NCBI GenBank assembly: GCA_030685065.1
Contig: JAUXQH010000175.1
Coordinates: forward strand, 1 to 64,000
Length of the DNA stretch: 64,000 nucleotides
Direction: 5' to 3'
Origin: Pseudomonadota bacterium
GTDB lineage: Bacteria; Myxococcota_A; UBA796; SXON01
Shown here: one piece after another, positions 1 to 64,000 of the stretch
How the letters are laid out: every line of letters begins with the position of its first letter
Numbering within the stretch: the stretch's first letter is position 1
Notes under the pieces: model-generated
Databases searched by the model: none
The model's input: the letters and a program-made list of their open reading frames with translations, nothing else
Told to the model about the DNA's origin: nothing
Program-made: the position numbers and the translations under genes

Positions 1-499
1 CGAGCGTGTCCACGTAGACGACGGTCACCCAGGCCCGCGCGCCGTCCGCCAGGGCTGACTTCGGGAACAGGCCGGGCGCCATCAGCTCGGTGGCGACGCA
101 TCCGTCGGCGTTGCAGGCCCACACGCCACCCTCGTCCGGGGCGATGCCGAGCCCGAGCCAGCCGGCGCCGTACGCGGCGACGACGGGGAAGAAGGTGCCC
201 TCCGGCGCGCCGGGCTGGAGGGCGTTCGTGCAGTCGGCGCCGACCGTCCGGAGGCCATCCCGCGTGGCGATGACGGCGGTGCCGGGACCCGTGGCGAGCA
301 CCCCGTACAGATCGGCCCCGCCCAGAGCCTCCTCGCAGAGCCACCCCCAGGACGCGCCCGCGTCGGTCGTGTGCGCGAGGCCCCACCCGTCGGTGAGCAC
401 CCAGATCTCCGCGGGATCGTCGCGGTACACGCTCACCGCCGTGGCGCCGAACGACGCGCCGTGCCCGAAGGCGGTCGGGATGAGCATCAAGGTGAGCAT
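1..499 (-). CDS. Secreted beta-propeller (BNR/Asp-box-like) protein, C-terminus outside window
   Basis: The reading frame is open from an ATG at 499 to the left edge, so only the N-terminal 166 residues are visible. They begin with a short hydrophobic stretch (MLTLMLIPTAFGHGA) that could be an export signal, followed by text typical of propeller blades, including an Asp-box-like TTDAGASW and repeated aromatic/Gly strands. Such BNR or Ycf48-like proteins usually act outside the cytoplasm as binding scaffolds; no enzyme activity can be assigned. A second ATG lies four codons downstream (487). The gene is divergent from the lipoprotein at 625. Confidence 0.55.
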   Translation of the reverse strand, partial: MLTLMLIPTAFGHGASFGATAVSVYRDDPAEIWVLTDGWGLAHTTDAGASWGWLCEEALGGADLYGVLATGPGTAVIATRDGLRTVGADCTNALQPGAPEGTFFPVVAAYGAGWLGLGIAPDEGGVWACNADGCVATELMAPGLFPKSALADGARAWVTVVYVDTL

Positions 500-580
500 C
501 GAGGTGGACCTGCCGCGTTCGGGTAACCGGGGTCGAGGCGCGCGTACATCCTTCCGGTTCGGCTCGGGCACGAGGCGCCC

Positions 581-596
581 TGGCACGCGACGTGCA
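581..596 (+). promoter_or_regulatory. Sigma-54-type promoter (-24/-12) for the lipoprotein at 625
   Basis: TGGCACGCGACGTGCA matches the RpoN consensus TGGCACG-N4-TTGCW at every fixed position except one (G for T at position 12). The GG and GC elements have the required spacing. Transcription would start near 607, just upstream of the GGAG at 616-619 and the ATG at 625. Confidence 0.55.
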
Positions 597-624
597 TGTG
601 AGCATGGCACCCCCCGGAGCAGCC

Positions 625-1383
625 ATGCGATTCCTCGTCCTCCTCCCCCTCCTTGCCGCCTGCGGCGTAGACAACGTCGGCTCGAACGGCGAGCTGGGCC
701 ACCTCTCCTTCTCGCTCGTCAGCGACTGGTACCTCGACGAGACCGAGCTCACGGCCGTGACGGTGGTGACCGGGCACGCGCAGAGCTTCGGTGTCGGCCT
801 CACGAATCGCGGGGAGGACCTCGCGGACGACCAGGCGGACGAGATCGAGTACTCGATGGACCCGGACGTGGGTGTCACGATCCAGCAGAGCGGCCCCGCG
901 GACGACGACGTCGAGGACCCCGGCCCCCCCTCGCTGGCCCTGACCGTCACCGAGCCGGGCTCGTACACGCTCGTCGCCAACCTCGAAGGGCGCGTTTTCG
1001 ACCGGATCCAGCTCGCCTTCGACGCCCCCGACGCGCTCGACCTCGCCCTGTACACGCGCGCGCCCTGGGCCGAGGACTTCGAGGCGCTGGTGGGGCCGGG
1101 GCCGTCGCAGGTGCGCGAGGGCACACAGCTCGCGTGGCTTCCCATCCCCGTCAGCGCCGAGGGCGTGCGCCTCGCGGGCGATGTCGGGGCCTCCATGACC
1201 GCCGACCCGATCGAGGCGGTCGTTCCGGCCGACAACGTGACCCACGTCAACGAGGACGAGGTGTTCGACGCGTCGAACGTGCCGTCTCTCTACTTCATCG
1301 AGCCGGGCGACGTGACGATCACGATCGGGGACACCGCTAACCCCGCGGTCGGAACGCATCCCTTCGTCGTCCTCGGGGAGTGA
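625..1383 (+). CDS. Predicted lipoprotein, function unknown
   Basis: A 252-residue protein starting with a lipoprotein signal (MRFLVLLPLLAAC, lipobox LAAC, Cys13), so it should be acylated and exported. I chose the ATG at 625 because GGAG lies at 616-619; upstream GTG/ATG codons at 592 and 604 would spoil the signal peptide. The mature part is acidic and beta-rich with no domain I recognise. It is preceded by a sigma-54-like promoter, so expression may depend on an enhancer-binding activator. Its 3' end faces the lactone oxidase gene seven bases away. Confidence 0.75.
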   Translation: MRFLVLLPLLAACGVDNVGSNGELGHLSFSLVSDWYLDETELTAVTVVTGHAQSFGVGLTNRGEDLADDQADEIEYSMDPDVGVTIQQSGPADDDVEDPGPPSLALTVTEPGSYTLVANLEGRVFDRIQLAFDAPDALDLALYTRAPWAEDFEALVGPGPSQVREGTQLAWLPIPVSAEGVRLAGDVGASMTADPIEAVVPADNVTHVNEDEVFDASNVPSLYFIEPGDVTITIGDTANPAVGTHPFVVLGE

Positions 1384-1389
1384 TCGGCG

Positions 1390-2682
1390 TCAGGAGCCGA
1401 TGACCCGGCGCACGAAGGGATTGCGGAACACCCCGGCGGGATCGAGCTGGCGCACGAGCGTCGCGAAGGCGCCCGCCATCGGGAACACGCGTCGGATCAG
1501 CGCCGCGTCGAACGCCGCCTCCTTCCCCCAATGGGGGCGGCCGCCGAACGTCGCCACGATCGCGGCCACCGCTGCGTAGAACGCCTCGCGGTCGGGCGAG
1601 CCGCCGACGTAGGCGCCGATCTGCACGGTGTCCCGGCCGTAGGCGGGGCTCATCCAGTTCGTGTCGCCCTTCACGAAGCGGGCCTCGAGGATGAAGTTGA
1701 CGCGCAGGCCCTGCGCCTCGATCGCGGCGCGGATGCGCCGAATCGCGTCCGCCGCGTGCTCCGCGGGGATGGCCCACTCGCTCTCGCGGTGCACCGGCGG
1801 CATCGCCATCGACAGCACGAGGTCGCTGCGCCCGACGACGGTGCGCGGCGTGAAATACACCGCGCCTACCAGGCGATTGAGGGCCGGGATCAGCGCGGGG
1901 AAGACCGCCCCTAGCGCCAACACGCCCTTGAAGATGCGCGCGTTCACGACGCGCTCGTCGAACGCGCGTTGACGCGGGCTGTAGGTCGCGGGCGTGTCGC
2001 TCCGGTGGGCGCGGATGAGCATGGCGGCGTCCGTGTGCGGGAGCCACCAGAGCTTCGCCCACTCGGACTCGCCCGCCAGCGTCGTGAGCGCCTGGACACC
2101 GGCTTCGAACGACACGGGCGTGTTCGACTCGGTCACCTGGAAGGCACGCTCGACCCGCATCGTGACCTGGGTGACGACCCCGAGCGCGCCCAGCGAGACA
2201 CGCGCGGCCGGTAGTCGCTCGTCCCCCTCGTCGAGCACCAGCACCTCCCCGGTGGCCGTGACGATGCGCATCGCGACGATGAAGCTCGAGAGGTTCCCGT
2301 GGACCAGGCTGGATCCGTGCGTTCCGGTGGCGAGGAGCCCGGCGAGGCTCTGCTGGTCGATGGAGCCGACGATGGAGACGGCGTAGCCGCGCGCCGCCAG
2401 GGCCTCGTTGAAGGCCCGGAACCGCATGCCGGCCTGGGCGGTCGCGAGGCCGCGCTGCTCGTCGATCTGGAGGAGCTGGTCGAGCCGATCGAGGCGGACG
2501 ATCACCCCGTCCGTCACGACGCCGTCGGACCACGAGTGCCCGCCCCCCACCACGCGCACGACCTGGCCCGCGGCAGCGGCTCGGCGCACCACCTCGGCCA
2601 CCTCGGCCTCGTCGGCGGGCGAGGCCCATGCGGCGGGTACCACGGCGTGGGTCTTGCCCCAGGTTTCGAAGCGTTCGGACAT
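1390..2682 (-). CDS. FAD-dependent sugar-1,4-lactone oxidase (gulono/arabinono-lactone oxidase family)
   Basis: A 430-residue flavoprotein of the vanillyl-alcohol-oxidase superfamily. The FAD-binding region carries GGGHSWSD (residues 46-53), in which the histidine is the usual covalent FAD attachment site, and a C-terminal RPHWGK near residue 380 matches the family's HWxK signature. Members oxidise aldono-1,4-lactones with oxygen as acceptor; the true substrate here is unknown. The ATG has no Shine-Dalgarno sequence but has TACCCT exactly six bases upstream, suggesting a leaderless message. The PlsB-like gene lies upstream on the same strand, 75 bases away. Confidence 0.85.
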   Translation of the reverse strand: MSERFETWGKTHAVVPAAWASPADEAEVAEVVRRAAAAGQVVRVVGGGHSWSDGVVTDGVIVRLDRLDQLLQIDEQRGLATAQAGMRFRAFNEALAARGYAVSIVGSIDQQSLAGLLATGTHGSSLVHGNLSSFIVAMRIVTATGEVLVLDEGDERLPAARVSLGALGVVTQVTMRVERAFQVTESNTPVSFEAGVQALTTLAGESEWAKLWWLPHTDAAMLIRAHRSDTPATYSPRQRAFDERVVNARIFKGVLALGAVFPALIPALNRLVGAVYFTPRTVVGRSDLVLSMAMPPVHRESEWAIPAEHAADAIRRIRAAIEAQGLRVNFILEARFVKGDTNWMSPAYGRDTVQIGAYVGGSPDREAFYAAVAAIVATFGGRPHWGKEAAFDAALIRRVFPMAGAFATLVRQLDPAGVFRNPFVRRVIGS

Positions 2683-2688
2683 GGTTCG

Positions 2689-2694
2689 AGGGTA
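2689..2694 (-). promoter_or_regulatory. -10 element of a probable leaderless promoter (lactone oxidase)
   Basis: TACCCT on the minus strand ends exactly six bases before the ATG at 2682, and no ribosome-binding site is present. The same TANNNT-N6-ATG geometry recurs at five other starts in this window. No convincing -35 element is visible. Confidence 0.4.
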
Positions 2695-2757
2695 GCAGGC
2701 GGCGGTTGATGGAGGGAGGACGGCGGGCGCGCGAGGGGCGCCGCTGCGGAGTCGCCG

Positions 2758-4284
2758 TCAGCTCGCCGTACGCTCCGGATCCCCCGCCGACCACGCCGAC
2801 GCCGAGCGCTTGGGCGGCTCGAGGGAGCGGGCGTAGTAGGCGAGGATGGGCGGGGCATCCGCGGAGAGGGTGACCGCGCCCGCCCTGAGGGTGACGAGAC
2901 CGCGCCGGGTGAGGAGGCGCAGCGCGAGGTCGACGGTGCGCTCGGCCTCCTCGGACGAGCCGATATCGGCTTCCAAGGCGGCGAGATCCGGGTTTGCGCG
3001 GTCGGAGCCGGCCCCGTTGGAGTTCGCGTCCCGTAGCCCCTGGAACGCCTTGCCCTGGGCGATGGGCCGGCCCGCCGCGCGGTATCCATGGAGCGCCGTG
3101 GCCACGTGCTGCCGGAGCGCGGAGCGACCGAGGGCGCCGTCCAGGAGGGCGGCGGCGACGACGGACACCGGTGTGACAGGAACGGCGTCCGCCACGGAGC
3201 CGAGGAGGCGATCGGCGAGCGCCGCGATGTGAGGGCGCCGCTCGACATCCGGGAGGGCGGCGACCGCGGCGGCGTCGGGGAGGAGGTCGTGAAGGAAGAG
3301 GGGCGGCCCGAAGGCGACCGCGGCGTAGCCGTACTTGCGGTGCGAACGCAGCGCCGCGCGGCCGAAAAAGGCGCCCGCGACGACCGGAGCCCGGAGCAGG
3401 ATGTGACCGAGGGAGGCCAGCTTCTGGAGGACGCCGGGGGGGCCCCTCTCCCCGAGGAGGTGGCGATCCTCGAGCACGCGGTCGTAGTTGATGCCGACCG
3501 GGACGAACGCGATGTGCCGGTGGGGCTCCGCCCGAAGGATGCCCACGAGGTAATCGAGCAGGCCGATGCGCGGCGGCCGGAGCGCGCCGTCCCGGGAGAG
3601 GCCTCCTTCGAGGAAAAAAGCGGTCGTGAGGCCGCGGCTCGCCACGAGCTGGAGGTAGCGCGCCAGGACGCGATGGTAGAGAGGGTCCTTCTCGCCTCGG
3701 CGCACGAAGTAGCTGCCGAAGGACCGGAACAGGCTGTCGAGCGGCCAGACCCGCGCCCACTCGCCGACCGCGTAGGACAGGGCGACCTGGCGCAGGGTCC
3801 CCACCGAGAGCACGACGTAGTCTGCGTTGCTACGGTGGTTCGCTACGTAGACGGTGACCGTGCCGGGCGGGATCGCGGCGCGGGCGCGGGCCAGGGCGGC
3901 GTCATCGAACACCGGCTCGTAGCACACGCGCACCGCGGCGCGGGCCGCCGTGGCGCCGATCTTGTAGTACGAGAAGAGGTTGAAGAACGGGACGATCTCG
4001 TCGAGCCAGGCCTCGATGCGCGCGCGTACCTCGTAGAGAGTCTCTCCCGAGGTGGCGGCGCGGTCGGCCGCGAGGCGATCGATCTCGGGATCCTGCAGGA
4101 GCGTCTGGCGTACCCACACGCGGTCGATGAACCGGAAGTGCTCGAGCTGGACCTGGTGGCGGCGCATGAAGTCGCCGATGGAGCGCTGCCACCGCCGCTT
4201 CAGCGCGCGGAAGGCCGTGTACCGGGCCGCTTCGTACGTGCCGACGGCCGCGAGCACCGCGGCAATTTCGAGGGGGAGCGACAT
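2758..4284 (-). CDS. PlsB-like glycerol-3-phosphate/lysophospholipid acyltransferase
   Basis: A 508-residue protein with all four acyltransferase blocks: NHRSNAD (149-155, the catalytic HX4D), GSYFVRR (190-196), EGGLSRDG (226-233) and VPVGINYDRV (261-270). The order and text match PlsB, which transfers an acyl group to sn-1 of glycerol-3-phosphate at the membrane, but it is shorter than the roughly 800-residue enterobacterial enzyme and reads EGGLSR where PlsB has EGTRSR. A short hydrophobic N-terminus may anchor it. A thioesterase gene lies directly upstream on the same strand, fitting an acyl-chain metabolism pair. A TTGCCA-N17-TTGAAT promoter precedes it. Confidence 0.82.
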   Translation of the reverse strand: MSLPLEIAAVLAAVGTYEAARYTAFRALKRRWQRSIGDFMRRHQVQLEHFRFIDRVWVRQTLLQDPEIDRLAADRAATSGETLYEVRARIEAWLDEIVPFFNLFSYYKIGATAARAAVRVCYEPVFDDAALARARAAIPPGTVTVYVANHRSNADYVVLSVGTLRQVALSYAVGEWARVWPLDSLFRSFGSYFVRRGEKDPLYHRVLARYLQLVASRGLTTAFFLEGGLSRDGALRPPRIGLLDYLVGILRAEPHRHIAFVPVGINYDRVLEDRHLLGERGPPGVLQKLASLGHILLRAPVVAGAFFGRAALRSHRKYGYAAVAFGPPLFLHDLLPDAAAVAALPDVERRPHIAALADRLLGSVADAVPVTPVSVVAAALLDGALGRSALRQHVATALHGYRAAGRPIAQGKAFQGLRDANSNGAGSDRANPDLAALEADIGSSEEAERTVDLALRLLTRRGLVTLRAGAVTLSADAPPILAYYARSLEPPKRSASAWSAGDPERTAS

Positions 4285-4292
4285 TCGGCAGG

Positions 4293-4321
4293 ATTCAACC
4301 TCGCGCGGCGCCCCCTGGCAA
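4293..4321 (-). promoter_or_regulatory. Candidate sigma-70-type promoter for the PlsB-like gene
   Basis: On the minus strand TTGCCA (4321-4316) and TTGAAT (4298-4293) are 17 bases apart, each matching four of six consensus bases. The ATG at 4284 follows closely. Confidence 0.4.
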
Positions 4322-4346
4322 GCGGATCAGGCCGAATCGCCCTCGG

Positions 4347-4796
4347 TCACGACGGCTTCTCTGCCGCCGGCACGTCGAGGTCCGCGCGGTAGGGTGCCAG
4401 CTTCTCGCGGAAGGCCGTGGTCCACGGAAGGGGCTTGAACGTGACCGGATCGACGCGGACCACGGTGCGCGTGCCGGTCGCGTGATCCTGGTCGTGATCC
4501 ATGGCGAGCACCCGCATGCCGAAGGTGAGGCTCGTGCGGCCGAGCTTCTCGACCCAGATGCGCACCCGCACGTCGTTCACGCCGCGAACGGGGCGGAGGT
4601 ACTCGACCGTGTTGGCGCGGACCATGTGGTACTGGTCGGGGTTGTGCTCGGCGTCGAGCACCGCGCCCCACCCCATGTGGCGCCAGAACGAGCCGATCGT
4701 GCGCTCGAAAAGGAGCAGATACCGGGCGTTGTGAAGGATCTGATACGCGTCGAGGTCGTCGAAGTAGACGCCCATGACGTTTTCGTGAAATCGCAC
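4347..4796 (-). CDS. Hotdog-fold acyl-CoA thioesterase (4HBT/YbgC-like)
   Basis: A 149-residue single-domain thioesterase. The N-terminus reads MRFHENVMGVYFDDLDAYQI and continues LHNARYLLLFE, the classic 4-hydroxybenzoyl-CoA/YbgC motif with the catalytic aspartate ahead of the HN-x-x-YL helix. I chose the GTG at 4796 because GGAGG lies six bases upstream and the resulting N-terminus is family-like; the ATG at 4775 would cut into the first strand. The enzyme hydrolyses acyl-CoA or acyl-ACP thioesters, substrate undetermined. It sits upstream of the PlsB-like acyltransferase and divergent from the DUF2934 gene. Confidence 0.8.
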   Translation of the reverse strand: MRFHENVMGVYFDDLDAYQILHNARYLLLFERTIGSFWRHMGWGAVLDAEHNPDQYHMVRANTVEYLRPVRGVNDVRVRIWVEKLGRTSLTFGMRVLAMDHDQDHATGTRTVVRVDPVTFKPLPWTTAFREKLAPYRADLDVPAAEKPS

Positions 4797-4816
4797 GCGG
4801 CGCCTCCGGACACGCT

Positions 4817-4873
4817 GGAACGCACCGCGGAACACACCGCGGAACGCTCGGGGGAACAGCGTGGGGAACACTG
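4817..4873. repeat. 12-bp tandem repeat upstream of the thioesterase
   Basis: Four and a half degenerate copies of GGAACNCNCCGC/GGAACNNNNNGG occur with a 12-base period (4817, 4829, 4841, 4853, 4865) between the divergent thioesterase and DUF2934 genes. No function is evident. Confidence 0.6.
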
Positions 4874-4905
4874 TTGGCAAGCGATCTATCGTGCTCCGGT
4901 CCGGT

Positions 4906-4934
4906 TTGCCGCCCGGCCAGGGCCGGGGTATCGG
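4906..4934 (+). promoter_or_regulatory. Candidate promoter for the DUF2934 gene
   Basis: TTGCCG (4906-4911) and TATCGG (4929-4934) are separated by 17 bases. The predicted start near 4941 leaves a short leader containing the GGAG at 4946-4949. Confidence 0.4.
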
Positions 4935-4955
4935 GCCGCTCCGTTGGAGTACACC

Positions 4956-5378
4956 ATGGCCGCGAAGAAGAAAGTCCCGTTTACCGCCCGTCCTAAGGCC
5001 AACAAGGACGCGCTCGCCGCGTCCACCCTGCCCGTTTCCACCCTGCCCGTTTCCGACCTGTCCGCTTCCACCCCGTCCGTTTCCGAGCTGTCCGTTTCCA
5101 GCGCGGTCGCCGCCGCCCCCGTCGCAGAGATCACGCCGGTCGCCGCGATGCCCGTCGTGGCCGCGCCGGTTTCGGTGGCTCCGGTGAGCCTCCCCGGTCT
5201 GGAGGTCGACGAGCGCCCGATGATCCACATGCCCGTGCTCCCGACCGAGCAGGTCGTGCAGGCCACGCCTGTCCCGCACGAGCTCGTCGCGCGCCGCGCC
5301 CACGAGATCCACCTGTCGCGCGGCGGCACCGCGTTCGACAACTGGCTGCAGGCGGAACAGGAGCTCGGCGCTCGATAA
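4956..5378 (+). CDS. DUF2934-domain protein with Ser/Pro/Val repeat region
   Basis: A 140-residue protein. The C-terminal 30 residues (ELVARRAHEIHLSRGG...FDNWLQAEQEL) match DUF2934, a short motif of unknown function common in proteobacteria, often near the end of small proteins. Before it lies a lysine-rich start (MAAKKKV) and a low-complexity segment encoded by five 15-base repeats (5022-5096). The ATG at 4956 is set by GGAG six bases upstream. The gene is followed by an 18-bp tandem repeat and a strong hairpin terminator. Confidence 0.75.
   Translation: MAAKKKVPFTARPKANKDALAASTLPVSTLPVSDLSASTPSVSELSVSSAVAAAPVAEITPVAAMPVVAAPVSVAPVSLPGLEVDERPMIHMPVLPTEQVVQATPVPHELVARRAHEIHLSRGGTAFDNWLQAEQELGAR
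5022..5096 (+). repeat. Five 15-bp coding tandem repeats in the DUF2934 gene
   Basis: Units begin at 5022, 5037, 5052, 5067 and 5082; the first two are identical (TCCACCCTGCCCGTT). They encode STLPV, STLPV, SDLSA, STPSV and SELSV. The unit is a multiple of three, so copy-number change would keep the frame. Confidence 0.85.
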
Positions 5379-5379
5379 C

Positions 5380-5450
5380 GAGGCGAGGCCCTCGAACGGG
5401 GCGAAGGCCTCGAGCGGGGCGAAGCCCTCGAACGAGGCGGAGCCCCAAAC
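5380..5450. repeat. 18-bp tandem repeat after the DUF2934 stop codon
   Basis: Four units (5380, 5398, 5416, 5434) of the form GRGGCGARGSCCTCGARC occupy the non-coding DNA between the DUF2934 stop and the terminator hairpin. Confidence 0.8.
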
Positions 5451-5455
5451 GAGCA

Positions 5456-5481
5456 GGGCCCCCACCCGAAGGTGAGGGCCC
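5456..5481. terminator. Bidirectional hairpin terminator between convergent genes
   Basis: An 11-bp stem with one mismatch (GGGCCCCCACC / GGTGAGGGCCC) encloses a CGAA loop between the DUF2934 gene and the convergent TPR gene. No clear T-run follows on either side, common in very GC-rich genomes. Confidence 0.7.
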
Positions 5482-5553
5482 GCTTCGCAGAGGGAGGAGG
5501 CGAGGAGCGTTCGGGAGACGTGCTCCCGTCGGTCCGCATTCCCCCAAACGCGC

Positions 5554-8073
5554 CTACCCTTCGATCTCGTCGAGCTTGCGGCGCAGGCCCTTCCGCTCTT
5601 CGCGGAGGTTGGCGGCCTCGGCGGCCTTGATGGCCTCGTTGAGCAGGCGCGCGGCCGAGGCCTTGTCACCCCGCTCGAGCTCCAGGCCGGCGAGGTTCTC
5701 GCTGGCCTGCATGACCTTGCGGAAGTCCTTCGTCTTCTGGGCGTGGGTGAGCGCCTCGCGGAACGACGTGCTGGCGCTGGTCTTCTCGCCGATGCGCAGG
5801 CTGGCCACGCCCATGTGGAAGGTCAGCTCGCGGAGGAACGCCACGTCCTCGTTGTTCGCGCGCTCGCGGGCCTTCGCGAAGAGCGACAGCGCCTCGGTCG
5901 CGTGGCCCAGCTGGAGCTGGAAGTACGCGACGTTGTAGATGTCGAGCGGGACGAACCGGTCGAACTTCAGCTCCTGGGAGAGCTGGAGCGTGCGGCTCGC
6001 CATCTGCAGGGCGGCCTCGTAGTTCTTGAGCATGCCCTGGGCCTGCGCGAGGAGGGCCACCGTGGCGCGCTCGCGCACCTTGTTCTGCAGGGCCTGCGCG
6101 ATCTGCGCGACGCGCTGGAGCACGTCGGCGGCCTTGCCGGTCTGCTGGCTCATCAGGAGCGACTCGCCGTAGTGGAAGCCCGCCTCGAGCGCGAGCGGCG
6201 CGAGCCCGACGGCCCCCGCGAGCTCGTTGGACTTGCGGAAGTGCTCGGACGCCTCGGGCAGCTTCTTCGCCTTCTTGGAGATGAGGCCGCGGATGAACTC
6301 CGCGTTGGCCTGGACCGGCGGCACGTTCGCCGACTCGAGCGCCTGGCGGAGGTGATCGAGGGAGGCGTTGACGTTGCCGTCCGTGAACTCGATCATCGCG
6401 AGGTGGTTCTGGAGCTCGGCGAGCTTCATCTTGTCGTCGAGCGCCGCGTACATTTTCAGCGCGTCCTTCGCGCGGTCACGGGCCCGGTACAGGTCCTGGC
6501 GGCGGTAGTCGAGGCGGCTGCCGGCGAAGAGGGTCCACGCCTCCATCGGGCGGTCGCTCTTCTCCGATGCCCAGGCCATGGCCTCGGTGATGAGCTTCTC
6601 GGTGGGATCGACCTCACCCGACTGGACCATGCGATCCACCAGGTTCATGTAGACGGTGCGGCGCATCGGATCGGGCCACGGCACGGCGTCGAAGTACTTG
6701 ATCGTGTCCTGGGTCATGGCCCACACGTCCGGACGGTCGTTTCCGAGCGCGACGCTGCGGAGCATCATCGCGCGCTGGGGGGCGCCGTGCTCGGCGAACA
6801 TCCGGAAGGTCTTGACCACGAACTCGTAGCCGCGGGGCACGAGGAACTTCTCGAGGAAGCCGGCGACGCGACGGGCGAGATCGTGATCCTCGTCGGACGT
6901 GTGCGCGTCGAGGATGGCCTGGCGCCAGATGCCCTTCTTGAACTGGTAGACCCAGGTGCCGAGGCCCTTGCTGAACTGGAGCTCCGTGAGGAGGTTCGGG
7001 CAGGCATCGAGCAAATCGTCGACGCTGTCGCGATCCAGGCCGTCCATGTCGGCCACGAGGCCGGACGGGAAGGACAGGCCGAGCAGCGCGGCGAGGAACT
7101 GCACGCGGGGCGCATCGGCGACGCCGACCTGGCGGCGCTTGCCCTCTACGGCGGGTTCGGGCTCGTCGACTTCGTCCCCATCGGCCGCGAGGGGGGCGAG
7201 GCTCTGGAGCGTGGCGCCCTCGAAGCTGTCATCGAGCAGGTTGCGCTCGACGAGGACGTCGATCAGCTCGGCCACGTAGGCGGGACGGCCCCCGGCGAGC
7301 TCGGCGATGCGCCCGGGCGCGGCCGCGGAGAGGCCCTTGCTGGTGAGGTACGAGGTCACCTCGTCCGCGCCCCAGGGCTCGATGACCTGGCGCTGAAGCT
7401 CACCCGCGCGGCGCTCGAGAAAATCGAGCAGGGGGGCGGGCATCCAGGCCTTGGCCGCGTCGTTCACCGGCTCGATGCCGAGGATCATGAGCAGCTTGCC
7501 GTTGCCCTTGCGCGCGTCGTGCAGGCCCTCGATCGCCGCGAAGGTCGACACCGAGTGGCTGTTGAACGCGTTCTGCACGTCGAACACGACGGTCATCTTG
7601 CGGCTGATGCCGCTCATGATCTCGGCGAACCCGATCACCGGGTTGTCGCGCGGGAGGGTGACCTGGAAGCTCTGCTCGCCCTCGGCCGGCACGCTCTTCT
7701 TCAGGCCCTCGATGAACGCCTGGTACCACTGCTGCACGCGCTTGCTGTGCTGCGGCATCTGGGCGTTGAGGATCATCTCGACCTTGCCGCGCAGGACGGG
7801 GTCCCGGTACAAGGCGCCGTAGAGGGCGGCGTAGAGGCGGAGGAGGGTGCGGAGCCCATCTTCCTCATCCGTGAGGGCGGCGCGGACCACCAGCACGTCC
7901 TCGTCGGTCGGCAGGTTGCGCACCAGCTCACCCACGGCCGCGCGCTTGCCGCCGCCGAGCGGGGCCTCGAGCACGACGGTGCGGGACTGGCCGCCACGAG
8001 CCGCGTCGAGGTGGGCGCGGAGCCCGGCGAGGTCGGAGGGGCGGCAGACGAAGAGGGGGACGGACTCGGCCAC
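5554..8073 (-). CDS. Large TPR-repeat protein with N-terminal P-loop-like domain
   Basis: An 839-residue protein. The N-terminal third resembles an AAA/STAND-type ATPase: a P-loop-like APLGGGKRA (residues 37-45) after a beta strand, and a Walker-B-like MTVVFDVQNA. Both are degenerate (KR replaces the usual KS/KT), so nucleotide hydrolysis is doubtful. The last 400 or so residues are alpha-helical tetratricopeptide-like repeats (for example ALEAGFHYGESLLMSQQTGK and EALSLFAKARERANN), suggesting a protein-protein scaffold. No signal peptide, so probably cytoplasmic. A strong promoter, TTGACA-N17-TACATT, lies about 60 bases upstream. The partner is unknown. Confidence 0.75.
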   Translation of the reverse strand: MAESVPLFVCRPSDLAGLRAHLDAARGGQSRTVVLEAPLGGGKRAAVGELVRNLPTDEDVLVVRAALTDEEDGLRTLLRLYAALYGALYRDPVLRGKVEMILNAQMPQHSKRVQQWYQAFIEGLKKSVPAEGEQSFQVTLPRDNPVIGFAEIMSGISRKMTVVFDVQNAFNSHSVSTFAAIEGLHDARKGNGKLLMILGIEPVNDAAKAWMPAPLLDFLERRAGELQRQVIEPWGADEVTSYLTSKGLSAAAPGRIAELAGGRPAYVAELIDVLVERNLLDDSFEGATLQSLAPLAADGDEVDEPEPAVEGKRRQVGVADAPRVQFLAALLGLSFPSGLVADMDGLDRDSVDDLLDACPNLLTELQFSKGLGTWVYQFKKGIWRQAILDAHTSDEDHDLARRVAGFLEKFLVPRGYEFVVKTFRMFAEHGAPQRAMMLRSVALGNDRPDVWAMTQDTIKYFDAVPWPDPMRRTVYMNLVDRMVQSGEVDPTEKLITEAMAWASEKSDRPMEAWTLFAGSRLDYRRQDLYRARDRAKDALKMYAALDDKMKLAELQNHLAMIEFTDGNVNASLDHLRQALESANVPPVQANAEFIRGLISKKAKKLPEASEHFRKSNELAGAVGLAPLALEAGFHYGESLLMSQQTGKAADVLQRVAQIAQALQNKVRERATVALLAQAQGMLKNYEAALQMASRTLQLSQELKFDRFVPLDIYNVAYFQLQLGHATEALSLFAKARERANNEDVAFLRELTFHMGVASLRIGEKTSASTSFREALTHAQKTKDFRKVMQASENLAGLELERGDKASAARLLNEAIKAAEAANLREERKGLRRKLDEIEG

Positions 8074-8132
8074 ACGGCCTCCGAGCGGACGAAGGAGGAG
8101 AAGAGGCGCCGGGGGGAACCCGACGGCGGCGC

Positions 8133-8161
8133 AATGTAGGCGCCGACCCGAGGGGTGTCAA
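8133..8161 (-). promoter_or_regulatory. Strong sigma-70-type promoter for the TPR gene
   Basis: A perfect -35 TTGACA (8161-8156), 17-base spacer and TACATT (8138-8133) on the minus strand, the best housekeeping-type promoter in the window. It gives a leader of roughly 50 bases before the ATG at 8073. Confidence 0.65.
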
Positions 8162-8224
8162 CGGGCTGCGCTCTCGCCACGCGGCGCCCGCCGGTGCTAT
8201 GGTGCGCCCTCGCGGAGCTTGCTC

Positions 8225-8704
8225 GTGTTGCTGGTCCTCTCGCTGCTCGCCTGCTCGAACTCCCAGGTCCCGGAAGACGCGATCTTCTACAACGTCACGG
8301 TGACCGCCGGAAACATCGACGATGACGCCCTCGTGGACGAGTGCCACCCCGAGGCGACCGAGGGGTCGGTGGAGGAGTTCGTGTACGCCGTCGCCTTCGA
8401 GGGTTCCGCGGCCACGCTCTACATCGGCGAAGATGTCTTCGCGCTCGGCACCATCACCGGCTGCGATCTGACCTACTCCACCGTCACAATCGGCGAGGAA
8501 ACGGAGCAGGACGGCGTGGTGAAGTGGCAGCTCTTCGGGACAGCCGCCATCGACTCCATCGCGGATGGGGCGTGCGTGGAAGGAGACGGGAGCTGGGCCG
8601 GCAGCGAGTACTTCGAGATCGTGAACTCCGAAGACGAGACGCTCGAGCCCGGCTGCCAGTACGAGATGAGGACCGAGGGCACGCTCGCCTCGTCGGACGC
8701 ATGA
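8225..8704 (+). CDS. Predicted lipoprotein, function unknown
   Basis: A 159-residue lipoprotein starting MLLVLSLLACSNS, lipobox LLAC. The GTG at 8225 is favoured by GGAG at 8214-8217 with seven bases between; a much longer upstream extension in this frame has no signal peptide and overlaps the divergent gene's promoter. The mature protein is acidic with three cysteines, and I recognise no domain. Its stop overlaps the start of the MoxR gene (ATGA), so it is the first gene of the MoxR-DUF58-transglutaminase operon and may be a periplasmic partner of that system. Confidence 0.75.
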   Translation: MLLVLSLLACSNSQVPEDAIFYNVTVTAGNIDDDALVDECHPEATEGSVEEFVYAVAFEGSAATLYIGEDVFALGTITGCDLTYSTVTIGEETEQDGVVKWQLFGTAAIDSIADGACVEGDGSWAGSEYFEIVNSEDETLEPGCQYEMRTEGTLASSDA

Positions 8705-9630
8705 CGGAGCCCGGTTCCGGGCCCGATTCGCTCGGGGCCCTCCGCTCGCTCATCCAGCGACGTGTCGTCGGCAAGCCCGAGGTGATCGAGCTCGCCCTGA
8801 TGTGCGTGCTGGCCGGCGGCCACCTGCTGCTGGAGGATGTGCCCGGCGTCGGGAAGACCACGCTCGGCCTCACCATCGCGCGGGCACTGGGCGGGCGCTT
8901 CAAGCGCGTGCAGTTCACCTCCGATCTCCTCCCGTCCGACATCCTCGGCGCCACCATCCTCGACCCGCGCACCGGCGCCTTCACGTTCCGGCACGGGCCG
9001 ATCTTCGCGAACGTCGTGCTGGCGGACGAGATCAACCGCACGACCCCGCGCACCCAGTCCGCGCTGCTCGAAGCGATGAACGAGGGGCAGGTGAGCGTGG
9101 ACGGGGAGACGATGAGGCTCCCCGATCCCTTCCTGGTCATCGCGACGCAGAACCCGCACGAGTACCAGGGGACGTGGCCCCTGCCTGACTCCCAGCTGGA
9201 TCGCTTCCTCGTGAGGACGTCCATGGGCTACCCCTCGCGGGAGTCCGAACGCGCCATCCTGCGCGGCGAAGCCAAGTTTTTTGACGAGGACCGCCCAATC
9301 AGCGCCGCCGCGCTCGCCGCGCTCCGCGCCGAAGTGGCGCAGGTGCGCGTGCACACCGAGCTCGAGGACTACGTGCTCGATCTCGTGGCGGCCACCCGCG
9401 CATCGCCCGCGCTCGCGCGCGGCGTGTCCATTCGGGGGGCCGAGGCCCTCCTCCGCGCCGCGCGTGCGTTCGCGCGGCTCCGCGGCCGGGAGTGGGTCGT
9501 GCCGGAGGACGTCCGGGAGCTCGCCGTGCCGGTCCTCGCGCACCGGGTGCTCCCGCGCGCGGAGACGGGTGATGACGCCGGCGCGGCCGCGATCCGCGGC
9601 ATCCTCGCCGGGTTGACGCCGCCCGTCTGA
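8701..9630 (+). CDS. MoxR-family AAA+ ATPase
   Basis: A 309-residue MoxR ATPase, the full family length. Walker A is DVPGVGKTT, Walker B is VVLADEINR followed by TQSALLEAMNEGQV, and sensor 1 is VIATQNP. MoxR proteins act as chaperone-like ATPases that help maturation of metal-containing or von Willebrand-type partners. It is translationally coupled on both sides: the ATG overlaps the upstream lipoprotein stop and its stop overlaps the DUF58 start. This order, MoxR then DUF58 then transglutaminase, is widely conserved in bacteria. Confidence 0.93.
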   Translation: MTEPGSGPDSLGALRSLIQRRVVGKPEVIELALMCVLAGGHLLLEDVPGVGKTTLGLTIARALGGRFKRVQFTSDLLPSDILGATILDPRTGAFTFRHGPIFANVVLADEINRTTPRTQSALLEAMNEGQVSVDGETMRLPDPFLVIATQNPHEYQGTWPLPDSQLDRFLVRTSMGYPSRESERAILRGEAKFFDEDRPISAAALAALRAEVAQVRVHTELEDYVLDLVAATRASPALARGVSIRGAEALLRAARAFARLRGREWVVPEDVRELAVPVLAHRVLPRAETGDDAGAAAIRGILAGLTPPV

Positions 9631-10535
9631 TGGCGCGTATCCGTCCTCCCGACAGCTGGAACGCCGTGTTGCCGACGCTCGCGGGCGTCTGGTACATGCT
9701 CGTCCTGATCGGCCTCACCATCGGCGCCGTGAACACCGGCAACAACCTGGTGTATGTCGTCCTGGCGGCGCTGCTCGCGGTGCTGGTGGTGAACAACGTG
9801 CTGGCGGAGTGGAACCTGCGGGCGCTGATCGTCCGCCGCGCGCTTCCCGCCGAGCTGTTCGCGGGGGAGCCCGCGACCGGCCGCCTCGTGCTCGAGAACC
9901 CCCGCCGGTTCGGCGGCGCCTGGCGGGTCGAGGTCGAGGAACGCGACGGCGGCCGCGCGCACGTGCGGTTCGGACGCGTCGCCGCGGGAGCGACCGGCGA
10001 GGAGCCCGCGACCTGGACGTTTCCGGCCCGTGGCGAGGCGCGCTTCTCCCGTGTCCGCATCGCGTCGCGCTTTCCGTTCGGTCTCATCCGCCGCTGGCGC
10101 GACCTCGAGGTGCCCGGCGTCCTCCTCGTGTACCCGAAGCCCGAGCGGGGCAACGCCGCGGACGGCGGCATGGGGATCGGCGACGCGACGGCGATCCGCG
10201 CGAGCCGCGAGGGAGTGGGGGAGCTCGTCGGGATGCGTGCGTACGCGCCGGGCGATCCGGTTCGTCGCATCCACTGGCCGACCAGCGCGCGCTCGAACGT
10301 ACCGATGGTGACGCTCCGCGCGGCGGAGGGGGGCGGCGACGTGGTCGTGCGGCTCGGCCCCGCGGGAGAGGGCTCGATCCGCCGCGCCTGTGGCGAGGTG
10401 CTGCTGCACACCCGCCGCGGGGACGCCGTGGGGCTCGACATCGGAGACGATCGCATCGCGCCGCGCACGGGCGCCGCGCACCGTCGGCGGCTGCTCACGG
10501 CCCTGGCGCTCCTCCCGGCGCGGGGGAACGGATGA
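9630..10535 (+). CDS. DUF58-domain protein
   Basis: A 301-residue protein with two hydrophobic segments near the N-terminus (around residues 15-55) and the DUF58 signature YAPGDPVRRIHWPTSAR in the C-terminal half, which resembles part of a von Willebrand A fold. DUF58 proteins are encoded beside MoxR ATPases and are presumed clients or adaptors of them; the biochemical role is not established. The ATG shares a base with the MoxR stop, and the TGA overlaps the next start. Confidence 0.88.
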   Translation: MARIRPPDSWNAVLPTLAGVWYMLVLIGLTIGAVNTGNNLVYVVLAALLAVLVVNNVLAEWNLRALIVRRALPAELFAGEPATGRLVLENPRRFGGAWRVEVEERDGGRAHVRFGRVAAGATGEEPATWTFPARGEARFSRVRIASRFPFGLIRRWRDLEVPGVLLVYPKPERGNAADGGMGIGDATAIRASREGVGELVGMRAYAPGDPVRRIHWPTSARSNVPMVTLRAAEGGGDVVVRLGPAGEGSIRRACGEVLLHTRRGDAVGLDIGDDRIAPRTGAAHRRRLLTALALLPARGNG

Positions 10536-12445
10536 GGGAGGAGCGCCACGGGCGGCCGGGGGGGTGGGCGCTCGGGGGCGTCATGGTGGCCGGCCTCGGC
10601 TCGCTCGCGCTCTCGGGGGGCCCGAGCCTCGTGCTCGGCGTGGTGGCGGTCGCGGCGATCCTGGCGCCCGCGCCGCGGCTGGGGCCGATCGCCTGGGCGA
10701 TCCTCCACGGCGTGATCCTCACGGTCACCGGGGTCACCGCGCTCCTCGGTCCGCCCACCTTCGCCTTCGCGATCCTCGTCGCGTGGCTGCTCGCGCACCG
10801 GACATGGACCGGCCGCTCGGGGGACGACCTTCGCGTGGCGCTGCTCCTGGCGACCCTCCTCCTCCTCCTCGGCGCGGTGTCGACCGAGTCGATCCTGCTG
10901 GCGCCACTTTTCGTGCTGTACGCCGGGCTGCTCCCGGTCGCGCTGCTCCGGGCCGAGCTCCTGGACACCGGCGAGGGCTCTCCCCGCGGGCTGGAGGCGC
11001 TCGTAGGGGTGGGCGCGGCCGTCCTCACCGCCACCTTGTTCGTCGTGCTTCCCCGCCTGGACGGTGGCTACCTGGGCCGGAGCCAGGGGCTCGGCGCGCG
11101 CTTTCCCGGGAGCGTGACGCTCGGGGCCGGGGGCCTCACCAGTGACGACGGCGCGGAGGTGATGCGCGTGCGCGTGACCGATCCGTCGGGGTTTCCCGTG
11201 CCCGGGCCGTTCCACCTCCGCGGGCGGGCGCTCGATCGCTTCGACGGCGTCCGCTGGAACGTCGCCACCCCCGTCGAGCGCATCCCCACCGTCGCCTGGA
11301 CGCACCGATCCGAAGTGGAGCTCGAGCCGCTCGGCGGGGACGAGCTGTTCGCCGTGCCGGACATCCTGCGGATCGAGGGGATCGGGGCGCGCCCGCAGCC
11401 GGGCGGCGTGTTCACGGCGCGCTCCCCCACCCGCGTCGCGAAGTACCGCGCCTACTCGCGGATGGTGCCGCTCGCCGCCGTCGACACCACGGACGTGGGG
11501 CCCTGGCTCCAGCTCCCCGAGGTCGACCCGCGCATGCGCCCCCTCGCGTGGACCGTGGCCCCCGACGAGGCCGATCCCGCCGTGGTCGCACAGGCGCTGT
11601 CCGACTGGCTCATGGCCACGTACACCTACGTGGACGCGCCCCCGGCCCCCGTCGGAGACCCGCTCGCCTGGTTCCTCTTCGAGTCGCACGCCGGCCACTG
11701 CGAGTACTTCGCGAGCGCCCTCGTCATCCTGCTGCGCGAGCGCGGCATCCCCGCGCGGCTCGCGACGGGCTTCTACACCGACGAGCTCGGCGCGGACGGG
11801 CGCATGGTGGTGCGCCGCGGAAACGCGCACGCCTGGGTGGAGGTGCGCACGGACGCGGGCTGGGCGACGCTCGATCCCACTCCGGCGAGCGGCATGCCCG
11901 CGGTCGACACGAACAGCCTCCGGGCGCGTCTCGATGTGCTGCTCGCCGCCTGGTACGGCGACGTGGTCGAGTACGACATGAACGCCCAGTTCGGCGCCTT
12001 CGGGGCGATCGGCAAGCGGGTCTTGTTCGCCAGCGAGAACGCGGACGAGAGCCCCATCCGCATGGGGGTCGTCGGCATCGTGTTCGTGGTGGGGGGCCTG
12101 TTCATGGCGCTGATCGTCTTCCGGGCGGGGCTGGCGCGCCTCGGCAACCCGCCGTCGGGCGGCCCGCGACGCGATCCGTTCGCGCGCCTCTGCGCGGACG
12201 CGCGGACGATCGTGCGCCGAAAGGGCTGGGCCCTCCCCCCCGAGCTGCCGCCCGCCGCCGCCGCGGAGTGGCTCCGCGCGCACGTCGGCGATGCCGCGGC
12301 GCCGCTCGAGCGCATCGCCGAGCTCACCTACCGATCCCGCTACGGTGGCGTCCCTGCCGCACAGCTCATCGCGGAGGCGAAGGGCTGCCTGCGTCCCCTG
12401 CGTCGGATCCCCCGACCGGATCGCGCGGGCGTGATCGCGAGGTAG
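10532..12445 (+). CDS. Membrane-anchored transglutaminase-like protein (DUF3488/TGase)
   Basis: A 637-residue protein with several N-terminal transmembrane helices (about residues 15-180), a periplasmic region holding a complete transglutaminase-type triad (Cys390 in HCEYFAS, His433 in GNAHAWVEV, Asp448 in LDPTP), another helix near 515-535 and a cytoplasmic tail. Such proteins may be papain-like amidases or transpeptidases acting on cell-envelope substrates. The ATG overlaps the DUF58 stop (ATGA). All catalytic residues being intact argues for an active enzyme. Confidence 0.88.
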   Translation: MREERHGRPGGWALGGVMVAGLGSLALSGGPSLVLGVVAVAAILAPAPRLGPIAWAILHGVILTVTGVTALLGPPTFAFAILVAWLLAHRTWTGRSGDDLRVALLLATLLLLLGAVSTESILLAPLFVLYAGLLPVALLRAELLDTGEGSPRGLEALVGVGAAVLTATLFVVLPRLDGGYLGRSQGLGARFPGSVTLGAGGLTSDDGAEVMRVRVTDPSGFPVPGPFHLRGRALDRFDGVRWNVATPVERIPTVAWTHRSEVELEPLGGDELFAVPDILRIEGIGARPQPGGVFTARSPTRVAKYRAYSRMVPLAAVDTTDVGPWLQLPEVDPRMRPLAWTVAPDEADPAVVAQALSDWLMATYTYVDAPPAPVGDPLAWFLFESHAGHCEYFASALVILLRERGIPARLATGFYTDELGADGRMVVRRGNAHAWVEVRTDAGWATLDPTPASGMPAVDTNSLRARLDVLLAAWYGDVVEYDMNAQFGAFGAIGKRVLFASENADESPIRMGVVGIVFVVGGLFMALIVFRAGLARLGNPPSGGPRRDPFARLCADARTIVRRKGWALPPELPPAAAAEWLRAHVGDAAAPLERIAELTYRSRYGGVPAAQLIAEAKGCLRPLRRIPRPDRAGVIAR

Positions 12446-12459
12446 GAGGCTCGGGCTGG

Positions 12460-12487
12460 TTGACGGCGCGCCTCTCCGGGACATAGC
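12460..12487 (+). promoter_or_regulatory. Candidate promoter for the acyl-CoA synthetase gene
   Basis: TTGACG (12460-12465), 16-base spacer, CATAGC (12482-12487). The -35 is good and the -10 weak; the leader would just include AGGAG at 12500-12504. Confidence 0.3.
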
Positions 12488-12509
12488 AGTGCCCCCCGCA
12501 GGAGATCCC

Positions 12510-14033
12510 ATGCTCGCCGCGCTCTCCGGATTGCCGCTCGGCGATGTGCTCCGCCGCACCGCCGCCACGCACCCCGATCGCCCCGCCCTCCTCGGGGAGC
12601 ACCGCAGCCTCACCTGGCGCGAGCTCGACGACGAGGTGGACCGCGTGGCCGTGGCCTGGGAGGACGCCGGCATCGGCCCCGGGACGGTCATCGCGTTCAT
12701 GCTCGACAAGCGGCCCGAGGTGGTGGTCGGCTTCCTCGCCTGTGCCCGTGTCGGCGCCATCTTCGTCCCGGTGAACCACAAGCTCCAGCCCGAGCAGGTC
12801 GAAGACCAGTTCGAGGTGGCCGGCGTGACGGCGTTGGTGTGGGAGCCGGCGCACCAGGCGTTGGCGGATCGGCTCGCGCGCGGGGTGCGATGGTCCATCC
12901 GGGTCGACCAGCTGGATCCTGGGCGCGACGCCTCGGGGAGACGCCCGTCGTTCGTCGCGACCGCGGATACGCCCTGCTACTACAACTACACGAGCGGCTC
13001 GACGGGGCGCCCCAAGGGCGCGATCACCACGTCGCGCAACATCCTCGTCAACGCCGTCGCCACGGCGGAGGGGCTCGGGTTCGCCGAGGACGACGTGTAC
13101 CTGGGCATGTTCTCGGTGTTCGCGCACCCGCACGAGCTGTTCCACCGGTCCATCCTCTACGGCGGTGCCTTCGTCGTGGTCGACTCGTTGAGCCCGCGCC
13201 ACATCGCCGAGACCATCCAGCGCTTCCGCGTCACCTGGATGATGGCGGTCCCGAGCTTCTACGAGATGCTCCTCGACTTCCGGGGCTCGCGGCAGGAAGG
13301 GGCCCAGATCGACCTGGGATCGCTCCGGGTGCTCGAGGCCGGCGGGGCCTATGTTTCGCCCGCCGCGCTCGAGCGGATGGAGCGGGCGTTCACCGCGCGC
13401 TTCTTGCCGGTGTGGGGGAGCACGGAGACCACGGGGGTCGGCATCGGCATGCTGGCGGGCGCTTCGCGGCGCCCGGGCTCCACGGGCAAGCCCATCCCCG
13501 GGTACACCATGCGCGTCGTGGGTGAGGATGGCGCCGACGTGGCCGCCGGGACCGTCGGCGAGCTGTGGGTGCGCGGGGAGGCCGTCGCGCACGGCTACGT
13601 CAACCAACCCGAGGAGACAGCGGCGCAGTTCCAGGACGGGTGGTACGCCACGCGCGACCTGGTCTACACCGACGCCGACGGGTTCGTGTACTTCTCCGGC
13701 CGCCGGAGCGAGATGCTCAAGATCGGCGGCATCCGCGTGTTTCCGCTGGAGATCGAGCAGGTGGTGGCGCTACATCCCGAGGTGCGGAACGTGGTGGTCG
13801 TGCGCGCGGAAGAGCGGCTTCGCGGGGAGGTCGCCCGCGCGATCGTGCAGGTGGAACCGGGCTCGACGCTCACGGTGCGCGCGCTGCAACGCTGGTGTCG
13901 GGACCGGCTCGCGTCCTACAAGGTGCCCCGGATCGTCGAATTCTGGCGCGCGATCCCGACGCTCCCGAACGGGAAGATCGACAAGAAGGCGGTCGTGGTG
14001 GTGCCCGTCGACGCCGCGCGGGACGAGCGATGA
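12510..14033 (+). CDS. Class I adenylate-forming acyl-CoA/acyl-acid ligase
   Basis: A 507-residue ANL-superfamily enzyme. The phosphate-binding loop YTSGSTGRPKG, the adenine-binding VWGSTETTG, the aspartate motif (ATRDLVYTDADGFVYFSGR) and the C-terminal catalytic lysine (NGKIDKKA) are all present, so it should activate a carboxylic acid as acyl-AMP and pass it to CoA or a carrier. The chain is probably fatty, judging from the coupled acyltransferase. The ATG at 12510 is chosen over a GTG seven codons upstream because AGGAG lies five bases before it. The stop overlaps the next ATG. Confidence 0.88.
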   Translation: MLAALSGLPLGDVLRRTAATHPDRPALLGEHRSLTWRELDDEVDRVAVAWEDAGIGPGTVIAFMLDKRPEVVVGFLACARVGAIFVPVNHKLQPEQVEDQFEVAGVTALVWEPAHQALADRLARGVRWSIRVDQLDPGRDASGRRPSFVATADTPCYYNYTSGSTGRPKGAITTSRNILVNAVATAEGLGFAEDDVYLGMFSVFAHPHELFHRSILYGGAFVVVDSLSPRHIAETIQRFRVTWMMAVPSFYEMLLDFRGSRQEGAQIDLGSLRVLEAGGAYVSPAALERMERAFTARFLPVWGSTETTGVGIGMLAGASRRPGSTGKPIPGYTMRVVGEDGADVAAGTVGELWVRGEAVAHGYVNQPEETAAQFQDGWYATRDLVYTDADGFVYFSGRRSEMLKIGGIRVFPLEIEQVVALHPEVRNVVVVRAEERLRGEVARAIVQVEPGSTLTVRALQRWCRDRLASYKVPRIVEFWRAIPTLPNGKIDKKAVVVVPVDAARDER

Positions 14034-15076
14034 GGGCATCCGCGCGGGCGTCGCTCATGGTGAAGGATCTCGGGGGGTTGTTCCTCTACTACCCGGGCCA
14101 GGCCCTGGTGAACCGGGTGCCCCGCGGCGCGCTGGTCGGGGCGGCGGCGCTCGGGGGAGGGGTCGTGCGTCGGCTCGGCGACGCCGACATGCGCGACGAG
14201 CTCACGCGCATCTACCCACCGTCGGGTGGGCGAACGATGCCGCGTCCCGCCGACGAAATCCTGGCCGATGCATATCGCCTCACGATGTTCAACGAGTTGG
14301 AGGTGCTCAAGTACCCCTGGTTGGATCCCACCACGATCGACAGCACGTGTGTCATCGAGGGCCGCGAACACTTGGATGCCGCGCGCGCTCGCGGCAAGGG
14401 CGCCATCGTGTTGATCGGGCACTTCGGCGCGAACCAGATGATCATGCCGGCGCTCGGGCACGTCGGATACCCGATGAGCCAACTCTCGGCGCCGCCTCCG
14501 GTGTGGGCGGAGATCCTGAAGGACACCCGCACCACCCCGCTCTGGCGCAAGATCCTGGCCCGACGGTGGGAGCTGGAGAAGCGCCTCCCGGTGAACCACA
14601 TCAACGTGTTCCGCTTCCTGCGCCCGGCCTTCGAGTGCCTCGGTCGGAACGAGGTGCTCGGCCTCGCGTTCGACGGGGGCGGCGGAAAGAAATGGGTGGA
14701 GGTCGATTTTCTGGGACGCCGCGCAAACCTCTCCGTCCAACCCGCCCAGATCTGGAAGAAGACCGGCGCGGCGCTGCTCCCGACCTACGTGATCCGGGCG
14801 CCCGGGGAGGCGCGCCACCGGGTCGTGATCACCGAGGAGCTACCGTGGCAAGGCACGGTGGAGAAGAGCTACCAGGCCTTCGTCGACCGCTTCGAGACCT
14901 GGGTGTACCGATGGCCGGAGCAGTACCTGCACTTCCTCGCGATGCGGCGCAAGGTGCGCGCGACGGACGTGACCCCGTTCTTCCAGGATTATCCGCCGGC
15001 GCTCGGGCAGCTCTCCCCGGCTGAAGCGGAAGAGAGGCTCAAGCGCGCGGGGGAGTGGCGGGACACTGGGGAGTAG
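14030..15076 (+). CDS. LpxL/HtrB-like lipid A-type acyltransferase with altered HX4E motif
   Basis: A 348-residue protein related to the lysophospholipid/lipid A acyltransferases. The usual HX4D/E dyad appears as GHFGANQ, so the acidic residue is replaced by glutamine; the later AFDGGGGKKWVEVDFLG corresponds to the conserved substrate-binding block. Family members transfer acyl chains to lipid A or other glycolipids at the inner membrane. It overlaps the acyl-CoA synthetase by four bases (ATGA), suggesting the synthetase supplies its donor. The substitution means either a divergent mechanism or reduced activity. Confidence 0.75.
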   Translation: MRASARASLMVKDLGGLFLYYPGQALVNRVPRGALVGAAALGGGVVRRLGDADMRDELTRIYPPSGGRTMPRPADEILADAYRLTMFNELEVLKYPWLDPTTIDSTCVIEGREHLDAARARGKGAIVLIGHFGANQMIMPALGHVGYPMSQLSAPPPVWAEILKDTRTTPLWRKILARRWELEKRLPVNHINVFRFLRPAFECLGRNEVLGLAFDGGGGKKWVEVDFLGRRANLSVQPAQIWKKTGAALLPTYVIRAPGEARHRVVITEELPWQGTVEKSYQAFVDRFETWVYRWPEQYLHFLAMRRKVRATDVTPFFQDYPPALGQLSPAEAEERLKRAGEWRDTGE

Positions 15077-15085
15077 GCCCGAGGC

Positions 15086-15118
15086 GGCCGGCGCGGCACG
15101 ATCATCCGGCGCCGGGCC
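15086..15118. terminator. Possible hairpin terminator between convergent genes
   Basis: GGCCGGCGC (15086-15094) can pair with GCGCCGGGCC (15109-15118) with one bulge, straddling the ends of the acyltransferase and the convergent lipoprotein. No T-run. Confidence 0.35.
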
Positions 15119-17018
15119 CGCCGGTGTACCCCCGGTCGTTGCGGGAGCCGTCGAGGTCGTTCCAGGCGCGGTAGCCGGGCGGGCCCTCGCCGTTCTGAGG
15201 GCCGCTGTCCAACGCGGGGGACGCGGGGTCGAGCGTGAGCACGTCGTTCTCCGCGTTGCCGTCGTCGGACCAGGTGGTGAAGAGCGGGTCCGCGACGAGG
15301 TTCCCACCGGCCTCCCACGCGTCGCCGACCGACAGGTCCTCGCCCGCGTTGCCATACGCAAGGGTGTAGACCACGGAGGGGCCCGAGTCGTCCGACGCCC
15401 ACACGCCGTTGGAGCCGCCCGACCACGCGACGATGTTCGAGGCGACGTAGAGCGACGCCCCGAAGTCCGTCCGGACGTAGAGCCCCCCGCCGTACCCGCC
15501 CGCGTCGTTCCCCACGATCGTGTTGTTGGCGACCACGAGGCCGGTCGGCACCCCGGTCACCGCGACGCCGCCCCCTTCCTCGGCGGCCCGGTTCCCCACC
15601 ACGAGGAGGTTGCGGAGGGTGCCGGTCGCGCCCTGCTCGGTGTACACGGCGCCGCCTCGGGCGCCGGCGTAGTTGCCCTGGAACAGCGCGCCGTCGAGGC
15701 TGCCGGTGCCGCCGCGAAGGACCACGCCGCCCCCCGACTCTCCGCTCGTGTTGTCGAGGATCGACGAGCCGTGCAGGGTGAGCGTGGACTCGTGCGCGAG
15801 GACGGCGCCGCCCGAGCGCGCCGCGTTCCACCCCCAGTCGCTCCCGTTGTCGGTGACCGTGCTCTCGGACGCGTAGAGCGCGCCCCCGTCGTCCTCCGCG
15901 GTGTTGCCCTCGAGGGTGCACCCGTTCAGCGTCAGCGTGCCGCTCTCCACCGCGATGGCGCCGCCGTCGTCCGTGGTGGCGTTGCTGACCAGGCGCACGT
16001 CGGAGAGGGTGGCCGTACCGCCGTTGACATAGACGGCGCCGCCGTCTCCGAGGGTGCCGAGCGCGCCGGTCAGCGTGAGCGTCTCGAGGGTGAGCCGACC
16101 CGTGGCGCCGACCGCGAACGCGCGCGCGCCCGGGGGCGGGGTGATCTCGACATCCGACGCGTCGGTGACGGCGCCGCGGACGGTGAGGGGCCCGCGGTCG
16201 ACCGAGACGTTCGCCGTGTGGGTGCCGGGGAGCAGCACGACGGTGTGGCACACCGCGTCCACCGCCACGAGCGCGGCGGCGATCGTGGGAAAGGGCGCGG
16301 CCGCCGTGCCGTCCGCGTCGTCGCCGCCGGGGTCCACGCTCGCGTCGACCAGGAGCGGAAACGCGCCGGCGTTGGTGTCGTCGCAGTCTCCGCCGGCGTC
16401 GCACGGAGAGTGCCCATCGCCGTCGAGGTCCAGGTCATCGACGGTGCCGGAGCAGTTGTTGTCGACGCCGTCACAGGTCTCGGCCGCGGCGGGGTGTACG
16501 CCGGCGGCGGCGTCATCGCAGTCGCCGTCCACCTCGGAGACCCCGTCGCCATCGTCGTCGATGGCGGGGTCGGTCGGAGGGGCCGAGTCGTCGGGGGCCC
16601 CGGTGTCGACCGGCTCGGCGGAGTCGACGATCCCGTTCCCGCCGGCCATCGCGGCGAGCGGTACCTGCAGGACGGGGTGGTCCGGATCGTTGGTGCGGAT
16701 CTCGAGCTGCGTGGTCGATGCGCCCTCGACGTTCGGCGCGAACGCGACCTCGATGCGGGAGGTCGCGCCCGCGAACAGGTCGGCCGTGTCGGCGCTCACG
16801 AGGGACCACGCGAAGGTCGAGCCGTTGGCCAGGCTGATGCCGTTGAACGTCGCGATGCCGGGCCCCTGGTTGATGATCGTCAGCTCCGCGGTGGCCACCT
16901 CGCCGACGGCGACGGTGCCGAGGTCGACGGAGGTGGGCGACACCTCCACCGAGGGGAGGTCGCCGGTGTCGTTGCACCCCGCCAACACGAGCAGGGAGAG
17001 ACGGCGGAGCAGGGGCAT
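15102..17018 (-). CDS. Lipoprotein with Ig-like, MopE-type repeat and right-handed beta-helix regions
   Basis: A 638-residue surface-type lipoprotein (MPLLRRLSLLVLAGC, lipobox LAGC). After the anchor comes an ASPM-SPD2-Hydin-like beta domain (VEVSPTSVDLGTVAVGE, ENQGPG-type text), then two MopE-like acidic D-x-D-x-D-G/CDGVDNNCSG units, then a long Gly/Asn-rich right-handed beta-helix with repeating GGA-x-Y/GNxA rungs, as in polymorphic outer-membrane or pectate-lyase-fold proteins. This points to an exported adhesive or binding protein, ligand unknown. GGAG precedes the ATG by five bases and a TTGGCT-N17-TACACT promoter lies upstream. Confidence 0.8.
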   Translation of the reverse strand: MPLLRRLSLLVLAGCNDTGDLPSVEVSPTSVDLGTVAVGEVATAELTIINQGPGIATFNGISLANGSTFAWSLVSADTADLFAGATSRIEVAFAPNVEGASTTQLEIRTNDPDHPVLQVPLAAMAGGNGIVDSAEPVDTGAPDDSAPPTDPAIDDDGDGVSEVDGDCDDAAAGVHPAAAETCDGVDNNCSGTVDDLDLDGDGHSPCDAGGDCDDTNAGAFPLLVDASVDPGGDDADGTAAAPFPTIAAALVAVDAVCHTVVLLPGTHTANVSVDRGPLTVRGAVTDASDVEITPPPGARAFAVGATGRLTLETLTLTGALGTLGDGGAVYVNGGTATLSDVRLVSNATTDDGGAIAVESGTLTLNGCTLEGNTAEDDGGALYASESTVTDNGSDWGWNAARSGGAVLAHESTLTLHGSSILDNTSGESGGGVVLRGGTGSLDGALFQGNYAGARGGAVYTEQGATGTLRNLLVVGNRAAEEGGGVAVTGVPTGLVVANNTIVGNDAGGYGGGLYVRTDFGASLYVASNIVAWSGGSNGVWASDDSGPSVVYTLAYGNAGEDLSVGDAWEAGGNLVADPLFTTWSDDGNAENDVLTLDPASPALDSGPQNGEGPPGYRAWNDLDGSRNDRGYTGGPGAG

Positions 17019-17043
17019 GACGTCTCCAGGGTGCGCGGAACAT

Positions 17044-17072
17044 AGTGTAGGTCGATGTCAACGTCGAGCCAA
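17044..17072 (-). promoter_or_regulatory. Candidate promoter for the beta-helix lipoprotein
   Basis: TTGGCT (17072-17067), 17-base spacer, TACACT (17049-17044) on the minus strand. A TTGACA also occurs inside the spacer but has no correctly placed -10. Confidence 0.4.
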
Positions 17073-17207
17073 TGCACACGCTGTTTCGAACGGATAACCT
17101 CGCTTGTATTGGTGTGTCAGAGGTTTGGCCGCGACGCGCAGGCCCAGCTCGACGCCCCGCGCGACAGCCGTTCCCCACCGCGCTAGAAGGCCGCCAAAGA
17201 GGTAGAC

Positions 17208-17672
17208 ATGGCGACGTTGATCGACGGCAAGGACGGGCTGCTCTCCCTGAGCGGAACCCAGCTCGGAAGCTCGGAATGGACCACGATGACCTTCGAGCGG
17301 ATCGTCGCGTTCGCGGGCGCCACCGGGGACCACCAGTGGATCCACGTGGATCGCGAGCGCATCGCCAAGGAGTCCCCGTACGGCGCGCCCATCGCGCACG
17401 GCTACCTCACCCTGGCGCTCGTGGCGGGGAACTTCTTCGACGTGCTCGAGCTCCGCGGGTTCGCGATGATCATCAACTACGGCGCCAACAAGGTGCGCTT
17501 TCCCTCGCCGCTCAAGGAGGGGGACCGCTATCGCCTCTCTCTCGCCCTGGGGGACGTGAAGGAGGCCGGCGCGTGGTACGAGGCGGTCTTCCTCGCCACG
17601 ATCGAGATCGAGGGTGGCAAGAAGCCGGCCTGCGTGGCGGAGTGCGTGTACCGGCTTCAACCCGCGGCGTAG
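17208..17672 (+). CDS. MaoC-like (R)-specific enoyl-CoA hydratase
   Basis: A 154-residue single hotdog domain with the complete hydratase-2 motif FAGATGDHQWIHVD (35-48; catalytic Asp41 and His46) and PIAHGYLTLAL. Enzymes of this group (NodN/MaoC/PhaJ-like) hydrate trans-2-enoyl-CoA to (R)-3-hydroxyacyl-CoA. GAGG lies just before the ATG. It is a single gene between two genes on the opposite strand. The in vivo substrate is not predictable from sequence. Confidence 0.9.
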   Translation: MATLIDGKDGLLSLSGTQLGSSEWTTMTFERIVAFAGATGDHQWIHVDRERIAKESPYGAPIAHGYLTLALVAGNFFDVLELRGFAMIINYGANKVRFPSPLKEGDRYRLSLALGDVKEAGAWYEAVFLATIEIEGGKKPACVAECVYRLQPAA

Positions 17673-17700
17673 CCGGCGGACGAGCTGGCGATCCAGCGAT

Positions 17701-18387
17701 CTAGAAGTCGTCCTTCTTGATCGCCTTCGTCATGTCCTTGATGTACGTCGGCACGATGCTGAACCAATAGTTGCGATATCCGCTGCCGCTCGGCTTCTCA
17801 CACAGCCGCTCGGTGGAGATGATGGTCTTCTTCTCGAGCTCGAAGAAGGTCGGCCACGCGCAGACCTCCTTGTCGGGCGCCGAGAACCGATCCATCACGA
17901 AGACGAAGCCGACCCCTTTCTTGGTCTTGACCTTGTACTTCTTGACCATCTCCTGGATGACGGTCTGGTTCAGCTCGACCGGGGTGTTCTTGGCGTCGTA
18001 GACCGACTCGAAGAACACGTCCCCCTTGCGTTGGGTCTGCCCGGCCGGGGTGGGGAGGTCGACGAGGATCTCGCGCTGGAGCGCCTCCTCGATGTGCTCC
18101 ACGTGGGCGTTCACCGCCATGGCGTTCCAGTCGGCGATGAGCTGGTCCCACGCGTCCTTGGGCTTCTTGAAGCGGGTCACCACGTCACCGAGCCCGCCGC
18201 CCGGATCCCAGAACACGCGCTCCTCGGGATCCTCGAAGGTCTCGGGCGTGAAGATGCGCACGCGCGAGAAATCCAGACCTAACCAGACCATCTCGGGCGC
18301 GGCCTGGAGCTGGCTCGTGAGCTGACCGGCTGAGGCGTCGGGCGAGGAGGCCACGAGCGCGAGGACGAATGCTGAGAGGAACCACAT
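17701..18387 (-). CDS. Secreted protein of unknown function
   Basis: A 228-residue protein with a clean Sec signal (MWFLSAFVLALVASSPDASA). The mature part is Lys/Glu-rich with helical text (VIQEMVKKYKVKTKKG) and two cysteines; I recognise no family. I chose the ATG at 18387 because it begins the signal peptide directly, with GGAG eleven bases upstream; a GTG at 18417 would add ten residues. It is divergent from the SDR gene across a region containing a perfect 7-bp palindrome. Confidence 0.65.
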   Translation of the reverse strand: MWFLSAFVLALVASSPDASAGQLTSQLQAAPEMVWLGLDFSRVRIFTPETFEDPEERVFWDPGGGLGDVVTRFKKPKDAWDQLIADWNAMAVNAHVEHIEEALQREILVDLPTPAGQTQRKGDVFFESVYDAKNTPVELNQTVIQEMVKKYKVKTKKGVGFVFVMDRFSAPDKEVCAWPTFFELEKKTIISTERLCEKPSGSGYRNYWFSIVPTYIKDMTKAIKKDDF

Positions 18388-18406
18388 GGGAGGCGGATCT
18401 CCGCGG

Positions 18407-18423
18407 GGCCCGGACACCGGGCC
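18407..18423. promoter_or_regulatory. Perfect inverted repeat between divergent genes
   Basis: GGCCCGG-ACA-CCGGGCC in the 130-base divergent intergenic region. It could be an operator or a leader hairpin for the secreted-protein gene; no regulator is identifiable. Confidence 0.4.
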
Positions 18424-18471
18424 GTTCGAGGGCGCGCGACGATAGCCCGGCTTGCGCCGATCGGCGACAGT

Positions 18472-18499
18472 TAGACGCTCCCTCGGATGTCTCTACCTT
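18472..18499 (+). promoter_or_regulatory. Weak candidate promoter for the SDR gene
   Basis: TAGACG (18472-18477), 16-base spacer, TACCTT (18494-18499). The same -10 hexamer appears before the AbrB antitoxin gene. Confidence 0.3.
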
Positions 18500-18517
18500 T
18501 GCTCGAGGGGAGGAATC

Positions 18518-19375
18518 ATGGCCGAACAGAAGGTTCTCGAGCGCCCGGCGCAGCACCAGGCGCCGCCCGGCAAGGAGCGCGCGATGACCCCGGAGCCCGT
18601 GGCGCGTCGGAGGCGCCGGCCCAGCGGCAAGCTCGAGGGAAAGGTCGCGATCGTCACCGGCGGCGACAGCGGGATCGGCCGCGCCGTCTCGGTGATGTTC
18701 GCGGAGGAGGGGGCCGACGTGGTGATCGTGTACCGCCAGTCCCACGAGGACGCGGCGGAGACCCGGCGGATGGTGGAGGGTGAGGGCCGGAGGTGCGTCA
18801 CGATTGCGGGCGACCTCGGAGATCCGGCGTTCTCCAGCCAGATCGTGGATCGCACGATGGCCGAGCTCGGGCGCCTGGACATCCTCGTGAACAACGCGGC
18901 CGAGCAGCACGTGGTGGAGGATCCGGAGGACATCCCCACCGAGCAGATGGAACGCACGTTCCGCACGAACATCTTCTCGATGTTCTACCTGACGAAGGTG
19001 GCGCTCCCCCACATGCGGTGCGGCGCCGCCATCATCAACACGACCTCGATCACCGCGTGGCGCGGCAGCGAGCACCTGCTCGACTATTCCGCGACCAAGG
19101 GCGCGATCGTGTCGTTCACGCGGTCCCTCGCGCGCATGGTGGCCGATCGTGGCATCCGCGTGAACGGCGTGGCGCCCGGCCCGATCTGGACGCCGCTCAT
19201 CCCCTCGTCGTTTCCGAAGGAGGCCATCCCGGACTTCGGGAAGAACACGCTCCTGGGGCGCCCGGGCGAGCCCGCCGAGGTCGCGCCCTGCTACGTGTTC
19301 CTCGCCTCCGAGGACGCCTCGTACATGACGGGGCAGTTTCTTCATCCGAACGGCGGCGAGATCGCGGGGACGTAG
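18518..19375 (+). CDS. Short-chain dehydrogenase/reductase (YghA/general-stress-protein-39-like)
   Basis: A 285-residue SDR with a basic N-terminal extension. Cofactor motif TGGDSGIGRA (47-56), NNAA (125-128) and catalytic Ser177, Tyr190 and Lys194 are all present. The text matches the stress-associated oxidoreductases that carry about 40 extra N-terminal residues. NAD(P)-dependent oxidation or reduction of an alcohol/carbonyl is expected; the substrate is unknown. GGGGAGG seven bases before the ATG fixes the start. Confidence 0.88.
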   Translation: MAEQKVLERPAQHQAPPGKERAMTPEPVARRRRRPSGKLEGKVAIVTGGDSGIGRAVSVMFAEEGADVVIVYRQSHEDAAETRRMVEGEGRRCVTIAGDLGDPAFSSQIVDRTMAELGRLDILVNNAAEQHVVEDPEDIPTEQMERTFRTNIFSMFYLTKVALPHMRCGAAIINTTSITAWRGSEHLLDYSATKGAIVSFTRSLARMVADRGIRVNGVAPGPIWTPLIPSSFPKEAIPDFGKNTLLGRPGEPAEVAPCYVFLASEDASYMTGQFLHPNGGEIAGT

Positions 19376-19399
19376 GCGCCATCGGCCTCGGGGGAGGTT

Positions 19400-20353
19400 T
19401 CAGCCCGTGTCGACCGCGTCCAGCCGCTCGCGGAAGAACGAGAACGAGCGCGGCTCTCCGTCGCGCTCGACCTCGAGGACCACGCGGCTCCCTTCGCGCC
19501 CGGTCCCGAGCGTGATGAACGCGTCATCCGAGAGGCCCGCGGTGGCCTTGCCGTCGATCGACGTGATGATGTCCCCCACCTCGAGGCCGGCCTCCTCGGC
19601 GGGGGTGCCGGGGTGGATCATGTTCACGCGGGCGCCTCGCGCGCGCATCCGGAACGCGATCCCCATGCCCGCGATGGGCGCGTCATCGACTACGAGATCG
19701 ACCTCGCGCGCGTCGAACGCGCTCACGACGACCGGCTCGCTGCGCCGGGTGAGGATGCCGTCCTGATACAGGGCGCGCACGCTGCACGTGGCGGTCTGCG
19801 AATAGCCGACGAAGGTGCCGCTGTCGGATGTTCGGGCGCGGTGGCCGCACACGTACACGCTCGTGTCGACGAGGGGCTGCCCGTCGAGGTTCTGGACCGT
19901 GCCGCTCACGCGCCACCCCTCCGCGCCGAGGCGGCAGGTCTCCACGTCTCCGGCCTCCGCATCGAGCCGGCCGAGCTGGACGGCGGTGGACTCGTCGGCA
20001 CGCCAGTACACGCTCCAGGTCCCGGGAGGAAGGCGCAGGGACAGGTCACTGCCGCTCGACAGCACTTCTCCCTCCGCCATCGCCACCAGGGTTCCGGGCG
20101 TGCCTTCGCCGTCGAACTCGCAGCGTACGACCGCGTCATTGTCGTCCTCGCGCGTGACGCGGCGCTCGTCGGCCTCGGGGAGGTCGCGCCCGGCGAGCAC
20201 CTGCGGCACCTTCCTCCCACCGAACGTGCGCGTCAGGGGGCTCTTCTTCACGGTGGCCGCGAGCCACAGGCCGAAGGTCAGCCCCAGCGCCACGATCGCG
20301 ATCAGGACCCATGCCCGTCGCGAGCGTGGCCGCGTGCTGAGGGGCTCGCTCAT
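19400..20353 (-). CDS. Membrane-anchored PDZ-domain protein
   Basis: A 317-residue protein with one N-terminal transmembrane helix (about 14-33), a periplasmic beta-rich region with four cysteines including a carboxypeptidase-regulatory-like segment (GWRVSGTVQNLDGQPLVDTS), and a C-terminal PDZ domain (GMGIAFRM...GTPAEEAGLEVGDIITSIDG). No protease domain is attached, so it probably binds peptides or partner proteins in the periplasm. It lies downstream of prfC on the same strand with an 86-base gap. Confidence 0.78.
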   Translation of the reverse strand: MSEPLSTRPRSRRAWVLIAIVALGLTFGLWLAATVKKSPLTRTFGGRKVPQVLAGRDLPEADERRVTREDDNDAVVRCEFDGEGTPGTLVAMAEGEVLSSGSDLSLRLPPGTWSVYWRADESTAVQLGRLDAEAGDVETCRLGAEGWRVSGTVQNLDGQPLVDTSVYVCGHRARTSDSGTFVGYSQTATCSVRALYQDGILTRRSEPVVVSAFDAREVDLVVDDAPIAGMGIAFRMRARGARVNMIHPGTPAEEAGLEVGDIITSIDGKATAGLSDDAFITLGTGREGSRVVLEVERDGEPRSFSFFRERLDAVDTG

Positions 20354-20439
20354 GCCCCGCTGCGACCCGCGCGCAGGCGGGCGGCGGGCACGGACGTCGG
20401 GACACGGCGATCGGTCATCGGGGCTCCCTCGGCAGCGAA

Positions 20440-22053
20440 CTATAGCGGCTCGACCTCGTAGAGCACCATGCCCGGGTTCTCGCGCTGGGCGTATTGCAGG
20501 GGCCAGACGCTCTCCGAGAGCACGACGGGGCGACCGTGGCGATCCTCGACGACGTTGTAGTCGCGGCGCGCCAACATCCACGCGAGGCCCTTGGGATCGC
20601 CGCCGATCCAGCGGGCGAAGCGGTAGGGGCTCGGGTCGAGCACGGCCTTGACGTTGTACTCGGTCTCCAACCGGGAGAGGAGCACCTCGAACTGGAGCTG
20701 CCCGACCGCGCCGAGGTAGGGGTCCTGCTCGCCGATGTCGGGGCGGATGAAGAGCTGGATCGCGCCCTCCTGGGAGAGCTGCGTGAGCCCCGCCACGAGG
20801 TGCTTGCGCTTGAGCGGGTCCTTCAGCTTCACGCGGCCGAAGTGCTCCGGCGCGAAGCGCGGGATGCCCTCGTAGGCGATCGGCTCGCCGACGTAGAGCG
20901 TGTCCCCGATGCGGAGCTGCCCCGGATCGAAGAGGCCCACCACGTCGCCGGGCCACGCCTCTTCGACGAGCACGCGCTCCTGGGCGAGGAAGCTGTGGGG
21001 CTTGGAGAGCCGAACGGTGTCGCCGGTGCGCTGGAGCTTCACGTCCATCCCGCGCACGAAGCGCCCGGACTGGACGCGGAGAAACGCCACGCGGTCACGA
21101 TGCCGCGGGTTCATGTTCGCCTGGATCTTGAAGATGAAGCCGGTGAAGCTGTCGTCTTCGGGTTGGCGCGGGGTGCCGGTGCAGGCACGCGGGCGCGGGC
21201 CCGGCGCCATGTCGACCATGGCCTCGAGGAAGGGCTGGACGCCGAAGTTCGTCATGGCCGAGCCGAAGAACACCGGCGTCTGCTTGCCGGCCAGGAACTT
21301 CTCGCGGTCGTACGTCTCTCCGGCGCCGTTCAGGAGATCGAGCTCCTCGATCAGCTGCGTTCCCAGCTTCTCGGGGAGGTCCTCCGGGCGGATCCGCTCC
21401 TGCTCGACCAGGTCGACGCCGCGGTTGCCGCCGCTGAAGCGGAGCACGTCCCCCGTGCTGCGCTCGGCGACCCCCACGAACTCCTTGCCGCTGCCGACGG
21501 GCCAATTGACCGCGGCGCACTGGATGCCGAGCGCGGCGCCCACGTCGTCGAGGAGCTGGAGGGGCTCGATGCCCTCGCGGTCGCACTTGTTGATGAGCGT
21601 GAGCACGGGGATGCCGCGCAGGCGGCACACGTCGAACAGCTTGCGGGTGCGCTCCTCGACGCCCTTCGCGTTGTCGATGAGCATCACCGCGCAGTCGACG
21701 GCGGCGAGCACCCGGTAGGTGTCCTCGGAGAAGTCGGCGTGGCCCGGCGTATCGAGCAGGTTCAGCCGCTTGCCCCGGTAGTCGAACTGGAGCACGGAGG
21801 AGGTGATCGAGATGCCGCGCTCCTTCTCCATCGCCATCCAGTCGGACACCGCGTGTCGGCTGGCTTTTCGCGACTTGACCGCGCCCGCCATGTGGATCGC
21901 GCCGCCGTAGAGGAGCAGCTTCTCCGTGAGGGTGGTCTTCCCGGCGTCCGGGTGGGAGATGATCGCGAACGTGCGGCGGCGGGCCGCCTCGGTGGCGAGG
22001 GTGGAGGCGGCCGACGCGTCGGCGTGGCTCGCATCGGGAGGAAGAGTGTCCAT
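20440..22053 (-). CDS. prfC: Peptide chain release factor 3
   Basis: A 537-residue translational GTPase of the RF3 type. It has G1 (SHPDAGKTT), the G2 region ending in RGISITSSVLQFDY, G3 (DTPGHAD) and G4 (NKCDRE), followed by EF-G-like beta-barrel domains. RF3 recycles RF1/RF2 from terminating ribosomes using GTP. An N-terminal extension of about 25 Ala-rich residues precedes the G domain. It is divergent from the sulfatase-fold operon across a GC-rich hairpin. Confidence 0.95.
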   Translation of the reverse strand: MDTLPPDASHADASAASTLATEAARRRTFAIISHPDAGKTTLTEKLLLYGGAIHMAGAVKSRKASRHAVSDWMAMEKERGISITSSVLQFDYRGKRLNLLDTPGHADFSEDTYRVLAAVDCAVMLIDNAKGVEERTRKLFDVCRLRGIPVLTLINKCDREGIEPLQLLDDVGAALGIQCAAVNWPVGSGKEFVGVAERSTGDVLRFSGGNRGVDLVEQERIRPEDLPEKLGTQLIEELDLLNGAGETYDREKFLAGKQTPVFFGSAMTNFGVQPFLEAMVDMAPGPRPRACTGTPRQPEDDSFTGFIFKIQANMNPRHRDRVAFLRVQSGRFVRGMDVKLQRTGDTVRLSKPHSFLAQERVLVEEAWPGDVVGLFDPGQLRIGDTLYVGEPIAYEGIPRFAPEHFGRVKLKDPLKRKHLVAGLTQLSQEGAIQLFIRPDIGEQDPYLGAVGQLQFEVLLSRLETEYNVKAVLDPSPYRFARWIGGDPKGLAWMLARRDYNVVEDRHGRPVVLSESVWPLQYAQRENPGMVLYEVEPL

Positions 22054-22068
22054 TGTGCGCCGGGCTAA

Positions 22069-22101
22069 CCGGTAAGGGGGGGCGCGGCGCCCCCGAACCG
22101 G
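22069..22101. promoter_or_regulatory. GC-rich hairpin between prfC and the sulfatase-fold operon
   Basis: CCGGT (22069-22073) pairs with ACCGG (22097-22101) and an inner GGGGGCG pairs with CGCCCCC around a short loop. It lies in the divergent promoter region and could be an operator or leader structure. Confidence 0.4.
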
Positions 22102-22126
22102 GCATCAGCCGATTAGGAGGGGGGCG

Positions 22127-23926
22127 ATGCGTCCGCCCTTCCGCCCGCTCGCCCGGTTCGGCCTCTTGACCGGCGCCGCCGCGGGCGCGGTCGAGGTCGC
22201 CTTGCGCGCCAGCCCGCGTCAGGGGCTCGGCGCGGCCGAGGTCGCCACCTGGCTCGGGGCCTCGATCGGCCTCGGCACCGCCTTCGGTCTCGCCCTCGCG
22301 GTGGCCGCCTGGATCGTGGGCCGTCGTAGCTACGGGCTCGTGGTGGCGGGGATCCTGGGCCTGCACGCGGCGGTCAACTACCGCTTCGAGTGGGTTCTCA
22401 ACGAGTTCGTACGGGACCCCCGCGTCTGGGGCGGCATCGGCGCCTCGCTCCTCCTGTCGCTCCTCGTGGGGCTCGGCTCCGACCGCTGGCTGCGCCGGGT
22501 GCTCGGCGCCTCCGGCGGGCCGCTCCGGCCGCTCCTGCGCGGCGCCGTCCTGGCCGGCGTCGGGCTCGCCTTCCTCCGCGCGAACGGCCCGGCCGGGCAC
22601 GTCGGCCCGCGGCCCTCCGTGCTGGTCATCAGCCTCGACACCGCCCGGTTCGATCGCCTCTCCCCGTACGGCCACGCCATCGACACCCCGATCCTCGAGC
22701 GCCTCGCGCGGGAGGGCGTCGTGTTCGACCAGGCGATCGCCGCCGCGCCGATCACCGAGCCCAGCCACCTCTCCCTCTTCACGGGCAGGCCCCCCCTCGC
22801 GACGGGCGTCGTGAGCAACGGCACGAACCTCGGAGATCGTCCCGAGCTCCTGTGGCGCGCGCTCCAGGCGGAGGGGTTCCTGACGGCCGGCTTCGTCGCG
22901 GGGTTTCCCCTCCACGGAAAGTACGGGTGGGGGCAGGGGATGAACGTCTACGACGACGACTTCGGCGGCCTCGCCGGGCTCCAGATGCTCGGGCTGGTCA
23001 AGGCGTTCAACCAGGTGGCGCTCAAGGAGCACGCCTTGCGCGAGCGGCCGGCCGCGCGGGTGCTCGCCCGCGCCGTGCCGTGGATCGAGGCGCACCGGGA
23101 CACGCAGTTCTTCGCGTTCGTGCACCTCTACGACGCCCATGGCCCCTACGATCAGCCCACCAACGCCGCGCTCGGGCCGGCTCCGACCGACGGCCCCGCG
23201 CTCGCGCTCCCGCCGTACTGGCCGGCGCCCGATCGCCGCATCACGAGCCCCGACTGGCTCGCGCGGGCCTACGACAACGAGCTGGTCGCCGTCGATGCCG
23301 CGGTGGGCCAGCTCCTCGCGGCGCTCGGCCCCCGGCTCGACGAGACGATCGTGATGGTCACCGCCGATCACGGCGAGTCGCTGACCGAGCACGACTACCT
23401 GTTCGACCACGGCGACAACCTGTACGATCCCTCGCTGCGCGTGCCCTGGATCGTGCGGTTCCCGCCCACCGCCACGGCGGGGGTGCGCGTGCCCTGCCAG
23501 GTCGGCGGCGTCGACCTGACGCCCACGGTGCTCGATCTCGTCGGGCTGGTCGACAACGTGCCCCGCGAGGGGGTTTCCCGCGTGTCCGAGCTCCGTGGGG
23601 GCCCCTGCCGCGAGCTGCCCGTGTACGCGAGCACCGTCGCCGGGCGCCTCGTGGCCGACCCGCCGACCGACCACGCCCTGCGCGGCCAGGGCCGCAAGCT
23701 CATCCTCCACCAAGGGGGCGCGACCGGTGCCGGAGGGGCCGAGCTGTACGATCTCGTCGCCGATCCGGGCGAGTCCGTGAACCTCGCGCCGAACGAGGTG
23801 TCCGACGCGATGTCCGCGCTCCTCGAGGCCCGCGTCGCCGGGGCGACGGTCACGAGCCCCGAGCTCGACACGGAGACCGCCGCGATGCTCAAGGCCCTTG
23901 GCTACACCGACGGAAGCACCGAATGA
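22127..23926 (+). CDS. Sulfatase-fold (alkaline-phosphatase superfamily) membrane protein 1
   Basis: A 599-residue protein with about four N-terminal transmembrane helices (to residue 150) and a periplasmic sulfatase-fold domain: metal ligands in VISLDTARFDR (Asp171), TADHGES and DHGDNLYD. The active-site motif reads T-E-P-S-H-L-S-L-F-T-G, so threonine (Thr210) stands where sulfatases carry the Cys/Ser converted to formylglycine. This makes a classical sulfatase unlikely and a phosphoryl-transfer or phosphoethanolamine-transferase-like role more likely. AGGAGG precedes the ATG. It overlaps its paralogue by four bases. Confidence 0.8.
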   Translation: MRPPFRPLARFGLLTGAAAGAVEVALRASPRQGLGAAEVATWLGASIGLGTAFGLALAVAAWIVGRRSYGLVVAGILGLHAAVNYRFEWVLNEFVRDPRVWGGIGASLLLSLLVGLGSDRWLRRVLGASGGPLRPLLRGAVLAGVGLAFLRANGPAGHVGPRPSVLVISLDTARFDRLSPYGHAIDTPILERLAREGVVFDQAIAAAPITEPSHLSLFTGRPPLATGVVSNGTNLGDRPELLWRALQAEGFLTAGFVAGFPLHGKYGWGQGMNVYDDDFGGLAGLQMLGLVKAFNQVALKEHALRERPAARVLARAVPWIEAHRDTQFFAFVHLYDAHGPYDQPTNAALGPAPTDGPALALPPYWPAPDRRITSPDWLARAYDNELVAVDAAVGQLLAALGPRLDETIVMVTADHGESLTEHDYLFDHGDNLYDPSLRVPWIVRFPPTATAGVRVPCQVGGVDLTPTVLDLVGLVDNVPREGVSRVSELRGGPCRELPVYASTVAGRLVADPPTDHALRGQGRKLILHQGGATGAGGAELYDLVADPGESVNLAPNEVSDAMSALLEARVAGATVTSPELDTETAAMLKALGYTDGSTE

Positions 23927-25806
23927 CCGACGAGCTCGACTTCCCCGTCGCCCCCGAGCCAAGCGTGGTGCTCCGCGTCGCGACGATCGGCGCGGCTACG
24001 GGCGCGCTCGCGGGCGGGGTCGAGGGCCTCGGCCTCACGATCGGCGCGAAGATCGTCCTCGGCGCCGGGGCGGCCGCATCTCTCGTCGGCGCCACCGTCG
24101 TCCTCGACGCCGCGCTCGGGTTGGTGCTGGGCGTCGTCGCGGGCGCGGTGGCCGCGGTTCCGGGGCGGCGCGTCATGCACTGGAAGCGGCTGCGGGCCGG
24201 GGCCGCGCTGACGGTGCTGCTCCTCGCGTTGTTCTTCCTCGCCCCGCTCGCGCGGGAGCTCTGGGTGCTCCAGGATCGCCGCGTGCCGGCCATGGGGATG
24301 ATCGCGCTCGCCACCATCGTCGCCTCGACCTTCTGGTTCAACGCGGGCTATTGGCTGCGCCGCGAGAGCATCGGCGCCGGGCCGGTCATCGGGTGGCGCG
24401 TGTACGCCCCCCTCACGGGGCTCCTGCTCGCGGGGGTGGCGGCGCTCACCAGCGGCCCGCCCCCCGGGCCGACCCGGGTCCCGACAGCGGGCTCGCGGAG
24501 CGTCGTCCTCCTCACCATCGACACGCTGCGCCGGGACCACGTCGGCGCGTACGGAAGCGTCGCGAACACGCCGGTGCTGGACAAGCTCGCGCGCGAGGGG
24601 GTGCTGTTCGAGGACGCGATCACCCCGACCCCCGAGACAGCCCCGTCCCACGCCTCGATGCTGACCGGGCGCCACCCCGCCGAGCACCGGGTCATCGCGA
24701 ACGGAATCCCGCTGAAGAACGGCTACCTGACGGCCACCGAGCAGCTCGCCATCTCCGGGTACCGCACGGGCGCCTTCGTCTCGTCGTTCGCCGCGGGCAG
24801 CACCACCGGCTTCGGCCAGGGTTTTCAGGTCTACGACGACGAGTTCTCCCCGCTCGTGCGCGGGCTCGGCCGCGCGCGCGTCGCCCGGCTCGGGCTGCCG
24901 CTGCTCCTGCGCTTCGGCAACCCCGCGGCCTTCCCCTGGCTGCTCGAGCGCAAGGCGCCGGACACCATCGGGCAGGCGCTCTCCTGGGTCGGCGGGGGCG
25001 AGGGGCCCTTCTTCTTGTGGGTCCACCTCTTCGAGCCGCACGCACCCTACGAGGCGCGGGGGGCCGGCGTCCCGAGCGCCGCGGCGGTCGACCACCGCGC
25101 GATCCTCGCCCAGGAGCCCGGCTACGCGTACACCGCCGCGGAGGAGCTCGCCCTCCGGGACCTGTACCGCCAGGAGGTCGAGTACACCGACGCCCAGGTC
25201 GGCACGCTCCTCGAGGGGCTGAAGAGCAGCGTGGGCCTCGAAAACGTCCTGATCCTCGTGGTGGCGGACCATGGGGAGAGCCTCGGGGAGCACGGGATCA
25301 AGTTCAATCACCACGGCCTGTACGACGAGGTGCTGCGCGTGCCGCTCATCGCGTGGACACCGCCGGTCCCGGGCGAGGAGCCGAGCTTCCCCCCGGGCAC
25401 CCGGGTGGCCCGCCAGGTGAACGTGGGGGATGTCGCGAACACCCTCCTCGAGTTCTCCGGCGTCCCGCTCCTCTCCGGCACCCAGTCCTTGCCCCTCCTC
25501 TCGCTCGCGCGCGGGGCGGACGTGCCCGCGCGCCCCGTGCAGCTGCTCGGCCGCGCCACCGCGTCGCTGCGGGCGGGCCAGCTCTACGGCGTCCGCGACC
25601 CCAACGGCGTCAAGTACATCGAGCGGGACGACGGCGCCGAGCTGTACGATCTGGGCGCCGATCCCGGCGAGCTGGTCGACATCTCCGTCGATCAGCCCGC
25701 GGCGGTGACCAGCGGCCAGCTCAACGTGGCGCAGCTGCGCGAGCAGGTCGGGGGCGTCGAGGCGTCGACGAGCGAGATGTTGAAGGCGCTCGGGTATCAG
25801 GATTGA
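23923..25806 (+). CDS. Sulfatase-fold membrane protein 2 (paralogue)
   Basis: A 627-residue paralogue of the preceding protein with the same plan: N-terminal helices to about residue 175, then LLTIDTLRRDHVGAYG, the site T-A-P-S-H-A-S-M-L-T-G (Thr239 at the nucleophile position) and VADHGESLGEHG. Both proteins end with the same LKALGY motif. The ATG overlaps the upstream stop (ATGA), so the two are co-translated and may act on the same envelope substrate. The catalytic threonine again argues against formylglycine-dependent sulfatase activity. Confidence 0.8.
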   Translation: MTDELDFPVAPEPSVVLRVATIGAATGALAGGVEGLGLTIGAKIVLGAGAAASLVGATVVLDAALGLVLGVVAGAVAAVPGRRVMHWKRLRAGAALTVLLLALFFLAPLARELWVLQDRRVPAMGMIALATIVASTFWFNAGYWLRRESIGAGPVIGWRVYAPLTGLLLAGVAALTSGPPPGPTRVPTAGSRSVVLLTIDTLRRDHVGAYGSVANTPVLDKLAREGVLFEDAITPTPETAPSHASMLTGRHPAEHRVIANGIPLKNGYLTATEQLAISGYRTGAFVSSFAAGSTTGFGQGFQVYDDEFSPLVRGLGRARVARLGLPLLLRFGNPAAFPWLLERKAPDTIGQALSWVGGGEGPFFLWVHLFEPHAPYEARGAGVPSAAAVDHRAILAQEPGYAYTAAEELALRDLYRQEVEYTDAQVGTLLEGLKSSVGLENVLILVVADHGESLGEHGIKFNHHGLYDEVLRVPLIAWTPPVPGEEPSFPPGTRVARQVNVGDVANTLLEFSGVPLLSGTQSLPLLSLARGADVPARPVQLLGRATASLRAGQLYGVRDPNGVKYIERDDGAELYDLGADPGELVDISVDQPAAVTSGQLNVAQLREQVGGVEASTSEMLKALGYQD

Positions 25807-25846
25807 GGGCGCGCCCGTCCCCTCCGCGAGTGGCGGGTCGCGGCCG

Positions 25847-28348
25847 ATGAAGGTCCGCCCCGTCTTCGGCGCCCTGATCCTGTTCGTCGTGTTCGCGGTC
25901 CTGTTCGCGCCCGACGCCGCGACCGGGAGCGGCGTGTTCTGGCATCACGACTTCCGCCACCACCACTACCCCTGGCGAGCCTGGGCGGCGGGCGTGTGGG
26001 CGACAGGCCAGGTGCCGTGGTGGGCGGCCGGGGCCGGCAACGGCTTTCCGCTGCTCGCGGAGGGGGAGGGGGGCTTCCTCTACCCGCCCACGATGCTGCT
26101 CTTCACGCTCCTGCCCGACGGGCTCGCGCTGGACTGGAGCGTCCTCGGGCACCAGGTGCTCGCGGCCATGGGCGTGTGGGCGTTCTTGCGCGCGCGTGGC
26201 CCGTCGGGCTCGGCCGTCGGCGGCCCCACGGGGAGCGGCATGCGCGGCGCCGCGCCGATCGTGGGGGGGCTCGCCTACGCGTGGTCGGGCTTCCTCGTCT
26301 CCCACACGCTCTACCTGGGCATGCAGAACGCGGCGGCCTGGCTCGGGTGGGCGCTGCTCGGGGCGACGCCGAACGCGGATGGGAGGGGGCGCGGCTGGCT
26401 CGTCGCGCTCTCGATCGGGATGATGGGGCTCGCCGGCCACCCGCAGATCGCCGCGTTCCTGGGGCTCGGCCTCGCCGTACACGCGGCGGCGACGCTGCCG
26501 TGGCGGGCGCTCCTGCGATGGGGCGCGGCGGCGGCGCTCGGCGTCGTCATCGCATCGCCGCAGCTGATGGCGACGCTCGAGCTGGTGCGCTTCTCCGGTC
26601 GCGACGGCGGGGTGGCGCCGGACTTCGCGCGGATCGGCGCGATGCCGGTCCAGGAGCTCGTCGGCGCCGTGCTCCCGTACGCGTTCGGGTTCGACCGCCC
26701 CGCCGACATCGACCAGACCTACTACCACCGTGGCGCCGGGTACTGGGGCGGGGGGGTGAACCACTGGGAGATGTGCTTCTACCTCGGGATCCCCGTGGTG
26801 TGCCTCGCCTTTGCCGGGGCGCGGCGCGGTCGGGCCTGGGTCGTCGCCGGCCTCGTCGCCGTCGCGCTGATGCTCGGCGGCCCCGCGTGGGACCTGGTGC
26901 GGCACCTCCCCGGGTTCGACGGCTTCCGTTTTCCCGCCCGCTTCGCGCTCCTCCTCACCATGGTGGTGGCCGTGCTCGCCGCGTACGGGGTCGAGCGGCT
27001 CCGGGTGGCGCGCCGGCCCGCGATCGTCGCGACCCGCCTCCGCATGGTCGCCGCGGTGTTCCCGCTCCTCACCGGCCTGGCCTACCTCGGCCTCCACACC
27101 TTCGAGGCGCCCATCATCGACATCGGCGAGGGATACTTCCTGGCCCAGACGCGGCTGCCGCCGCTCCCCGCCGGCGCGCAGGCGTTCGATCCCGGCCCGC
27201 TCGCGAGGGCCGCGCTCCCCGCGCCCGAGCTCGAGGACGCCGCGCAGGTCGGGACAAAGGTCCGTCGCATCCTGGCCGATCTCCGCGCGAGCACGGCCCC
27301 GACCTCGCCGCGCGTGTGGATCCCGGTCCTCCTGCTCCTCGTCGCGTCGTTCGCGGTTCGGCGCCCGTGGCTCTGGGCGGCGCTGGTGGCGTTCGAGCTC
27401 TGGCGCTTCGGCCACGACTACCACCCGCGCGTGCCCGCCGCCTCGGTCGAGGTGCGTCCCGCGTGGCTCGGCGAGGGCATGACCGAGCCCGGCGGCCCGC
27501 GCCTCACCGTCCTCGACCGTCGTGTCGCACCGGCCATGGACACCGCGCTCGGCACCGCCAGCCTCGGCCTCCTCTGGGGCACGAGCGACGTGATCCTGCC
27601 GAGCCCGCTCCTGCTCGTCCGCAACGAGGCGATGTTGGCCCTCGCCGGCCTCGACGTGGGCGATCGCGGCCGCGTGAAGGTGAGCCGCTACCGCGAGAAC
27701 ATCGGTCTCGCCCGCCGGATGGGCGTGCGCTGGATCGCGACGGTGCACGAGATCCCCGGCCTCACGCAGCTCGTGCGCGGCCCCGTCAACGTGTACGTCG
27801 ATCCCGACGCGCTTCCGCGCGTTCGCGTGGTGACGTGCGCGCGCGCCGCCACGACGGTGGACGACGCGTTCACCCGGGTGGTCGCGATGGACCCGTCGGG
27901 CGAGGTGCTCGTCGAGGGCGCCGCCGAGGATCGCGGATGCGCGGCCGATCCGCCTCGGGATGCCACCTCCACCTCGGGCGCCGGCGAAGGGCCCGACGCC
28001 GAGACTCGCGGTGCCGCCCAATCCACGCCTACCCCGAGCGCGTCGATTCCGACCCCCGCCACCGTGCTCGCGTACGGCGACCAGGAGGTGACCGTGAGCG
28101 CGGCTGGGCCCGGCACCCTGGTGCTCGCGGACACGTGGTATCCGCGATGGACGGCCACGGTCGACGGCGTCGTGACCGACATCCTGCGCGCCGATGTGAA
28201 CTTTCGGGGGGTCACGCTCCCGGAAGGGGAGCACACGGTCGTGTTCCGGTTCGACGCGGGGCCCGCGGGGGTCGCGCTCTGGGTGGCGGCGGGGGTGTTG
28301 GTGCTGGTGGTCGGCGCGGGTGTGCGGAGGGGCATGCTCGGTCGGTGA
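25847..28348 (+). CDS. YfhO-like polytopic membrane protein (probable GT-C-type glycosyltransferase)
   Basis: An 833-residue protein with around a dozen transmembrane helices and text typical of bacterial YfhO-family membrane proteins (FWHHDFRHHHYPWRAW near the N-terminus; a C-terminal extracytoplasmic beta domain ending in a last helix). YfhO-type proteins act in glycosylation of lipoteichoic acid or other envelope polymers using lipid-linked sugars. It follows the sulfatase-fold pair by 40 bases on the same strand, so the three may modify one envelope polymer. Its stop codon lies in a 14-bp tandem duplication. Confidence 0.7.
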   Translation: MKVRPVFGALILFVVFAVLFAPDAATGSGVFWHHDFRHHHYPWRAWAAGVWATGQVPWWAAGAGNGFPLLAEGEGGFLYPPTMLLFTLLPDGLALDWSVLGHQVLAAMGVWAFLRARGPSGSAVGGPTGSGMRGAAPIVGGLAYAWSGFLVSHTLYLGMQNAAAWLGWALLGATPNADGRGRGWLVALSIGMMGLAGHPQIAAFLGLGLAVHAAATLPWRALLRWGAAAALGVVIASPQLMATLELVRFSGRDGGVAPDFARIGAMPVQELVGAVLPYAFGFDRPADIDQTYYHRGAGYWGGGVNHWEMCFYLGIPVVCLAFAGARRGRAWVVAGLVAVALMLGGPAWDLVRHLPGFDGFRFPARFALLLTMVVAVLAAYGVERLRVARRPAIVATRLRMVAAVFPLLTGLAYLGLHTFEAPIIDIGEGYFLAQTRLPPLPAGAQAFDPGPLARAALPAPELEDAAQVGTKVRRILADLRASTAPTSPRVWIPVLLLLVASFAVRRPWLWAALVAFELWRFGHDYHPRVPAASVEVRPAWLGEGMTEPGGPRLTVLDRRVAPAMDTALGTASLGLLWGTSDVILPSPLLLVRNEAMLALAGLDVGDRGRVKVSRYRENIGLARRMGVRWIATVHEIPGLTQLVRGPVNVYVDPDALPRVRVVTCARAATTVDDAFTRVVAMDPSGEVLVEGAAEDRGCAADPPRDATSTSGAGEGPDAETRGAAQSTPTPSASIPTPATVLAYGDQEVTVSAAGPGTLVLADTWYPRWTATVDGVVTDILRADVNFRGVTLPEGEHTVVFRFDAGPAGVALWVAAGVLVLVVGAGVRRGMLGR

Positions 28349-28371
28349 CCAGGAGTGGGTGACCAGGAGTG
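28344..28371 (+). repeat. 14-bp tandem duplication covering a stop codon and ribosome-binding site
   Basis: GGTGACCAGGAGTG occurs twice without a gap (28344-28357, 28358-28371), followed by a partial third copy. The first copy contains the TGA of the YfhO-like gene; each copy carries AGGAG. Confidence 0.9.
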
Positions 28372-29607
28372 GGTGATGAGGAGAGGGCGCCGGCGTGGGA
28401 TCTCCCGAGTTACCCCCCGCGCATGGAACGCTTCACCGTCTCCGAGCTCACCGGCGAGATCTCCGCCCTCCTCGGCGGCAGCTTCGACGACATCGAGGTC
28501 GAGGGCGAGATCAGCGGCATGAAGGCCCACGGGTCGGGCCACTGGTACTTCTGCCTCAAGGACGGGGATGCCGTCCTGAACGCGGCGATGTTCCGCAACG
28601 CGAACGTGCGCGTGCGCAAGCCGCCGCGCGATGGGGACCGCGTCATCGCCCGCGGCTCGATCGACGTGTATCCGCCGCGCGGGAGCTACTCGCTGGTGGT
28701 CCGCGCGCTGCAGGCCTCCGGGGAGGGCGATCTGCTGCGGAAGCTCGAGGAGCTGCGCGCGCGCCTCGCGTCGGAGGGCCTGTTCGACGCGGCCCGCAAG
28801 CGCCCGATCCCCCGCGTCCCGCGCGCGATCGGCATCGCCACGAGCCCGTCGGGCGCCGCGCTCCACGACATCGTGCGCGTGGTGCGCCAGCGCTTCCCCG
28901 CGATGCCGATCTTCCTCGCGCCCTGCCGTGTCCAGGGGGACGGCGCCGGGGCCGACATCGCCCGCGCGATCGGGCTCCTCAACCAGCACGCGCGGTCCGA
29001 CGTGATCATCGTGGGGCGCGGCGGGGGCTCGGCCGAGGACCTCTGGTGCTTCAACGAAGAGGCCGTGGTGCGCGCGGTCGTCGGGAGCCGCATTCCGGTC
29101 GTGTCCGCGGTCGGCCACGAGGTCGACATCTCCCTGTCCGACCTCGCGGCGGACGTTCGTGCCGCCACCCCGTCGCACGCCGCCGAGCTGGTGACCCCCG
29201 TGCGGGACGAGCTCGCCGCCTTCGTCGACAGCCTCTCCCAGCGCCTCCGCCTCGCGATGAAGCGTCGGGTCGCGCATCAGCGGGACCGCGTGTCCCGCGT
29301 CCGCCTGCTCCACCCCCGGCAGCGGGTCGAGCGTGGCCGGATCCGGCTCGACGAGCTCGACGAGCGGCTGCGCGAGGTCGCGCTCCGCGGGCTCGTGTCG
29401 CGGCGGGCCCGGCTCGCCTCCGCCGCGCGGCACCTCGACGTGCTCTCGCCGTTGGCGGTGCTCGTACGCGGCTACGCCATCGTGACGCACGAGGGCCTGG
29501 CGTTGACCGACGCCTCCACCCTCGCCGCGGGTGACCGGATCGACGTGCGCCTCTCCAGGGGTGGAGTGGAGGCGACGGTGGCGCGGGTGTTCCTTCCGGT
29601 CGAGTGA
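28369..29607 (+). CDS. xseA: Exodeoxyribonuclease VII large subunit
   Basis: A 412-residue XseA protein. The N-terminal OB domain starts at FTVSELTGEISALL, followed by VEGEISGMKAHGSGHWYFCLKD, and the catalytic core includes GIATSPSGAALHD, GRGGGSAEDLWCFNEE and SAVGHEVD. With XseB it degrades single-stranded DNA; no xseB is visible nearby. The start is uncertain: a GTG at 28369 overlaps the AGGAG of the duplicated segment, while the ATG at 28423 sits right at the OB domain but has no ribosome-binding site. It ends one base from the convergent OsmC stop. Confidence 0.9.
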   Translation: MGDEERAPAWDLPSYPPRMERFTVSELTGEISALLGGSFDDIEVEGEISGMKAHGSGHWYFCLKDGDAVLNAAMFRNANVRVRKPPRDGDRVIARGSIDVYPPRGSYSLVVRALQASGEGDLLRKLEELRARLASEGLFDAARKRPIPRVPRAIGIATSPSGAALHDIVRVVRQRFPAMPIFLAPCRVQGDGAGADIARAIGLLNQHARSDVIIVGRGGGSAEDLWCFNEEAVVRAVVGSRIPVVSAVGHEVDISLSDLAADVRAATPSHAAELVTPVRDELAAFVDSLSQRLRLAMKRRVAHQRDRVSRVRLLHPRQRVERGRIRLDELDERLREVALRGLVSRRARLASAARHLDVLSPLAVLVRGYAIVTHEGLALTDASTLAAGDRIDVRLSRGGVEATVARVFLPVE

Positions 29608-30069
29608 CTACGCCGGCTCGACCGTCACGTCCGTCGTGACCGACTGGGCGATGAAGCAGTTTTCGTGGGACAGGCGATGGAGCTCCGCGAGCGCCGCCGC
29701 GCTGACCGCCACCCCCTCTGCAAACCGCACCTTCGGCCGCAGGATGACGCGCGTCATCGCGAGCCGCCCCGCGGCGTTCATCTCCAGGTAGCCCTCGGCG
29801 GCGTCTTCGTAGCTGTCGACCACGAGGCGCCTCCGCGCCGCGATCGCCAGGAAGGTGAGCATGTGGCAGCTCGACAACGCGCCGACGAAGCTCTCCTCGG
29901 GGTTCACCTTGGTCGGATCGCCCTTGAACTCGACCGCGGACGACGCCGTGACGGTGACGCCGGAGCCGTACACGATCCGGTGCGAGCGATCGTAGGTGTC
30001 GTAGGCGAAGTCAGGCGTGCCGCGTGACCAGGTGAGGCTGGCGTCGTGACGGGATGGTTGGCGGGACAT
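29608..30069 (-). CDS. OsmC/Ohr-family peroxiredoxin-like protein
   Basis: A 153-residue OsmC-family protein with both conserved cysteines: one in the motif NPEESFVGALSSCHMLTFLA and one in HENCFIA. Such proteins reduce organic hydroperoxides using a thiol pair. The ATG at 30069 has GGAG six bases upstream. It follows the Asp-rich lipoprotein on the same strand with a 14-base gap, and abuts the convergent xseA gene with no spacer, so any terminator must lie inside coding sequence. Confidence 0.9.
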   Translation of the reverse strand: MSRQPSRHDASLTWSRGTPDFAYDTYDRSHRIVYGSGVTVTASSAVEFKGDPTKVNPEESFVGALSSCHMLTFLAIAARRRLVVDSYEDAAEGYLEMNAAGRLAMTRVILRPKVRFAEGVAVSAAALAELHRLSHENCFIAQSVTTDVTVEPA

Positions 30070-30083
30070 CGTAGGCTCCGGGA

Positions 30084-30962
30084 TCAGAGGGGCAGATCGG
30101 CCGTTCCGCGCGGACAGACCTTCCACTCGTCGAACGAGTAGCGGACCAGGCCCGTCGCCGTGCGGAAGCGGGTCCCGCTGCCGTAGCTGCTGTCGTAGTC
30201 GTACAGGAAGTCGTCCATCCGGATGGACCAGTTGGTCGTGGCCTCGCCCGTGCTGTCGGGCGTCGAGGTGAGCGACACCCCGGACATCCGCACCAGCACG
30301 CCCTCGTAGGGCTCCCAGTCGGCGGGCACGGAGGAGAGCTCCACCACCGACGGGGTTGCGCTGCCGGTGACCCGCACGTCCGCGCCGCTGGCCACCTCGA
30401 GCTCGGTGTCCCCGTAGTACTCCGTGATGCTGCCCGTGACGGTCACGAGGTCGCCCACGCTGACCGGCGCCATCCAGCCGTCGGTGTAGACGCGGACCCC
30501 GCTCCAGAGCCCGCCGCCCACGTCCTGCACGAAGAAGGACTCGCCATCGACCGACGGGCCGCCCGTGACGATGACCCCGCTCAGGGTCACCACACCGGAC
30601 ACCCAGCTCCGCTGGACGTCCTCCACGGTGGCGTCGATGTCCGTATCGGTGTCGGTGTCGGTGTCCGTATCGGTGTCGGTGTCGGAGTCGGTGTCCGTAT
30701 CGGAGTCGGTGTCCGAATCGGAGTCGGTGTCCGAATCGGCGTCCGAATCGGCATCCGAATCGGCGTCCGAATCCGCATCCGAATCGGCGTCTGAATCCGC
30801 ATCCGAGTCAGCGTCGGTGTCCGCGTCGCCCTCGCTCTCCAGCGGCATGCACTCGTCACCGACCAGCTCTTCATCCTCGGTGCACGTGGGCGCGGCCAGA
30901 CAGGCGAGCGAAGATGCGAGCGCCCCGGCGAACAGCAGGGCGAGGGGAGAACGAATCCGCAT
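30084..30962 (-). CDS. Exported protein with Asp-Ser/Asp-Thr tract and OB-fold-like domain
   Basis: A 292-residue exported protein ([21 protein letters not shown], probable lipoprotein although the lipobox is atypical). A small Cys-containing segment is followed by some 64 residues of almost pure Asp-Ala, Asp-Ser and Asp-Thr (encoded at 30634-30827), then a beta domain (SGVIVTGG...[17 protein letters not shown]...[16 protein letters not shown]) resembling the OB-like module found before extracellular nucleases, but no nuclease follows. The acidic tract probably acts as a spacer or binds calcium. Confidence 0.7.
30634..30827 (-). repeat. Hexanucleotide-type repeat coding for (Asp-Ser/Thr/Ala)n
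   Basis: Degenerate 6- and 12-base units such as GACTCGGACGCC and GACACCGATACG. The unit length keeps the reading frame, so slippage would change the tract length without inactivating the gene. Confidence 0.85.
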
Positions 30963-31028
30963 GGGCTTCCCGAGCTGCCGCTTCCTTACCCTGGGCATGC
31001 CCCGGAAACATCCGCGAACCACGATCGT

Positions 31029-32069
31029 TCAGCCGCCCGACAACATCCGCCACGCCGCGTTGATGTCGGCCACGCGCCGCGTCGCTTCGGCCACCGCGGC
31101 GTCCCCCTGCGCGCGATCGGGGTGCCAGGTCCGGACCAGCGCGCGCCAGGCCAGGCGGATCTCGTCGGTGGTGGCGTCGGGGGGCACCCCCAAGAGGGTG
31201 CGGGCCGCCGCGCGCGCGCCCTCGTCGGCGTCCGCGTCGAGCTCGCCCCACAGCGCGGAGATGCCGGTCGCGTCGATCCCGAGGGCGTCTCCGAGCTCGG
31301 CCACCCATCCCTGCGCCGCGGCGCCGGGCCACACGTCCCGCGTGCCGCGCATGACCCAGAGCACCACCTCGTCCACCGCGTCCCCCTCGACGTGGCGGAG
31401 CAGGCGCCGGGCGACCTTGTCGGGCGCGAGCCGCTCGAGGTCGGTGTCCCGCAGCGCGCGCAGCCATCGGCGCAGCCAGTCGAGCCCGTCGTCATCGAGC
31501 GGGTGCGCGGCGGTGAAGGTCTCGCGGATGAAGCGGATGTCGTCCCGCGTGAGCGTCCGCCCGCCGGCGCGCGCGGCCCCGACGAGCGTCATCACGACCC
31601 GCGCGGGGCCGCTCGATCCGAGGCGTCGGAGGGGGGAGGGGAGCTCGACATCGAAGTCGGCCTGGTCCGCCGCCGCGCGAACCGACTCGAGGCGTACGCG
31701 CACGGAGCCCTCGAATGCGGCGTAAGGCAGGAGGAACTCGGGCAGCTCGCACAGCTCGTCATCGGTGTCGGGCACGACGGTGGCGCTCGAATGATGCCGC
31801 CCCGCATCCACCCGCACCACCACGTCGCGGCCGTCATGTCGGCGCGCGCGCCACACGGGCGTGACGCGCACGCCGGGCCCCGAGGGGCCGAAAGCGTGGT
31901 GCCGCCAGCGGAGGCGGTTGACGACCAGCTCGCGACGCCCGGGCGCGCTCGCGGCCGCGCCCTCTCCGTCGGCGAGGTAGTGCCCGATCGCGGCGCCCAC
32001 GCCGACGCCGAGCGGGCCGCCCACCATGCCGCCGAGCACGCCACCGAGCACCTTGCCGGTCCACGCCAT
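31029..32069 (-). CDS. DjlA-like co-chaperone with C-terminal J-domain
   Basis: A 346-residue protein. The first 30 residues are Gly/Val-rich (MAWTGKVLGGVLGGMVGGPL), as in DjlA-type proteins; the middle is helical and includes a TerB-like stretch (DDIRFIRETFTAAHPLDDDGLDWL), and residues from about 285 form a J-domain (LLGVPPDATTDEIRLAWRALVRTWHPDR) with the HPD tripeptide intact. It should stimulate a DnaK-type Hsp70. Its ATG shares a base with the queD stop, so the two are co-translated. Confidence 0.85.
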   Translation of the reverse strand: MAWTGKVLGGVLGGMVGGPLGVGVGAAIGHYLADGEGAAASAPGRRELVVNRLRWRHHAFGPSGPGVRVTPVWRARRHDGRDVVVRVDAGRHHSSATVVPDTDDELCELPEFLLPYAAFEGSVRVRLESVRAAADQADFDVELPSPLRRLGSSGPARVVMTLVGAARAGGRTLTRDDIRFIRETFTAAHPLDDDGLDWLRRWLRALRDTDLERLAPDKVARRLLRHVEGDAVDEVVLWVMRGTRDVWPGAAAQGWVAELGDALGIDATGISALWGELDADADEGARAAARTLLGVPPDATTDEIRLAWRALVRTWHPDRAQGDAAVAEATRRVADINAAWRMLSGG

Positions 32070-32518
32070 CAGCTCGCCCCGACCCAGCCCGGCGCTGTCC
32101 ATTCGGCGCTGCCGTTGGGGGTCTCCCACAGCCGGATCCGTACGACCTGCACGCCGGTGTCGGCCAGGAGGCGCTGCGCCACGCCGGCAAGCTCGGCCGC
32201 GAGCGTCTCCGCGGTGGGCGGGAGGTCCATCCAGTAGACGGGGCGCCCATGGGCGGCGTTCGACGCGGCGATGGCGGCGATGGCCGGGTCCGGATCCCCG
32301 CGCATCAGGATGGCGGTGTGGTCCCAATGATCGTCGATCCAGGTGCCGACGCGCTCCTTGACCACGCCGAAATCGATCACGCGCCCGCGATCGTCGAGGT
32401 CGGCGAGGCAGGTGATCTCGGCGGCGTAGCGGTGGCCGTGGAACGCGGCGCACTTGCTCTCGTGCCTCGGGATGCGGTGCATCGCGTCCCATTCGAGCCG
32501 GCGGGTGCAGGTGAGCAG
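32069..32518 (-). CDS. queD: 6-carboxytetrahydropterin synthase QueD / PTPS family, probable CTG start
   Basis: A PTPS/QueD enzyme with zinc-ligand histidines and catalytic cysteine in AMHRIPRHESKC and HGHRY, and downstream DFGVVKERV and DHTAIL. QueD converts 7,8-dihydroneopterin triphosphate to 6-carboxytetrahydropterin in queuosine synthesis. The first ATG in frame (32482) would remove the conserved N-terminal strand TCTRRLEWDA. Extending to a CTG at 32518 restores it and places AAGGA seven bases upstream, so I propose CTG as start (149 residues). It is divergent from the FolE2-type gene, which supplies the same pathway's pterin. Confidence 0.8.
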   Translation of the reverse strand: MLTCTRRLEWDAMHRIPRHESKCAAFHGHRYAAEITCLADLDDRGRVIDFGVVKERVGTWIDDHWDHTAILMRGDPDPAIAAIAASNAAHGRPVYWMDLPPTAETLAAELAGVAQRLLADTGVQVVRIRLWETPNGSAEWTAPGWVGAS

Positions 32519-32534
32519 GTTGCCATCCTTGGCA

Positions 32535-32540
32535 AGTATA
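32535..32540 (-). promoter_or_regulatory. -10 element (TATACT) upstream of queD
   Basis: TATACT on the minus strand matches TATAAT at five of six positions, about 16 bases before the proposed CTG start. No -35 is evident; it may overlap the divergent folE2 promoter. Confidence 0.4.
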
Positions 32541-32542
32541 GG

Positions 32543-32571
32543 TTGACGAGATTGGAGAGTCCGGCTAACCC
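32543..32571 (+). promoter_or_regulatory. Promoter of the folE2-XRE gene, probably leaderless
   Basis: TTGACG (32543-32548), 17-base spacer, TAACCC (32566-32571), then exactly six bases to the ATG at 32578. No ribosome-binding site. The -10 matches only in part. Confidence 0.4.
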
Positions 32572-32577
32572 GCGCTC

Positions 32578-33762
32578 ATGCACGCTGCACCTACCGCCGA
32601 AGCCTCCGGCCGCGACACTGGAAGCCGCGAGAGCCTCCCCGATCATGCCAGTCACGCCGATGAGCGCGGGGTCGACATCGACCGCGTCGGGATCCGCGGC
32701 CTCTCGTGGCCGATCACGGTGTGGGACCGCAGCAACAAGATGCAGCCCACGGTCGCGACGTTCGACGCCACGGTCGCGCTCCCGGCGAGCCAGAAGGGCA
32801 CGCACATGAGCCGTTTTGTCGAGGTGCTCAACGGCGTCCGCGGCGAGCTCTCGCTCAAGAACCTCCCCGGCGTGCTCGCCGAGATCCAGCGTCGCCTCGG
32901 CGCGGAAAAAGCCCAGCTCGACGTGCGCTTCCCCTACTTCATGAGCCGAAAGGCGCCGGTCAGCGGCGCCGAGTCGCTGATGGAGTACCGCGCCGCGTTC
33001 CACGCCTGTCGCGACGGTGACCGCTTCGACTTCGTGCTCGAGGTGCGCGTGCCGGTCACGACGCTCTGCCCCTGCTCCAAGGCGGTGAGCGAGCGCGGCG
33101 CCCACAACCAGCGCGGCATCGTCACGGTCGAGCTCCGCAGCGACGAGTTCGTGTGGATCGAGGATGTCGTCGAGGCCGTCGAAGCCTGCGCCTCTTCGCC
33201 GCTCTACGCGCTCCTCAAGCGGGAGGACGAGAAATACGTCACCGAGCGCGCCTACGACAACCCCGTGTTCGTCGAGGACCTGCTCCGCGAGGTCACCGTC
33301 GCCTTGCGCCCGCGCGCGACGTGGCTGCGCGTGTCGGTCGAGAACGTCGAGTCCATCCACAACCACTCCGCGTGGGCGGTGGTCGAGCACGGCGAGGCCC
33401 CCGTCCGCACCCCGGTGGAGATCGAGGGTGAGTTCTTGGGGCGGGGGGGAGCCCCCCGCAACGCCCCCCCCGCGGCGATGGACGCCGACGCGGCCTTCGG
33501 CCCGTGGCTACGGGGCCAGCGGGTCTCGCGAGGCTGGTCGCAGCAGGAGCTGGCCGACCGCGTCGGCGTGAGCCCGCCGCACCTCTCCAAGGTCGAATGC
33601 GGCGAGCGCTCGCTGCCGGCCAGCGCCTACGAGCCCCTGGGCGAGGCGCTCGGCCAGGACGCCGACGTCCTGCGGCTCCGCGCGGGGGTGGTGCCCGCGG
33701 CCGTGCTCGCGCGCATGCAGGCGGACCCCGAGGGCGCGTTGCGGTGGGCGGACGCGCGCTGA
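32578..33762 (+). CDS. folE2: GTP cyclohydrolase FolE2 fused to a C-terminal XRE-type HTH domain
   Basis: A 394-residue fusion. Residues 20-285 are a type IB GTP cyclohydrolase (GVKGL-like GIRGLSWPI, MSRF, and LCPCSKAVSERGAHNQRG at 163-180 with the catalytic Cys164), which makes 7,8-dihydroneopterin triphosphate for folate or queuosine. Residues 308-370 form a helix-turn-helix of the Cro/CI type (WSQQELADRVGVSPPHLSKVECGERSLP). The linker (286-300) is encoded by a GC-rich palindromic element also found inside a radical SAM gene at 45.1 kb. The gene is divergent from queD. The HTH may let the enzyme regulate its own locus; this is inference. Confidence 0.88.
   Translation: MHAAPTAEASGRDTGSRESLPDHASHADERGVDIDRVGIRGLSWPITVWDRSNKMQPTVATFDATVALPASQKGTHMSRFVEVLNGVRGELSLKNLPGVLAEIQRRLGAEKAQLDVRFPYFMSRKAPVSGAESLMEYRAAFHACRDGDRFDFVLEVRVPVTTLCPCSKAVSERGAHNQRGIVTVELRSDEFVWIEDVVEAVEACASSPLYALLKREDEKYVTERAYDNPVFVEDLLREVTVALRPRATWLRVSVENVESIHNHSAWAVVEHGEAPVRTPVEIEGEFLGRGGAPRNAPPAAMDADAAFGPWLRGQRVSRGWSQQELADRVGVSPPHLSKVECGERSLPASAYEPLGEALGQDADVLRLRAGVVPAAVLARMQADPEGALRWADAR
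33435..33470 (+). repeat. 36-bp GC-rich palindromic element inside the folE2-XRE linker
   Basis: It starts CTTGGGGCGGGGGG and continues AGCCCCCCGCAACGCCCCCC. It contains an inverted repeat and is nearly identical (one small indel) to the minus strand of 45082-45118. It encodes LGRGGAPRNAPP here. Confidence 0.85.
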
Positions 33763-33793
33763 GCGATCTCGCGGCGACCGAGGCGCTCAGTCG

Positions 33794-35092
33794 TCATGGA
33801 GTGCCCCGCCGCCTCCCGACCGCCAGCCCCGCGATCAGGAGCCCCGCGAGCGCCCCGGACGCGCCGCCCGGCGCCGCGCACCCGCAGCCCGCCGACGCAT
33901 CGGGGTCCCACCCCTCGGGATCGGCGCACGTCCCGCCGTCCTCCGCGACGCCCAGGTTGCAGACCGGGAAGTGCTCCTCGAGCCTGCGCTCGTAGTCGAT
34001 GAAGCGCATCTGCGTCGTGTCGTGCATGTTTGTTTGATACAGCACGAGATCCTGGGTGGCGGACTGGGGGGTGTAGCGCATCCGCAGCCGGGTGAACCAG
34101 TAGTACATGCCGACGTGGTAGTCGGCCTCGTACCCCAGCGTGAACATGGCGTTGTCGTCGGGGATGACGCCGGTGCACGGGTCACAGCTGCCGTTTCCCC
34201 AGGAGTATTCGGTGACCCAACTCGCGCTCGCCTGCGCCGCGTAGGCCTCGTCCAGCTGCCGGTCGTAGTAGCCGGTGAGGTCCTCGCCCCCCTCCGGCTG
34301 CCACATGCAGTCGTGGTCGATCGAGGCCTCGGCGTAGTTGGCGATGGCGGTGCTGCCCTGGTCGTAGTCGGAGATCGCGTAGATGCGCAGGTCCTGCTCG
34401 CCGGGAGAGTTCAAGGTGCCGATGCGGATCGGCAGCCCGTAGGCCTCGGACATGTAGCTGAACTGCAAGGGCGAGAGCGTGGCCCCCGGCTCGATCTCCG
34501 CGTCCTCGCGCACCTGGGCGGCGAAGAAGTAGGCGCCCCCCTCGATGTACTCGCCGAGCAGGTGCTCCGATGCGTCGGGCACCGCGTAGCCGTTCGTCTG
34601 GAGCCAATCGACCAGCCCCCCGGACTCCGTGGCCGAGAGGATGGAGATGTCGTACTCGCCGACGATGTACTGGGCCTCGACCTCCACGTCGGAGTCCGCG
34701 TCGGAGTCCGCGTCGGTGTCGGTGTCGGTGTCGGCGGAACTGGCAGTGTCGGCAGAAGACGCGAAGTCCTCGCACTCGTAGTGCACCTGCCGAGGGTTCG
34801 AGTACCCACGCAACCGGTCGAATACGCTCGGAGACACCACGTGGATCGCGTCCTCCGGGAGCACCACGGGCACAGGTACCACCATGGCGAAGTCGCGCGT
34901 GTCGCCGAGGACGTCGTTCGCGACGGTGAGCGTGGTGCGGTTGCCCTGCCGCACGATCGCGACCTCGCTGGCGGCGTTCTGGGGGGCCTCGCCGTAGCTC
35001 GACACGTACGTGCCGCAGAACGCGGCGGCGTCGGACGAGGCGAAGAGGGCGATCGCGACGGCGAGGGAGGGGAGAGAGAGGGATCGGGGCAC
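33794..35092 (-). CDS. DUF2330 protein with MYXO-CTERM-like sorting tail
   Basis: A 432-residue exported protein. The signal peptide (MPRSLSLPSLAVAIALFASSDAAA) is followed by a DUF2330 domain (FCGTYV...ASEVAIVRQGNRTTLTVAND...FAMVVPVPVVLP), a short Asp-Ser/Thr tract, and a C-terminus of Gly-Cys-Gly-Cys, hydrophobic helix and Arg-Arg-Arg, the MYXO-CTERM pattern of Myxococcota surface proteins. The GTG at 35092 is chosen because GAGG lies five bases upstream and the signal peptide starts there; a longer frame to 35173 has no signal. It follows another secreted-protein gene on the same strand. Confidence 0.88.
   Translation of the reverse strand: MPRSLSLPSLAVAIALFASSDAAAFCGTYVSSYGEAPQNAASEVAIVRQGNRTTLTVANDVLGDTRDFAMVVPVPVVLPEDAIHVVSPSVFDRLRGYSNPRQVHYECEDFASSADTASSADTDTDTDADSDADSDVEVEAQYIVGEYDISILSATESGGLVDWLQTNGYAVPDASEHLLGEYIEGGAYFFAAQVREDAEIEPGATLSPLQFSYMSEAYGLPIRIGTLNSPGEQDLRIYAISDYDQGSTAIANYAEASIDHDCMWQPEGGEDLTGYYDRQLDEAYAAQASASWVTEYSWGNGSCDPCTGVIPDDNAMFTLGYEADYHVGMYYWFTRLRMRYTPQSATQDLVLYQTNMHDTTQMRFIDYERRLEEHFPVCNLGVAEDGGTCADPEGWDPDASAGCGCAAPGGASGALAGLLIAGLAVGRRRGTP
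34687..34735 (-). repeat. Short Asp-Ser/Asp-Thr coding repeat in the DUF2330 gene
   Basis: Six-base-period units encode alternating Asp with Thr, Ala and Ser, the same type as the longer tract at 30634-30827. Confidence 0.75.
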
Positions 35093-35200
35093 GGGATCCT
35101 CGGGGTACTGGCAAGATGCCCCCCGACCGACGCCGGCACAACCGCGGCCCGGCACAAACCATCGCGCGCTCACGCGTAGGTTTGTGCAGAACCGCGTGAG

Positions 35201-36148
35201 TCACTCCGCGACACACCCCATCACGTCGACGGTCCCCATCCCCACGTCGCGCCCGCCGATGGAGAGCTGGGCGTCGGTCACGCGTCGGCGGGAGGTGGAG
35301 GTGGCGGCCAGGGTCGCGGGGTCCACCACGGAGATCCACGTCGTGACCGACGAGCCGCTCTCGAAGCCGATCTCGCCGAGCTCGATCCCCGCCGCCCGCG
35401 CGATCCCGGCCATCCGCGTGGTGGTCTCCTCCTCCACGATCGCGTCGGGCAGCCGCGCCTCGAGCCGCAGCTCGACGCACGCGGTGCCGCCCGTGTCCCC
35501 GCCCGTGTCCCCGCCCGTGTCCCCGCAGGGCACGCGGCGGGAGGCGCTCCACGTCAGGGCCGTCCCCTCGGCGAAGGGCTCGTTCTTCTTGGCCACGCCG
35601 AGCTCCGAGCGGCCGACCGTGAGCTCCCGTCCGAGCCAGTGGCCGACGTGGGCGTACCAGTCCTCGCGGAGGCGCGCGGCAAGGGGCTCCGGACCGAGCG
35701 TCGCGGTGAGGAGGGGGCGCATCCGCTCGACCTGCCCGGAGGGGAGGTTCGCGGCGACCAGCGAGGAGACGAACAGCGCCTCGATCGCGCCGGCGTCGTA
35801 GGCGTCGACGCCCTTCCATCGCCCCTTTGCGTCCACGAGGTAGCGCGGCATCGCCGGTTCGAGCTGCGCGAGGAGCGCATCGAGCGCGGGGGCCCCCGGC
35901 GGCGGCGGTGGCTCCACGGTGACCGAGAGCACCTGCAGCTCGCGAGTCCCGATCGCCCACCGTTTCCCCGTGGGCGCCACCTCGGGGACCACGCGCAGCT
36001 CGGTGTGGACGGTTGCATTTTGCGGGCCACGCCGCTGTTCACGGTCCCCGGTGCATCGCATCGGAGCGGTGGCGGCGCCCGCCGACGGATCGAAGCGGAG
36101 GGAGACGGTCTCGGCGGCGGCCAGGGGGACCAGGAGCAGGAGCGACAT
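35201..36148 (-). CDS. Secreted protein of unknown function
   Basis: A 315-residue protein with a short Sec signal (MSLLLLVPLAAA). The mature part has three cysteines and three tandem GDTG units (about residues 209-221, encoded by 12-base repeats) that may be a flexible linker. No domain is recognised. The start has TACTCT exactly six bases upstream and no Shine-Dalgarno sequence, suggesting leaderless translation. It is upstream of the DUF2330 gene on the same strand, 108 bases away, and may be in the same transcription unit. Confidence 0.65.
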   Translation of the reverse strand: MSLLLLVPLAAAETVSLRFDPSAGAATAPMRCTGDREQRRGPQNATVHTELRVVPEVAPTGKRWAIGTRELQVLSVTVEPPPPPGAPALDALLAQLEPAMPRYLVDAKGRWKGVDAYDAGAIEALFVSSLVAANLPSGQVERMRPLLTATLGPEPLAARLREDWYAHVGHWLGRELTVGRSELGVAKKNEPFAEGTALTWSASRRVPCGDTGGDTGGDTGGTACVELRLEARLPDAIVEEETTTRMAGIARAAGIELGEIGFESGSSVTTWISVVDPATLAATSTSRRRVTDAQLSIGGRDVGMGTVDVMGCVAE

Positions 36149-36154
36149 GGCTCG

Positions 36155-36160
36155 AGAGTA
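36155..36160 (-). promoter_or_regulatory. -10 element of a probable leaderless promoter
   Basis: TACTCT on the minus strand, six bases before the ATG at 36148. No -35 recognised. Confidence 0.4.
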
Positions 36161-36187
36161 CCCCGCGCGAGGGTACTCCGGCGGCGT

Positions 36188-36850
36188 TCAGACGGGCGGC
36201 TCGACCACCATCCCGCTCGCGCGGAGGGCCTCTTCGAGGCCGGGACGCTCCTTCAGCCAGGCGCCCGGGCTCTTCTTTCCCTCCGCATCCGGCACGTAGA
36301 CCCACTCCGACGTGATCGACGCGCTCTTGCCCCGGAACACGTGGACGGAGAGCGCGGCCTCATCGGTCTGGGCGCTGAGGAGGCGGTACTTGCCCTCCAC
36401 GGTCGTAGTGGTCTCTCCGCCGGAGATCGGGAGCGTGATCATGGCGACGCGCTTCTTCCCCGGCTTCCCCTTCTCGACCTGGCCCTGCGTGCGGTCCTCC
36501 AGGTACAAGAACGTGAGATCCTGCTTCGAGAGCGCCTTCGCGCCGACGGCGGCCACGTAGTCGTAGAGGATGTCCAGCTTGCCGTCGGCCAGGATGACGC
36601 CCGCCGTCGCCACCGTTGCTCCGTTTGTCACGAGCTCGGCGCGCGCGTCCTCGAGGTGGGTCCGGACGCCCGCGACGCAGCTCTCGACGGAGTCGGGCGC
36701 GTCACATCCCACCGAGTCGGGCCACGCGTTGTGCAGCCGTTGCACGACATGGGCGGTGCCCGCCTTCACGTCGAGCGCGACCGTGGTGGTGGCGCCGTCG
36801 TAGCAGCCGGAGAGCAGGACGAGCAGGGAGACCACGGAGAGCGTGCGCAT
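36188..36850 (-). CDS. Predicted lipoprotein, function unknown
   Basis: A 220-residue lipoprotein (MRTLSVVSLLVLLSGC, lipobox LSGC). The mature protein has two further cysteines (VGCDAPDSVESC) and a beta-rich body; no known domain. The ATG at 36850 is preceded by GGGGGA. It is divergent from galE, and both promoters appear to use the same ATAATA core in the 54-base spacer. Confidence 0.72.
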   Translation of the reverse strand: MRTLSVVSLLVLLSGCYDGATTTVALDVKAGTAHVVQRLHNAWPDSVGCDAPDSVESCVAGVRTHLEDARAELVTNGATVATAGVILADGKLDILYDYVAAVGAKALSKQDLTFLYLEDRTQGQVEKGKPGKKRVAMITLPISGGETTTTVEGKYRLLSAQTDEAALSVHVFRGKSASITSEWVYVPDAEGKKSPGAWLKERPGLEEALRASGMVVEPPV

Positions 36851-36874
36851 TCCCCCGTCTATCGCGCGCGCCTT

Positions 36875-36880
36875 GATAAT
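36875..36880. promoter_or_regulatory. Shared -10 region between galE and the divergent lipoprotein
   Basis: GATAAT on the plus strand and TATTAT... read on the minus strand (same hexamer region) each match the -10 consensus at four to five positions, and both are correctly placed for their genes. No -35 elements are obvious. Confidence 0.4.
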
Positions 36881-36904
36881 AGAACCGCCGAAGAGGGGGT
36901 GAGC

Positions 36905-37915
36905 GTGCGGGTCCTCGTCACCGGCGGCGCCGGGTATATCGGCAGCGTGGTCGCGGAGCAGCTCGTGGCGCGCCGCGATCACGTGGTCGTCTACGACAAC
37001 CTGGTCACCGGGCACCGCCGCGCCGTGCCGCCCGGCGCGCGGCTGGTCGAGGGCGACATCGGGGATGTCCCCACGCTGCGCCGGACCCTGCGGGAGGAGG
37101 GCATCGACGCGGTGGTGCACATGGCGGCCGTGTCGCTCGTGGGCGTGTCCGTGCAGGATCCCGCCGCGTACTACCGCAACAACGTCACCGCCGGGCTCGC
37201 GATGCTCGACGCCATGCTCGCCGAGGGCGTGCGGCGGATCGTGTTCTCCTCGTCCGCCTCGGTGTACGGGGAGCCCGTTCGCCAGCCGATCCAGGAAGAG
37301 GATCCGACGCGGCCAACGAGCCCGTATGGGGCGACAAAGCTCGTGTTCGAGGACATCCTCCGCTGGTACGGCGGCGCCTATGGGCTCCGCTCGGTGGGCC
37401 TGCGCTACTTCAACGCGGCGGGCGCTTCGGCGCGCGCGGGAGAGGACCACGAGCCGGAGACGCACCTGATCCCGAGGCTCCTGCAGCTCGCCCTCGGCGT
37501 TGGCGAGCCGATCGCCGTGTTCGGGCAGGACTACCCCACGCGGGACGGCACCGGGGTGCGCGACTACGTCCACGTGCTCGACCTCGCGGACGCGCACATC
37601 GCCGCGCTCGACGCCATGGTGGCGGAGACACGAGGGGGGGGCGGCGAGAGCCGCGTCTACAACCTCGGCTGTGGCGGGGAGGGCTACTCGGTGCAGGAGG
37701 TGGTCGACGCCGCGCGGAGCGTCACCGGGCACCCGATCCCGGTCACGATCGGGCCGCGCCGCTCCGGCGATCCGGCGGTGCTCGTGGCCAGCTCGGATCG
37801 CATCCGGGCGGAGCTCGGCTGGCGCCCGCGCCACCAGGACCTCGGCGCGATCATCGGCTCGGCGTGGCGGTGGGCCCTGGCGAACCCGCGCGGGTGGGAC
37901 GACCGCGGCCGGTAG
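36905..37915 (+). CDS. galE: UDP-glucose 4-epimerase
   Basis: A 336-residue extended SDR. NAD-binding motif TGGAGYIGS at residues 6-14, SSSASVYGEP, the YGATK catalytic Tyr-Lys pair, RYFNAAGA and the RDYVHVLDLADAH motif are all diagnostic of GalE, which interconverts UDP-glucose and UDP-galactose. I chose the GTG at 36905 because the Rossmann fold starts directly there and GAGGGG lies upstream; another GTG at 36899 is possible. Length is normal for the family. It faces the large lipoprotein on the opposite strand. Confidence 0.93.
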   Translation: MRVLVTGGAGYIGSVVAEQLVARRDHVVVYDNLVTGHRRAVPPGARLVEGDIGDVPTLRRTLREEGIDAVVHMAAVSLVGVSVQDPAAYYRNNVTAGLAMLDAMLAEGVRRIVFSSSASVYGEPVRQPIQEEDPTRPTSPYGATKLVFEDILRWYGGAYGLRSVGLRYFNAAGASARAGEDHEPETHLIPRLLQLALGVGEPIAVFGQDYPTRDGTGVRDYVHVLDLADAHIAALDAMVAETRGGGGESRVYNLGCGGEGYSVQEVVDAARSVTGHPIPVTIGPRRSGDPAVLVASSDRIRAELGWRPRHQDLGAIIGSAWRWALANPRGWDDRGR

Positions 37916-37951
37916 ATCCGGGGGGCAACGCCCGCCGCCGCTACCCGGGGA

Positions 37952-40291
37952 TCAGCGACCGTTGGTGATCTGGAGCTCGTAGTTGGCGCAGGAGAAGCTC
38001 GAGAGCCGGATCACGTGGATGTAGTAGTCGCTCGAGAGGTTGTCGCACACGTTGTAGTAGGGGCTCCCTGCTTCGCACGCGCGTGTCTCGACGGGGGCGC
38101 CGTGGCCGCCGTCCCCCACGTCTCGCGCGTAGGCCTGGTACTCCGTGTACCCGCTGCCCTCGGGGTCGGTTCCCGAGCCCGATCCGCAGTCGAGGTAGGA
38201 CTCCGTGCAGCCGCCCTCGTAGACGACGAACGCGTAGTCGCTCGCGCCGTCTACCAGCTCGACGTGGAAGTTGTAGTAGTTGATGCCGGACGTGGCGCCG
38301 TCGCTCGTCTGGATCAAGTACCAATCCTCGTCTCCGGACGCGATGAGGTTGCCGACCACGGAGAGGGTGGTGGCGCCCGTGTCGGCGAGGGTCGACCAGT
38401 CGATGACGGGGCTCGTGCAGGTGTCGCCGTAGCCGGAGCTGTCCTCGTACTGGTCCCACGGGTCACACGCTTCGGTGCTGACCGTGTTCGAGATCCCGCT
38501 CGTGTTGCCCTCGGCGTCCGACGAGGTGGCGTAGAAGCTGTAGGTCAAGGCGCGCGTGAGGGTCTGCGAGAAGGTGAACAACCCCGCGCCGTTGGCGGTG
38601 GTGGTGTCGCTGCCGCTGCCGGTCGACGTGGTCCAGTACAGCGTGATCGTCGAGAAGGCCTCGCTCGTGCCGATGAGCGTGACGGTGTCCTCGTTGCGGA
38701 ACGTGTCGATCGAGGTCAGGACGGGCGAATCGGGCGCGGTGTAGTCGTTGACCTCGACGGAGTCGGAGCCGATCGCGCCGTTGATGGAGCCGTCGTTCGG
38801 GGTGATGTTGCACACCCAGATGTCCGCGTTGCTGGTGTCGCTCGAGCTGACCGACGAGACCGTGATCGAGGTCGCGGTGCCGTTGTTGGTCCAGGCGTAC
38901 GTGTAGGTGACCGGATCGCCGTCGGCGTCGACGCTGGCGGAGACGACGGAGCATTCGAGCGGGGCGTCATCCTCCGGGTACTCGGGCGAGATGGCCACCA
39001 GCGGGGCGGTCGGAGGGCTGTTCTGGATCTCGCGGATGCCCGACGTGACGGTCGAGCCCACGTTCGTGCCGTCCCACGGGGTGACCGTGACGGTGAGCTG
39101 GTCGGACTTGACGAAGTAGGTGCCGGACAGCGTGGGGTCGGTGGCCCCGACGATGTCGGTGCCGTTGAGCGTCCACTGGTAGCGGTACCCCTCGGGGTCC
39201 CCGTCGGAGTCGCTGAAGCCCGAGGGCACGGCGGTGAGCGTGTCATCGGTGTAGGCGGTGCCAGGCGTGATCGTGACGGACGAGAGGGTCGGGGGCGCGT
39301 TTCCGACCACGATGTCGTCGACGCCGAAGGGGCCGATGTCGAACCCGTCCGACGGGGTGGCGTTGACCTCCCACACGTCCCCGCGCGCGGTGTCGGAGGC
39401 GGGGACGGTGTTTCCGGTGTGGCCGGTGAGGGCGCCGTTCTGGTACCAGGCGAAGCTGTACGAGATCGTGTCCCCGTTGGGATCCGCCGACTCGGTCACG
39501 ATGGTGGCGCGCAGCGTGTCGTCCGCGCCGGCCGGATCGGGCGTGATCTGCACCACGGGCGCCTCGGGCGGGCCGTTGACGAAGAGGGTCAGGCGGTCGA
39601 CGCCGACGTTTCCGTCCGAATCCGTCACGCTGAGCAGGATCGAGTGCGTGCCGACGCTGAGCACGTTGCTCGCGAACTCGAGGTCACCCGAGGACGCGGC
39701 GCCGTTCGTGTCGAGCACGCCGTCCAGATCGCTCTCCCACGAGACGAGCAGGTCCGCGGGGGAGTCCTCGATGTCGGCCACGGTGGCGGAGAACAGGATG
39801 ATGTCGCCGTCATTCACCCTGTCGCCCGTGGAAGGGGTCAGGATCTCGACCGCCGGCGCGTTGCCGGCCTCGACGATGAGCTCGATGCTGGCGGAGGCGG
39901 TCTGGCCACCCGGATCCGTGGCCGTGATGCTCACGGTCGCCGCACCAGGCGAGAAGACGTAGTCGCACGTCGAGATGCCCGTGAGGTCGAAGACGGCGGT
40001 CTCACAGACCTGCCCGCCGTTCACTGCCCACAGCACGTCGATCAGGTTCAGAGAGTCTTCATACGACTCGTCGATGACGCGGCCAGAGAGCACAACGGAT
40101 ACGTCTGCGTCGATGATCGTCCCGTCAAGCGGGTTTTCGATCGCGACGACGGGCGGCTCGACGTACTTCGACAGGGTCGTGTCGCCGCAGGCGGCGAGGA
40201 AGTACGGGCTGGCGAGGAGGAGAACGGTGGGGAGCGCGCGGATGGGACACCTCTGGCGCTTCGTGGGCGGCGGGAGCAGTATAGCGGGCAT
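37952..40291 (-). CDS. Large lipoprotein with repeated Ig/PKD-like domains
   Basis: A 779-residue lipoprotein with a long signal (basic TKRQR, hydrophobic core, lipobox LAAC near residue 35). The body is four to five Ig-like/PKD-like beta modules, each with NAPP-type linkers and recurring D-x-D-G text (for example NSPPTAPLVAISPEYPEDDAPL), then a C-terminal domain with cysteines and a pattern like bacterial pre-peptidase C-terminal regions (DWYLIQTSDG). Probably surface-exposed and adhesive. The only sensible start, ATG 40291, makes its first 50 bases overlap the first codons of the divergent gene at 40242. Confidence 0.72.
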   Translation of the reverse strand: MPAILLPPPTKRQRCPIRALPTVLLLASPYFLAACGDTTLSKYVEPPVVAIENPLDGTIIDADVSVVLSGRVIDESYEDSLNLIDVLWAVNGGQVCETAVFDLTGISTCDYVFSPGAATVSITATDPGGQTASASIELIVEAGNAPAVEILTPSTGDRVNDGDIILFSATVADIEDSPADLLVSWESDLDGVLDTNGAASSGDLEFASNVLSVGTHSILLSVTDSDGNVGVDRLTLFVNGPPEAPVVQITPDPAGADDTLRATIVTESADPNGDTISYSFAWYQNGALTGHTGNTVPASDTARGDVWEVNATPSDGFDIGPFGVDDIVVGNAPPTLSSVTITPGTAYTDDTLTAVPSGFSDSDGDPEGYRYQWTLNGTDIVGATDPTLSGTYFVKSDQLTVTVTPWDGTNVGSTVTSGIREIQNSPPTAPLVAISPEYPEDDAPLECSVVSASVDADGDPVTYTYAWTNNGTATSITVSSVSSSDTSNADIWVCNITPNDGSINGAIGSDSVEVNDYTAPDSPVLTSIDTFRNEDTVTLIGTSEAFSTITLYWTTSTGSGSDTTTANGAGLFTFSQTLTRALTYSFYATSSDAEGNTSGISNTVSTEACDPWDQYEDSSGYGDTCTSPVIDWSTLADTGATTLSVVGNLIASGDEDWYLIQTSDGATSGINYYNFHVELVDGASDYAFVVYEGGCTESYLDCGSGSGTDPEGSGYTEYQAYARDVGDGGHGAPVETRACEAGSPYYNVCDNLSSDYYIHVIRLSSFSCANYELQITNGR

Positions 40292-42152
40292 CGTGCTGTT
40301 CTTGGGCTTCCTCGTCGCGCCGAATGCGTTTGCTGCTTTTCCCGAGGGGGGGACGGGCGCCTTGGCGGCCACGGGGGAGCCCCTCGAGGACGCCGCTGGG
40401 AGCGTGGTCGTCGTCGGGGTGGAGGTGCATCCCGAGTACGAACGGTACGCGTTGCGGCTGGATGATGGGCGCGTGGCCGTGGCGGAGCTGACGACGGGCG
40501 CGGGCGGGCTCTGCGACGTGGGAGGCCTCACGATCTTTCCGCGCGCGGACCTCTCCGGAGTGAACCAGACCACCGGGATGAGCGCGCTCTGCGAGCGCCT
40601 CGCGGCGCGTCGGCCCTCGCTCCGCGCGCGTGCGGGAGCGGAAAAAGCGGCCCCCGGGTCGGATGGCGGGGTGTCGGTGGCGCGCTCGCCCGGCCTCGCC
40701 GAGCTCGGGGGCCCCATGGGCTGGACCCCCATCCATCTCGCGCTCGGGCTGCTCGCGGTGCTGGCGCTGCCCCGCCTGCGACTCGACCGGATGTTGCTCG
40801 GCGTCACCGCCGCGTCGCTGCTCGTACGCGTGTGGGCAGCCCCGCGGGGCATCACCAACGGCGCCCTCGCCGGCTATGAAAAGCTGCTGCTGGCCCGGGG
40901 AGGCGTGCTCGAGGCCCCGTACGGGCAGGGATGGGGCGCGATCATGGGGCTCTTCCCCGGTTGGCCCGACAGCGTGTTCCTCGTCGACTTCGGCTTCGCC
41001 GTGGTCGCCGCGCCCCTGCTCGCGGCGATCGTTCGCCGGGAGGCAGGAGCGTTCGCCGGCCTCGCGGCCGGGCTCCTCTTCGCCTGCCTCCCGACCCACG
41101 TCGCGGTGTCGGCGAGCGAGACCATGCACGTGCCGCCGCTGACGCTCGAGCTGCTCGCGGTGCTCGCCGCGGGGAGCTTCGCGCGGGGAGGGGGCGTGGG
41201 TGTCGGCCTCGTCGCGGCGCTCGCCTCGGGCATCGCGGTGCACATCCGGCCGGATGCACTGTCGTTTCTCGTGGTGCCGGTCCTGTGGGCGCTCGCGGGA
41301 TCCACGGGGGCGGAGGCGGCGAGCGAGCGGACCCTCGGCGCCCGGATCGTCCGCTTGGGGCTCCCGGCGCTCACCCTGGCCGGGCTGGTCGGCCTGCGGC
41401 TGGCGAGCCTCGGGGACGCCCCGAGCGAGCTCCTGGTGCCCCCCGGCCCGGAGGTGCTGCTGCCGCGGCTGGGTCCGCCCCTGGCTTCGAGGTCCTTCCA
41501 GCTCTTCTGGCACGCCGGGCTCACGCCCCCGGTGGTCTGGGGCCTCGCCCTCGTGGGGACTGGGGTCCTGCTCCGGGGGAGACGGCTGGCCCTCCTCGGT
41601 CTGCTCCTCCTCTGGGCCATCGTCACGACGGTTCCGTTTGCCGCCAAGGTCTTCCCCCTCGTGGACGCGGTGCGGCTCCAGCTCGCCGGGCAGGCGCCAT
41701 GGATCGCTCTGGCGGCGATCGGGGTCGCCGCCCTGCCCCGGTGGGCGCTCCCCGGGGCCCTGCTGACGTTCCTCCCGTACTTGCCGGTGCGCCCCTGGGT
41801 GCAGACGCAGGAGTGGCAGTTCCTGCGCGAGAACGTGCCGGAGATCCCAGCCGATTGGCGGGTGCGCTACGACGGCCGCCCGCAGCGTTCCGAGGCCTTC
41901 GCCGCCGTGATGCAGGCCATCGGCCCCGCGCGCTGGACGGATGGGCCGCTCCCCGAGGGCGGGCTCCGCTACGTCGGGCTCGACTGCCGCGCGTCGGGGG
42001 GCTGTGATACATCCGGATGTGTCGAGTGGCGTGTCACGCGGCTGGACGGCCGGGTGGACCTCGATCTTTCGCTCGAGGAGCGCACGATCGGGTTCTGGCG
42101 GTGCCCAGGCACAGCGCCTACGGCGGACGGCGCGATAAGCCCGCCGCGATGA
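40242..42152 (+). CDS. Polytopic membrane protein, possible GT-C-type glycosyltransferase
   Basis: A 636-residue protein with a signal-like N-terminus (MGHLWRFVGGGSSIAGIVLF...APNAFA), an extracytoplasmic segment, then about ten transmembrane helices and a short C-terminal soluble domain. The helix pattern and length resemble dolichol-phosphate-mannose-type transferases, but I see no decisive catalytic motif. GGGGAG lies seven bases before the ATG. The stop overlaps the next gene's start. A palindromic GATACATCC/GGATGTGTC motif sits near its 3' end. Confidence 0.55.
   Translation: MGHLWRFVGGGSSIAGIVLFLGFLVAPNAFAAFPEGGTGALAATGEPLEDAAGSVVVVGVEVHPEYERYALRLDDGRVAVAELTTGAGGLCDVGGLTIFPRADLSGVNQTTGMSALCERLAARRPSLRARAGAEKAAPGSDGGVSVARSPGLAELGGPMGWTPIHLALGLLAVLALPRLRLDRMLLGVTAASLLVRVWAAPRGITNGALAGYEKLLLARGGVLEAPYGQGWGAIMGLFPGWPDSVFLVDFGFAVVAAPLLAAIVRREAGAFAGLAAGLLFACLPTHVAVSASETMHVPPLTLELLAVLAAGSFARGGGVGVGLVAALASGIAVHIRPDALSFLVVPVLWALAGSTGAEAASERTLGARIVRLGLPALTLAGLVGLRLASLGDAPSELLVPPGPEVLLPRLGPPLASRSFQLFWHAGLTPPVVWGLALVGTGVLLRGRRLALLGLLLLWAIVTTVPFAAKVFPLVDAVRLQLAGQAPWIALAAIGVAALPRWALPGALLTFLPYLPVRPWVQTQEWQFLRENVPEIPADWRVRYDGRPQRSEAFAAVMQAIGPARWTDGPLPEGGLRYVGLDCRASGGCDTSGCVEWRVTRLDGRVDLDLSLEERTIGFWRCPGTAPTADGAISPPR
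42006..42023. repeat. GAYACATC palindrome within the membrane-protein gene
   Basis: GATACATCC (42006-42014) is followed immediately by GGATGTGTC (42015-42023), an inverted repeat with one mismatch. It is the leftmost of several related motifs that run to 54.5 kb. Confidence 0.5.
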
Positions 42153-42580
42153 AGCCCCTCGTCGAGCTCGCCGCCTCCCGCCCGTTCGTGGCGTGGTTTC
42201 TCGGCTACACGCCGTTCCTCGTGCTGATCTGGGCGTTGGTGACCGCGTTGAGCGGCTGGCGCGAGGCCCTCGCGGTGGCGGGCGTGAACGCGCTGTTCGC
42301 GGCCATTCCGGTCGGGTGCGTGTGGGGGGCGAGCCTGCTCCTCGCGCGTTCGGGGGCGTCGCGGACCTGGTGGCGCGGGCGCCTGGTCGCGCTCGCGCTC
42401 GGCCTGGTCCTGTTCTTCGCCCTCGCGCTCGGGGCGATGTTGTACTTCGATGTCGCGCTGGCCACCGGCTCCGGGACGCTGCTCATCACCACGCTGACCA
42501 CCCTCGCGAACGTGGTGCCGCTCGCGATGGGGATCGGGCTCGAGGCCGCCGCGCGGCATCGGCTCCGCGTCGCCGCGTGA
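42149..42580 (+). CDS. Small integral membrane protein
   Basis: A 143-residue protein that is almost entirely hydrophobic, with four predicted helices (about 12-35, 43-62, 77-98 and 108-130). No family recognised. Its ATG overlaps the stop of the upstream membrane protein (ATGA), so it is co-translated and may be a partner subunit. It is convergent with the MmcQ gene ten bases away. Confidence 0.65.
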   Translation: MKPLVELAASRPFVAWFLGYTPFLVLIWALVTALSGWREALAVAGVNALFAAIPVGCVWGASLLLARSGASRTWWRGRLVALALGLVLFFALALGAMLYFDVALATGSGTLLITTLTTLANVVPLAMGIGLEAAARHRLRVAA

Positions 42581-42589
42581 TCGTGGGGG

Positions 42590-42964
42590 TCAGGCCCCGG
42601 CGTCGAGCTGCTTGAGGAGCTTCTTCGGCGCGATCGCGCGGTAGCTCTCCTCGACCCACGCTTGCAACAGCGCGAGGTCCGGCTGGTCGACCGGCGCGAA
42701 CTTCGCGCTGACCCACCCGCTCTTGCCGAGCCCGTAGCCGGTCGGCTTGGCGAACGGCAGCGCGAGCGCCTGCTCGCCCGTGGTGGGGAGCTTCACGGAC
42801 AGGCCGAAGCCGCCGCTGGTGTCCTGGGTGTGCCCGAGGAACACGAAGACCTTCTTGTTCACCTTCACCACGCGCTCCCCCCACGGGAAGTCCTCCGTCG
42901 CGCCGGGCAGCGACATGGCGAAGGCGAGCAGGGCGGCGGCGGTCTGGTCGAGGGGGCTGGGCAT
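42590..42964 (-). CDS. MmcQ/YjbR-family protein
   Basis: A 124-residue protein matching MmcQ/YjbR (DUF419): [26 protein letters not shown] at the start, then [24 protein letters not shown] and the C-terminal [14 protein letters not shown]. The family has a CyaY-like fold and its role is unclear, possibly nucleic-acid binding. It starts four bases after the ferredoxin stop and is the last gene of the rSAM2-rSAM1-ferredoxin unit, but is not an obvious RiPP component. Confidence 0.88.
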
Positions 42965-42968
42965 GCGA

Positions 42969-43217
42969 TCAGCCACGGACGCGCAGGCTGACGGGGTCCT
43001 CGAGGTCCCCGACGGCCTCGACCGGGCAGCTCTCGAGCGCGGACCGGAACAGCGCTTCCTCGTCCGGGCGGTGCTCGCGGACGTAGGCCTTGCGATCGGC
43101 ATCGCGCCCGAAGATCTCGGGTGACACATCGGTGCATGTGTCACAGCTGATACATCGCGTATCCACGAACCAGGCGCCGCTCACGTTTTGCGCGTGACGA
43201 CGATTCGGATCAGCCAA
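42969..43217 (-). CDS. Single-cluster [4Fe-4S]-type ferredoxin
   Basis: An 82-residue ferredoxin with CISCDTC (CxxCxxC) and a distant CPVEAV proline-cysteine, enough for one cubane cluster. It starts at TTG 43217, which looks unusual but has AGGAG six bases upstream. It overlaps the 3' end of radical SAM gene rSAM1 by eight bases, which suggests it is the electron donor for these enzymes (inference). A perfect 9-bp palindrome, GTGACACAT-N6-ATGTGTCAC, lies inside the coding sequence. Confidence 0.88.
43121..43144. repeat. Perfect 9-bp inverted repeat in the ferredoxin gene
   Basis: GTGACACAT (43121-43129), CGGTGC spacer, ATGTGTCAC (43136-43144). A related TGATACATCG follows at 43148-43157. 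The form is operator-like. Confidence 0.6.
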
Positions 43218-44307
43218 GTCTCACTCCTCTCACGATTGCGGCCGACGCGGTGACGGGCGCACCCGCCGGCTGCGGGATGGTGCCGCCGCCATTGAGGCGC
43301 TGGCCGTGGTCGTCCGGCTGCTCGTCGCTCCGCATCCCGCGACGGGCCTCGACACGGGCGACGAGCTCCGGTTCGGGCTCGCGTCGGAGGACCCGACGCA
43401 TCACGTCGACCACGCTGCCGGTGAGCGGGAAGAGCTCGGCGGGGTCGTAGTGGTAGCCCATGCTGTACAGGCCCGCGCACACCGGATCGAGCGCGCATGC
43501 GTCACAGGCGGGGGCCTTTCCGTGCAGGAATTGCTTCTGGAGCACGAAGCCCTTCTTGTCGAGGAAGCGGATGCACCGCTCCTCTTCCTTGACGATCTTC
43601 CGTGTCTCCGTGGAGCACTCCGCGAAGTCCGGCATGTAGCAGAGGGGGACCCGCTCGGCGCGGAAGGTGCGGCCGGTGGAGGAGAGGTACTCCATCGCGA
43701 GCCGCAGCGACACCTCGAACTCCGCGAGCTTCGGGATCACGTCGGGGTGACGCTCCGCGCGGTTCATGTTCGGGTCCATGTTGTTCCACACGAAGTGGCG
43801 GACATGGGAGTGGCGGTCGCACACCCACATGACGGTCTCGTGCAGATGGTCGCTGTTGTAGGCGTTGATCACCGTGTTGATGTCGGCGGTGATGCCGACG
43901 CGCTGCACGTTGGTCAGCGCGGCGTCGATGAGGGACCAGGACGCCGGGGTCTGGGTGAGGAAGTCGTGCACCTCGGGGCGGCACGAGTGCAGCGACAGGT
44001 GCACGTGCGTCAGCCCGGCGTCCACCAGCTCGGTGAGGAACGCGAGATCGGCGATGCGCTGCCCGTTGGTGATCATCCGGATGAACAGGCCCCGCGCCTT
44101 GGCGTAGCGGATCGCGGGGAGCAGCAGCGGGGCGATGGTGGGCTCGCCGCCGGTGAGGATGACGCCGTCGTAGTCGCGCGCGACCAGGTCATCGATCATG
44201 CCGCGGAGCTCGAGGTCCTCGAGCTCGACGCCGCTGGGGGGGTTGGAGCAGAAGCGGCAGTGCTGCTTGCAGTCACGCGTGAGCTGGAGGTACCCGAGGT
44301 TGGCCAC
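43210..44307 (-). CDS. Radical SAM protein with SPASM-like C-terminus (rSAM1)
   Basis: A 365-residue radical SAM enzyme. The SAM-binding cluster motif is C13-KQH-C17-RF-C20, followed by the GGEP motif (LTGGEPTIAP) and NGQR. A C-terminal ACDACALDPVCAGLYSMGYHY gives a Cys-x2-Cys-x5-Cys auxiliary cluster site of the SPASM/twitch type, as in peptide-modifying enzymes. Its GTG start directly follows the rSAM2 stop and its end overlaps the ferredoxin start. I could not match it to a named maturase; the fold and context point to peptide modification. Confidence 0.85.
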   Translation of the reverse strand: MANLGYLQLTRDCKQHCRFCSNPPSGVELEDLELRGMIDDLVARDYDGVILTGGEPTIAPLLLPAIRYAKARGLFIRMITNGQRIADLAFLTELVDAGLTHVHLSLHSCRPEVHDFLTQTPASWSLIDAALTNVQRVGITADINTVINAYNSDHLHETVMWVCDRHSHVRHFVWNNMDPNMNRAERHPDVIPKLAEFEVSLRLAMEYLSSTGRTFRAERVPLCYMPDFAECSTETRKIVKEEERCIRFLDKKGFVLQKQFLHGKAPACDACALDPVCAGLYSMGYHYDPAELFPLTGSVVDVMRRVLRREPEPELVARVEARRGMRSDEQPDDHGQRLNGGGTIPQPAGAPVTASAAIVRGVRLG

Positions 44308-46098
44308 TCAGGACCGCCGGCCGGCGTGAAGATCGATGAACGGCACCGGCTCGTTACCGGGCACCGGCACGCGCGGCGAAGCGGGGAGGGGCGGGGCGCC
44401 GTCCCGCAGGCGGGGCGACACATCGGTGATTTCGAGCCGGCGCACGACCTCGGCCGTATCTCCCGTGAGCGGCACCAGCTGCCGGAAGCCGTGCGCGCGG
44501 ATCGACTGGATGTGCGCGCCCTCGCAGACGTTGTCGGCGGGGCAGGCGCGGCAGCGCGAGGACTTCACGCGGTAGGTCTGCTCGATGTGTCGGTCCACGA
44601 AGGGCTCGATCGCGCGGCGGCCGTCGTCATGGAACAGGCTGGCGTCCAGGATGCGGAGCGGGCGCTCGAGGTGGGCGCCGGGGGCGAGGCAGGCCGGGAG
44701 GTTCTGCGCGCGCGTGCCGGCCGGGAGGGCCCCGAAGAACGCGCGCCAGTCCGGGTCGAGCGTCGCGGAGAGCTCGGCCGTGGCGCGGGTGGGCGCGTGG
44801 AGGATCCACGTGGAGGGGATGGACGGGAGCGCCTGGAGGGCCGCGCACATCTCGAGGTCGAGGTGAACCTCGACCTCGACGCCGGCGTGGAGGAGCGGGA
44901 TGTGGAGGAGCGGGCCGAGGTGCTCGGGGAGGGTGGCCACGATCCGGGAGCCCGCCGCGAGTGACACAAGTGAACCATCTGGCGTGTATCGATCGGCCCG
45001 AAGGTAGAGCGGACCGTGCGGATCGGCGGGGATGCTCGAGACGCCGAGGAGGCGGGCGCCGCCCGGGAGCGCCGCGGGATCGGGGGGGCGTTGCGGGGGG
45101 CTCGCCCCCCGCCCCAAGAGCGTCGGATCCCCGACCCACCACACGTCGAACCGGGCGGCGGTGTGGTCCGCCACGTGCTTGTCGAGCGCCGAACAGAACG
45201 GCTCGATGAAGCAGTGGGGGCAGCGCTCCTTGTCGCGACAGTCGATCGCCGTCCCCTCGTCGAGGTAGCGGCGGAACTGGGTGCGGCGCCCGCCCACCTC
45301 GTCGAGCATCTTGTGGGGGTCCTGGATGAGCTCCTCCATGTCCTCCAGATGGGAGACGGGGAAGCGGTTCGTCCAGATGTGGAATTGGGACGAGCGGGAG
45401 AGGCGGAACACGCGCCGGAGGGCGTCCCGGTGCTCCTCGGGGTCATAGAAGAGGTCCGCCCGGTTGTCCCACGCGACGCCTTGCGGGATGACGTGGAGCA
45501 GGTCGAATTCCTTGACGCCCACGCGCGCGCACAGAGCGACGATGGCCTCGAGATGTTCGACGTTCTGCTTGTTGATGCACACATCGACGTTGACGACGCA
45601 CCGACCGTCACGAACGGCGCGCATCATCGCCTTCATGAGGTTGTCGAAACCGTTTTTCGTGCGCGTCAGTCGGTCGTGCAGCGCCGGCGTGTGCCCGTGG
45701 AGCGAGAACGTGATCTCGTCGAGCCCCGCGTCCATCGCGGCGTGGAAAAAGGCGCGATCGGCGAGCTTCTGCCCGTTGGTCACCGTTTGAACCCAGCGGT
45801 AGCCGGCCTCCTTGCCGTAGCGGATCGCGTCATGGAAGCGGGGGTGGATCGAGCCTTCTCCTCCGCTCACGACGAGCCGCGTCGCGTCCTTCTCCTCGCG
45901 ACCGCGCCGGATCTCGGTCTGGATGTCCTCGAACGGCATGAAGCGGCCGTCCTGCGCCTCGGCGTCCAGACAGAAGACGCACTTGCTGTTGCAGGCGGCC
46001 GTGAGCCGGACCCAGTGCTTGATCTCGTTCGCGACCCGCTCGTGGTCGAACGTGCGCGAGGGGAGAAGGGGAGCGGCCGGCGTGGCCTCGATCGGCAT
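44308..46098 (-). CDS. Radical SAM protein with long C-terminal extension (rSAM2)
   Basis: A 596-residue protein. The radical SAM domain has C36-NSK-C40-VF-C43; the SAM-binding GGEP motif is altered to GGEGS. An auxiliary-type CRDKERCPHCFIEPFC lies near residue 310 and a second SPASM-like CRACPADNVCEGAH near the C-terminus, separated by an extra domain of about 200 residues. A GC-rich palindromic element encoding LGRGASPPQRPP is inserted near residue 330. Residues 30-130 are clearly paralogous to rSAM4. It has TACGTT six bases before its ATG and no ribosome-binding site. Confidence 0.85.
   Translation of the reverse strand: MPIEATPAAPLLPSRTFDHERVANEIKHWVRLTAACNSKCVFCLDAEAQDGRFMPFEDIQTEIRRGREEKDATRLVVSGGEGSIHPRFHDAIRYGKEAGYRWVQTVTNGQKLADRAFFHAAMDAGLDEITFSLHGHTPALHDRLTRTKNGFDNLMKAMMRAVRDGRCVVNVDVCINKQNVEHLEAIVALCARVGVKEFDLLHVIPQGVAWDNRADLFYDPEEHRDALRRVFRLSRSSQFHIWTNRFPVSHLEDMEELIQDPHKMLDEVGGRRTQFRRYLDEGTAIDCRDKERCPHCFIEPFCSALDKHVADHTAARFDVWWVGDPTLLGRGASPPQRPPDPAALPGGARLLGVSSIPADPHGPLYLRADRYTPDGSLVSLAAGSRIVATLPEHLGPLLHIPLLHAGVEVEVHLDLEMCAALQALPSIPSTWILHAPTRATAELSATLDPDWRAFFGALPAGTRAQNLPACLAPGAHLERPLRILDASLFHDDGRRAIEPFVDRHIEQTYRVKSSRCRACPADNVCEGAHIQSIRAHGFRQLVPLTGDTAEVVRRLEITDVSPRLRDGAPPLPASPRVPVPGNEPVPFIDLHAGRRS
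45082..45118 (-). repeat. 37-bp GC-rich palindromic element inside rSAM2
   Basis: The minus strand starts CTTGGGGCGGGGGGC and continues GAGCCCCCCGCAACGCCC, almost the same as 33435-33470. It is in frame and encodes LGRGASPPQRPP. Confidence 0.85.
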
Positions 46099-46104
46099 AC
46101 GTGG

Positions 46105-46110
46105 AACGTA
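46105..46110 (-). promoter_or_regulatory. -10 element of a probable leaderless promoter (rSAM2 operon)
   Basis: TACGTT ends six bases before the ATG at 46098. The divergent HExxH gene starts at 46113, so the rSAM2 promoter overlaps that gene's 5' end. Confidence 0.4.
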
Positions 46111-46112
46111 GC

Positions 46113-47264
46113 ATGCGACCCGCCGCTCCCTACACCCTCCCTGAGCACGGCGTCGTCTGGCTTACGCGGGCGCGATCGCGCTATCTGGCCCGTGCGGCGC
46201 GCCTCCTGCTCGACCCCACCTCCGTGCCGAGCTGGTTGATGTCCGCGTGGTCGGGGGTGCGCGAGCCCTTCGCCGACATTCTCCGCGCGCATCCAGGTGA
46301 CCTCCTCGCCGCGATCGCCCTCCCGCAGGTCGGCGCTCCGCTCTGCGCCGGCCGGCTCGACGAGGCGATTCCCCAGCTCCTCCTCGAGCTCTCCCGGCGG
46401 CGCGTCCTCGGGCGCGAGGGGATGTGGTGGCCCAACGTGGTACCGCGGCTCCTCTCCGCACCACGGGGCGTGGCGCGCACGTTCGACCCGCCGCTGATCG
46501 GCGCCCTGTTCTCCGACGGCGAGGTCGAGATCGCGGCGGGCGTACCCTGGGACGAGGGGGGGGAGCGCGCCTTCCTGCCGCTCGCCCGGGGCGGGTGGCT
46601 GGCGCTCGCGGACAACAACCCGCTCGCGCTGGTGGAGGCCCACCCCGACAAGTCGGGCAACGCGCTCTCCCTGGGCGGGCACACCGCGGAGGCCTGGGTG
46701 GAGGCCCTCGACGCGGCACGGGCGTTGATCGCGCGCGCGCTGCCGGACGTGGCGGCGGAACACGCGCAGGTGCTCGCGCTGGTGGTCCCGGTCGGCTTCG
46801 AGGCCGAAAAGAGCCTCTCGGCGAGCTACCGCGAGGCCATCGGCGTGGTGTACCTGACGCTCCACCCCAAGGTGGCGGTGCTCGCCGAGGCCCTCCTGCA
46901 CGAGGTCCAGCACAACAAGCTGAACCTGCTGTTGTGGAGCGACGCCCTTCTCCATGACGACGGCGTGCTCGTCAGCTCTCCCGTGCGGCCCGATCCTCGC
47001 CCGCTCCTCGGCGTCCTGCTCGCGGTGCACGCGTTCCTTCCCGTGGCGCAGCTCCACCTGGAGCTCCTCGCGCAGGGGCATCCGGCGGGGGATCCCGAGC
47101 GGCTGCGGCAGGTGATGCAGGCGAACCGCGAGGGGCTCGCGGTGCTCGCCGGGGCGCGCCCGACTGCGCTCGGGGCGGTGTTGCTCGACGGCATGCGGGC
47201 GTTGGAGCAGTGGCAGCGGGAGGCCGTCGGTCAGGCCACCGGTGGAGCCACCGGAGCCCGCTGA
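46113..47264 (+). CDS. HExxH-motif putative peptide beta-hydroxylase (aKG-HExxH type)
   Basis: A 383-residue protein with LLHEVQHNKLNLLL: His263, Glu264 and His267 form an HExxH metal site in a text (HExQHxKL) like the alpha-ketoglutarate-dependent HExxH peptide-modification proteins found in RiPP clusters, which hydroxylate a precursor side chain at the beta carbon. The remainder is helical with no signal peptide, so cytoplasmic. The ATG at 46113 has GGAA six bases upstream; an in-frame GTG at 46101 is an alternative. It is divergent from rSAM2 by 14 bases and its 3' end overlaps rSAM3 by 34 bases. Confidence 0.75.
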   Translation: MRPAAPYTLPEHGVVWLTRARSRYLARAARLLLDPTSVPSWLMSAWSGVREPFADILRAHPGDLLAAIALPQVGAPLCAGRLDEAIPQLLLELSRRRVLGREGMWWPNVVPRLLSAPRGVARTFDPPLIGALFSDGEVEIAAGVPWDEGGERAFLPLARGGWLALADNNPLALVEAHPDKSGNALSLGGHTAEAWVEALDAARALIARALPDVAAEHAQVLALVVPVGFEAEKSLSASYREAIGVVYLTLHPKVAVLAEALLHEVQHNKLNLLLWSDALLHDDGVLVSSPVRPDPRPLLGVLLAVHAFLPVAQLHLELLAQGHPAGDPERLRQVMQANREGLAVLAGARPTALGAVLLDGMRALEQWQREAVGQATGGATGAR

Positions 47265-48826
47265 CAGGACCCCCACACCGCCCGAGGCCCCGCCGCCTGG
47301 TAGAGCATCGTCTGATACAGCGATACATCGGGTGATACATCGGGTGATACATCGGGCGATGTATCGCCGGGGGTGTAGGTCTCCACCACGCAGCGGGGGA
47401 GCAGCTCCTGGAGCCGGGACAACGCGGCGGTGAAGCGCACCGCCGCCCCTTCGCCCGCCTCCACTCCGAGCAGCGGCGCCCGGATGCGGGTGAGGCCGGC
47501 CATCCGCTCCGCGGCGGCGGTGGTCATCGTGTCGAGCGGCTCGATCGGCCCCCAGACCTCGATCGTGGCGAAGCCGAGGCGCCGGGCCTCCCGGATGACG
47601 GCGGGGAGGCCGGGGTGGCTCCAGGGGGAGGCCCCGGCGAAGACGATGCCGCGTGCGCCGTCGGACGCCGCTCGGACGACGCGCTGGCGGAGCGTGCGCT
47701 CGGGTTCGGTGGGCCACGCGTCCCCGTAGGCGCGTCGCGTCGCGCAGCCGGGACACGCGAGGACGCAGGTCGCTTCGACGTGCAACACGATCGGATCCGG
47801 GCCGATCCGCGGGCGCTCCGGCACGGGGTCTCCCCCGCGCCAGGCGCGCACCCACGGCACGCTGGTCGAGGGGGAGCGCCCCGCGCGAGGAGGGGGAGGG
47901 CCCTCGTGTGGGGAGGGCGCGACCGGCGGGCTCTCGGGGGCCGCGGTGTCGACGGGCGTGACGATCTCGTCCCAGCCGAAGCGATCGGCGTAGCCGGCCG
48001 CCAGGCCGGGGCAGGCCGAGCGCACGGGGCACGCGACGCAGGGGGGGCCGTATCGGTAGGGCGCGGCTGGCTCGTCCATCCCAACCGGGAAGGCTCGCCG
48101 CGCGGCCGGGACATCGAGGCGATCGGCGGCGGCGGCGCGCTTGGGGCCGAGCACGCAGAGCGGAAGCCCCACGGTCTCCGCCTCGCGGCGGAGGCTCCAC
48201 GCGAGCGCCAGGGCGTCCTGGAGGGGGCCGCGCACCAGGGCCAGCCGCGGCAGGAGCATCCGCCACTCCGCGGCCGCTTGCCCGTCCCCACGGGCCAGGA
48301 TCCACCGCTGCCCATCCGCCCCGAGCCGCGGCACCAGCGCCGCCAGGGCGCCGATCTCTCCGGTGCCCGAGCGCGTCAGCACGGTGTTGACCCGGGTGGC
48401 GACGCCGGCGGCCACGAGGCGGCGTAGCCCCACCGAGGCCTGCTTGTGCGCCCCCTCTGCCTGGGTGAGCCAGTCGTGGAGCGCTGGCGTCGCGGCGTGC
48501 AGGGCGACCACGGCGTCGGTGAGGCCCGCGGCCTGGAGGCGCGTCGCCGCCCCCACCGCCGCGAGGATGCGACCGTTCGTCTGGATGCCGACCCGCGCGA
48601 AGCCCGCGGCGCGCGCGGCCTCGATGAGATCCGGGAGGTCGGGCCGGAGCGTGACCTCTCCCCCGGCGAGCCACACCGCGTCGGCGCCCGCGGCGCGTTC
48701 CCGCACGAGGAGCGCCGTGAGCTCGGCGAGCGTGGCGTCCGCGAGGGTGTCTCGGCGGGCGCCCTGGTCGCAGAAGCGGCAGCGGTTGTTGCAGCGATAG
48801 CCGGTCCGCAGGTCGAGCCAGGGCAT
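47231..48826 (-). CDS. Tandem-domain radical SAM protein (rSAM3)
   Basis: A 531-residue protein with two radical SAM-like domains. Domain 1: C12-NNR-C16-RF-C19, GGEVT in place of GGEP, and a SPASM-like CVACPVRSACPGL (263-275). A Pro-rich linker (about 295-345) joins domain 2, which carries C354-VLA-C358-PG-C361 and only a weak barrel. A 12-base repeat (47321-47366) encodes SPDV units near the C-terminus. Its ATG overlaps the stop of the GH36 gene, so the two are co-translated; the 3' end overlaps the HExxH gene tail-to-tail. Confidence 0.8.
   Translation of the reverse strand: MPWLDLRTGYRCNNRCRFCDQGARRDTLADATLAELTALLVRERAAGADAVWLAGGEVTLRPDLPDLIEAARAAGFARVGIQTNGRILAAVGAATRLQAAGLTDAVVALHAATPALHDWLTQAEGAHKQASVGLRRLVAAGVATRVNTVLTRSGTGEIGALAALVPRLGADGQRWILARGDGQAAAEWRMLLPRLALVRGPLQDALALAWSLRREAETVGLPLCVLGPKRAAAADRLDVPAARRAFPVGMDEPAAPYRYGPPCVACPVRSACPGLAAGYADRFGWDEIVTPVDTAAPESPPVAPSPHEGPPPPRAGRSPSTSVPWVRAWRGGDPVPERPRIGPDPIVLHVEATCVLACPGCATRRAYGDAWPTEPERTLRQRVVRAASDGARGIVFAGASPWSHPGLPAVIREARRLGFATIEVWGPIEPLDTMTTAAAERMAGLTRIRAPLLGVEAGEGAAVRFTAALSRLQELLPRCVVETYTPGDTSPDVSPDVSPDVSLYQTMLYQAAGPRAVWGSCQRAPVAPPVA
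47321..47366. repeat. 12-bp GATACATCG tandem repeat with inverted copy
   Basis: CGATACATCG (47321), GGTGATACATCG (47331), GGTGATACATCG (47343) and the inverted CGATGTATCG (47357-47366). On the minus strand it encodes DTSPDVSPDVSPDVS of rSAM3. Confidence 0.85.
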
Positions 48827-50688
48827 CAGCGCACCCACACTTCGCCGGCGCCGGGCGCGAGCGTGCGCGGGCCCGCGGCCGCGGTCTCTCCGCTCAGGAG
48901 GTCGGTGCCGCCGGGGCCCTCCACCACCGCGTCGAGGTCCCCCAGGTTGAGCAGGACGGTCGCGTCGTCGCCGATGGTCCAGGCCGTCGGGGCCTCGTCA
49001 TCGGGCACCCCGGCCTCCATGAACGGCCCGGCGTCGAAGCCCGAGACGAACGCCAGCGGATCGCGCGGGGTGGTGGGGAGCCCGGCGAGAGAGACCACGT
49101 CGGGGTCGAGGGCGCCGGCGAGGCGCGCGGGGTCGAGCGCGGCGAAGGCGTCTCCGAGGAGCCAGACGCCGCCCGAGGCCACGTTCGCGGCGATGGCGCC
49201 ACGGGCCTCTCCATCGGTGAACGGGGCGCGGAGCAGGAGGTTGTCCGCGTCGTTCCACCACCAGATCCCGTTCGCGAACGCGCGGGCTGCCGTGCTGCGG
49301 GCCTGCCACCGCAGGTAGGGCCGACGCGGGTCGGGGTCGACGTCGAACGCGATGTCCGCGCCCGAACGCCAGGAGTCGGCGTAGCCGACGCTCGGCAGCA
49401 TGGGCGCGCCGCACGCGAGAAACCAGGTGTCCTCGCCCATCGCGGAGCGGAGGAGCGCCATTCCGAGCCGGTAGGCCTCCGCCCCGGTCACGTTGTCGTG
49501 GCGCACGCCCTCGACCGCCCCGGCGTAGAGGAAGTCGAGCTTGAGATAGGCCCATCCATCCGCCACCTTGGCGGCGATCTGGCCGCGGAGCCACGCGGCC
49601 GCGTCCGGATGGGTGATGTCGAGGATCGCGTAGTCGTTGCCCGAGAGCCGGCCGTGCGTGAGCTCGTCGCCGTTGGCGTCGCGCACCCACCAGTCGGCGT
49701 TCGCGGCGTAGGTGTCGGTCGACCGGGCGACGTAGAACGGCGCCATCCAGAGCCCGGGCACCATTCCGGCGGCCGCGATCTCGGCGGCGAAGCCGGCGCT
49801 CCCGGAGGGGAAACGCTCGTTCGTCTCCCACTCGCCCCACGCGACCTCCCAGCCGTCGTCCACCTGGAACACCTCGATGGGCGCATGGGAGTCATCCAGG
49901 TTCGCCGCGGCGTCCAGGTTGTCGAGCAGGTCGGCCTCGGATGCTTCCCCGTAGTACTGATACCAGTCCGACCAGCCCACCCACGCGCCCCGCGTCGGCG
50001 TCCGCGCGGGCACCTCCGCCGCCCAGCCCTTCCACAGCCCGTGGGCGTCCCCGCCCACCTCGACCGAGAGCGGATCGAGCGTGATGGACTCCCCGGCGGC
50101 GAGCGGAATCCGCTCTCCGCGCATGCCGTACACCGCCCACGCCTCGGTCTCCGAGAAGGCCACGTAGAACTTCGTGCGCGTGACCCCTGTCGCCCCCACG
50201 AGCAGGGCGTCTCCGCCGGGCACGCCGACGAGCCCTGCCCACCAGGACGTCGCGCTTGTCTCCTGCGCGATCGTCTCGACGTCGCCGTCTCCCGCCGCGA
50301 GCGGCACGCCGTCCTCCACGGTCGGTGCGCCGAGCTCGGTGACGCCCGACCACGACCACGACTGGTAGCCCTGGCGCCAGAGGACGGCCTCGCCCGCGCC
50401 GTCCGCGAGCGCCCAGGTCCCGGTGAACACGACTCCCTCCAGCACGGCGCCCTCGGGACCCGCCGTGACGGTGGGGACGAACGCGCCGCCCACCACGGCC
50501 ACCGACACCTGGAGCTCTCCTTCCCCGCGGGCGGCCCCGGTCAGCGCGACCTCGCCGTGCTCCTCCCAGGTGAATGCGAGCGACGCGCCGTCCGCGCTTC
50601 GAATGGGCGTGGGGGTGGGCTCCGCGGTCGGGGCCCCGGTGCACCCGCAGATGTGCAATGAGACGAGGGCGCCCAAGGAGAATCGCAT
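48826..50688 (-). CDS. Exported GH36-type alpha-galactosidase-like lipoprotein
   Basis: A 620-residue glycoside hydrolase of the GH36 (melibiase) group. FQVDDGWE, YLKLDFLYAGAV (nucleophile aspartate) and RSGADIAFD (acid/base region) match the (beta/alpha)8 active site. The N-terminus (MRFSLGALVSLHICGC) looks like a lipoprotein signal, though the lipobox is unusual. GH36 enzymes release alpha-linked galactose or related sugars. Its ATG has TACACT six bases upstream and no ribosome-binding site. It is odd beside a radical SAM gene, and the stop/start overlap with rSAM3 suggests a functional link. Confidence 0.85.
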   Translation of the reverse strand: MRFSLGALVSLHICGCTGAPTAEPTPTPIRSADGASLAFTWEEHGEVALTGAARGEGELQVSVAVVGGAFVPTVTAGPEGAVLEGVVFTGTWALADGAGEAVLWRQGYQSWSWSGVTELGAPTVEDGVPLAAGDGDVETIAQETSATSWWAGLVGVPGGDALLVGATGVTRTKFYVAFSETEAWAVYGMRGERIPLAAGESITLDPLSVEVGGDAHGLWKGWAAEVPARTPTRGAWVGWSDWYQYYGEASEADLLDNLDAAANLDDSHAPIEVFQVDDGWEVAWGEWETNERFPSGSAGFAAEIAAAGMVPGLWMAPFYVARSTDTYAANADWWVRDANGDELTHGRLSGNDYAILDITHPDAAAWLRGQIAAKVADGWAYLKLDFLYAGAVEGVRHDNVTGAEAYRLGMALLRSAMGEDTWFLACGAPMLPSVGYADSWRSGADIAFDVDPDPRRPYLRWQARSTAARAFANGIWWWNDADNLLLRAPFTDGEARGAIAANVASGGVWLLGDAFAALDPARLAGALDPDVVSLAGLPTTPRDPLAFVSGFDAGPFMEAGVPDDEAPTAWTIGDDATVLLNLGDLDAVVEGPGGTDLLSGETAAAGPRTLAPGAGEVWVR

Positions 50689-50694
50689 TCGCTC

Positions 50695-50700
50695 AGTGTA
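50695..50700 (-). promoter_or_regulatory. -10 element of a probable leaderless promoter (GH36-rSAM3)
   Basis: TACACT on the minus strand, six bases before the ATG at 50688; no Shine-Dalgarno sequence. Confidence 0.45.
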
Positions 50701-50800
50701 TCGGCCAGGAAGCCGCACGGGTCCAGAAGTGCTAACGAGTGCGCGCGCCAGCTCGCTCGGGCGGGTGCGTCGTCCCGTGCCGCAAATGGAGGAGATCCAC

Positions 50801-51640
50801 ATGACCCGCCGCATTCTCGCCCTCTCGCTGCCCGTCCTCGCGATCTTCGTCGTCGCGGCGCGCAAGCCCACCGATTCGAAGCACGAGAACCACTACAAGG
50901 CCGTGAACGTGCCGGTGGCCGAGGGGCTGGGCCTCGCCGCGAGCTCCGCCGAGTCGCAGAAGGAGTTCCTCAAGCTCGACTCCAAGCTCACCAACACCAC
51001 CGGCGATCGCGTGTTCGTGGTGCCGAAGGACAAGTCCGAGTTCGTCCTCCCCACCGGCCCCATGACCGTGAGGGCGCCGAAGCTCTTCGGGGGGCCGCTC
51101 GTCATCCCCCCGGGGGAGAGCCGCTCGAACGTCTGGATGGTGGACGGTGAGACCGGTTTTCACGTGGACAGCTTCGCGTTCAACGCGAAGGGGATCCTGA
51201 GCGCGCCCAACGTGGGTACCGTGGTTCCGGCGCCGGACTTCCAGATGATCCCGAGCCGGAACGACTTCGCGGCCGGGCCGTTCAGCTGCAACGTGAACGA
51301 CGTGAACCAGACCACCGACTACTCGCTCGCGGTGTTCACCTGCACCTACGCGGGCACGGGCCTCGGCTTCATCGACGGGCGCAAGATCTCCGCGCGCTCG
51401 AAGAGCGGCGCGTTGTACGCCAACCTGTACAAGAACTCGAAGCGGGACGTGCTCCTCCCGGGCGACAAGGCCAAGTTCAGCATCCGCATCGAGATCCCCG
51501 CGACCGACGGGGACATGCAGTTCGTTCCGTACCACCTCGTGTTCGGTGACACGTTCTCCGAGGCGGTGACCACCCCGTTGACCGTCGAGACGTGGAGCTT
51601 CGAGGTCGATCCCGCGTTGACCGCCGCGGCGAACAAGTAG
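50801..51640 (+). CDS. Exported protein of unknown function in the RiPP locus
   Basis: A 279-residue protein with a short signal (MTRRILALSLPVLAIFVVAA). The mature part is beta-rich and reads like a two-lobe sandwich, with two cysteines (SCNVN, FTCTY). GGAGGAG before the ATG makes the start certain. It is the only gene of the central RiPP region on this strand apart from the HExxH gene, divergent from the GH36 gene and convergent with rSAM4. No family recognised; it could be an exported partner of the product. Confidence 0.65.
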   Translation: MTRRILALSLPVLAIFVVAARKPTDSKHENHYKAVNVPVAEGLGLAASSAESQKEFLKLDSKLTNTTGDRVFVVPKDKSEFVLPTGPMTVRAPKLFGGPLVIPPGESRSNVWMVDGETGFHVDSFAFNAKGILSAPNVGTVVPAPDFQMIPSRNDFAAGPFSCNVNDVNQTTDYSLAVFTCTYAGTGLGFIDGRKISARSKSGALYANLYKNSKRDVLLPGDKAKFSIRIEIPATDGDMQFVPYHLVFGDTFSEAVTTPLTVETWSFEVDPALTAAANK

Positions 51641-51659
51641 CGGAGGCCCATCCTGGATT

Positions 51660-52730
51660 TCAGCCCGGGATGGGGCGGAGCTCGCCTTCTCCGTGGATGC
51701 CGAGGTATTCCCGCCACGTGCCTTCGCAGACGTGGGTGTAGGCGCACGTCTCGCAGGCCTTCACGTGGCGCTTCAGATCGTAGCGCTTGCGCTCCTGCCA
51801 GTTGAAGCGGGCGCGGCCGCCCTCGACCGTCGCGATGCCTTCGGGGAAGCCCTCGGCGTTCAAGGTGCGGATCGAGCAGTCGGTGTCGAGGTCGCGGAAC
51901 TCGCCGATGTAGCGCCGGGCCATCGACTTGCTGGACACGAGGGTGAGCGGCAGCACGCACAGCGGGAAGCCGCCGAGCGTGAACGTGCGCTTGTACTTGT
52001 ACTCGTTGAGCAGCACCGCTTTGACGACGTAGGGGACCACCTCGGTGTACGTCGGGATCAGCGAGGTCTCTGTCTCCGCGTAGCCCTCCGCGCGCACGAA
52101 GTTGGCGCGCACGTCGTCCAGGCCGAGCTCGTAGAAGAACTTGAGGATGGCCGGCAGGTGCTTGTAGTTCCACGCGTTCACGACGACGTTGACCGAGACG
52201 TTGTCCCGCAGGAACCCCTCTTCCCGCTTCTTCAACAGGTAGAGCAGGCCGGACTTCTTCTTCTCGAAGTTGCCGGGTACGCGCGTGAGGGCGTCCTCGA
52301 GCGCGGGGGTGTGCCCGTGCATGCTCATCGTGACGCGGGTGAGCCCGGCGTCGAGCACCTTGTCGACGAAGTCGTGGCGGAAGAACTTGGTCCCGTTGGT
52401 CGCCAACGCGATGCGGGTGTAGCCGAGGTCCCGCGCGAAGCGGATCGCGTCGAGGATCCAGGGGTAGGTCGTCGGCTCGCCGCCGAGAAAACCGACCGAA
52501 CGGTTGCCCGCGTCGAACCAACGCTGGATCTCCGCCTGCATGTCCGCGAACGGCATGTAGCGACGCATCTCGGTCGCCGGGAGGCCGTCCAGGCAGAACA
52601 CGCACTTGTTGTTGCAAATCTTGCCGACGTTGATCTCGACGTTCTTGCGGGTGTCCCGCCACATGTTCGCCACGTCGGGGCGGGTCTCGGCGACCGCCTG
52701 GGTTTCGGGGATCGGGCGCGTCTCGTTCAT
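51660..52730 (-). CDS. Radical SAM/SPASM-like protein (rSAM4)
   Basis: A 356-residue radical SAM enzyme: C39-NNK-C43-VF-C46, LGGEPTTYP and a C-terminal ACETCAYTHVCEGTWREYL auxiliary-cluster site. Its first 130 residues align with rSAM2 (CxxxCVFCLD, MPFxDxQxEI, GHTPAL). The ATG at 52730 overlaps the rSAM5 stop. It is the last gene of the precursor operon, so likely modifies the Ser-His-Gly repeat or its leader (inference). Length is typical of single-domain peptide maturases. Confidence 0.88.
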   Translation of the reverse strand: MNETRPIPETQAVAETRPDVANMWRDTRKNVEINVGKICNNKCVFCLDGLPATEMRRYMPFADMQAEIQRWFDAGNRSVGFLGGEPTTYPWILDAIRFARDLGYTRIALATNGTKFFRHDFVDKVLDAGLTRVTMSMHGHTPALEDALTRVPGNFEKKKSGLLYLLKKREEGFLRDNVSVNVVVNAWNYKHLPAILKFFYELGLDDVRANFVRAEGYAETETSLIPTYTEVVPYVVKAVLLNEYKYKRTFTLGGFPLCVLPLTLVSSKSMARRYIGEFRDLDTDCSIRTLNAEGFPEGIATVEGGRARFNWQERKRYDLKRHVKACETCAYTHVCEGTWREYLGIHGEGELRPIPG

Positions 52731-53698
52731 GCGGCCTCCAGGGGGGTCAGCTCGGTGGGGCCGAAGCGGTCGAGGTAGGCGCCGAACACGCCCGCACAGA
52801 CGCCGTTGTAGGCGCAGGTGCCGCAGGCGTCGGCATGGCGGCGGCCGCGGTCGGGCGCCCAGTTGTAGAGACCGTCGAGCGACACGCTCTGGGGGTGGCG
52901 CACCCATTCCACGGTCACCCGCGGGTTCCAGTACAGATCGTTGCTCGTCATCCGCACGCTCCCGAGCGCGCACATGGGCACCCCGAAGAAGCGGACGATC
53001 GCGGGGGACGCGGCGCGCACCACCTCGGGCGCGAGCGCGGCGATCTCGTCGAGGCGCACCGGGAGGCGATCGTACCGATCCGCGCCCAGGCCCTCGGGGG
53101 TGAGGTTGGAGATGATGAGCAAGGCGGCGTCGACGTCGTGAGCGAGCGCGGCGGTCTCCACCAGGCGGTCGACATTCTCACGGGTGAGCACGCTGTTGAT
53201 GTACGGGCGGAAGCCGGGCTTCACCGCCCGGGCGTTGGCGATCGCGCGGGTCACGCGCTCGAACGAGCCGACACGGCCGGCGCAGGGGTCGTGCGTGGCG
53301 GCGTCCGGGCCGTGCACCGAGAACAGGGCCTCGTCGAGGTACGGCATGGCCGCCTCGGCGAAGCGCGGATCCGCGAGGCGCGTGCCGATGGTGCCGATGC
53401 TCGTGCGCAGGCCGAGGGCCTTGGCGAGCTTGAGCACGTCCACGAAGCGCGGGTGGATCGTGGGCTCTCCGCCGGTGAAGTGCACCGACTCGACCCCGCG
53501 CGAGACCTGCTCCTTGAGGATCCGGGTGATGCGCCCGAACGTCACCGGGAAGGCGTTGAACTCCTTCATCCGGTGGTCCTCGGAGCAGAACGTGCACCGC
53601 TCCGGGCAGGTGTAGGTGATGTGCAGCTCCAACCGCCGCATGCGCTGGCCGTGGGGGCCGATCCAGGGGGTCTCGACGACCGGATCGATGTCGGTCAC
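52727..53698 (-). CDS. Radical SAM/SPASM-like protein (rSAM5)
   Basis: A 323-residue radical SAM enzyme: C31-PER-C35-TF-C38, FTGGEPTIHP, and a C-terminal ACGTCAYNGVCAGVFGAYLDRFG auxiliary motif. Start GTG at 53698 overlaps the rSAM6 stop (GTGA). The C-terminal Cys block is close to that of rSAM4 and to the mid-protein block of rSAM3, indicating a family expansion inside this locus. Exact reaction unknown. Confidence 0.88.
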   Translation of the reverse strand: MTDIDPVVETPWIGPHGQRMRRLELHITYTCPERCTFCSEDHRMKEFNAFPVTFGRITRILKEQVSRGVESVHFTGGEPTIHPRFVDVLKLAKALGLRTSIGTIGTRLADPRFAEAAMPYLDEALFSVHGPDAATHDPCAGRVGSFERVTRAIANARAVKPGFRPYINSVLTRENVDRLVETAALAHDVDAALLIISNLTPEGLGADRYDRLPVRLDEIAALAPEVVRAASPAIVRFFGVPMCALGSVRMTSNDLYWNPRVTVEWVRHPQSVSLDGLYNWAPDRGRRHADACGTCAYNGVCAGVFGAYLDRFGPTELTPLEAA

Positions 53699-54693
53699 GC
53701 CGCACCCGACACATGCGATGGGCGCGCGGCGCGCGCGCGGAAGTAGGCGGGGTAGAGGCGGTCACACAGGCGGGTGAGCACCGCGTCCACCGCCGCGGTG
53801 CTCGCGAGCACCTCGGGGGTGTAGACCTCGCGAAGGAGCCCGGGGACCCGCGCCGCGGCCTCCGCGAGCACCTCGGCGGAGGGAGGATCGTCCAGGGTGC
53901 CCACCGCGGTGCGGTCCCCCACGGCCTCGGCGAGCACGAGGTTCGAGGGGTGGATCGTCCGATCGGAGTCGACCACGAACCCGGTGTTGAAGAAGGGGGT
54001 CGGCGCGCGGGTGTAGAGGTTGCGGAGGTAGAGCCGCCCGCCGGCCTCCCAGTCGCGCTCGAACTCGGTGGCGATCGCGTCGAAGCTGCCCTCCAACGCC
54101 GAGAGCTGCGCGGCGCTCCAGGGCAGGTAGTAGCCGGGGAGCAGGTTGAACCGCACCACGCCCATCGCGCGGAGAGCGCGGAAGTTGGCGGCGGCGCGGG
54201 AGGCGGTCGAGGGGGCGACGGTCTGCGTCACCACGAAGCGCGGCAGGCGGAGCAGCTCGGGCAGCCAGCGCTCGATCTGCGCGAACGAGGGGGCCTCGCC
54301 GGGGAGCGGGCGCCGGAGACCGTCGTGGTCACGCGGGGCGCCGTCCATCGAGAGGGTGAGCGTCACGCGGGGGTGGGCGCGCAGGAGATCCAGGATTCCC
54401 GCGTCGAAGCGGGTGCCGTTCGTCGAGAGGTAGACCGATACATTCGATACATTCGCCGCGTGTGTCAGCACCGCCCCGACGATGTCGGGGCGGAGCAGCG
54501 GCTCCCCGCCGAAGAGCTTGATGTCGCCCCCGCCGTAGCGAGCCACGAACAGGTCGATGGCGCGGCGGGCGTCGTCAGCCGAGAGGTCGGGGACGCCGTC
54601 CTTCACCGTCGGGCAGTAGGCGCAGCGCAGGTTGCAGCGCCGCGTGATCGTCAGGATCAGCGCCGCGCGCCAGCGGTCGGCACGGGCGCGCAC
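53695..54693 (-). CDS. Radical SAM protein without auxiliary-cluster domain (rSAM6)
   Basis: A 332-residue radical SAM protein: C20-NLR-C24-AY-C27, LFGGEPLLRPD and STNG. Unlike its neighbours it has only one later cysteine, so no SPASM-type cluster. The GTG at 54693 lies four bases after the precursor stop; a longer frame upstream merely reads through the repeat in another frame and is not coding. Position directly after the precursor is where HxsC or another maturase could be expected, but the characteristic HxsC C-terminus is absent. Confidence 0.85.
   Translation of the reverse strand: MRARADRWRAALILTITRRCNLRCAYCPTVKDGVPDLSADDARRAIDLFVARYGGGDIKLFGGEPLLRPDIVGAVLTHAANVSNVSVYLSTNGTRFDAGILDLLRAHPRVTLTLSMDGAPRDHDGLRRPLPGEAPSFAQIERWLPELLRLPRFVVTQTVAPSTASRAAANFRALRAMGVVRFNLLPGYYLPWSAAQLSALEGSFDAIATEFERDWEAGGRLYLRNLYTRAPTPFFNTGFVVDSDRTIHPSNLVLAEAVGDRTAVGTLDDPPSAEVLAEAAARVPGLLREVYTPEVLASTAAVDAVLTRLCDRLYPAYFRARAARPSHVSGAA
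54436..54455. repeat. CGATACATT direct repeat inside rSAM6
   Basis: CGATACATTCGATACATTCG, two copies with a 9-base period, encoding NVSNVS on the minus strand. A member of the GAYACATC motif group. Confidence 0.5.
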
Positions 54694-54697
54694 CCCG

Positions 54698-55099
54698 TCA
54701 CCACTGGCCGTGGGAGCCGTGCGAACCGTGGGAGCCATGGGACCCGTGCGAGCCATGGGACCCGTGCGAGCCGTGAGACCCATGCGAGCCGTGGGACCCG
54801 TGCGAGCCGTGGGACCCGTGCGAGCCGTGAGACCCGTGCGAGCAGTGCTGCGCGAGGAGCGCCTCGTACCGGATGGGCTCGAGCCCGCGGCGGTCGAGCG
54901 AGCTCGGATCCAGCTCGAGATCACCCGCGGTGGCGTTGAGCAGGAGCAGGCTCTGGGCGATGTCGTCCCCCTCCTGACGCGCCGCGCGGGCCTCGTCCGG
55001 CAAGAGGAGCTGATCCGCGCTCTTGGGGAGACTGGGGAAGTCGTCGGCGAGCGCCGCCGGCTTCTTGCCCGGGAGGCTGGGGTTCTTGGGAAGGCTCAT
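54698..55099 (-). CDS. RiPP precursor with Cys-(Ser-His-Gly)15-Gln-Trp core (HxsA-like)
   Basis: A 133-residue precursor. Residues 1-85 are a leader (MSLPKNPSLPGKKP..., acidic and Leu-rich DIAQSLLLLNATAGDLELD), followed by Cys86, fifteen exact Ser-His-Gly triplets (87-131) and a terminal Gln-Trp. Read as His-Gly-Ser this is the His-Xaa-Ser repeat that defines HxsA. The ATG at 55099 overlaps the HxsB stop and GAGGGG lies upstream; the stop is four bases before rSAM6. Encoded by 9-base repeats that could expand or contract in frame. The repeat should bind metal unless modified. Confidence 0.92.
   Translation of the reverse strand: MSLPKNPSLPGKKPAALADDFPSLPKSADQLLLPDEARAARQEGDDIAQSLLLLNATAGDLELDPSSLDRRGLEPIRYEALLAQHCSHGSHGSHGSHGSHGSHGSHGSHGSHGSHGSHGSHGSHGSHGSHGQW
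54707..54841 (-). repeat. Fifteen 9-bp repeats coding for Ser-His-Gly
   Basis: 135 bases in perfect 9-base phase. A second-order 18-base period is visible because TCG and TCC serine codons and GGG and GGC glycine codons alternate over much of the array. Confidence 0.95.
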
Positions 55100-56613
55100 G
55101 CGGACCCCTCGGTCGGGTAGGGGATTGTTCCCGGGCGGGACCGCTGGATGGTCCAGCGGCGAAAGATCTTCTCGGTGCGACCGTCCGTGTCCTCGGCGAG
55201 GCGTCGGAACAGGTCGGCTTGCTCGCCGTAGAACTCCTGGCACTTGCGCGACCGAGGGCGCTGGCCGAAGATGTCCCCGTCGAACATGTAGTTGTGCAGC
55301 GGCTGGATGCCGCACGTCGGCTTGTAGACGCAGTCGGCGCAGGCGGGCAGGGCCTCCTGGATGCTCGCGACCGCGAGGGCCCGCACGGTGGGGTGCGCGG
55401 CGATGTCGGCGTACGTCGAGCCCGACACGTGCCCGAGCCTGAAGAAGTCATTGCCCATGTGGGCCACCATCCGGCCTTCGTCGCACGTGTAGATCGCGCC
55501 GTCGAAGTTGTAGGCCAGCTGTGCGCTGCCCGAGCCGCTGGGGGAGCGGCAATCCGTGTAGTTGGGGTCATCCGGGGTGAGCATCTTCGTCAGGAACATC
55601 GCCGCCTGGCGCTCCTGGATGAAGGTGCCGGCCTGGTTGAGCTCGAGGATGTAGTCGAGCGTGTCCCGGTAGAAGGTGAGGAACTCCTCCATCGTGTAGC
55701 CGATCTGCTTCCACGTGTTCACCGCGAAGCCGAACGGGTTGAGCGGGCGGAGGTGGATGCTCTTGATGCCGCGCTTCACGTACTCGTCGACGATCTCGCG
55801 CCCGCGGCCGAGGGAGGCGCGCGTGCAGGTCATCAGCGCGTCGACGTGGAAGAGGTTCGGATCGAGCCCCTTGTCGATCCACGCCTGGTTGAACCGCTCC
55901 ATCCAGCCGCTGACGGTCTGGTAGCTCGAGCTCTTCCCGATCCAGCCCCGATTTGCGTTGTGCAGATCCTCCGGGCCGTCGAGCGAGGTGCAGACCATCA
56001 CCCCCTTCTCGACGAGAAAAGCCATCTTCTCTTCGTCCATCAGGGTCAGGTTCGTGACGAGGGAGAACAGCAGCTCTCGGTTTTCGTACCGGTTCTTCTC
56101 GAGGGCGTGCTCGACGATGAAGCGCAGCGCCGCGAAGTTGGCCGTGGGCTCGCCGCCCTGGAACTCGAAGTTCAGGACCCGCGACGGCGTGCTGAAGGCG
56201 AACTCGACGACCTCGCGCGCGGTGGCGAGGGACATGTCCGTGTCCACGCGGTCCATGTCGGTGCGCGACGCGTGGCAGTACTTGCACGCGTGGTTGCAGC
56301 GGAGCGTCGTGACCACGATGTGCAGATGCGGGCCGCCGCCGAGGAAGCTCTTCTTGCGGCGGATGCGCGCGGCCATGCGGTCGATGTCGAGCCCGGTCTT
56401 GAAGAAGCCCTTGCGTTCGAGCTCGGTGCGCTCCTCGCCGTCGATCTTCCCGCGCAGGAACGTGTCGAAGCGCTCCTTGGGGAGGAAGTGGAACTCGCCG
56501 CCCTCGTTCGTGAGCAGGACCTTTCCGCCCACGACGCCGTAGCGGAAGAAGCCGACCTCGGGCGCGAGCGCGCTCGGATCGACGCGGAGCGGGGTGGTGA
56601 GGCGGCCGGTCAT
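55096..56613 (-). CDS. HxsB-like radical SAM/SPASM maturase
   Basis: A 505-residue radical SAM protein. The N-terminal 60 residues (GFFRYGVVGGKVLLTNEGGEF...FLPKERFDTFLRG) match the start of the His-Xaa-Ser system maturase HxsB. The cluster motif is C106-NHA-C110-KY-C113, then FQGGEPT, and the C-terminus has PACADCVYKPTCGIQP with further cysteines for auxiliary clusters. It overlaps both the upstream HxsD-like gene and the precursor by four bases. In known Hxs systems HxsB modifies the repeat protein; the chemistry is not known to me. Confidence 0.88.
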   Translation of the reverse strand: MTGRLTTPLRVDPSALAPEVGFFRYGVVGGKVLLTNEGGEFHFLPKERFDTFLRGKIDGEERTELERKGFFKTGLDIDRMAARIRRKKSFLGGGPHLHIVVTTLRCNHACKYCHASRTDMDRVDTDMSLATAREVVEFAFSTPSRVLNFEFQGGEPTANFAALRFIVEHALEKNRYENRELLFSLVTNLTLMDEEKMAFLVEKGVMVCTSLDGPEDLHNANRGWIGKSSSYQTVSGWMERFNQAWIDKGLDPNLFHVDALMTCTRASLGRGREIVDEYVKRGIKSIHLRPLNPFGFAVNTWKQIGYTMEEFLTFYRDTLDYILELNQAGTFIQERQAAMFLTKMLTPDDPNYTDCRSPSGSGSAQLAYNFDGAIYTCDEGRMVAHMGNDFFRLGHVSGSTYADIAAHPTVRALAVASIQEALPACADCVYKPTCGIQPLHNYMFDGDIFGQRPRSRKCQEFYGEQADLFRRLAEDTDGRTEKIFRRWTIQRSRPGTIPYPTEGSA

Positions 56614-56903
56614 CTGGTCAGGGCCGAGGAGAGGGCCGCGCGGGCGTCGACGATGGTCTGGAACAGGGCATGGTTCGCGAACTCGTCCGGCAGGCGATCG
56701 CGGAGGCGGTCGGGCACGCTGGAGAAGGTCACCAGGATGTCGGTGTCTCCAGCGGGACCTGTGGCCTCGATCACGGCGGGGCCGAACGCGGCGAACCGCT
56801 CGGCGGCGCGCGAAACGGCGGGGGTCGCGTACAGCGAGCGGTGGAAGCGAACCGTCACGGCCGCCCCGGGGCTCGCGTCCGGAGGAGCGGCGGGCTCAAC
56901 CAT
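56610..56903 (-). CDS. Second HxsD-like protein
   Basis: A 97-residue protein resembling HxsD in its central pattern: VTVRFHRSLYATPAVSRAAERFA, a beta hairpin, then EFANHALFQTIVDARAAL, corresponding to HxsD's F-x-N-E-L-L-x-x-A-L-R. It lacks the C-terminal helix of the larger HxsD next door. It overlaps that gene by eight bases and HxsB by four. Possibly a leader-binding or scaffold subunit; a heterodimer of the two HxsD-like proteins is a reasonable guess. Confidence 0.7.
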   Translation of the reverse strand: MVEPAAPPDASPGAAVTVRFHRSLYATPAVSRAAERFAAFGPAVIEATGPAGDTDILVTFSSVPDRLRDRLPDEFANHALFQTIVDARAALSSALTR

Positions 56904-57318
56904 CCGACTTCTCCCACGGGACCGGGATCTCGAGCGGCTCCATCTCCTCGGCGTCCAGCTCGGCGAGGAGCTTGTCGATGGAGGAGGGGGCGTCTACCGA
57001 GAAGAAGGCCTTGGCCAGGATGAACTCGCGGATCTTGGCGTTGGACGCGCCGACGGCCTTGCGGAGCGCCTGGTTGAGCAGCTCGTTCGCGAACTCGCCC
57101 GCGAGGGCCTCGAGGGCCTCGTGGTCCGCCTCGTCCTTCGACTTGAGCACGACGGCGACGCGCTGATCGGCGGGGCGATCGAGGAACACGTAGCAACGAT
57201 CGAGGAAGAGGTAGGCGGCGCCCTGAATCGTGTCCAGGGCGTAGATGGACTCGTCGACCACGAAGGAGACGCGGCGCGCGCCGACCTCGGTCGTGAGCCC
57301 GTTCGGCTCGATCGTCAT
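56896..57318 (-). CDS. HxsD-like protein
   Basis: A 140-residue protein matching HxsD of the His-Xaa-Ser system: VDESIYALDTIQGAAYLFLDRCYVFLD at the start and FANELLNQALRKAVGASNAKIREFILAKAF in the second half, followed by an acidic tail of about 30 residues not seen in short HxsD proteins. HxsD has no known enzyme activity and is thought to assist the radical SAM maturases. ATG 57318 overlaps the stop of the Tat-signal gene. Confidence 0.85.
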   Translation of the reverse strand: MTIEPNGLTTEVGARRVSFVVDESIYALDTIQGAAYLFLDRCYVFLDRPADQRVAVVLKSKDEADHEALEALAGEFANELLNQALRKAVGASNAKIREFILAKAFFSVDAPSSIDKLLAELDAEEMEPLEIPVPWEKSDG

Positions 57319-57878
57319 CCCGGCACCAGCCGCGTGGCGGCCTGGGCGAGCGCGTCTGCGTGGCGCCACATCCGCTCGTCATGGGGCTCGAGCGCCGCGA
57401 GGGAGTCCAGATCGCGCTCCTCGTTGTCCGAGACGATGGCGGCGAGGCGGACCACCGCGCGCCCGAGCGACTCGTCCATCGGGGACGCGCCGTCGCCGCC
57501 GTCCATCACGATGAAATCGATGTACGCGCTCGACGCGGGGCCGCGCGGGGCGCCGATGCGCAGGGAGAGATCGACGCGGGCGGTGCGCCCGTCCTCATGC
57601 AGGAGGTTGAGCGTCACCGCGCCCTGCACCGCCGGGTAGAGGCGCGCGACGTGCCAGCCGAGGCCGATGGCGCTCCCTGCCTGGAGCGGCTGGATCAGCC
57701 ACCAGGGGCTCTGGTGGACGCCGGTCGCGGCCGCGAGGCCTGCCGACACGCCGGTTGCACCGAGGACGGGGGCGCCGAGGAGGGGCGCGCCGGGTGCTGC
57801 AACCGCGGCGGCGCTGCCGACGGCCGAGGACGCGAGGCCGAAAACGGCGAGGCGAAGAAACGCGCGACGGTCTTCCAT
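57315..57878 (-). CDS. Tat-signal exported protein, first gene of the Hxs-like operon
   Basis: A 187-residue protein with a twin-arginine signal (MEDRRAFLRLAVFGLASSAVGSAAA; RRAFL matches RRxFL), so it is folded before export. The mature part contains PWWLIQPLQAGSAIGLGWHVARLYP and later acidic helices; it has no cysteine and I recognise no family. It overlaps HxsD by four bases, so it belongs to the operon. It may export or bind the finished product in the periplasm. There is no Shine-Dalgarno sequence but TATCCT lies six bases before the ATG. Confidence 0.75.
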   Translation of the reverse strand: MEDRRAFLRLAVFGLASSAVGSAAAVAAPGAPLLGAPVLGATGVSAGLAAATGVHQSPWWLIQPLQAGSAIGLGWHVARLYPAVQGAVTLNLLHEDGRTARVDLSLRIGAPRGPASSAYIDFIVMDGGDGASPMDESLGRAVVRLAAIVSDNEERDLDSLAALEPHDERMWRHADALAQAATRLVPG

Positions 57879-57884
57879 GGGGGC

Positions 57885-57890
57885 AGGATA
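57885..57890 (-). promoter_or_regulatory. -10 element of the probable leaderless Hxs-like operon promoter
   Basis: TATCCT on the minus strand, six bases before the ATG at 57878. No -35 match at the usual distance. Confidence 0.45.
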
Positions 57891-57957
57891 GCACCGATGC
57901 GCGCCACCGTAGCGGTCGTTGGTGCGCCGGCCGATCACGGACGCCCGCCCGACCAGA

Positions 57958-60957
57958 TCAATAGGCCGGAAGGACGTAGACCTTGCCGCCGCCCGTGGCG
58001 GCCTCGTCGTTGCCCGTCGCGGATGCGGCCCAGTCGAGCGCGCCGTCGCCGTCGAGATCGTAGAGGCCGCTGATGGTCGTGCCGAACGCGTCTCCCGCGG
58101 CGCCGCCGGTGAAGCTCGCGTACTGGTCGTTCGGGAGGGTCCACGTGCCGGTGGGCTGGCCCCCCTCGAACAGGTAGACGACCCCCTCGCCGCTCGGGCC
58201 CGCCGTGGTCGCGCCCGCGAGCAGATCCTCGACGCCGTCCCCCGTCACGTCCGCCATGGAGAGGCCCGTGCCGAGCGCGCCATCCCCGTTGAGGATCCAG
58301 CTCGCGGTCGAGAGGGTCTCCGCGCCCGAGAGCGTCCCACCCCGGTAGACGAGCACGGCGCCGTCACCGCCGCTGTACCCGGGCATGCCGAGCGCGAGGT
58401 CGAGGATGCCGTCGTCGTCGAGGTCTCCGAGGTCGATGGAGGCCGGGGTCAGCCCGAGCTGGCTGTTCGCGGCGGGGCCGGTGATCTCCGCGACGTCGGC
58501 GGCGTTGATGGTCGTCCCGCGAGTGCCGCCATCGCTACGGATGGCGGAGCCGGCTACGACCCAGCAGGTGCCGGACGAGGTGCCCGCGTCGTCGTCGTTC
58601 GGGGCACAGGCGACCAGATCGTCGTAGCCGTCGTTCGTCAGATCGCCGAGCGCGAGCGAGTACCCGAGGTTGTCGCTGTTGCCGACGCCGCGCACGTAGA
58701 AGCTCGAATCGTCGTCGTCGATGTAATCGGTCGTGTACTCGTCCTCGTAGAACGTGACGTAGGCGCGGCCCTTCGCGGTCTCCTCCCCGGGCGCCCCGCC
58801 CGCGAGATCGGGCCCGCCGTCCCCGTCGAAGTCGCCGACCGCGAGGCTGTAGCCGTAGTAGCCGTTGGACGAGCGCCCGAAGATGGCGCCCTCGGCGAGC
58901 CAGCTCCCGTACTCGCTGCCGCTCAGGCCATCGACGTCGAACACGTAGACCGAGCCGTCGTCGGTGGCGCTCGCATCGGCCTGGTAGAGGCCGACGGCGA
59001 GCTCGCTCGCGCCGCCGTGGTCGGGGTCCCCCAGGGATACGATCGCGGAGCCGAAGAACTCGTCCGTCGTGTCGCCGTAGACGCGGAGGTAGCCGTCGGT
59101 GAGGTTCGCGGGGTCGGCCATCGTGTCGACGTCGTGGAAGGCGACCACCCCCAGATCCGCGAGCGTGCCCGATCCGCGGCTCGGCGCGCAGATGATCAGC
59201 TCGCCGTCGCCGTCTCCATCGAGGTCCTCCATGGCGGTCACGCCGGCGCTGCCGATGGCATCGCCGGAGCTGGTGCCGTACACGGTCCAGCCGCTCTCGT
59301 CCTCGGCCGCCATGGGGTCCTGGATGCCGTCGCAGTCGTTGTCGAGCGCGTCCCAGCCCACCTCTGCGGCGCCGGGGTTCACGGCGGCGTCCGTGTCGTC
59401 ACAGTCGTCGATCAGCGCGACGTACCCGGAGGGCGCGGCGCAGTCCTCGACCTCGGTGTCCGCATCTCCGTAGGCGTCCCGATCCGCGTCGGCGTACCAG
59501 GACGAGGTGGCGAGGCCGTCATCCGGGACGCCGTCGCAGTCCTGATCTACGTCGTCGCAGACCTCGGTGCGGCCTGGGTAGATGGTGGACGCAGCGTCGT
59601 TGCAGTCGGTGGCGTTTGCCACGTACCCGGCGGGCGCCGAACACGCCGAGAGGGAGGCGGTGGCCGAGCCGTACGTGTCGGCGTCGGTGTCGGCGTACCA
59701 GGTCGAGGTCACGCCGTCGTCGATGGTGCCGTCGCAATCGTTGTCGATGCCGTCACACACCTCGACCACGGCGGGGCCGATCGCCGAATTGGTGTCATCA
59801 CAATCGGCGCCGCCGAACGCGTCCGACTCGACTCCGTCGGCGTCCTGGTCGTAGTCCGAGGCGGCGTCGCAGTCCTGATCGATCCCGTCGTACCAGGTGT
59901 CGTCGGCATCGGGGTGGATCGCGGCGTCCGCATCCTCACAGTCGGTGCCACCGTGAGAGATGTCGTCGTAGCCGTCCGCGTCCTGATCGTAGTCGGAGCG
60001 GGCGTCACAATCCTGGTCGACGCCGTCGTACCAGGGGTCGACCGCGCCGGGGTGGATGGCGGCGTCGAGGTCGTCACAGTCGGTTCCGCCGTAGGCCGCG
60101 CCGTCGTAGCCGTCAGAGTCCTGGTCGTAGTCGGAGGCGCCGTCGCAGTCCTGATCGAGGCCGTCGTACCAGGTGTCGTCCGCGCCTACGTACACGGTCT
60201 CGTCGGCGTCGTCGCAGTCGCCGTCCGCCTCGGATTGGCCGTCGCCGTCGTTGTCGATGGTCTCGAGGGTCTCGTCGATGAGCGCGTCGCAGTCGTCGTC
60301 CGTGCCGTTGTCGGGGATCTCGAGCTGGCCGGGGCTCACCGCCGGGTCGGTGTCGTCACAGTCGTCCCCCGCGCCGCCGCCCAGGTAGCCGTCCCCGTCC
60401 TGATCGTAGTCGGAGCGGCCGTCACAGTCCTGATCGATCCCGTCGTACCAGACCTCCGCCGCGCCGGGGTTCACGGTCGCGTCCTCATCGTCACAGTCAT
60501 CGCCCACGCCCCATCCGTCGCCGTCGGCGTCGACGCCGCCGATGACCTCGGCGACGACCGCCACGTCCACGCGAGGCTCGTCCGGATCGTCGGACGTGAC
60601 CGTGATCGTGGCGGACGAGGGCCCCGCGGGGCCGCCGTTGAAGCTCACGGTCACGACCGCCTCCTCCGCGGGGGCGAGGGTGAGCGGGCTCACGACGTCG
60701 ACCTCGAAGTCACCGCCGCTCACGGCGAGGCTGGTGGTCAGGGCGCCCGCCCCCAGGTTGCGCACGACGAACACGCCCGTGACCGACACGCCCGGCGAAG
60801 TGGCGCCGAGATCGAGCTCGAGAGGGCTCACCTCGATGTCGGGGAGCTGCTCGTCCACGCCGATGGGACCGGTGTCGTCGACCTTGTCGTCGACGAATTC
60901 GACGGAGAGGGGCGAGCAGCCGGCGAGGAGGAGCAGGGTCAGCGTTGCGCGCGTCAT
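57958..60957 (-). CDS. Large lipoprotein with MopE-like repeats and FG-GAP propeller
   Basis: A 999-residue lipoprotein (MTRATLTLLLLAGC, lipobox LAGC). After an ASPM-like beta domain there are about nine acidic MopE-type units (pattern CDDxDAxxxPGAxExWYDGxDQDCDG, each with YDQDxDGY), followed by FG-GAP/integrin-like repeats (VGDFDGDGGPDLAGGAPGE, LGDLTNDGYDDLVACAPN) that should form a calcium-stabilised beta-propeller. The architecture matches exported surface proteins of Myxococcota; a divalent-metal-rich surface role is likely. The coding DNA is highly repetitive around 59.4-60.5 kb. Confidence 0.85.
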   Translation of the reverse strand: MTRATLTLLLLAGCSPLSVEFVDDKVDDTGPIGVDEQLPDIEVSPLELDLGATSPGVSVTGVFVVRNLGAGALTTSLAVSGGDFEVDVVSPLTLAPAEEAVVTVSFNGGPAGPSSATITVTSDDPDEPRVDVAVVAEVIGGVDADGDGWGVGDDCDDEDATVNPGAAEVWYDGIDQDCDGRSDYDQDGDGYLGGGAGDDCDDTDPAVSPGQLEIPDNGTDDDCDALIDETLETIDNDGDGQSEADGDCDDADETVYVGADDTWYDGLDQDCDGASDYDQDSDGYDGAAYGGTDCDDLDAAIHPGAVDPWYDGVDQDCDARSDYDQDADGYDDISHGGTDCEDADAAIHPDADDTWYDGIDQDCDAASDYDQDADGVESDAFGGADCDDTNSAIGPAVVEVCDGIDNDCDGTIDDGVTSTWYADTDADTYGSATASLSACSAPAGYVANATDCNDAASTIYPGRTEVCDDVDQDCDGVPDDGLATSSWYADADRDAYGDADTEVEDCAAPSGYVALIDDCDDTDAAVNPGAAEVGWDALDNDCDGIQDPMAAEDESGWTVYGTSSGDAIGSAGVTAMEDLDGDGDGELIICAPSRGSGTLADLGVVAFHDVDTMADPANLTDGYLRVYGDTTDEFFGSAIVSLGDPDHGGASELAVGLYQADASATDDGSVYVFDVDGLSGSEYGSWLAEGAIFGRSSNGYYGYSLAVGDFDGDGGPDLAGGAPGEETAKGRAYVTFYEDEYTTDYIDDDDSSFYVRGVGNSDNLGYSLALGDLTNDGYDDLVACAPNDDDAGTSSGTCWVVAGSAIRSDGGTRGTTINAADVAEITGPAANSQLGLTPASIDLGDLDDDGILDLALGMPGYSGGDGAVLVYRGGTLSGAETLSTASWILNGDGALGTGLSMADVTGDGVEDLLAGATTAGPSGEGVVYLFEGGQPTGTWTLPNDQYASFTGGAAGDAFGTTISGLYDLDGDGALDWAASATGNDEAATGGGKVYVLPAY

Positions 60958-61017
60958 TCGTGGCCTGGGTGTGCCGAGTATGACACGAGCGGCACCGCGG
61001 GTCCCACCGCCGCGCCC

Positions 61018-61851
61018 TTACGCGAGGATCAGCTCGGTCACCGCGCCCCGCTTCTTCGCGTCGCAATTGATCGCGCGCGTCGCCGCCACCGGGGTGCGCA
61101 AGAAACCATCCGCATAGAGCTCGTGCACGGCGGGGGCCGACGAGTTCGAGAGGACGACATGGACGCCCCGCTCCTTGAGCGTCCGCGCCGTGTCGCGCAG
61201 GCGCGCCTGCTCGGGCATCCCGAAGCCGCCCGCGGTGTAGGCCGTGAAGCTCGAGGTGGCCGTGAGCGGCACGTAGGGCGGATCGAAGTAGACGAAGTCC
61301 CCCGGCTCGGCGCGCGTCAGGACGGCCCCGAAGTCCTCGACGTGGAGCTCGGTCTCCGCGAGCGCGATGGACGCCGCGCGGAGCGTCTCCGCGTCGCAGA
61401 TCGTGGGGTTGGTGTAAGAGCCGAACGGCACGTTGAACCGGTTGTTGCGGTTCACCCGGTAGAGCCCGTTGAAGCCGGTGCGGTTGAGGTAGATGAACCA
61501 CGCGGCGACCTCGGCGTCGCTCCGGGTGTCGATCACGTCCTCGCGGAGGCGCTCGAAGAAGCCGCGGTCGTGCGGGTAGCCGCGGAGGAGCGCGATCACG
61601 TCCTCCACGTGGTCGCGTACGCCCGTCCACGTCCGGATCAGCCGCGCGTTGGTGTCCGACAACACGGCGCGCGCCGGGCGCAGGTGGAAGTACAACGCGC
61701 CGCCCCCGACGAACGGCTCGTGGTAGCGGCCGAAGCGTAGCGGGGTGTGGGGGAGGAGCGCCGGGAGGAGTTGCCGCTTGCCGCCCACCCACTTGAGGAA
61801 GGGGCGGGGGTGCGGGATCGAGGTTGAACCGTCAGCCATGCCCGCCAGCAT
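61018..61851 (-). CDS. D12-class N6-adenine DNA methyltransferase (Dam family)
   Basis: A 277-residue methylase with the order typical of Dam: PFLKWVGGKRQLL (motif X), EPFVGGGALYF (motif I, AdoMet), and VYFDPPYVPL (motif IV, catalytic DPPY), plus YRVNRNNRFNVPFG in between. It transfers a methyl group to adenine N6; the target may be GATC but cannot be read from sequence. No restriction partner is encoded nearby. A TTGACA-N17-CATGCT promoter could start transcription just upstream of the alternative ATG at 61839, four codons inside. Confidence 0.92.
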   Translation of the reverse strand: MLAGMADGSTSIPHPRPFLKWVGGKRQLLPALLPHTPLRFGRYHEPFVGGGALYFHLRPARAVLSDTNARLIRTWTGVRDHVEDVIALLRGYPHDRGFFERLREDVIDTRSDAEVAAWFIYLNRTGFNGLYRVNRNNRFNVPFGSYTNPTICDAETLRAASIALAETELHVEDFGAVLTRAEPGDFVYFDPPYVPLTATSSFTAYTAGGFGMPEQARLRDTARTLKERGVHVVLSNSSAPAVHELYADGFLRTPVAATRAINCDAKKRGAVTELILA

Positions 61852-62051
61852 GATCTCGACCTATTGGCATGTCAACGGCGATCGTCGAAAGATCGGGGCG
61901 GATCGTTCGGATCTGGCGTTGGCCGATCTCTTCGTTCGGGCATTTTTTGTCGGGGCGGCGCCGTGGAGGCGCCCTGCAGTCGCCGTCCGCTAGGTCTTTG
62001 GGCGGGCGGCTGCCCGACGTGCCTTGTTCGAGGAGCCCGTTCGGCTCGGCG

Positions 62052-62071
62052 GGGCGTGGTATTCCACGCCC
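62052..62071. repeat. Perfect 8-bp hairpin near the vapC remnant
   Basis: GGGCGTGG-TATT-CCACGCCC in the non-coding stretch 61852-62108, which otherwise holds nothing I can recognise as a gene. Confidence 0.5.
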
Positions 62072-62108
62072 GGCAGGTGCCTCATCCCGTTCTCGGAGGG
62101 CCCAGCGA

Positions 62109-62246
62109 TTAGACCTCGTAGTCAACCACTGCTGGGACCACGACGAGGTCGTCTGCACCCTCGATGTGGGGGGCAAACACCCCCGCGTGGGGCTCATCCG
62201 CGAAGTAGGCGAGCCATCCGCAGGTATCGATCACCACGAGGCTCAC
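62109..62246 (-). pseudogene. Truncated VapC-type PIN-domain toxin remnant
   Basis: Only 45 codons remain, starting at a GTG that overlaps the antitoxin stop: SLVVIDTCGWLAYFADEPHA... and PAVVDYEV, then a stop. A functional PIN domain needs about 130 residues with further acidic residues; here only the first (Asp of VIDTCGW) and the EV region are present. A shifted frame after the stop reads RWALRERDEA, like the next VapC helix, then becomes unrecognisable. This is a frameshifted, decayed gene. Confidence 0.7.
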
Positions 62247-62443
62247 CGCTCGCGGTAGCCCGAGGTGTCCGCCCCCCGCGCCGCGCCGCGCAGCTCCCGC
62301 ACGTCCTGGACAGGAACGAGCATGATCACGTTCCCCTTCGCGACAGCCGTGAACTGCTGACCGGGCTGGATATGCAACGCCTCGCGCAGGTCGGAAGGAA
62401 GCTGAACGCTGCCTCGGGCGGTGACGGTGATTGGGCGCGGCAT
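62243..62443 (-). CDS. AbrB/SpoVT-type (VapB-like) antitoxin
   Basis: A 66-residue DNA-binding protein: MPRPITVTARGSVQLPSDLREALHI and the following PGQQFTAVAKGNVIMLVPV form the swapped-hairpin AbrB fold seen in VapB-type antitoxins. Normally it represses its own operon and neutralises the VapC toxin downstream, which here is broken, so it may now be an orphan. The ATG has no ribosome-binding site and TACCTT lies six bases upstream. Confidence 0.85.
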   Translation of the reverse strand: MPRPITVTARGSVQLPSDLREALHIQPGQQFTAVAKGNVIMLVPVQDVRELRGAARGADTSGYRER

Positions 62444-62449
62444 CGAAGA

Positions 62450-62478
62450 AAGGTAGAGGCCGACGAGCGTGCCGTCAA
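62450..62478 (-). promoter_or_regulatory. Promoter of the antitoxin gene, probably leaderless
   Basis: TTGACG (62478-62473), exactly 17-base spacer, TACCTT (62455-62450), then six bases to the ATG. The best-formed member of the leaderless group in this window. Confidence 0.55.
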
Positions 62479-62579
62479 GCCGCCCTGACCCGGCGCCCTG
62501 CCGCCTCCCCCCCGGCGATGCGGGCGCCCGTGCGCCCGTGAAGCCGGCCTGATCCCCTCCGTCCGGACGCCCGGGCTCC

Positions 62580-63875
62580 TCACGCCATCCGTACGCGCAC
62601 CCCGCCCGCTCGTGCCATCCACGCGACGCGCGCGAGCAGGAGCATCGCCACCGTCGCGAGCGCGAGCGCGAGGCCCGCGAAGATGCCGGGGGCGCCCCAG
62701 CCCGCGCGGAAGGCGAGCCACCAGCCGAGCGGAATTCCGAGCGCCCAGTAGCCGAGGAGGTTGGCGAGCGCGGGGAGGCGGAGGTCACCCGCGCCGCGCA
62801 GCACGCCGAACGCGACGACCTGGAGGCCGTCGAAGAGCTGGAACGCGGCCACGATCGGCAGGAGCGTGACGACCAGCGCGATGACCGCGGGATCGTCCGT
62901 GTAGACGCGCGCGAGCAGGTCGGGGAGCAAGGCGAACGCGAGCGCGGAGCCGCCCATGATGCCGCCGCCGAGGAGGAGCGCGGTGCGGCCCGCGAAGGCC
63001 CAGGGGAGGCCGGCGCCGATCAGGTGGCCGACTCGGGTGGAGGCCGCCGCGGACACGCCCATGGGGACCATGAACGAGACGGTGGCGAGGTTGAGCACCA
63101 CGGCGTTCGCCGCGATGGACGTGGGGCCGAGCCAGCCCATCATCAGGCCGGCGAAGTGAAAAGCCCAGGCCTCCATCGCCATCTGGACGCCGAGCGGGAG
63201 GCCGATCGCGAAGAGGCCGAGGAGCGCGGGGCCGGAGAGCGACGCCCGCCAGCCCACGAGGTAGGGCGCGAGCGTGTCGCGGGCCATCCACAACGTGAGG
63301 CCGGCGAGCACGTATTGGCTCCCCGCCGTCGCGAGCGCCGCACCGAACGGGCCCATGTCGAAGCCGTAGATCAGCACGGCGTCGGCGACGAGGTTGACGA
63401 CGTTTGCCACCACGATCGCGATGGTGACCGGGCGCTGGATGCCGAGGCCCTGGAGCGACTGGCGGATGGCGCTGAAGAGCATCATCCCCGGCACGCCCCA
63501 CGCCGCGGTGCGGCACCACACGCCGGCGTCTCCGAGGAGGGCCTCGGGCTGGCCGAGAAAACGCATCCCGGGGACGGCCAGGAACTGCAGGCCGATGAGC
63601 ACGGGCGCCATCGCGAGCGCCATGGCACAGCCGTGCAGGATCCCGCGGCCGACCGCCGGGACGTCGCGCGCGCCGTGGGCCTGGGCGATGACGGGGTCGA
63701 GCGCGCGGAGGGCCCCGAGCGCGACGACGGCGAGGGCGAAGTACCAGGAGGTGCCGAGCGCGACCGCGGCCATGGGGACGGCGCCGAGGTGGCCCACCAT
63801 GAGGGTGTCGACCACGGACATGCCCATGAGGCCGAGCATGCCGACGCTCACCGGCCACGCGAGCCCCCACACCAC
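62580..63875 (-). CDS. MATE-family efflux transporter
   Basis: A 431-residue membrane protein with about twelve helices and the MATE pattern: GLAWPVSVGMLGLMGMSVVDTLMVGHLG at the start, ALDPVIAQAHGA in the first half, and the repeated layout in the second half. MATE proteins export cationic drugs or metabolites with sodium or proton antiport. The GTG at 63875 is the first usable start; sequence upstream stays in frame (SPVRHETTLRAEAR) and would give a more usual cytoplasmic N-terminus if a CTG were used. No ribosome-binding site is clear. Confidence 0.88.
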   Translation of the reverse strand: MVWGLAWPVSVGMLGLMGMSVVDTLMVGHLGAVPMAAVALGTSWYFALAVVALGALRALDPVIAQAHGARDVPAVGRGILHGCAMALAMAPVLIGLQFLAVPGMRFLGQPEALLGDAGVWCRTAAWGVPGMMLFSAIRQSLQGLGIQRPVTIAIVVANVVNLVADAVLIYGFDMGPFGAALATAGSQYVLAGLTLWMARDTLAPYLVGWRASLSGPALLGLFAIGLPLGVQMAMEAWAFHFAGLMMGWLGPTSIAANAVVLNLATVSFMVPMGVSAAASTRVGHLIGAGLPWAFAGRTALLLGGGIMGGSALAFALLPDLLARVYTDDPAVIALVVTLLPIVAAFQLFDGLQVVAFGVLRGAGDLRLPALANLLGYWALGIPLGWWLAFRAGWGAPGIFAGLALALATVAMLLLARVAWMARAGGVRVRMA

Positions 63876-63949
63876 GCGGGCTTCGGCGCGGAGGGTGGTC
63901 TCGTGGCGGACGGGGCTGGTCAGGGTCGGCGCTCTTGGGGGCGGCGAGC

Positions 63950-64000
63950 CTAACCGAGTAGCTCCGCGAACACCTTGGGGCGCCGACGCTCGACGAGCGG
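63950..64000 (-). CDS. C-terminal end of an unidentified protein, cut by window edge
   Basis: The last 16 codons (PLVERRRPKVFAELLG then TAG) are visible on the minus strand, ending 74 bases before the MATE start. The text is coding-like but too short to identify a family. Confidence 0.4.
   Translation of the reverse strand, partial: PLVERRRPKVFAELLG

Follow-up and report, generated by a model that had tools for sequence, protein, structure and literature searches.

A gene cluster in the window, by which we mean the whole stretch of 64,000 nucleotides analysed, from a member of the myxobacterial phylum, can be classed as an HxsA4-type His-Xaa-Ser (Hxs) RiPP maturation system that is unusually rich in enzymes, since its HxsA4, HxsB and HxsD proteins pass curated NCBIfam models. 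One Hxs RiPP pathway very probably acts on the precursor encoded there. Although this kind of system is already known, the variant found here is new in having seven radical SAM proteins, among them a PapB-like protein (PapBl) and an HxsC-like protein (HxsCd), and a precursor core that ends in Gly-Gln-Trp (GQW).

The precursor gene (54698..55099, minus strand) encodes a HxsA4-type protein of 133 residues in which a leader is followed by HC(SHG)15QW, an architecture conserved in 55 precursors. It scores 75.9 bits with model NF038313 (cut-off 55) and 22.9 bits with the HxsA equivalog TIGR03979, below the cut-off of 121.65. The gene was absent from the gene list of the preliminary description, as it lies in a frame that was not read there; it overlaps the end of the HxsB gene, which it directly follows, and stands just ahead of PapBl. 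The fifteen SHG units of the core occupy 135 bases (54707..54841, minus strand), and a tandem repeat is seen at 54708-54847. The 949 repeat units of the 55 precursors comprise 932 SHG, 14 SHA, 2 SHS and 1 SQG, and this uniformity is kept despite the use of all six Ser codons within the repeats, so that selection must act on the protein. Complete cores have from 4 to 49 units, with short natural examples in L045 (4 units) and L085 (7 units), and most cores start with HC. The suggestion that the radical SAM proteins might serve more than one precursor found no support, as a degenerate HGS-repeat pattern search of the genome, which covers precursors of the repeat type, returned no second precursor and a single (SHG)n array.

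Two further genes place the cluster among the Hxs systems. HxsB (55096..56613, minus strand), a radical SAM protein with a SPASM-like C terminus, scores 493.5 bits with TIGR03978 (cut-off 370) and HxsD (56896..57318, minus strand) scores 70.5 bits with TIGR03976 (cut-off 50). A small HxsD-like protein (56610..56903, minus strand) has a conserved position and reaches 39.8 bits with NF038315 against a cut-off of 41. When HxsB was compared with the NCBIfam collection the models for PapB, nif11 and sulfatase maturases outscored those for known cyclophane enzymes, and its best PDB match was 5wgg/5why. Known cyclophane enzymes are therefore not its nearest neighbours in sequence, a point against cyclophane chemistry. 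The order of the genes is Tat-signal protein, HxsD, HxsD-like protein, HxsB, HxsA, PapBl, HxsCd and HxsC4-like protein. These are separated by overlaps of 4 to 8 bases or by a gap of 4 bases, and because of this tight spacing the eight genes look like one operon.

The count of seven radical SAM proteins and eight CX3CX2C motifs at 43.2-56.6 kb, given in the preliminary description, was confirmed. Seven PF04055 matches, all on the minus strand and above the Pfam cut-off, lie at 43825-44286, 45532-46005, 48377-48805, 52137-52634, 53144-53620, 54304-54651 and 55945-56313. Each radical SAM reading frame has one motif except for that at 47.2-48.8 kb, which has two; for the protein at 51.7-52.7 kb (exact bounds 51660-52730) the motif was read in the protein's own frame. 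The whole assembly of 8.09 Mb has 82 radical SAM matches, from which about 0.13 would be expected per 13 kb. The Poisson probability of seven is then about 1e-10 per segment of that size, a figure that is only a rough null because the genes of one pathway cluster. The SPASM-like Cys-x2-Cys blocks attributed to six of the seven proteins also stand, in the form of a conserved C-terminal C-x2-C-x5-C site, and the exception is PapBl (53.7-54.7 kb), whose fully conserved cysteines are those of CX3CX2C only. The start of this last protein had been placed at 54924 and is corrected here to near 54693, the extension being an out-of-frame reading through the precursor repeats.

Five of the seven proteins belong to one HxsC-like family. 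HxsCa (43210..44307, minus strand) was assigned from its score with the HxsC model TIGR03977 (80.8 bits, cut-off 267.9), the tree and Cys conservation, and HxsCd (52727..53698, minus strand) likewise from model scores, tree and Cys conservation. The HxsC4-like protein (51660..52730, minus strand) scores 158.7 bits with NF038332 (cut-off 500) and is further placed by its HxsC ranking, the tree and Cys conservation. HxsCb (44308..46098, minus strand) consists of two halves, the second with four conserved Cys and without CX3CX2C, and HxsCc (47231..48826, minus strand) has a partial second radical SAM half, which holds the eighth motif and was seen solely in the genus of the window. The predicted model of HxsCb has a mean pLDDT of 84 and its N-terminal half matches radical SAM folds (Z about 20); profile comparison of the second half, a candidate degenerate radical SAM barrel, recovers mainly the Cys site, and the structural match is dominated by the first half. 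No protein of the genome exceeds the TIGR03977 equivalog cut-off (best 81.7 bits against 267.9), and when all its radical SAM proteins are ranked with this model the five HxsC-like proteins of the cluster take the top five places.

The phylogeny of the radical SAM domains that had been proposed for this set was run with 74 sequences, including 28 other radical SAM loci of the genome (82 matches in total), as a quick build with some long branches. HxsB, PapBl, HxsCa, HxsCb, HxsCd and the HxsC4-like protein are each recovered together with their orthologs in other families as one clade (SH-aLRT 98-100), while the placement of HxsCc is less firm (SH-aLRT 95). The five HxsC-like proteins fall into one part of the tree. 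The idea of a locally amplified family is thus upheld for these five as a family but not as a recent or local event, since distinct orthologs of every paralog are found in other families of the phylum; HxsB and PapBl are separate lineages. As judged from these clades, the HxsC-like expansion is ancient.

The double length of HxsCb and HxsCc in the window, and the second half of HxsCb that keeps its Cys without a CX3CX2C motif, would fit several of the radical SAM proteins having no catalytic role and serving as partners or scaffolds for the long repeat substrate while one or two others perform the chemistry. We regard this as quite improbable. For six of the seven proteins the CX3CX2C motif is invariant among the orthologs, and for HxsCc 9 of 10 rows have it; its conservation, together with that of the C-terminal Cys sites, suggests cluster-binding, active enzymes.

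The distribution of PapBl and HxsCd follows the end of the precursor core. PapBl (53695..54693, minus strand), a PapB-like radical SAM protein lacking the conserved auxiliary-cluster Cys according to the Cys table and alignment, has PapB (NF047865) as its closest named family, with 94.9 bits against the equivalog cut-off of 340. Among the 40 loci with GQW-ending cores PapBl is present in 36 and HxsCd in 32, the misses being mostly cut contigs, whereas neither was found in any of 12 loci with GS-type cores, nearly all of them GSW. One genome (G180) has two loci, one of the GQW type and one of the GS type. The true HxsC4 of NCBIfam exceeds its cut-off in 34 of the 377 genomes of the phylum, and in all five fetched regions that contain it (L120, L123, L131, L136 and L147) the precursor ends in GSW. 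For this reason, and because PapBl and HxsCd occur only with GQW, the system of the window is, on its gene content, a sister variant of the one modelled by NCBIfam. The GQW-type HxsB proteins form one clade in the tree, so that the association of PapBl and HxsCd with this ending may go back to one event.

This distribution also bears on what PapBl may do. As PapB is its closest named family and most cores begin with HC, PapBl could, like the ranthipeptide enzyme PapB, form a thioether from the lone Cys ahead of the repeats. However, Ala or Ser replaces this Cys in the cores of L083, L095 and L097 and PapBl is nevertheless present (its gene is whole in L083 and cut by a contig end in L095 and L097), and conversely the GSW loci retain the Cys and lack PapBl. 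The Cys-less cores alongside PapBl make an essential Cys thioether unlikely, and we give this explanation very little weight. Action at the Gln-Trp end is a possibility that we put forward tentatively for both PapBl and HxsCd.

Three other genes accompany the radical SAM proteins. A stand-alone aKG-HExxH peptide beta-hydroxylase (46101..47264, plus strand) scores 94.1 bits with TIGR04267 (cut-off 40) and has the HExxH motif in all 10 of 10 homologs. A single-cluster ferredoxin (42969..43217, minus strand; PF13370, 57.2 bits, cut-off 24.5) has a conserved position within the family. The first gene of the operon (57315..57878, minus strand) encodes a Tat-signal protein whose N-terminal region has an invariant Arg-Arg, typical of Tat signals (M1, R4 and R5 are invariant in 22 aligned homologs). 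Its predicted fold (mean pLDDT 82) gave no Foldseek match at E < 0.001, and the best VIA-align Z of 5.3 is not meaningful. In locus L037 a second Tat-signal gene adjoins a second precursor, and in L137, a locus without the Tat-signal gene, a Tat-type signal is found inside the precursor leader. The constancy of the Tat-signal gene and these two loci suggest that the product is exported by Tat, which we consider plausible rather than probable.

The co-occurrence of these genes in other genomes, also proposed as a check, was examined and agrees with one conserved system. HxsB was found in 125 of the 377 sampled genomes of the phylum and PapBl in 42; 39 of these 42 also have HxsB, and in 32 PapBl lies within 5 kb of HxsB on the same contig, the rest being mostly contig ends. 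Almost every named match is a metagenome assembly with the label Myxococcota, Deltaproteobacteria or Proteobacteria. Both the set of genes and their order are conserved in the family of the window, and GQW-type loci with enough flanking DNA have 6-8 radical SAM proteins in several families, including distant Myxococcota; the counts of 10 (L037) and 8 (L045) include gene pieces counted separately.

In the window alpha-galactosidase-like and lipoprotein-like genes split the cluster into two blocks. This might be taken to mean that two unrelated radical SAM clusters, or housekeeping radical SAM genes, have become adjacent by chance. The two genes are absent in L019 and L021, two loci of the family, however, where HxsCc directly follows the HxsC4-like gene, and the two blocks therefore form one cluster. 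In addition both blocks co-occur through the family, and none of the proteins scores above the cut-off of a housekeeping model, so that the housekeeping neighbours which the preliminary description had considered were not found. Chance adjacency, which is contradicted by the conserved synteny, was rejected and keeps almost no probability. The alpha-galactosidase, lipoprotein-like and YjbR genes were also rejected as parts of the system, since they are missing from most relatives.

Several modifications of a single substrate is the natural and most likely reading of this gene set, and the pathway probably modifies the repeat units themselves. In the literature searched His-Xaa-Ser systems are known from sequence only and no product of any Hxs system has been described, so the chemistry has to be proposed by analogy. 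HxsD and the HxsD-like protein would hold the leader, as would the N-terminal part of HxsB, while HxsB and the HxsC-like enzymes would move along the repeats with radical modification at successive Ser-His-Gly units. The modification would most likely be a side-chain link that connects His to the Ser at the second position after it (i, i+2), of the kind known from triceptides. Two precedents favour such a link. Triceptide enzymes connect residues i and i+2, Phe-Ser and His-containing motifs included (PMC11002830), and the HExxH enzyme ChlH acts on a peptide already bearing a cyclophane, in which it hydroxylates both His and Asp (PMC12636437); even so, a His-Ser cyclophane as the repeat link is doubtful. 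The HExxH enzyme of the cluster may add beta-hydroxyls, PapBl and HxsCd may have the Gly-Gln-Trp end as their target or require it, electrons would come from the ferredoxin and the Tat route would serve for the exit of the product.

It could also be that the repeats are modified by HxsB with no more than one or two of the HxsC-like enzymes, and that the other radical SAM proteins have a second substrate, such as the leader, an unrecognised peptide or the Tat-signal protein. In the phylum two radical SAM proteins suffice at many Hxs loci, and the Tat-signal protein is always encoded and is doubled together with the second precursor in L037. On the other hand the seven radical SAM proteins stay with this precursor type across families and the genome has no second (SHG)n precursor, and we judge such a division of labour unlikely. 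The most complete form of the single-substrate reading is that the seven radical SAM proteins and the hydroxylase modify every repeat of one low-complexity (SHG)n protein as well as its GQW end, giving a long, multiply cross-linked His-rich rod exported by Tat. Taken as a whole this is still rather improbable. If true, the product would differ from a small bioactive RiPP in being a modified polymer that is encoded by a gene and fixed in length (n from 4 to about 49).

The cluster offers a clear test substrate, in which the SHG units are near-identical and the HC and QW ends are sharp, and of which the shortest natural versions have four units. It also offers a full enzyme set that remains intact from family to family. 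From it one could learn how several radical enzymes share a single repetitive substrate, and the association of PapBl and HxsCd with the GQW end points to candidates for which enzymes act at which end.

Several described systems resemble this one in part. PapB, the ranthipeptide maturase, is the best family match of the radical SAM protein at 53.7-54.7 kb, but PapBl falls below the 340-bit cut-off, has no conserved auxiliary-cluster Cys and occurs with cores that lack the Cys. The fused radical SAM/aKG-HExxH enzymes of the Chl type likewise bring an HExxH beta-hydroxylase and radical SAM chemistry into one pathway, although in the window the hydroxylase has a gene of its own and the precursor is of the repeat type. 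With triceptides the system shares the i/i+2 His-Xaa-Ser motifs available in its core, and its HxsB and PapBl have weak matches to ChlB chains (9gm3); it differs in that no cyclophane-forming model reaches its cut-off here and in being known from sequence alone. The classical Hxs system (HxsA TIGR03979, HxsB, HxsC TIGR03977 and HxsD) has the same His-Xaa-Ser repeats, and HxsB and HxsD of the window exceed its cut-offs, but HxsA and HxsC do not and there are many more radical SAM proteins than the usual pair. The closest resemblance in kind is to the HxsA4/HxsC4 type (NF038313 and NF038332), with which the window has in common an HxsA4 above the cut-off, HxsB, HxsD, SHG repeats and HxsC-like radical SAM proteins, and from which it differs in the HxsC4 score (158.7 against 500), a GQW rather than GSW end, and the presence of PapBl, HxsCd and seven radical SAM proteins.

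The Hxs cluster of the window is interrupted at 48826-51640 by an alpha-galactosidase-like gene and, on the opposite strand to it, a lipoprotein-like gene. When the loci were compared, both genes were found to be missing from L019, which belongs to the genus of the window, and from L021; the lipoprotein-like gene is present in L020. Upstream of the operon, on the reverse strand (57958-60957), lies a gene encoding a surface-type protein of 999 residues, which carries eight MopE putative metal-binding motifs along with FG-GAP repeats. A tie between this protein and the His-rich product of the cluster is putative.

The Tat-signal gene, the first of the window operon, is found in two copies in one cluster at L037 (G030:C119) and L081, which has two precursors of 19 and 42 SHG units, the second copy immediately preceding the second precursor. 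A second Tat-signal gene occupies the same position in the cut locus L039. At L137 (G058:C27) and L125 the separate gene is absent; the leader of the (SHG)n precursor of L137 (8516-9025, reverse strand) itself holds a Tat-type signal (TRRNFLSKTG...), and the precursor of L125 has a weaker Tat-like stretch (TRKQ...).

At L045/L093 and L094 (G049:C133 and C140), the gene for the PapB-like radical SAM protein adjoining HxsB is fragmented over several frames, with a better C-terminal part on a different contig. This can indicate a broken gene, a second copy or an assembly fault.

Clusters of the myxobacterial type were also found in two records named as Klebsiella pneumoniae MAG (L056 and L064), names which look like labelling errors. 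Moreover, L116 and L118 (G338 and G112) harbour a separate Hxs type with HRSHSSHRSH-like precursors, which differs from that of the window in having the precursor on the opposite side of HxsB and only two radical SAM proteins.

Follow-up and report, generated by a model that had tools for sequence, protein, structure and literature searches.

The question raised by this locus is what a stand-alone protein with an HExxH motif contributes to a cluster of radical SAM genes that also encodes a repeat-bearing peptide precursor. In the 64,000-nucleotide stretch of DNA analysed here (the window), a preliminary description had assigned the protein containing LLHEVQHNKL to the HExxH peptide-modification family, and had proposed that it would hydroxylate an Hxs-type repeat precursor which is also a substrate of radical SAM chemistry. 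The features which bear on this question are collected in Table 1.

Table 1. Positions, strands and model scores of the hydroxylase gene, the surrounding Hxs locus and other features of the window
Feature	Positions	Strand	Remarks
FolE2-type GTP cyclohydrolase, then helix-turn-helix domain	32578-33762	+	both in one ORF
Radical SAM protein, HxsC-like	43210-44307	-	80.8 bits, under cut-off 267.9
Radical SAM protein, 596 aa	44308-46098	-	head-to-head with hydroxylase gene; 14 nt separate the start codons
Predicted aKG-HExxH peptide oxygenase, 383 aa	46113-47264	+	HEVQH = residues 263-267; SPVRPDPRP motif = 289-297
Radical SAM protein, two CxxxCxxC motifs in one chain	47231-48838	-	tail-to-tail with hydroxylase gene
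Melibiase/GH31-like (glycosidase-like) gene	48826-50871	-	breaks the radical SAM row
Radical SAM protein, HxsC4-like across full model	51660-52730	-	159.7 bits, under cut-off 500
Radical SAM protein, HxsC4-like	52727-53698	-	86 bits, under cut-off 500
Radical SAM protein	53695-54690	-	immediately 3' of hxsA4; best NCBIfam model PapB-like, under cut-off
HxsA4 precursor, 133 aa	54698-55099	-	leader, QHC, (SHG)15, C-terminal QW; NF038313 75.9 bits, cut-off 55
HxsB radical SAM/SPASM maturase	55096-56613	-	TIGR03978 493.5 bits, cut-off 370
HxsD-like protein	56610-56903	-	NF038315 39.8 bits, slightly below cut-off 41
HxsD	56896-57318	-	TIGR03976 70.9 bits, cut-off 50
Conserved protein, twin-arginine-like start	57315-57878	-	N-terminal Arg-Arg invariant in 21/21 aligned; no NCBIfam match
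Large protein adjoining the cluster	57958-60957	-	eight MopE-type putative metal-binding motifs, FG-GAP repeats

The reading frame of the hydroxylase gene is open from an ATG at 46113, and its GC content by codon position (0.81/0.50/0.91) is consistent with a genuine gene. A GTG four codons 5' of this ATG stretches the mechanical ORF to 46101, and comparison with homologues supports the ATG as the probable start. The check proposed in the preliminary description, a search with aKG-HExxH models, returned a match to NCBIfam TIGR04267 (aKG-HExxH peptide beta-hydroxylase) over the full profile (positions 1-177 of 177) with 94.1 bits against a cut-off of 40 (E=1e-26), which lies far beyond chance, and the best matches were not zinc proteases. 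It was the sole match to this model above the cut-off in the window's own genome. In an alignment of 37 homologues, His263, Glu264 and His267 were invariant, as were S289, P290, R292, P293, D294, R296 and P297 of the SPVRPDPRP motif; the pattern SPxRxDxRP is common to the hydroxylase and 8s5f, and xPxRxDxRP to the hydroxylase and 22nu. The best solved relative by phmmer was ChlH (8s5f, 2.6e-5), while the profile search against solved structures gave 22nu at 6e-20 and 8s5f at 4.4e-13. For the AlphaFold2 model (pLDDT 93.4), SjiH (22ob, 1.6e-12) and ChlB-HExxH (8s5f) were the sole Foldseek matches in the PDB at E <= 0.001, and the DALI-like Z score (VIA against the PDB) was 29.9 for SjiH and 26.5 for ChlB-HExxH in comparison to about 5.5 for zincin peptidases. 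Membership in the aKG-HExxH family is thus supported by the HMM, the solved-structure profile search and the predicted fold, which bears out the family proposed at the outset. The identity of a zinc protease was considered and found no support in the same fold scores or in the Pfam-A search, in which no model, peptidase models included, matched the product. In a search of plasmids, the one match was weak and partial and came from Nonomuraea.

The repeat precursor named in the preliminary description was likewise recovered, with its 15 SHG units, and the HxsA-type precursor (HxsA4), HxsB and HxsD all scored above their cut-offs, so the locus is a genuine HxsA4-HxsB-HxsD system with additional radical SAM genes. 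No gene in the locus reached the cut-off of the HxsC or HxsC4 models, and several HxsC-like radical SAM genes are present. In order of transcription on the minus strand, the protein with the twin-arginine-like start is followed by HxsD, the HxsD-like protein, HxsB, HxsA4 and three radical SAM genes; about 2.8 kb past these come another radical SAM gene, the hydroxylase gene, which is encoded on the opposite strand, and a further pair of radical SAM genes, which makes six radical SAM genes besides HxsB. The protein with the twin-arginine-like start adjoins hxsD in most linked loci, and fragments of the Melibiase/GH31-like gene are also present in a locus of the same genus (L061). When an RRE fold was sought with the HxsD model (pLDDT 87), no PDB match was found at E <= 0.001.

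When the 15 SHG DNA units of the precursor were compared with the commonest unit, every one of the 20 differences was synonymous and fell on a third codon position, with 0 non-synonymous ones, and because of this excess the repeat is, as judged from the codons, maintained at the protein level. The array ends of HxsA4 finished in QW (56) or SW (49) in 105 of 105 cases with the final Trp invariant, a count in which loci recur among the sets so that the ends are not independent; an informal comparison placed the QW ends in the window's clade and the SW ends elsewhere. Among HxsA4 genomes that do not carry the hydroxylase, all 20 of the 20 fetched stretches bear an SHG-type core ending in GSW, and therefore the core does not itself need the enzyme. 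The SHG cores are alike with and without the enzyme, and differences among the precursors therefore do not reveal the target residue. The leaders from hydroxylase-free genomes (L202-L221) often have a hydrophobic segment, which is twin-arginine-like in L202, and those shown from hydroxylase-bearing genomes (L222-L241) are mostly without one.

Several known systems resemble the one described here in part. ChlBH, a fused radical SAM-aKG-HExxH protein whose ChlH domain is represented by 8s5f, has in common with the window's enzyme the fold of the HExxH domain and the SPxRxDxRP motif, and ChlH acts on a radical-SAM-modified peptide in which His and Asp are hydroxylated (PMC12636437); the window's oxygenase, in contrast, is stand-alone and its precursor is the HxsA4 SHG repeat. 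SjiH (22ob, 22nu) is the closest solved fold, with 357 residues aligned at 17% identity, and no print description of its pathway was found in our literature search. PflC/PosC are likewise stand-alone family members which hydroxylate a string of residues, but according to the same source (PMC12636437) their partner is an MNIO-nitroreductase fusion rather than a radical SAM enzyme, and their substrate holds a Gln run, which is hydroxylated, and a C-terminal ARMD, which is cleaved oxidatively. In the biphenomycin pathway, PMC12707348 describes BipH as an aKG-HExxH beta-hydroxylase alongside the radical SAM protein BipD, as in the window, and differing from it in that the core is short and aromatic and BipH acts together with an MNIO. 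Compared with the described His-Xaa-Ser systems (HxsA-D, NCBIfam TIGR03976-TIGR03979; HxsA4, NF038313), the window has several extra radical SAM genes and an HExxH partner, for which the literature searched offers no Hxs counterpart.

With regard to novelty, the preliminary description had held that the pairing of such an enzyme with an Hxs-type precursor was not described. In keeping with that narrow claim, no aKG-HExxH enzyme with an Hxs precursor was found in the open-licence literature searched, outside of which lie the founding papers of both families. These papers reportedly appeared in Nat Chem in 2024 for ChlBH and in J Bacteriol in 2011 for Hxs. The broader combination of radical SAM and aKG-HExxH chemistry on one peptide is already known, both in a fused protein (ChlBH, cited in PMC12636437 and PMC13060819) and in separate proteins (BipD and BipH, PMC12707348). 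The systems are named in NCBIfam, and no paper describing a His-Xaa-Ser product was found in the open-licence literature searched; in PMC9062424 a His-Xaa-Ser peptide is mentioned, together with radical SAM enzymes that are unrelated.

On balance, we consider it probable that the protein acts as a stand-alone Fe(II)/2-oxoglutarate oxygenase which hydroxylates the (SHG)n core of HxsA4, most likely at its histidines. Hydroxylation of this peptide is probable because an enzyme of a hydroxylating family travels with the SHG-repeat pathway. The enzyme would engage the HxsA4 leader and would hydroxylate beta-carbons in the core, probably at several repeats, and this step would precede or follow the action of radical SAM enzymes on the same core. 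His is a candidate target because the core is made up only of Ser, His and Gly with a C-terminal Gln or Ser and Trp; Gly is ruled out because it has no beta-carbon, and Gln is not universal. The family is described in PMC13060819 as hydroxylating His, Asp, Phe, Gln and Pro residues, and by analogy with ChlH we would favour His as the sole universal core residue with family precedent. That the histidines are hydroxylated along the whole (SHG)n, to give a poly-beta-hydroxyhistidine that would be further modified by several radical SAM enzymes and might serve as a metal-binding ligand array, is a tentative extension which we regard as rather doubtful.

The alternative that survives best, which we nevertheless judge unlikely, is that the enzyme trims HxsA4 oxidatively near G-(Q/S)-W in the manner of PflC/PosC, so that an amide remains at the end, whether or not side chains are hydroxylated as well. 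PflC and PosC, which belong to the same family, act in this way (PMC12636437), the C terminus of HxsA4 is strongly constrained because every array end is QW or SW, and the Pfam searches of the locus recognised no pathway protease; on the other side, the GSW end is also present in enzyme-free genomes, and the ARMD motif of PflC is absent.

Slightly less likely again is that the aKG-HExxH oxygenase has another peptide or protein substrate and that HxsA4 is a mere neighbour or habitat companion, a reading on which the distribution of the two genes bears directly. In a sample of 93 related genomes (presence defined as E <= 1e-5 for TIGR04267 and E <= 1e-40 for HxsB), TIGR04267 was found in 42 and HxsB in 46; both were present in 39 genomes, HExxH only in 3, HxsB only in 7 and neither in 44, with an odds ratio of 82, kinship being incompletely corrected in this and the other tests of co-occurrence. 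For the 71 genomes related at the level of class and closer, the numbers were 34, 2, 3 and 32, respectively; of the 2 genomes here with HExxH only, G053 has a contig that ends at HxsD and thereby truncates the cluster. Counted by genus (n=59), they were 21, 3, 5 and 30, with an odds ratio of 42. The control family MNIO (PF05114) was present in 32 of 42 HExxH genomes in comparison to 28 of 51 others, and this weak association (odds ratio 2.6, p 0.049) argues against a mere habitat companion.

The phylum sample of 282 genomes showed HxsA4 in 106, HExxH in 78 and both in 69, so that the rate of HxsA4 was 69/78 among HExxH genomes in comparison to 106/282 overall. In favour of another substrate, 37 of the 106 HxsA4 genomes, several of them more than 90% complete, were without HExxH (27 after hand removal of 10 genomes with weak HxsA4, G071 and G166 being retained although themselves below the cut-off), and 9 of the 78 HExxH genomes had no HxsA4 match, three of these nine possessing HxsB. 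The hydroxylase gene is also distant from the cluster in family f12 and in Polyangium. Against it, 18 genomes were examined in which the hydroxylase gene stands apart from the cluster (15, taken from 23 unlinked rows) or lies on a short contig (3 rows), and every one of them nevertheless carries HxsA4; at least 6 of the 18 duplicate the contig number and coordinates of the phylum HxsA4 scan and about 12 are new.

Gene order points in the same direction against another substrate, with one-strand rows including hxsD and hxsB in seven loci: the order is hxsD-hxsB-HExxH in L103, L104, L108, L112, L127 and L132, and HExxH-hxsD-hxsB followed by the HxsA4 repeat in L107. Among HExxH genes on the same contig as HxsB, 16 of 17 lay within 13 kb of it; HxsB, the repeat and the hydroxylase are frequently on separate contigs. 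In the 40 fetched stretches that were mapped, the same radical SAM gene set surrounds the hydroxylase, and 25 of the 31 class-level stretches with the hydroxylase have a scored radical SAM neighbour, the nearest being on the opposite strand in 25 of 25. A scan of named genomes, for which 80 of 175 confirmed loci were kept, gave titles that were mostly Deltaproteobacteria or Myxococcota, with carriers including Plesiocystis pacifica, Enhygromyxa salina, Paraliomyxa miuraensis, Polyangium and Minicystis, and HxsB or the repeat lay inside the fetched stretch in 27 of the 80 loci, a count uncorrected for short contigs. Three stretches titled Klebsiella pneumoniae (L090, L091, L129) bear the locus or the enzyme and look like mis-titled metagenome bins. 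The pairing of an aKG-HExxH enzyme with a His-Xaa-Ser repeat precursor is therefore real and conserved across many genomes. When 95 HExxH rows were arranged on a tree, the label for linkage to Hxs was spread across both main parts and required 18 changes in comparison to 28.5 in shuffles; because of this scatter, the partnership is, as read from the tree, old or repeatedly rebuilt rather than a single recent insertion.

Least probable is a zincin-like metallopeptidase serving, for example, in leader removal: a truncated peptide is hydrolysed by PflC with several metals and zincin peptidases are among the distant fold matches, but aKG-HExxH oxygenases match far more strongly in both sequence and fold (Z 26-30) and no Pfam peptidase model matched.

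Returning to the hydroxylation of HxsA4, the hydroxylase is an accessory tailoring step of the Hxs system, because 37 of the 106 HxsA4 genomes are without it and SHG cores persist there. PesO is likewise accessory, since roughly one in four of its clusters does without it (PMC13060819). The finding of a conserved oxygenase of known reaction type leads to a concrete, mass-visible prediction for a three-residue core, and cultured carriers, namely Plesiocystis pacifica SIR-1, Enhygromyxa salina and Polyangium fumosum, are among the titles.

Follow-up and report, generated by a model that had tools for sequence, protein, structure and literature searches.

What is encoded by an operon in which a peptide ending in fifteen identical Ser-His-Gly units lies among radical SAM genes, and does it represent a new kind of system? 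The locus was analysed within a 64,000-nucleotide stretch of DNA from a myxobacterial genome (the window), and profile searches place it in the His-Xaa-Ser (Hxs) system: HxsB, HxsD and the HxsA4 precursor all score above their NCBIfam cut-offs (TIGR03978, TIGR03976 and NF038313; Table 1), a second HxsD-like protein falls just under its own, radical SAM genes are adjacent, and the repeat spaces His and Ser by one residue, as in Hxs. NCBIfam already has models for HxsB and HxsD and lists Ser-His-Gly precursors under the name HxsA4, together with a radical SAM protein, HxsC4; the cluster is therefore an extended form of the Hxs system and not a new kind. An earlier note had described an Hxs-like RiPP operon larger than HxsA-D, which stands for HxsB, HxsD and HxsA4, but the repeat type lies within the catalogued system. 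Unlike NCBIfam Hxs (TIGR03977/NF038332), the window has five HxsC-like radical SAM proteins, a PapB-like one and a second HxsD-like protein, and it adds an HExxH hydroxylase and a Tat protein. Judged from its sequence, the product is very probably a radical SAM-modified Hxs RiPP, and we favour, with some reserve, the whole explanation set out below, in which the locus is an extended HxsA4-type Hxs RiPP biosynthesis and export cluster. The Hxs system reportedly goes back to Haft and Basu (J Bacteriol, 2011); our literature search returned no characterised product of any Hxs system among searchable papers, and nothing relevant on HxsA4, HxsC4 or SHG repeats.

Table 1 Features of the extended Hxs cluster in the window, with profile scores or sequence marks.
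Feature	Coordinates	Strand	Score or mark
rS11, HxsC-like radical SAM	43210-44307	-	TIGR03977 80.8 bits, under cut-off 267.9
rS10, HxsC-like radical SAM, two CX2CX5C-like motifs	44308-46098	-	NF038332 97.5 bits
aKG-HExxH-type peptide beta-hydroxylase, motif HEVQH	46101-47264	+	TIGR04267 94.1 bits, cut-off 40
rS9, HxsC-like radical SAM, degenerate second half	47231-48838	-	NF038332 101.9 bits
rS8, HxsC4-like radical SAM, 356 aa	51660-52730	-	NF038332 159.7 bits, cut-off 500; TIGR03977 72.8 bits, cut-off 267.9
rS7, HxsC-like radical SAM, 323 aa, GTG start	52727-53698	-	NF038332 86.3 bits, cut-off 500
rS6, radical SAM, 332 aa, GTG start	53695-54693	-	best profile PapB NF047865 95.7 bits, cut-off 340
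HxsA4 precursor, 133 aa	54698-55099	-	NF038313 75.9 bits, cut-off 55
(Ser-His-Gly)15 array, residues 87-131	54707-54841	-	after His85-Cys86, before Gln-Trp-stop
HxsB, radical SAM/SPASM maturase, 505 aa	55096-56613	-	TIGR03978 493.5 bits, cut-off 370
HxsD-related protein, 97 aa	56610-56903	-	NF038315 39.8 bits, cut-off 41 (just under)
HxsD, 140 aa	56896-57318	-	TIGR03976 70.9 bits, cut-off 50
Tat-signal protein, 187 aa, beta-sheet/helix domain	57315-57878	-	twin-arginine signal MEDRRAFLRL

Re-bounding of the genes agrees with the earlier reading of an eight-gene run with overlapping stop and start codons: all eight are real and lie head to tail on the minus strand (51660-57878), the four junctions from the Tat protein to the precursor overlap by 4, 8, 4 and 4 bases, a 4-base gap separates the precursor from rS6, and rS6/rS7 and rS7/rS8 overlap by 4 bases each. 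These limits were nevertheless drawn too narrowly, since a further stretch (43210-48838), with three additional HxsC-like radical SAM genes and a gene for an aKG-HExxH peptide beta-hydroxylase, brings the cluster down to 43210; the four radical SAM genes counted in the original segment are part of seven in the window, and the hydroxylase gene lies on the opposite strand to them. A survey of neighbours in related genomes found the arrangement conserved, with the order Tat-HxsD-HxsD2-HxsB-precursor-rS6-rS7-rS8 kept throughout one family (f1; L040-L054, where contigs are long enough) and largely across the taxonomic order. Three nearby genes were dropped as cluster parts: a glycosidase-like gene (48826-50790) and a plus-strand orphan (50735-51640), which separate rS8 from rS9 in the window and are found elsewhere only in the sister genome L041, and an upstream gene for a MopE-type protein with a Cu-binding motif and FG-GAP repeats (57958-60957), of which so few loci have a relative.

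The precursor tail was re-read as first noted, with Cys86, fifteen exact Ser-His-Gly units and Gln-Trp, giving His-Gly-Ser at every repeat junction and His-Gly-Gln at the end. The fifteen units are encoded with seven different 9-mers, so neither chance nor simple DNA slippage made the array. Among 90 distinct related precursors the leader varies, while the predicted core, (Ser-His-Gly)n-[Gln/Ser]-Trp, hardly changes; Ser-His-Gly accounts for 1401 of 1451 units and adjacent units differ by 1814 synonymous versus 76 nonsynonymous codon changes, and the array is therefore under protein-level selection. The classical HxsA model TIGR03979 is not matched by the window precursor (22.9, cut-off 121.65). 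Arrays were counted in at least 27 genomes and at least 55 contigs, lower bounds given that the strict DNA pattern skips AGY serine codons near the end and TAG stops. Cultured Nannocystis species have the same precursor type, which makes work in laboratory-grown relatives possible, and the cluster supplies a conserved, exactly periodic substrate with a defined, larger enzyme set for tests of Hxs chemistry.

CX3CX2C is present in 78 of 78 HxsB proteins compared; matches to HxsB include the multiple cyclophane synthase ChlB (E 3e-6), through the general radical SAM domain only, and ChlB is outscored by 5wgg (CteB, which forms thioethers). rS6 lacks a C-terminal auxiliary-cluster motif; all 26 of its orthologues carry CX3CX2C and none carries CX2CX5C. 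CX3CX2C and CX2CX5C both occur in 26 of 26 rS7 orthologues. No radical SAM protein of the cluster passes the HxsC (TIGR03977) or HxsC4 (NF038332) cut-off, rS8 and rS11 coming closest. The nearest solved chain to the HExxH protein is ChlH (8s5f, E 2.6e-5), in a sequence match confined to 69 residues about the catalytic motif. The AF2 model of HxsD (pLDDT 88) is beta-beta-alpha-beta-beta-alpha plus helices, and among solved folds it comes nearest to Rpb11-like RNA polymerase subunits (a weak E of 0.003); HxsD as a winged-helix RRE was rejected because the model does not fit. The second HxsD-like protein is, by profile alignment (hhalign E 1.3e-6, probability 91%), a remote HxsD homologue and possibly its heterodimer partner.

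From these parts we propose a route from precursor to exported product. The HxsD pair may present the leader to the maturases, and the radical SAM set would proceed along the array, modifying every repeat by bonding the His imidazole to the beta-carbon of the Ser (at the terminus, Gln) two residues on; each His-Gly-Ser would become a three-residue His cyclophane and the product a rigid chain of contiguous rings, whose residues the HExxH enzyme would beta-hydroxylate. The product would then leave the cytoplasm via Tat, with the signal on a partner protein (in trans, hitchhiker-like) in the window lineage and within the precursor leader (in cis) in others, although the partner might instead be a receptor of the product outside; metal binding or a structural function are candidate extracellular roles. 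Precedents exist for the chemistry: HaaB and YhhB form a bond between His C2 and the beta-carbon at position i+2, MscB couples Phe to C-beta of Ser (PMC11002830), and HExxH enzymes beta-hydroxylate His and Asp of a preformed cyclophane, as ChlH does, and are able to hydroxylate runs of consecutive residues (PMC12636437). The window His-Gly-Ser shares the spacing used by the triceptide enzymes HaaB, YhhB, ScaB and MscB, with an aromatic residue or His at i and a residue bearing a C-beta at i+2; these enzymes offer precedent for both His C2 and Ser C-beta as partners in the putative crosslink (PMC11002830); described triceptides, however, have few rings against the 15-50 considered here, and the YhhB model (cut-off 445) is far from the window enzymes (rS6 37.1 bits, HxsB 47.4 bits). 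The pairing of an HExxH peptide hydroxylase with a radical SAM RiPP likewise resembles ChlB/ChlH-type systems (TIGR04267), whose known members include radical SAM-HExxH fusions, whereas the window HExxH protein is separate. Features of the locus point both ways: the i to i+2 motif, ChlH as the best match of the HExxH protein and ChlB among the HxsB matches speak for a cyclophane, and rS6, which is closer to PapB-type thioether (ranthipeptide) maturases than to cyclophane enzymes, speaks against one, as does the better score of 5wgg. By analogy with these enzymes, His-Ser cyclophane formation is the most likely reaction on the repeats, a choice we make tentatively, and it would give a measurable mass shift per repeat. 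The full picture of a rod of 6 to 50 contiguous His-Ser three-residue cyclophanes, possibly beta-hydroxylated and exported through Tat by its own signal or a dedicated carrier, is more speculative and we regard it as doubtful; if true, it would far exceed in length the regular radical SAM-crosslinked chains known to us.

The alternatives concern what the array is, which genes belong with it, what the enzymes do and what the product is for. As a collagen-like (Gly-X-Y) triple helix, with the radical SAM genes targeting something else, the array would explain its Pfam Collagen match (PF01391, 33.3 bits, gathering cut-off 27.2); that match reflects the Gly period alone, there is no proline, and we rejected filing the array as a collagen-like repeat protein. 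We consider such a triple helix highly improbable, as the precursor matches HxsA4 within a radical SAM operon and HxsB is found in 26 of the 27 precursor-bearing genomes of a 379-genome sample (p about 1e-12), the exception being an 80% complete MAG that carries an rS10 (44308) homologue and the Tat protein. Some precursors do lie far from HxsB and, taken literally, are the repeat genes without radical SAM neighbours that the earlier note had named as counting against it, yet in the 379-genome sample all but one of the genomes with a precursor have HxsB. A further alternative is that the radical SAM and HExxH genes at 43210-48838 act on another peptide, unrelated to HxsA4, and are close by accident; in the window they do form a separate transcription unit, with other genes between. 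Against this, rS9 homologues lie downstream of rS8 in related loci (L040, L041, L042-L047, L051 and L054), with an open frame starting 4 bases past the end of rS8 in L040 and L047, and in other families the region upstream of the Tat gene holds rS11 and rS10 homologues side by side (L058, L059, L069, L071-L073, L075, L076 and L079). Presence of both rS10 and the HExxH protein also tracks HxsB within the taxonomic order (rS10 in 30/34 HxsB-positive versus 2/29 HxsB-negative genomes, Fisher 2e-11; HExxH protein in 31/34 versus 2/29, Fisher 3e-12), and no second precursor was recognised nearby. We therefore think a second peptide improbable and assign the HExxH and extra radical SAM genes to the Hxs cluster with high confidence.

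Harder to set aside is chemistry on Gly or Ser in place of His-Ser joining, whether C-N or ether bonds of the bicyclostreptin kind, (thio)ethers from Cys to an alpha-carbon, or epimerisation. HghB connects the amide nitrogen of His with C-alpha of the Gly that follows it, and HghC forms an ether from Ser O to His C-beta (PMC11002830), His-Gly and Ser occur in every window unit, and PapB, the closest match of rS6, is a thioether ranthipeptide maturase. One Cys, however, cannot serve 15 units, and no more than 64 of the 90 precursors have His-Cys directly before the array; the distance that HghC spans (Ser i to His i+3) mismatches the SHG period, and HghB chemistry is known from a single site. 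We regard these reactions as possible but rather unlikely. A similarly limited likelihood attaches to metal chelation as the main function of the array, which would then be a His-rich peptide, periplasmic or secreted, that binds Cu, Zn or Ni and whose modifications tune binding. The presence of His at every third residue, the cis or trans export signals, and the precedent of noursin, a RiPP that binds copper and contains a His crosslink (PMC10206099), are consistent with it, but no conserved adjoining metal transporter, sensor or resistance gene was recognised, and just 6 of the 79 loci have a relative of the MopE-type neighbour. Chelation is, moreover, a role and not an alternative chemistry.

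Export in the window's lineage would hinge on the Tat protein at the head of the operon. Inspection of its N terminus shows a twin-arginine motif with a hydrophobic stretch behind it (MEDRRAFLRLAVFGLASSAVG in the window; relatives have ENRRQFL, DSRRNFL and NSRRDFL). The family is unnamed: it has no Pfam or NCBIfam match, no PDB entry matches the fold of its AF2 model (pLDDT 82) at E < 0.001, the hits to kinases being noise, and profile comparison gave no link to HxsD. Its profile was found in 101 of 379 genomes of the phylum, 96 of them HxsB-positive, with 30 HxsB-positive genomes lacking it (Fisher 6e-56). A Tat-like precursor leader and the separate Tat protein never occur in the same genome: 46 genomes have the protein only, 11 the leader only by a fixed rule (12 with G110, added by eye), and 4 neither form by that rule, G178, G356 and G358 having neither at the threshold used. 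We caution against taking this pattern as independent statistical evidence, a use that we rejected: because the arrangement changed only some two times along the HxsB tree, the genome-level cis/trans counts are not independent and their Fisher value overstates the pattern. Leaders with and without the Tat-like signal are homologues by profile alignment (hhalign E 3.5e-7). The arrangement recalls hitchhiker export of PaoABC (PMC4273604), in that the Tat signal of one protein could carry a signal-less operon partner, but the Hxs pair is no known Tat substrate complex and the likeness comes from the cis/trans pattern only. Tat-dependent export of the product is, on these signals, the outcome we would expect, with moderate confidence; if real, the cis/trans pattern would be an unusual RiPP export arrangement and a handle on how modified peptides exit the cell. 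In two loci (L069 and L070) the Tat gene and a precursor are duplicated together.

Re-reading the strand and bounding every gene confirmed the eight minus-strand genes that the earlier note had assigned to an Hxs-like (His-Xaa-Ser) operon, namely those for a Tat-signal protein, HxsD, a second HxsD-like protein (HxsD2), HxsB, the precursor and three radical SAM proteins (rS6, rS7 and rS8); neighbours overlap by 4-8 bases, with the sole exception of precursor and rS6, which 4 bases separate. NCBIfam cut-offs were passed by HxsB (TIGR03978, 493.5 versus 370), HxsD (TIGR03976, 70.9 versus 50) and the precursor (NF038313, His-Xaa-Ser repeat protein HxsA4, 75.9 versus 55). HxsD2, whose NF038315 score (39.8) is just short of the cut-off of 41, is remotely homologous to HxsD by hhalign (E = 1.3e-6). 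The best NCBIfam profiles were HxsC4 for rS7 and rS8 and PapB for rS6, all with scores far under the cut-offs, and the Tat-signal protein had no match in Pfam or NCBIfam. CX3CX2C is kept in all radical SAM orthologues compared, and the auxiliary motif CX2CX5C is kept in HxsB, rS7 and rS8 but absent from 26/26 rS6 orthologues. The description of the system as Hxs-like and larger than HxsA-D thus stands for HxsA4, HxsB and HxsD and for an enzyme set more than twice that described for Hxs, but not for the HxsC component, which falls under every curated cut-off. Catalogue names for the components already existed; the conserved order of the eight genes, the additional HExxH and radical SAM genes, the family of the Tat protein and the placing of the Tat signal in cis (on the precursor leader) or in trans (on the separate protein) were not found in the literature searched, most subscription journals lying outside it.

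The extent first given to the cluster was too small, as more of its genes lie downstream of rS8.

Coordinates of the Hxs-like cluster and neighbouring genes
Feature	Positions	Strand	Description
rS11	43210-44307		HxsC-like radical SAM; downstream of rS8
rS10	44308-46098		HxsC-like radical SAM; downstream of rS8
HExxH protein	46101-47264	+	TIGR04267
rS9	47231-48838		third HxsC-like radical SAM; downstream of rS8
Melibiase/GH31-like protein	48826-50790	-	between rS8 and rS9
Orphan protein	50735-51640	+	between rS8 and rS9
Eight-gene operon	51660-57878	-	Tat-signal protein to rS8
Precursor	54698-55099	-	133 aa
MopE-motif protein	57958-60957	-	999 aa; eight Cu-binding MopE-type motifs (PF11617), FG-GAP repeats, Ig-like domain; adjoins Tat gene
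Dam-family DNA adenine methyltransferase	61018-61851	-	upstream of cluster
MatE transporter	62580-63875	-	upstream of cluster

Membership of rS9 and rS11 rests on gene position. The open frame of the rS9 homologue starts 4 bases past the end of rS8 in two relatives' loci (L040, L047), and homologues of rS10 and rS11 lie upstream of the Tat gene in other families. The HExxH protein passed its model (aKG-HExxH-type peptide beta-hydroxylase, 94.1 versus a cut-off of 40). HxsB occurs in 34/63 genomes of the order; the HExxH protein accompanies it in 31/34 and occurs in 2/29 genomes lacking it (Fisher 3e-12), and rS10 in 30/34 and 2/29 (Fisher 2e-11), values that overstate independence because the genomes of one order are related. 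Completeness is 80-86% in the two genomes with rS10 but without HxsB, and co-location on contigs points the same way as co-occurrence, supporting the link of both proteins to HxsB. The melibiase/GH31-like and orphan genes also occur in a sister genome (L041) but not between rS8 and rS9 in L040 and L047.

The precursor reads ...ALLAQHC(SHG)15QW, as had been claimed, and 7 different 9-mers encode its 15 units, which argues for an array maintained at the protein level and not merely by recent DNA slippage. Across 90 distinct precursors, repeat number ranges from 6 to 50 (median 15), 1401/1451 units are Ser-His-Gly, HC directly precedes the array in 64, and the array ends in SW (52), QW (37) or AW (1). 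Codon changes between adjacent units (1814 synonymous versus 76 nonsynonymous) point to strong selection on the exact peptide. The Tat gene and precursor are tandemly duplicated as a pair in L069 and L070, with arrays of 19 and 42 repeats in L069. Two further Hxs-type loci (L081, L082) encode a repeat protein with AHRSHSSHRSH-type repeats and then a C-terminal domain (YPGGRIFVDGKLVG...), a layout nearer classical HxsA.

Repeat genes without radical SAM neighbours, which the earlier note had named as a refutation, exist in that several precursors lie on a different contig than HxsB, but independence from HxsB was not found: of 379 genomes in the phylum, 27 match a strict DNA pattern of five SHG codon triplets followed by X-Trp-stop, and 26 of the 27 have HxsB (hypergeometric p about 1e-12). 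Scanning named genomes with the precursor pattern gave 55 stretches, mainly from Myxococcota/Deltaproteobacteria, among them the cultured Nannocystis exedens, N. pusilla, N. poenicansa and N. bainbridge; a few stretches carry the labels Bdellovibrio/Oligoflexales, Elusimicrobia or Planctomycetota.

Gene set, gene linkage and selection on the array are direct results; its chemistry we infer. The His-Gly-Ser spacing is i to i+2, as in three-residue cyclophanes. HaaB and YhhB bond His C2 to a beta-carbon in such a crosslink, and MscB uses Ser C-beta as a partner (PMC11002830), while HExxH enzymes hydroxylate the beta-carbons of His and Asp on preformed cyclophanes and can hydroxylate runs of residues (PMC12636437). 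The nearest solved chain to the HExxH protein is ChlH (E = 2.6e-5), and ChlB is among the weak solved-structure matches of HxsB. Because of this spacing, these precedents and these matches we favour, tentatively and well short of even confidence, an array that would become a chain of His-Ser cyclophanes bearing beta-hydroxyls; other radical SAM linkages, chiefly at Gly or thioether, are nearly as open.

A profile search placed the Tat-signal protein in 101/379 genomes, 96 of them with HxsB. In some families a Tat-like signal lies within the precursor itself, as in TRRDFVETSASLLLLGAGASLL and TRGQAAAIGSFLLMAGTSGHALA. By one fixed rule, 11 genomes have a Tat-like leader and the Tat protein is present in 0/11, whereas among 50 leader-less genomes it is present in 46 and absent from 4, a clear cis/trans pattern built on few independent events, as leader type switches only about twice on the HxsB tree. 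One of these four (G110) has a Tat-like leader overlooked by the rule. Window-type and Tat-like leaders are homologues (hhalign E = 3.5e-7), so the precursor appears to have lost its signal where a partner bears one; Tat co-export of partners without their own signal is known (PMC4273604).

HxsD is modelled well (pLDDT 88), and its predicted fold is not a winged helix; among solved structures Rpb11-type subunits come closest, but the match is weak (E = 0.003, TM 0.4). Given their homology, it is a reasonable guess that HxsD and HxsD2 might form a heterodimer. Residues 61-180 of the Tat protein form a domain modelled at pLDDT of about 87-98, with no counterpart among solved structures.

HxsB is above cut-off in 125/379 genomes of the phylum. 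Across 79 fetched loci, the order Tat-HxsD-HxsD2-HxsB-precursor-rS6-rS7-rS8 is constant in the window's family wherever contigs are complete and largely retained across the taxonomic order, and precursors from both end in the same core. Relatives of the MopE-motif protein occur in few loci, of the same family, and the methyltransferase and transporter genes, among the fetched loci, only in the two sister genomes. Second, divergent HxsB copies in L055, L056 and L057 (genomes G195, G105 and G020), beside which no SHG precursor was recognised, may serve other precursors. L204 (CAMAWH010000012.1), labelled Klebsiella pneumoniae, carries the same operon as contig G185:C12 from the window's own family, and its label looks wrong.
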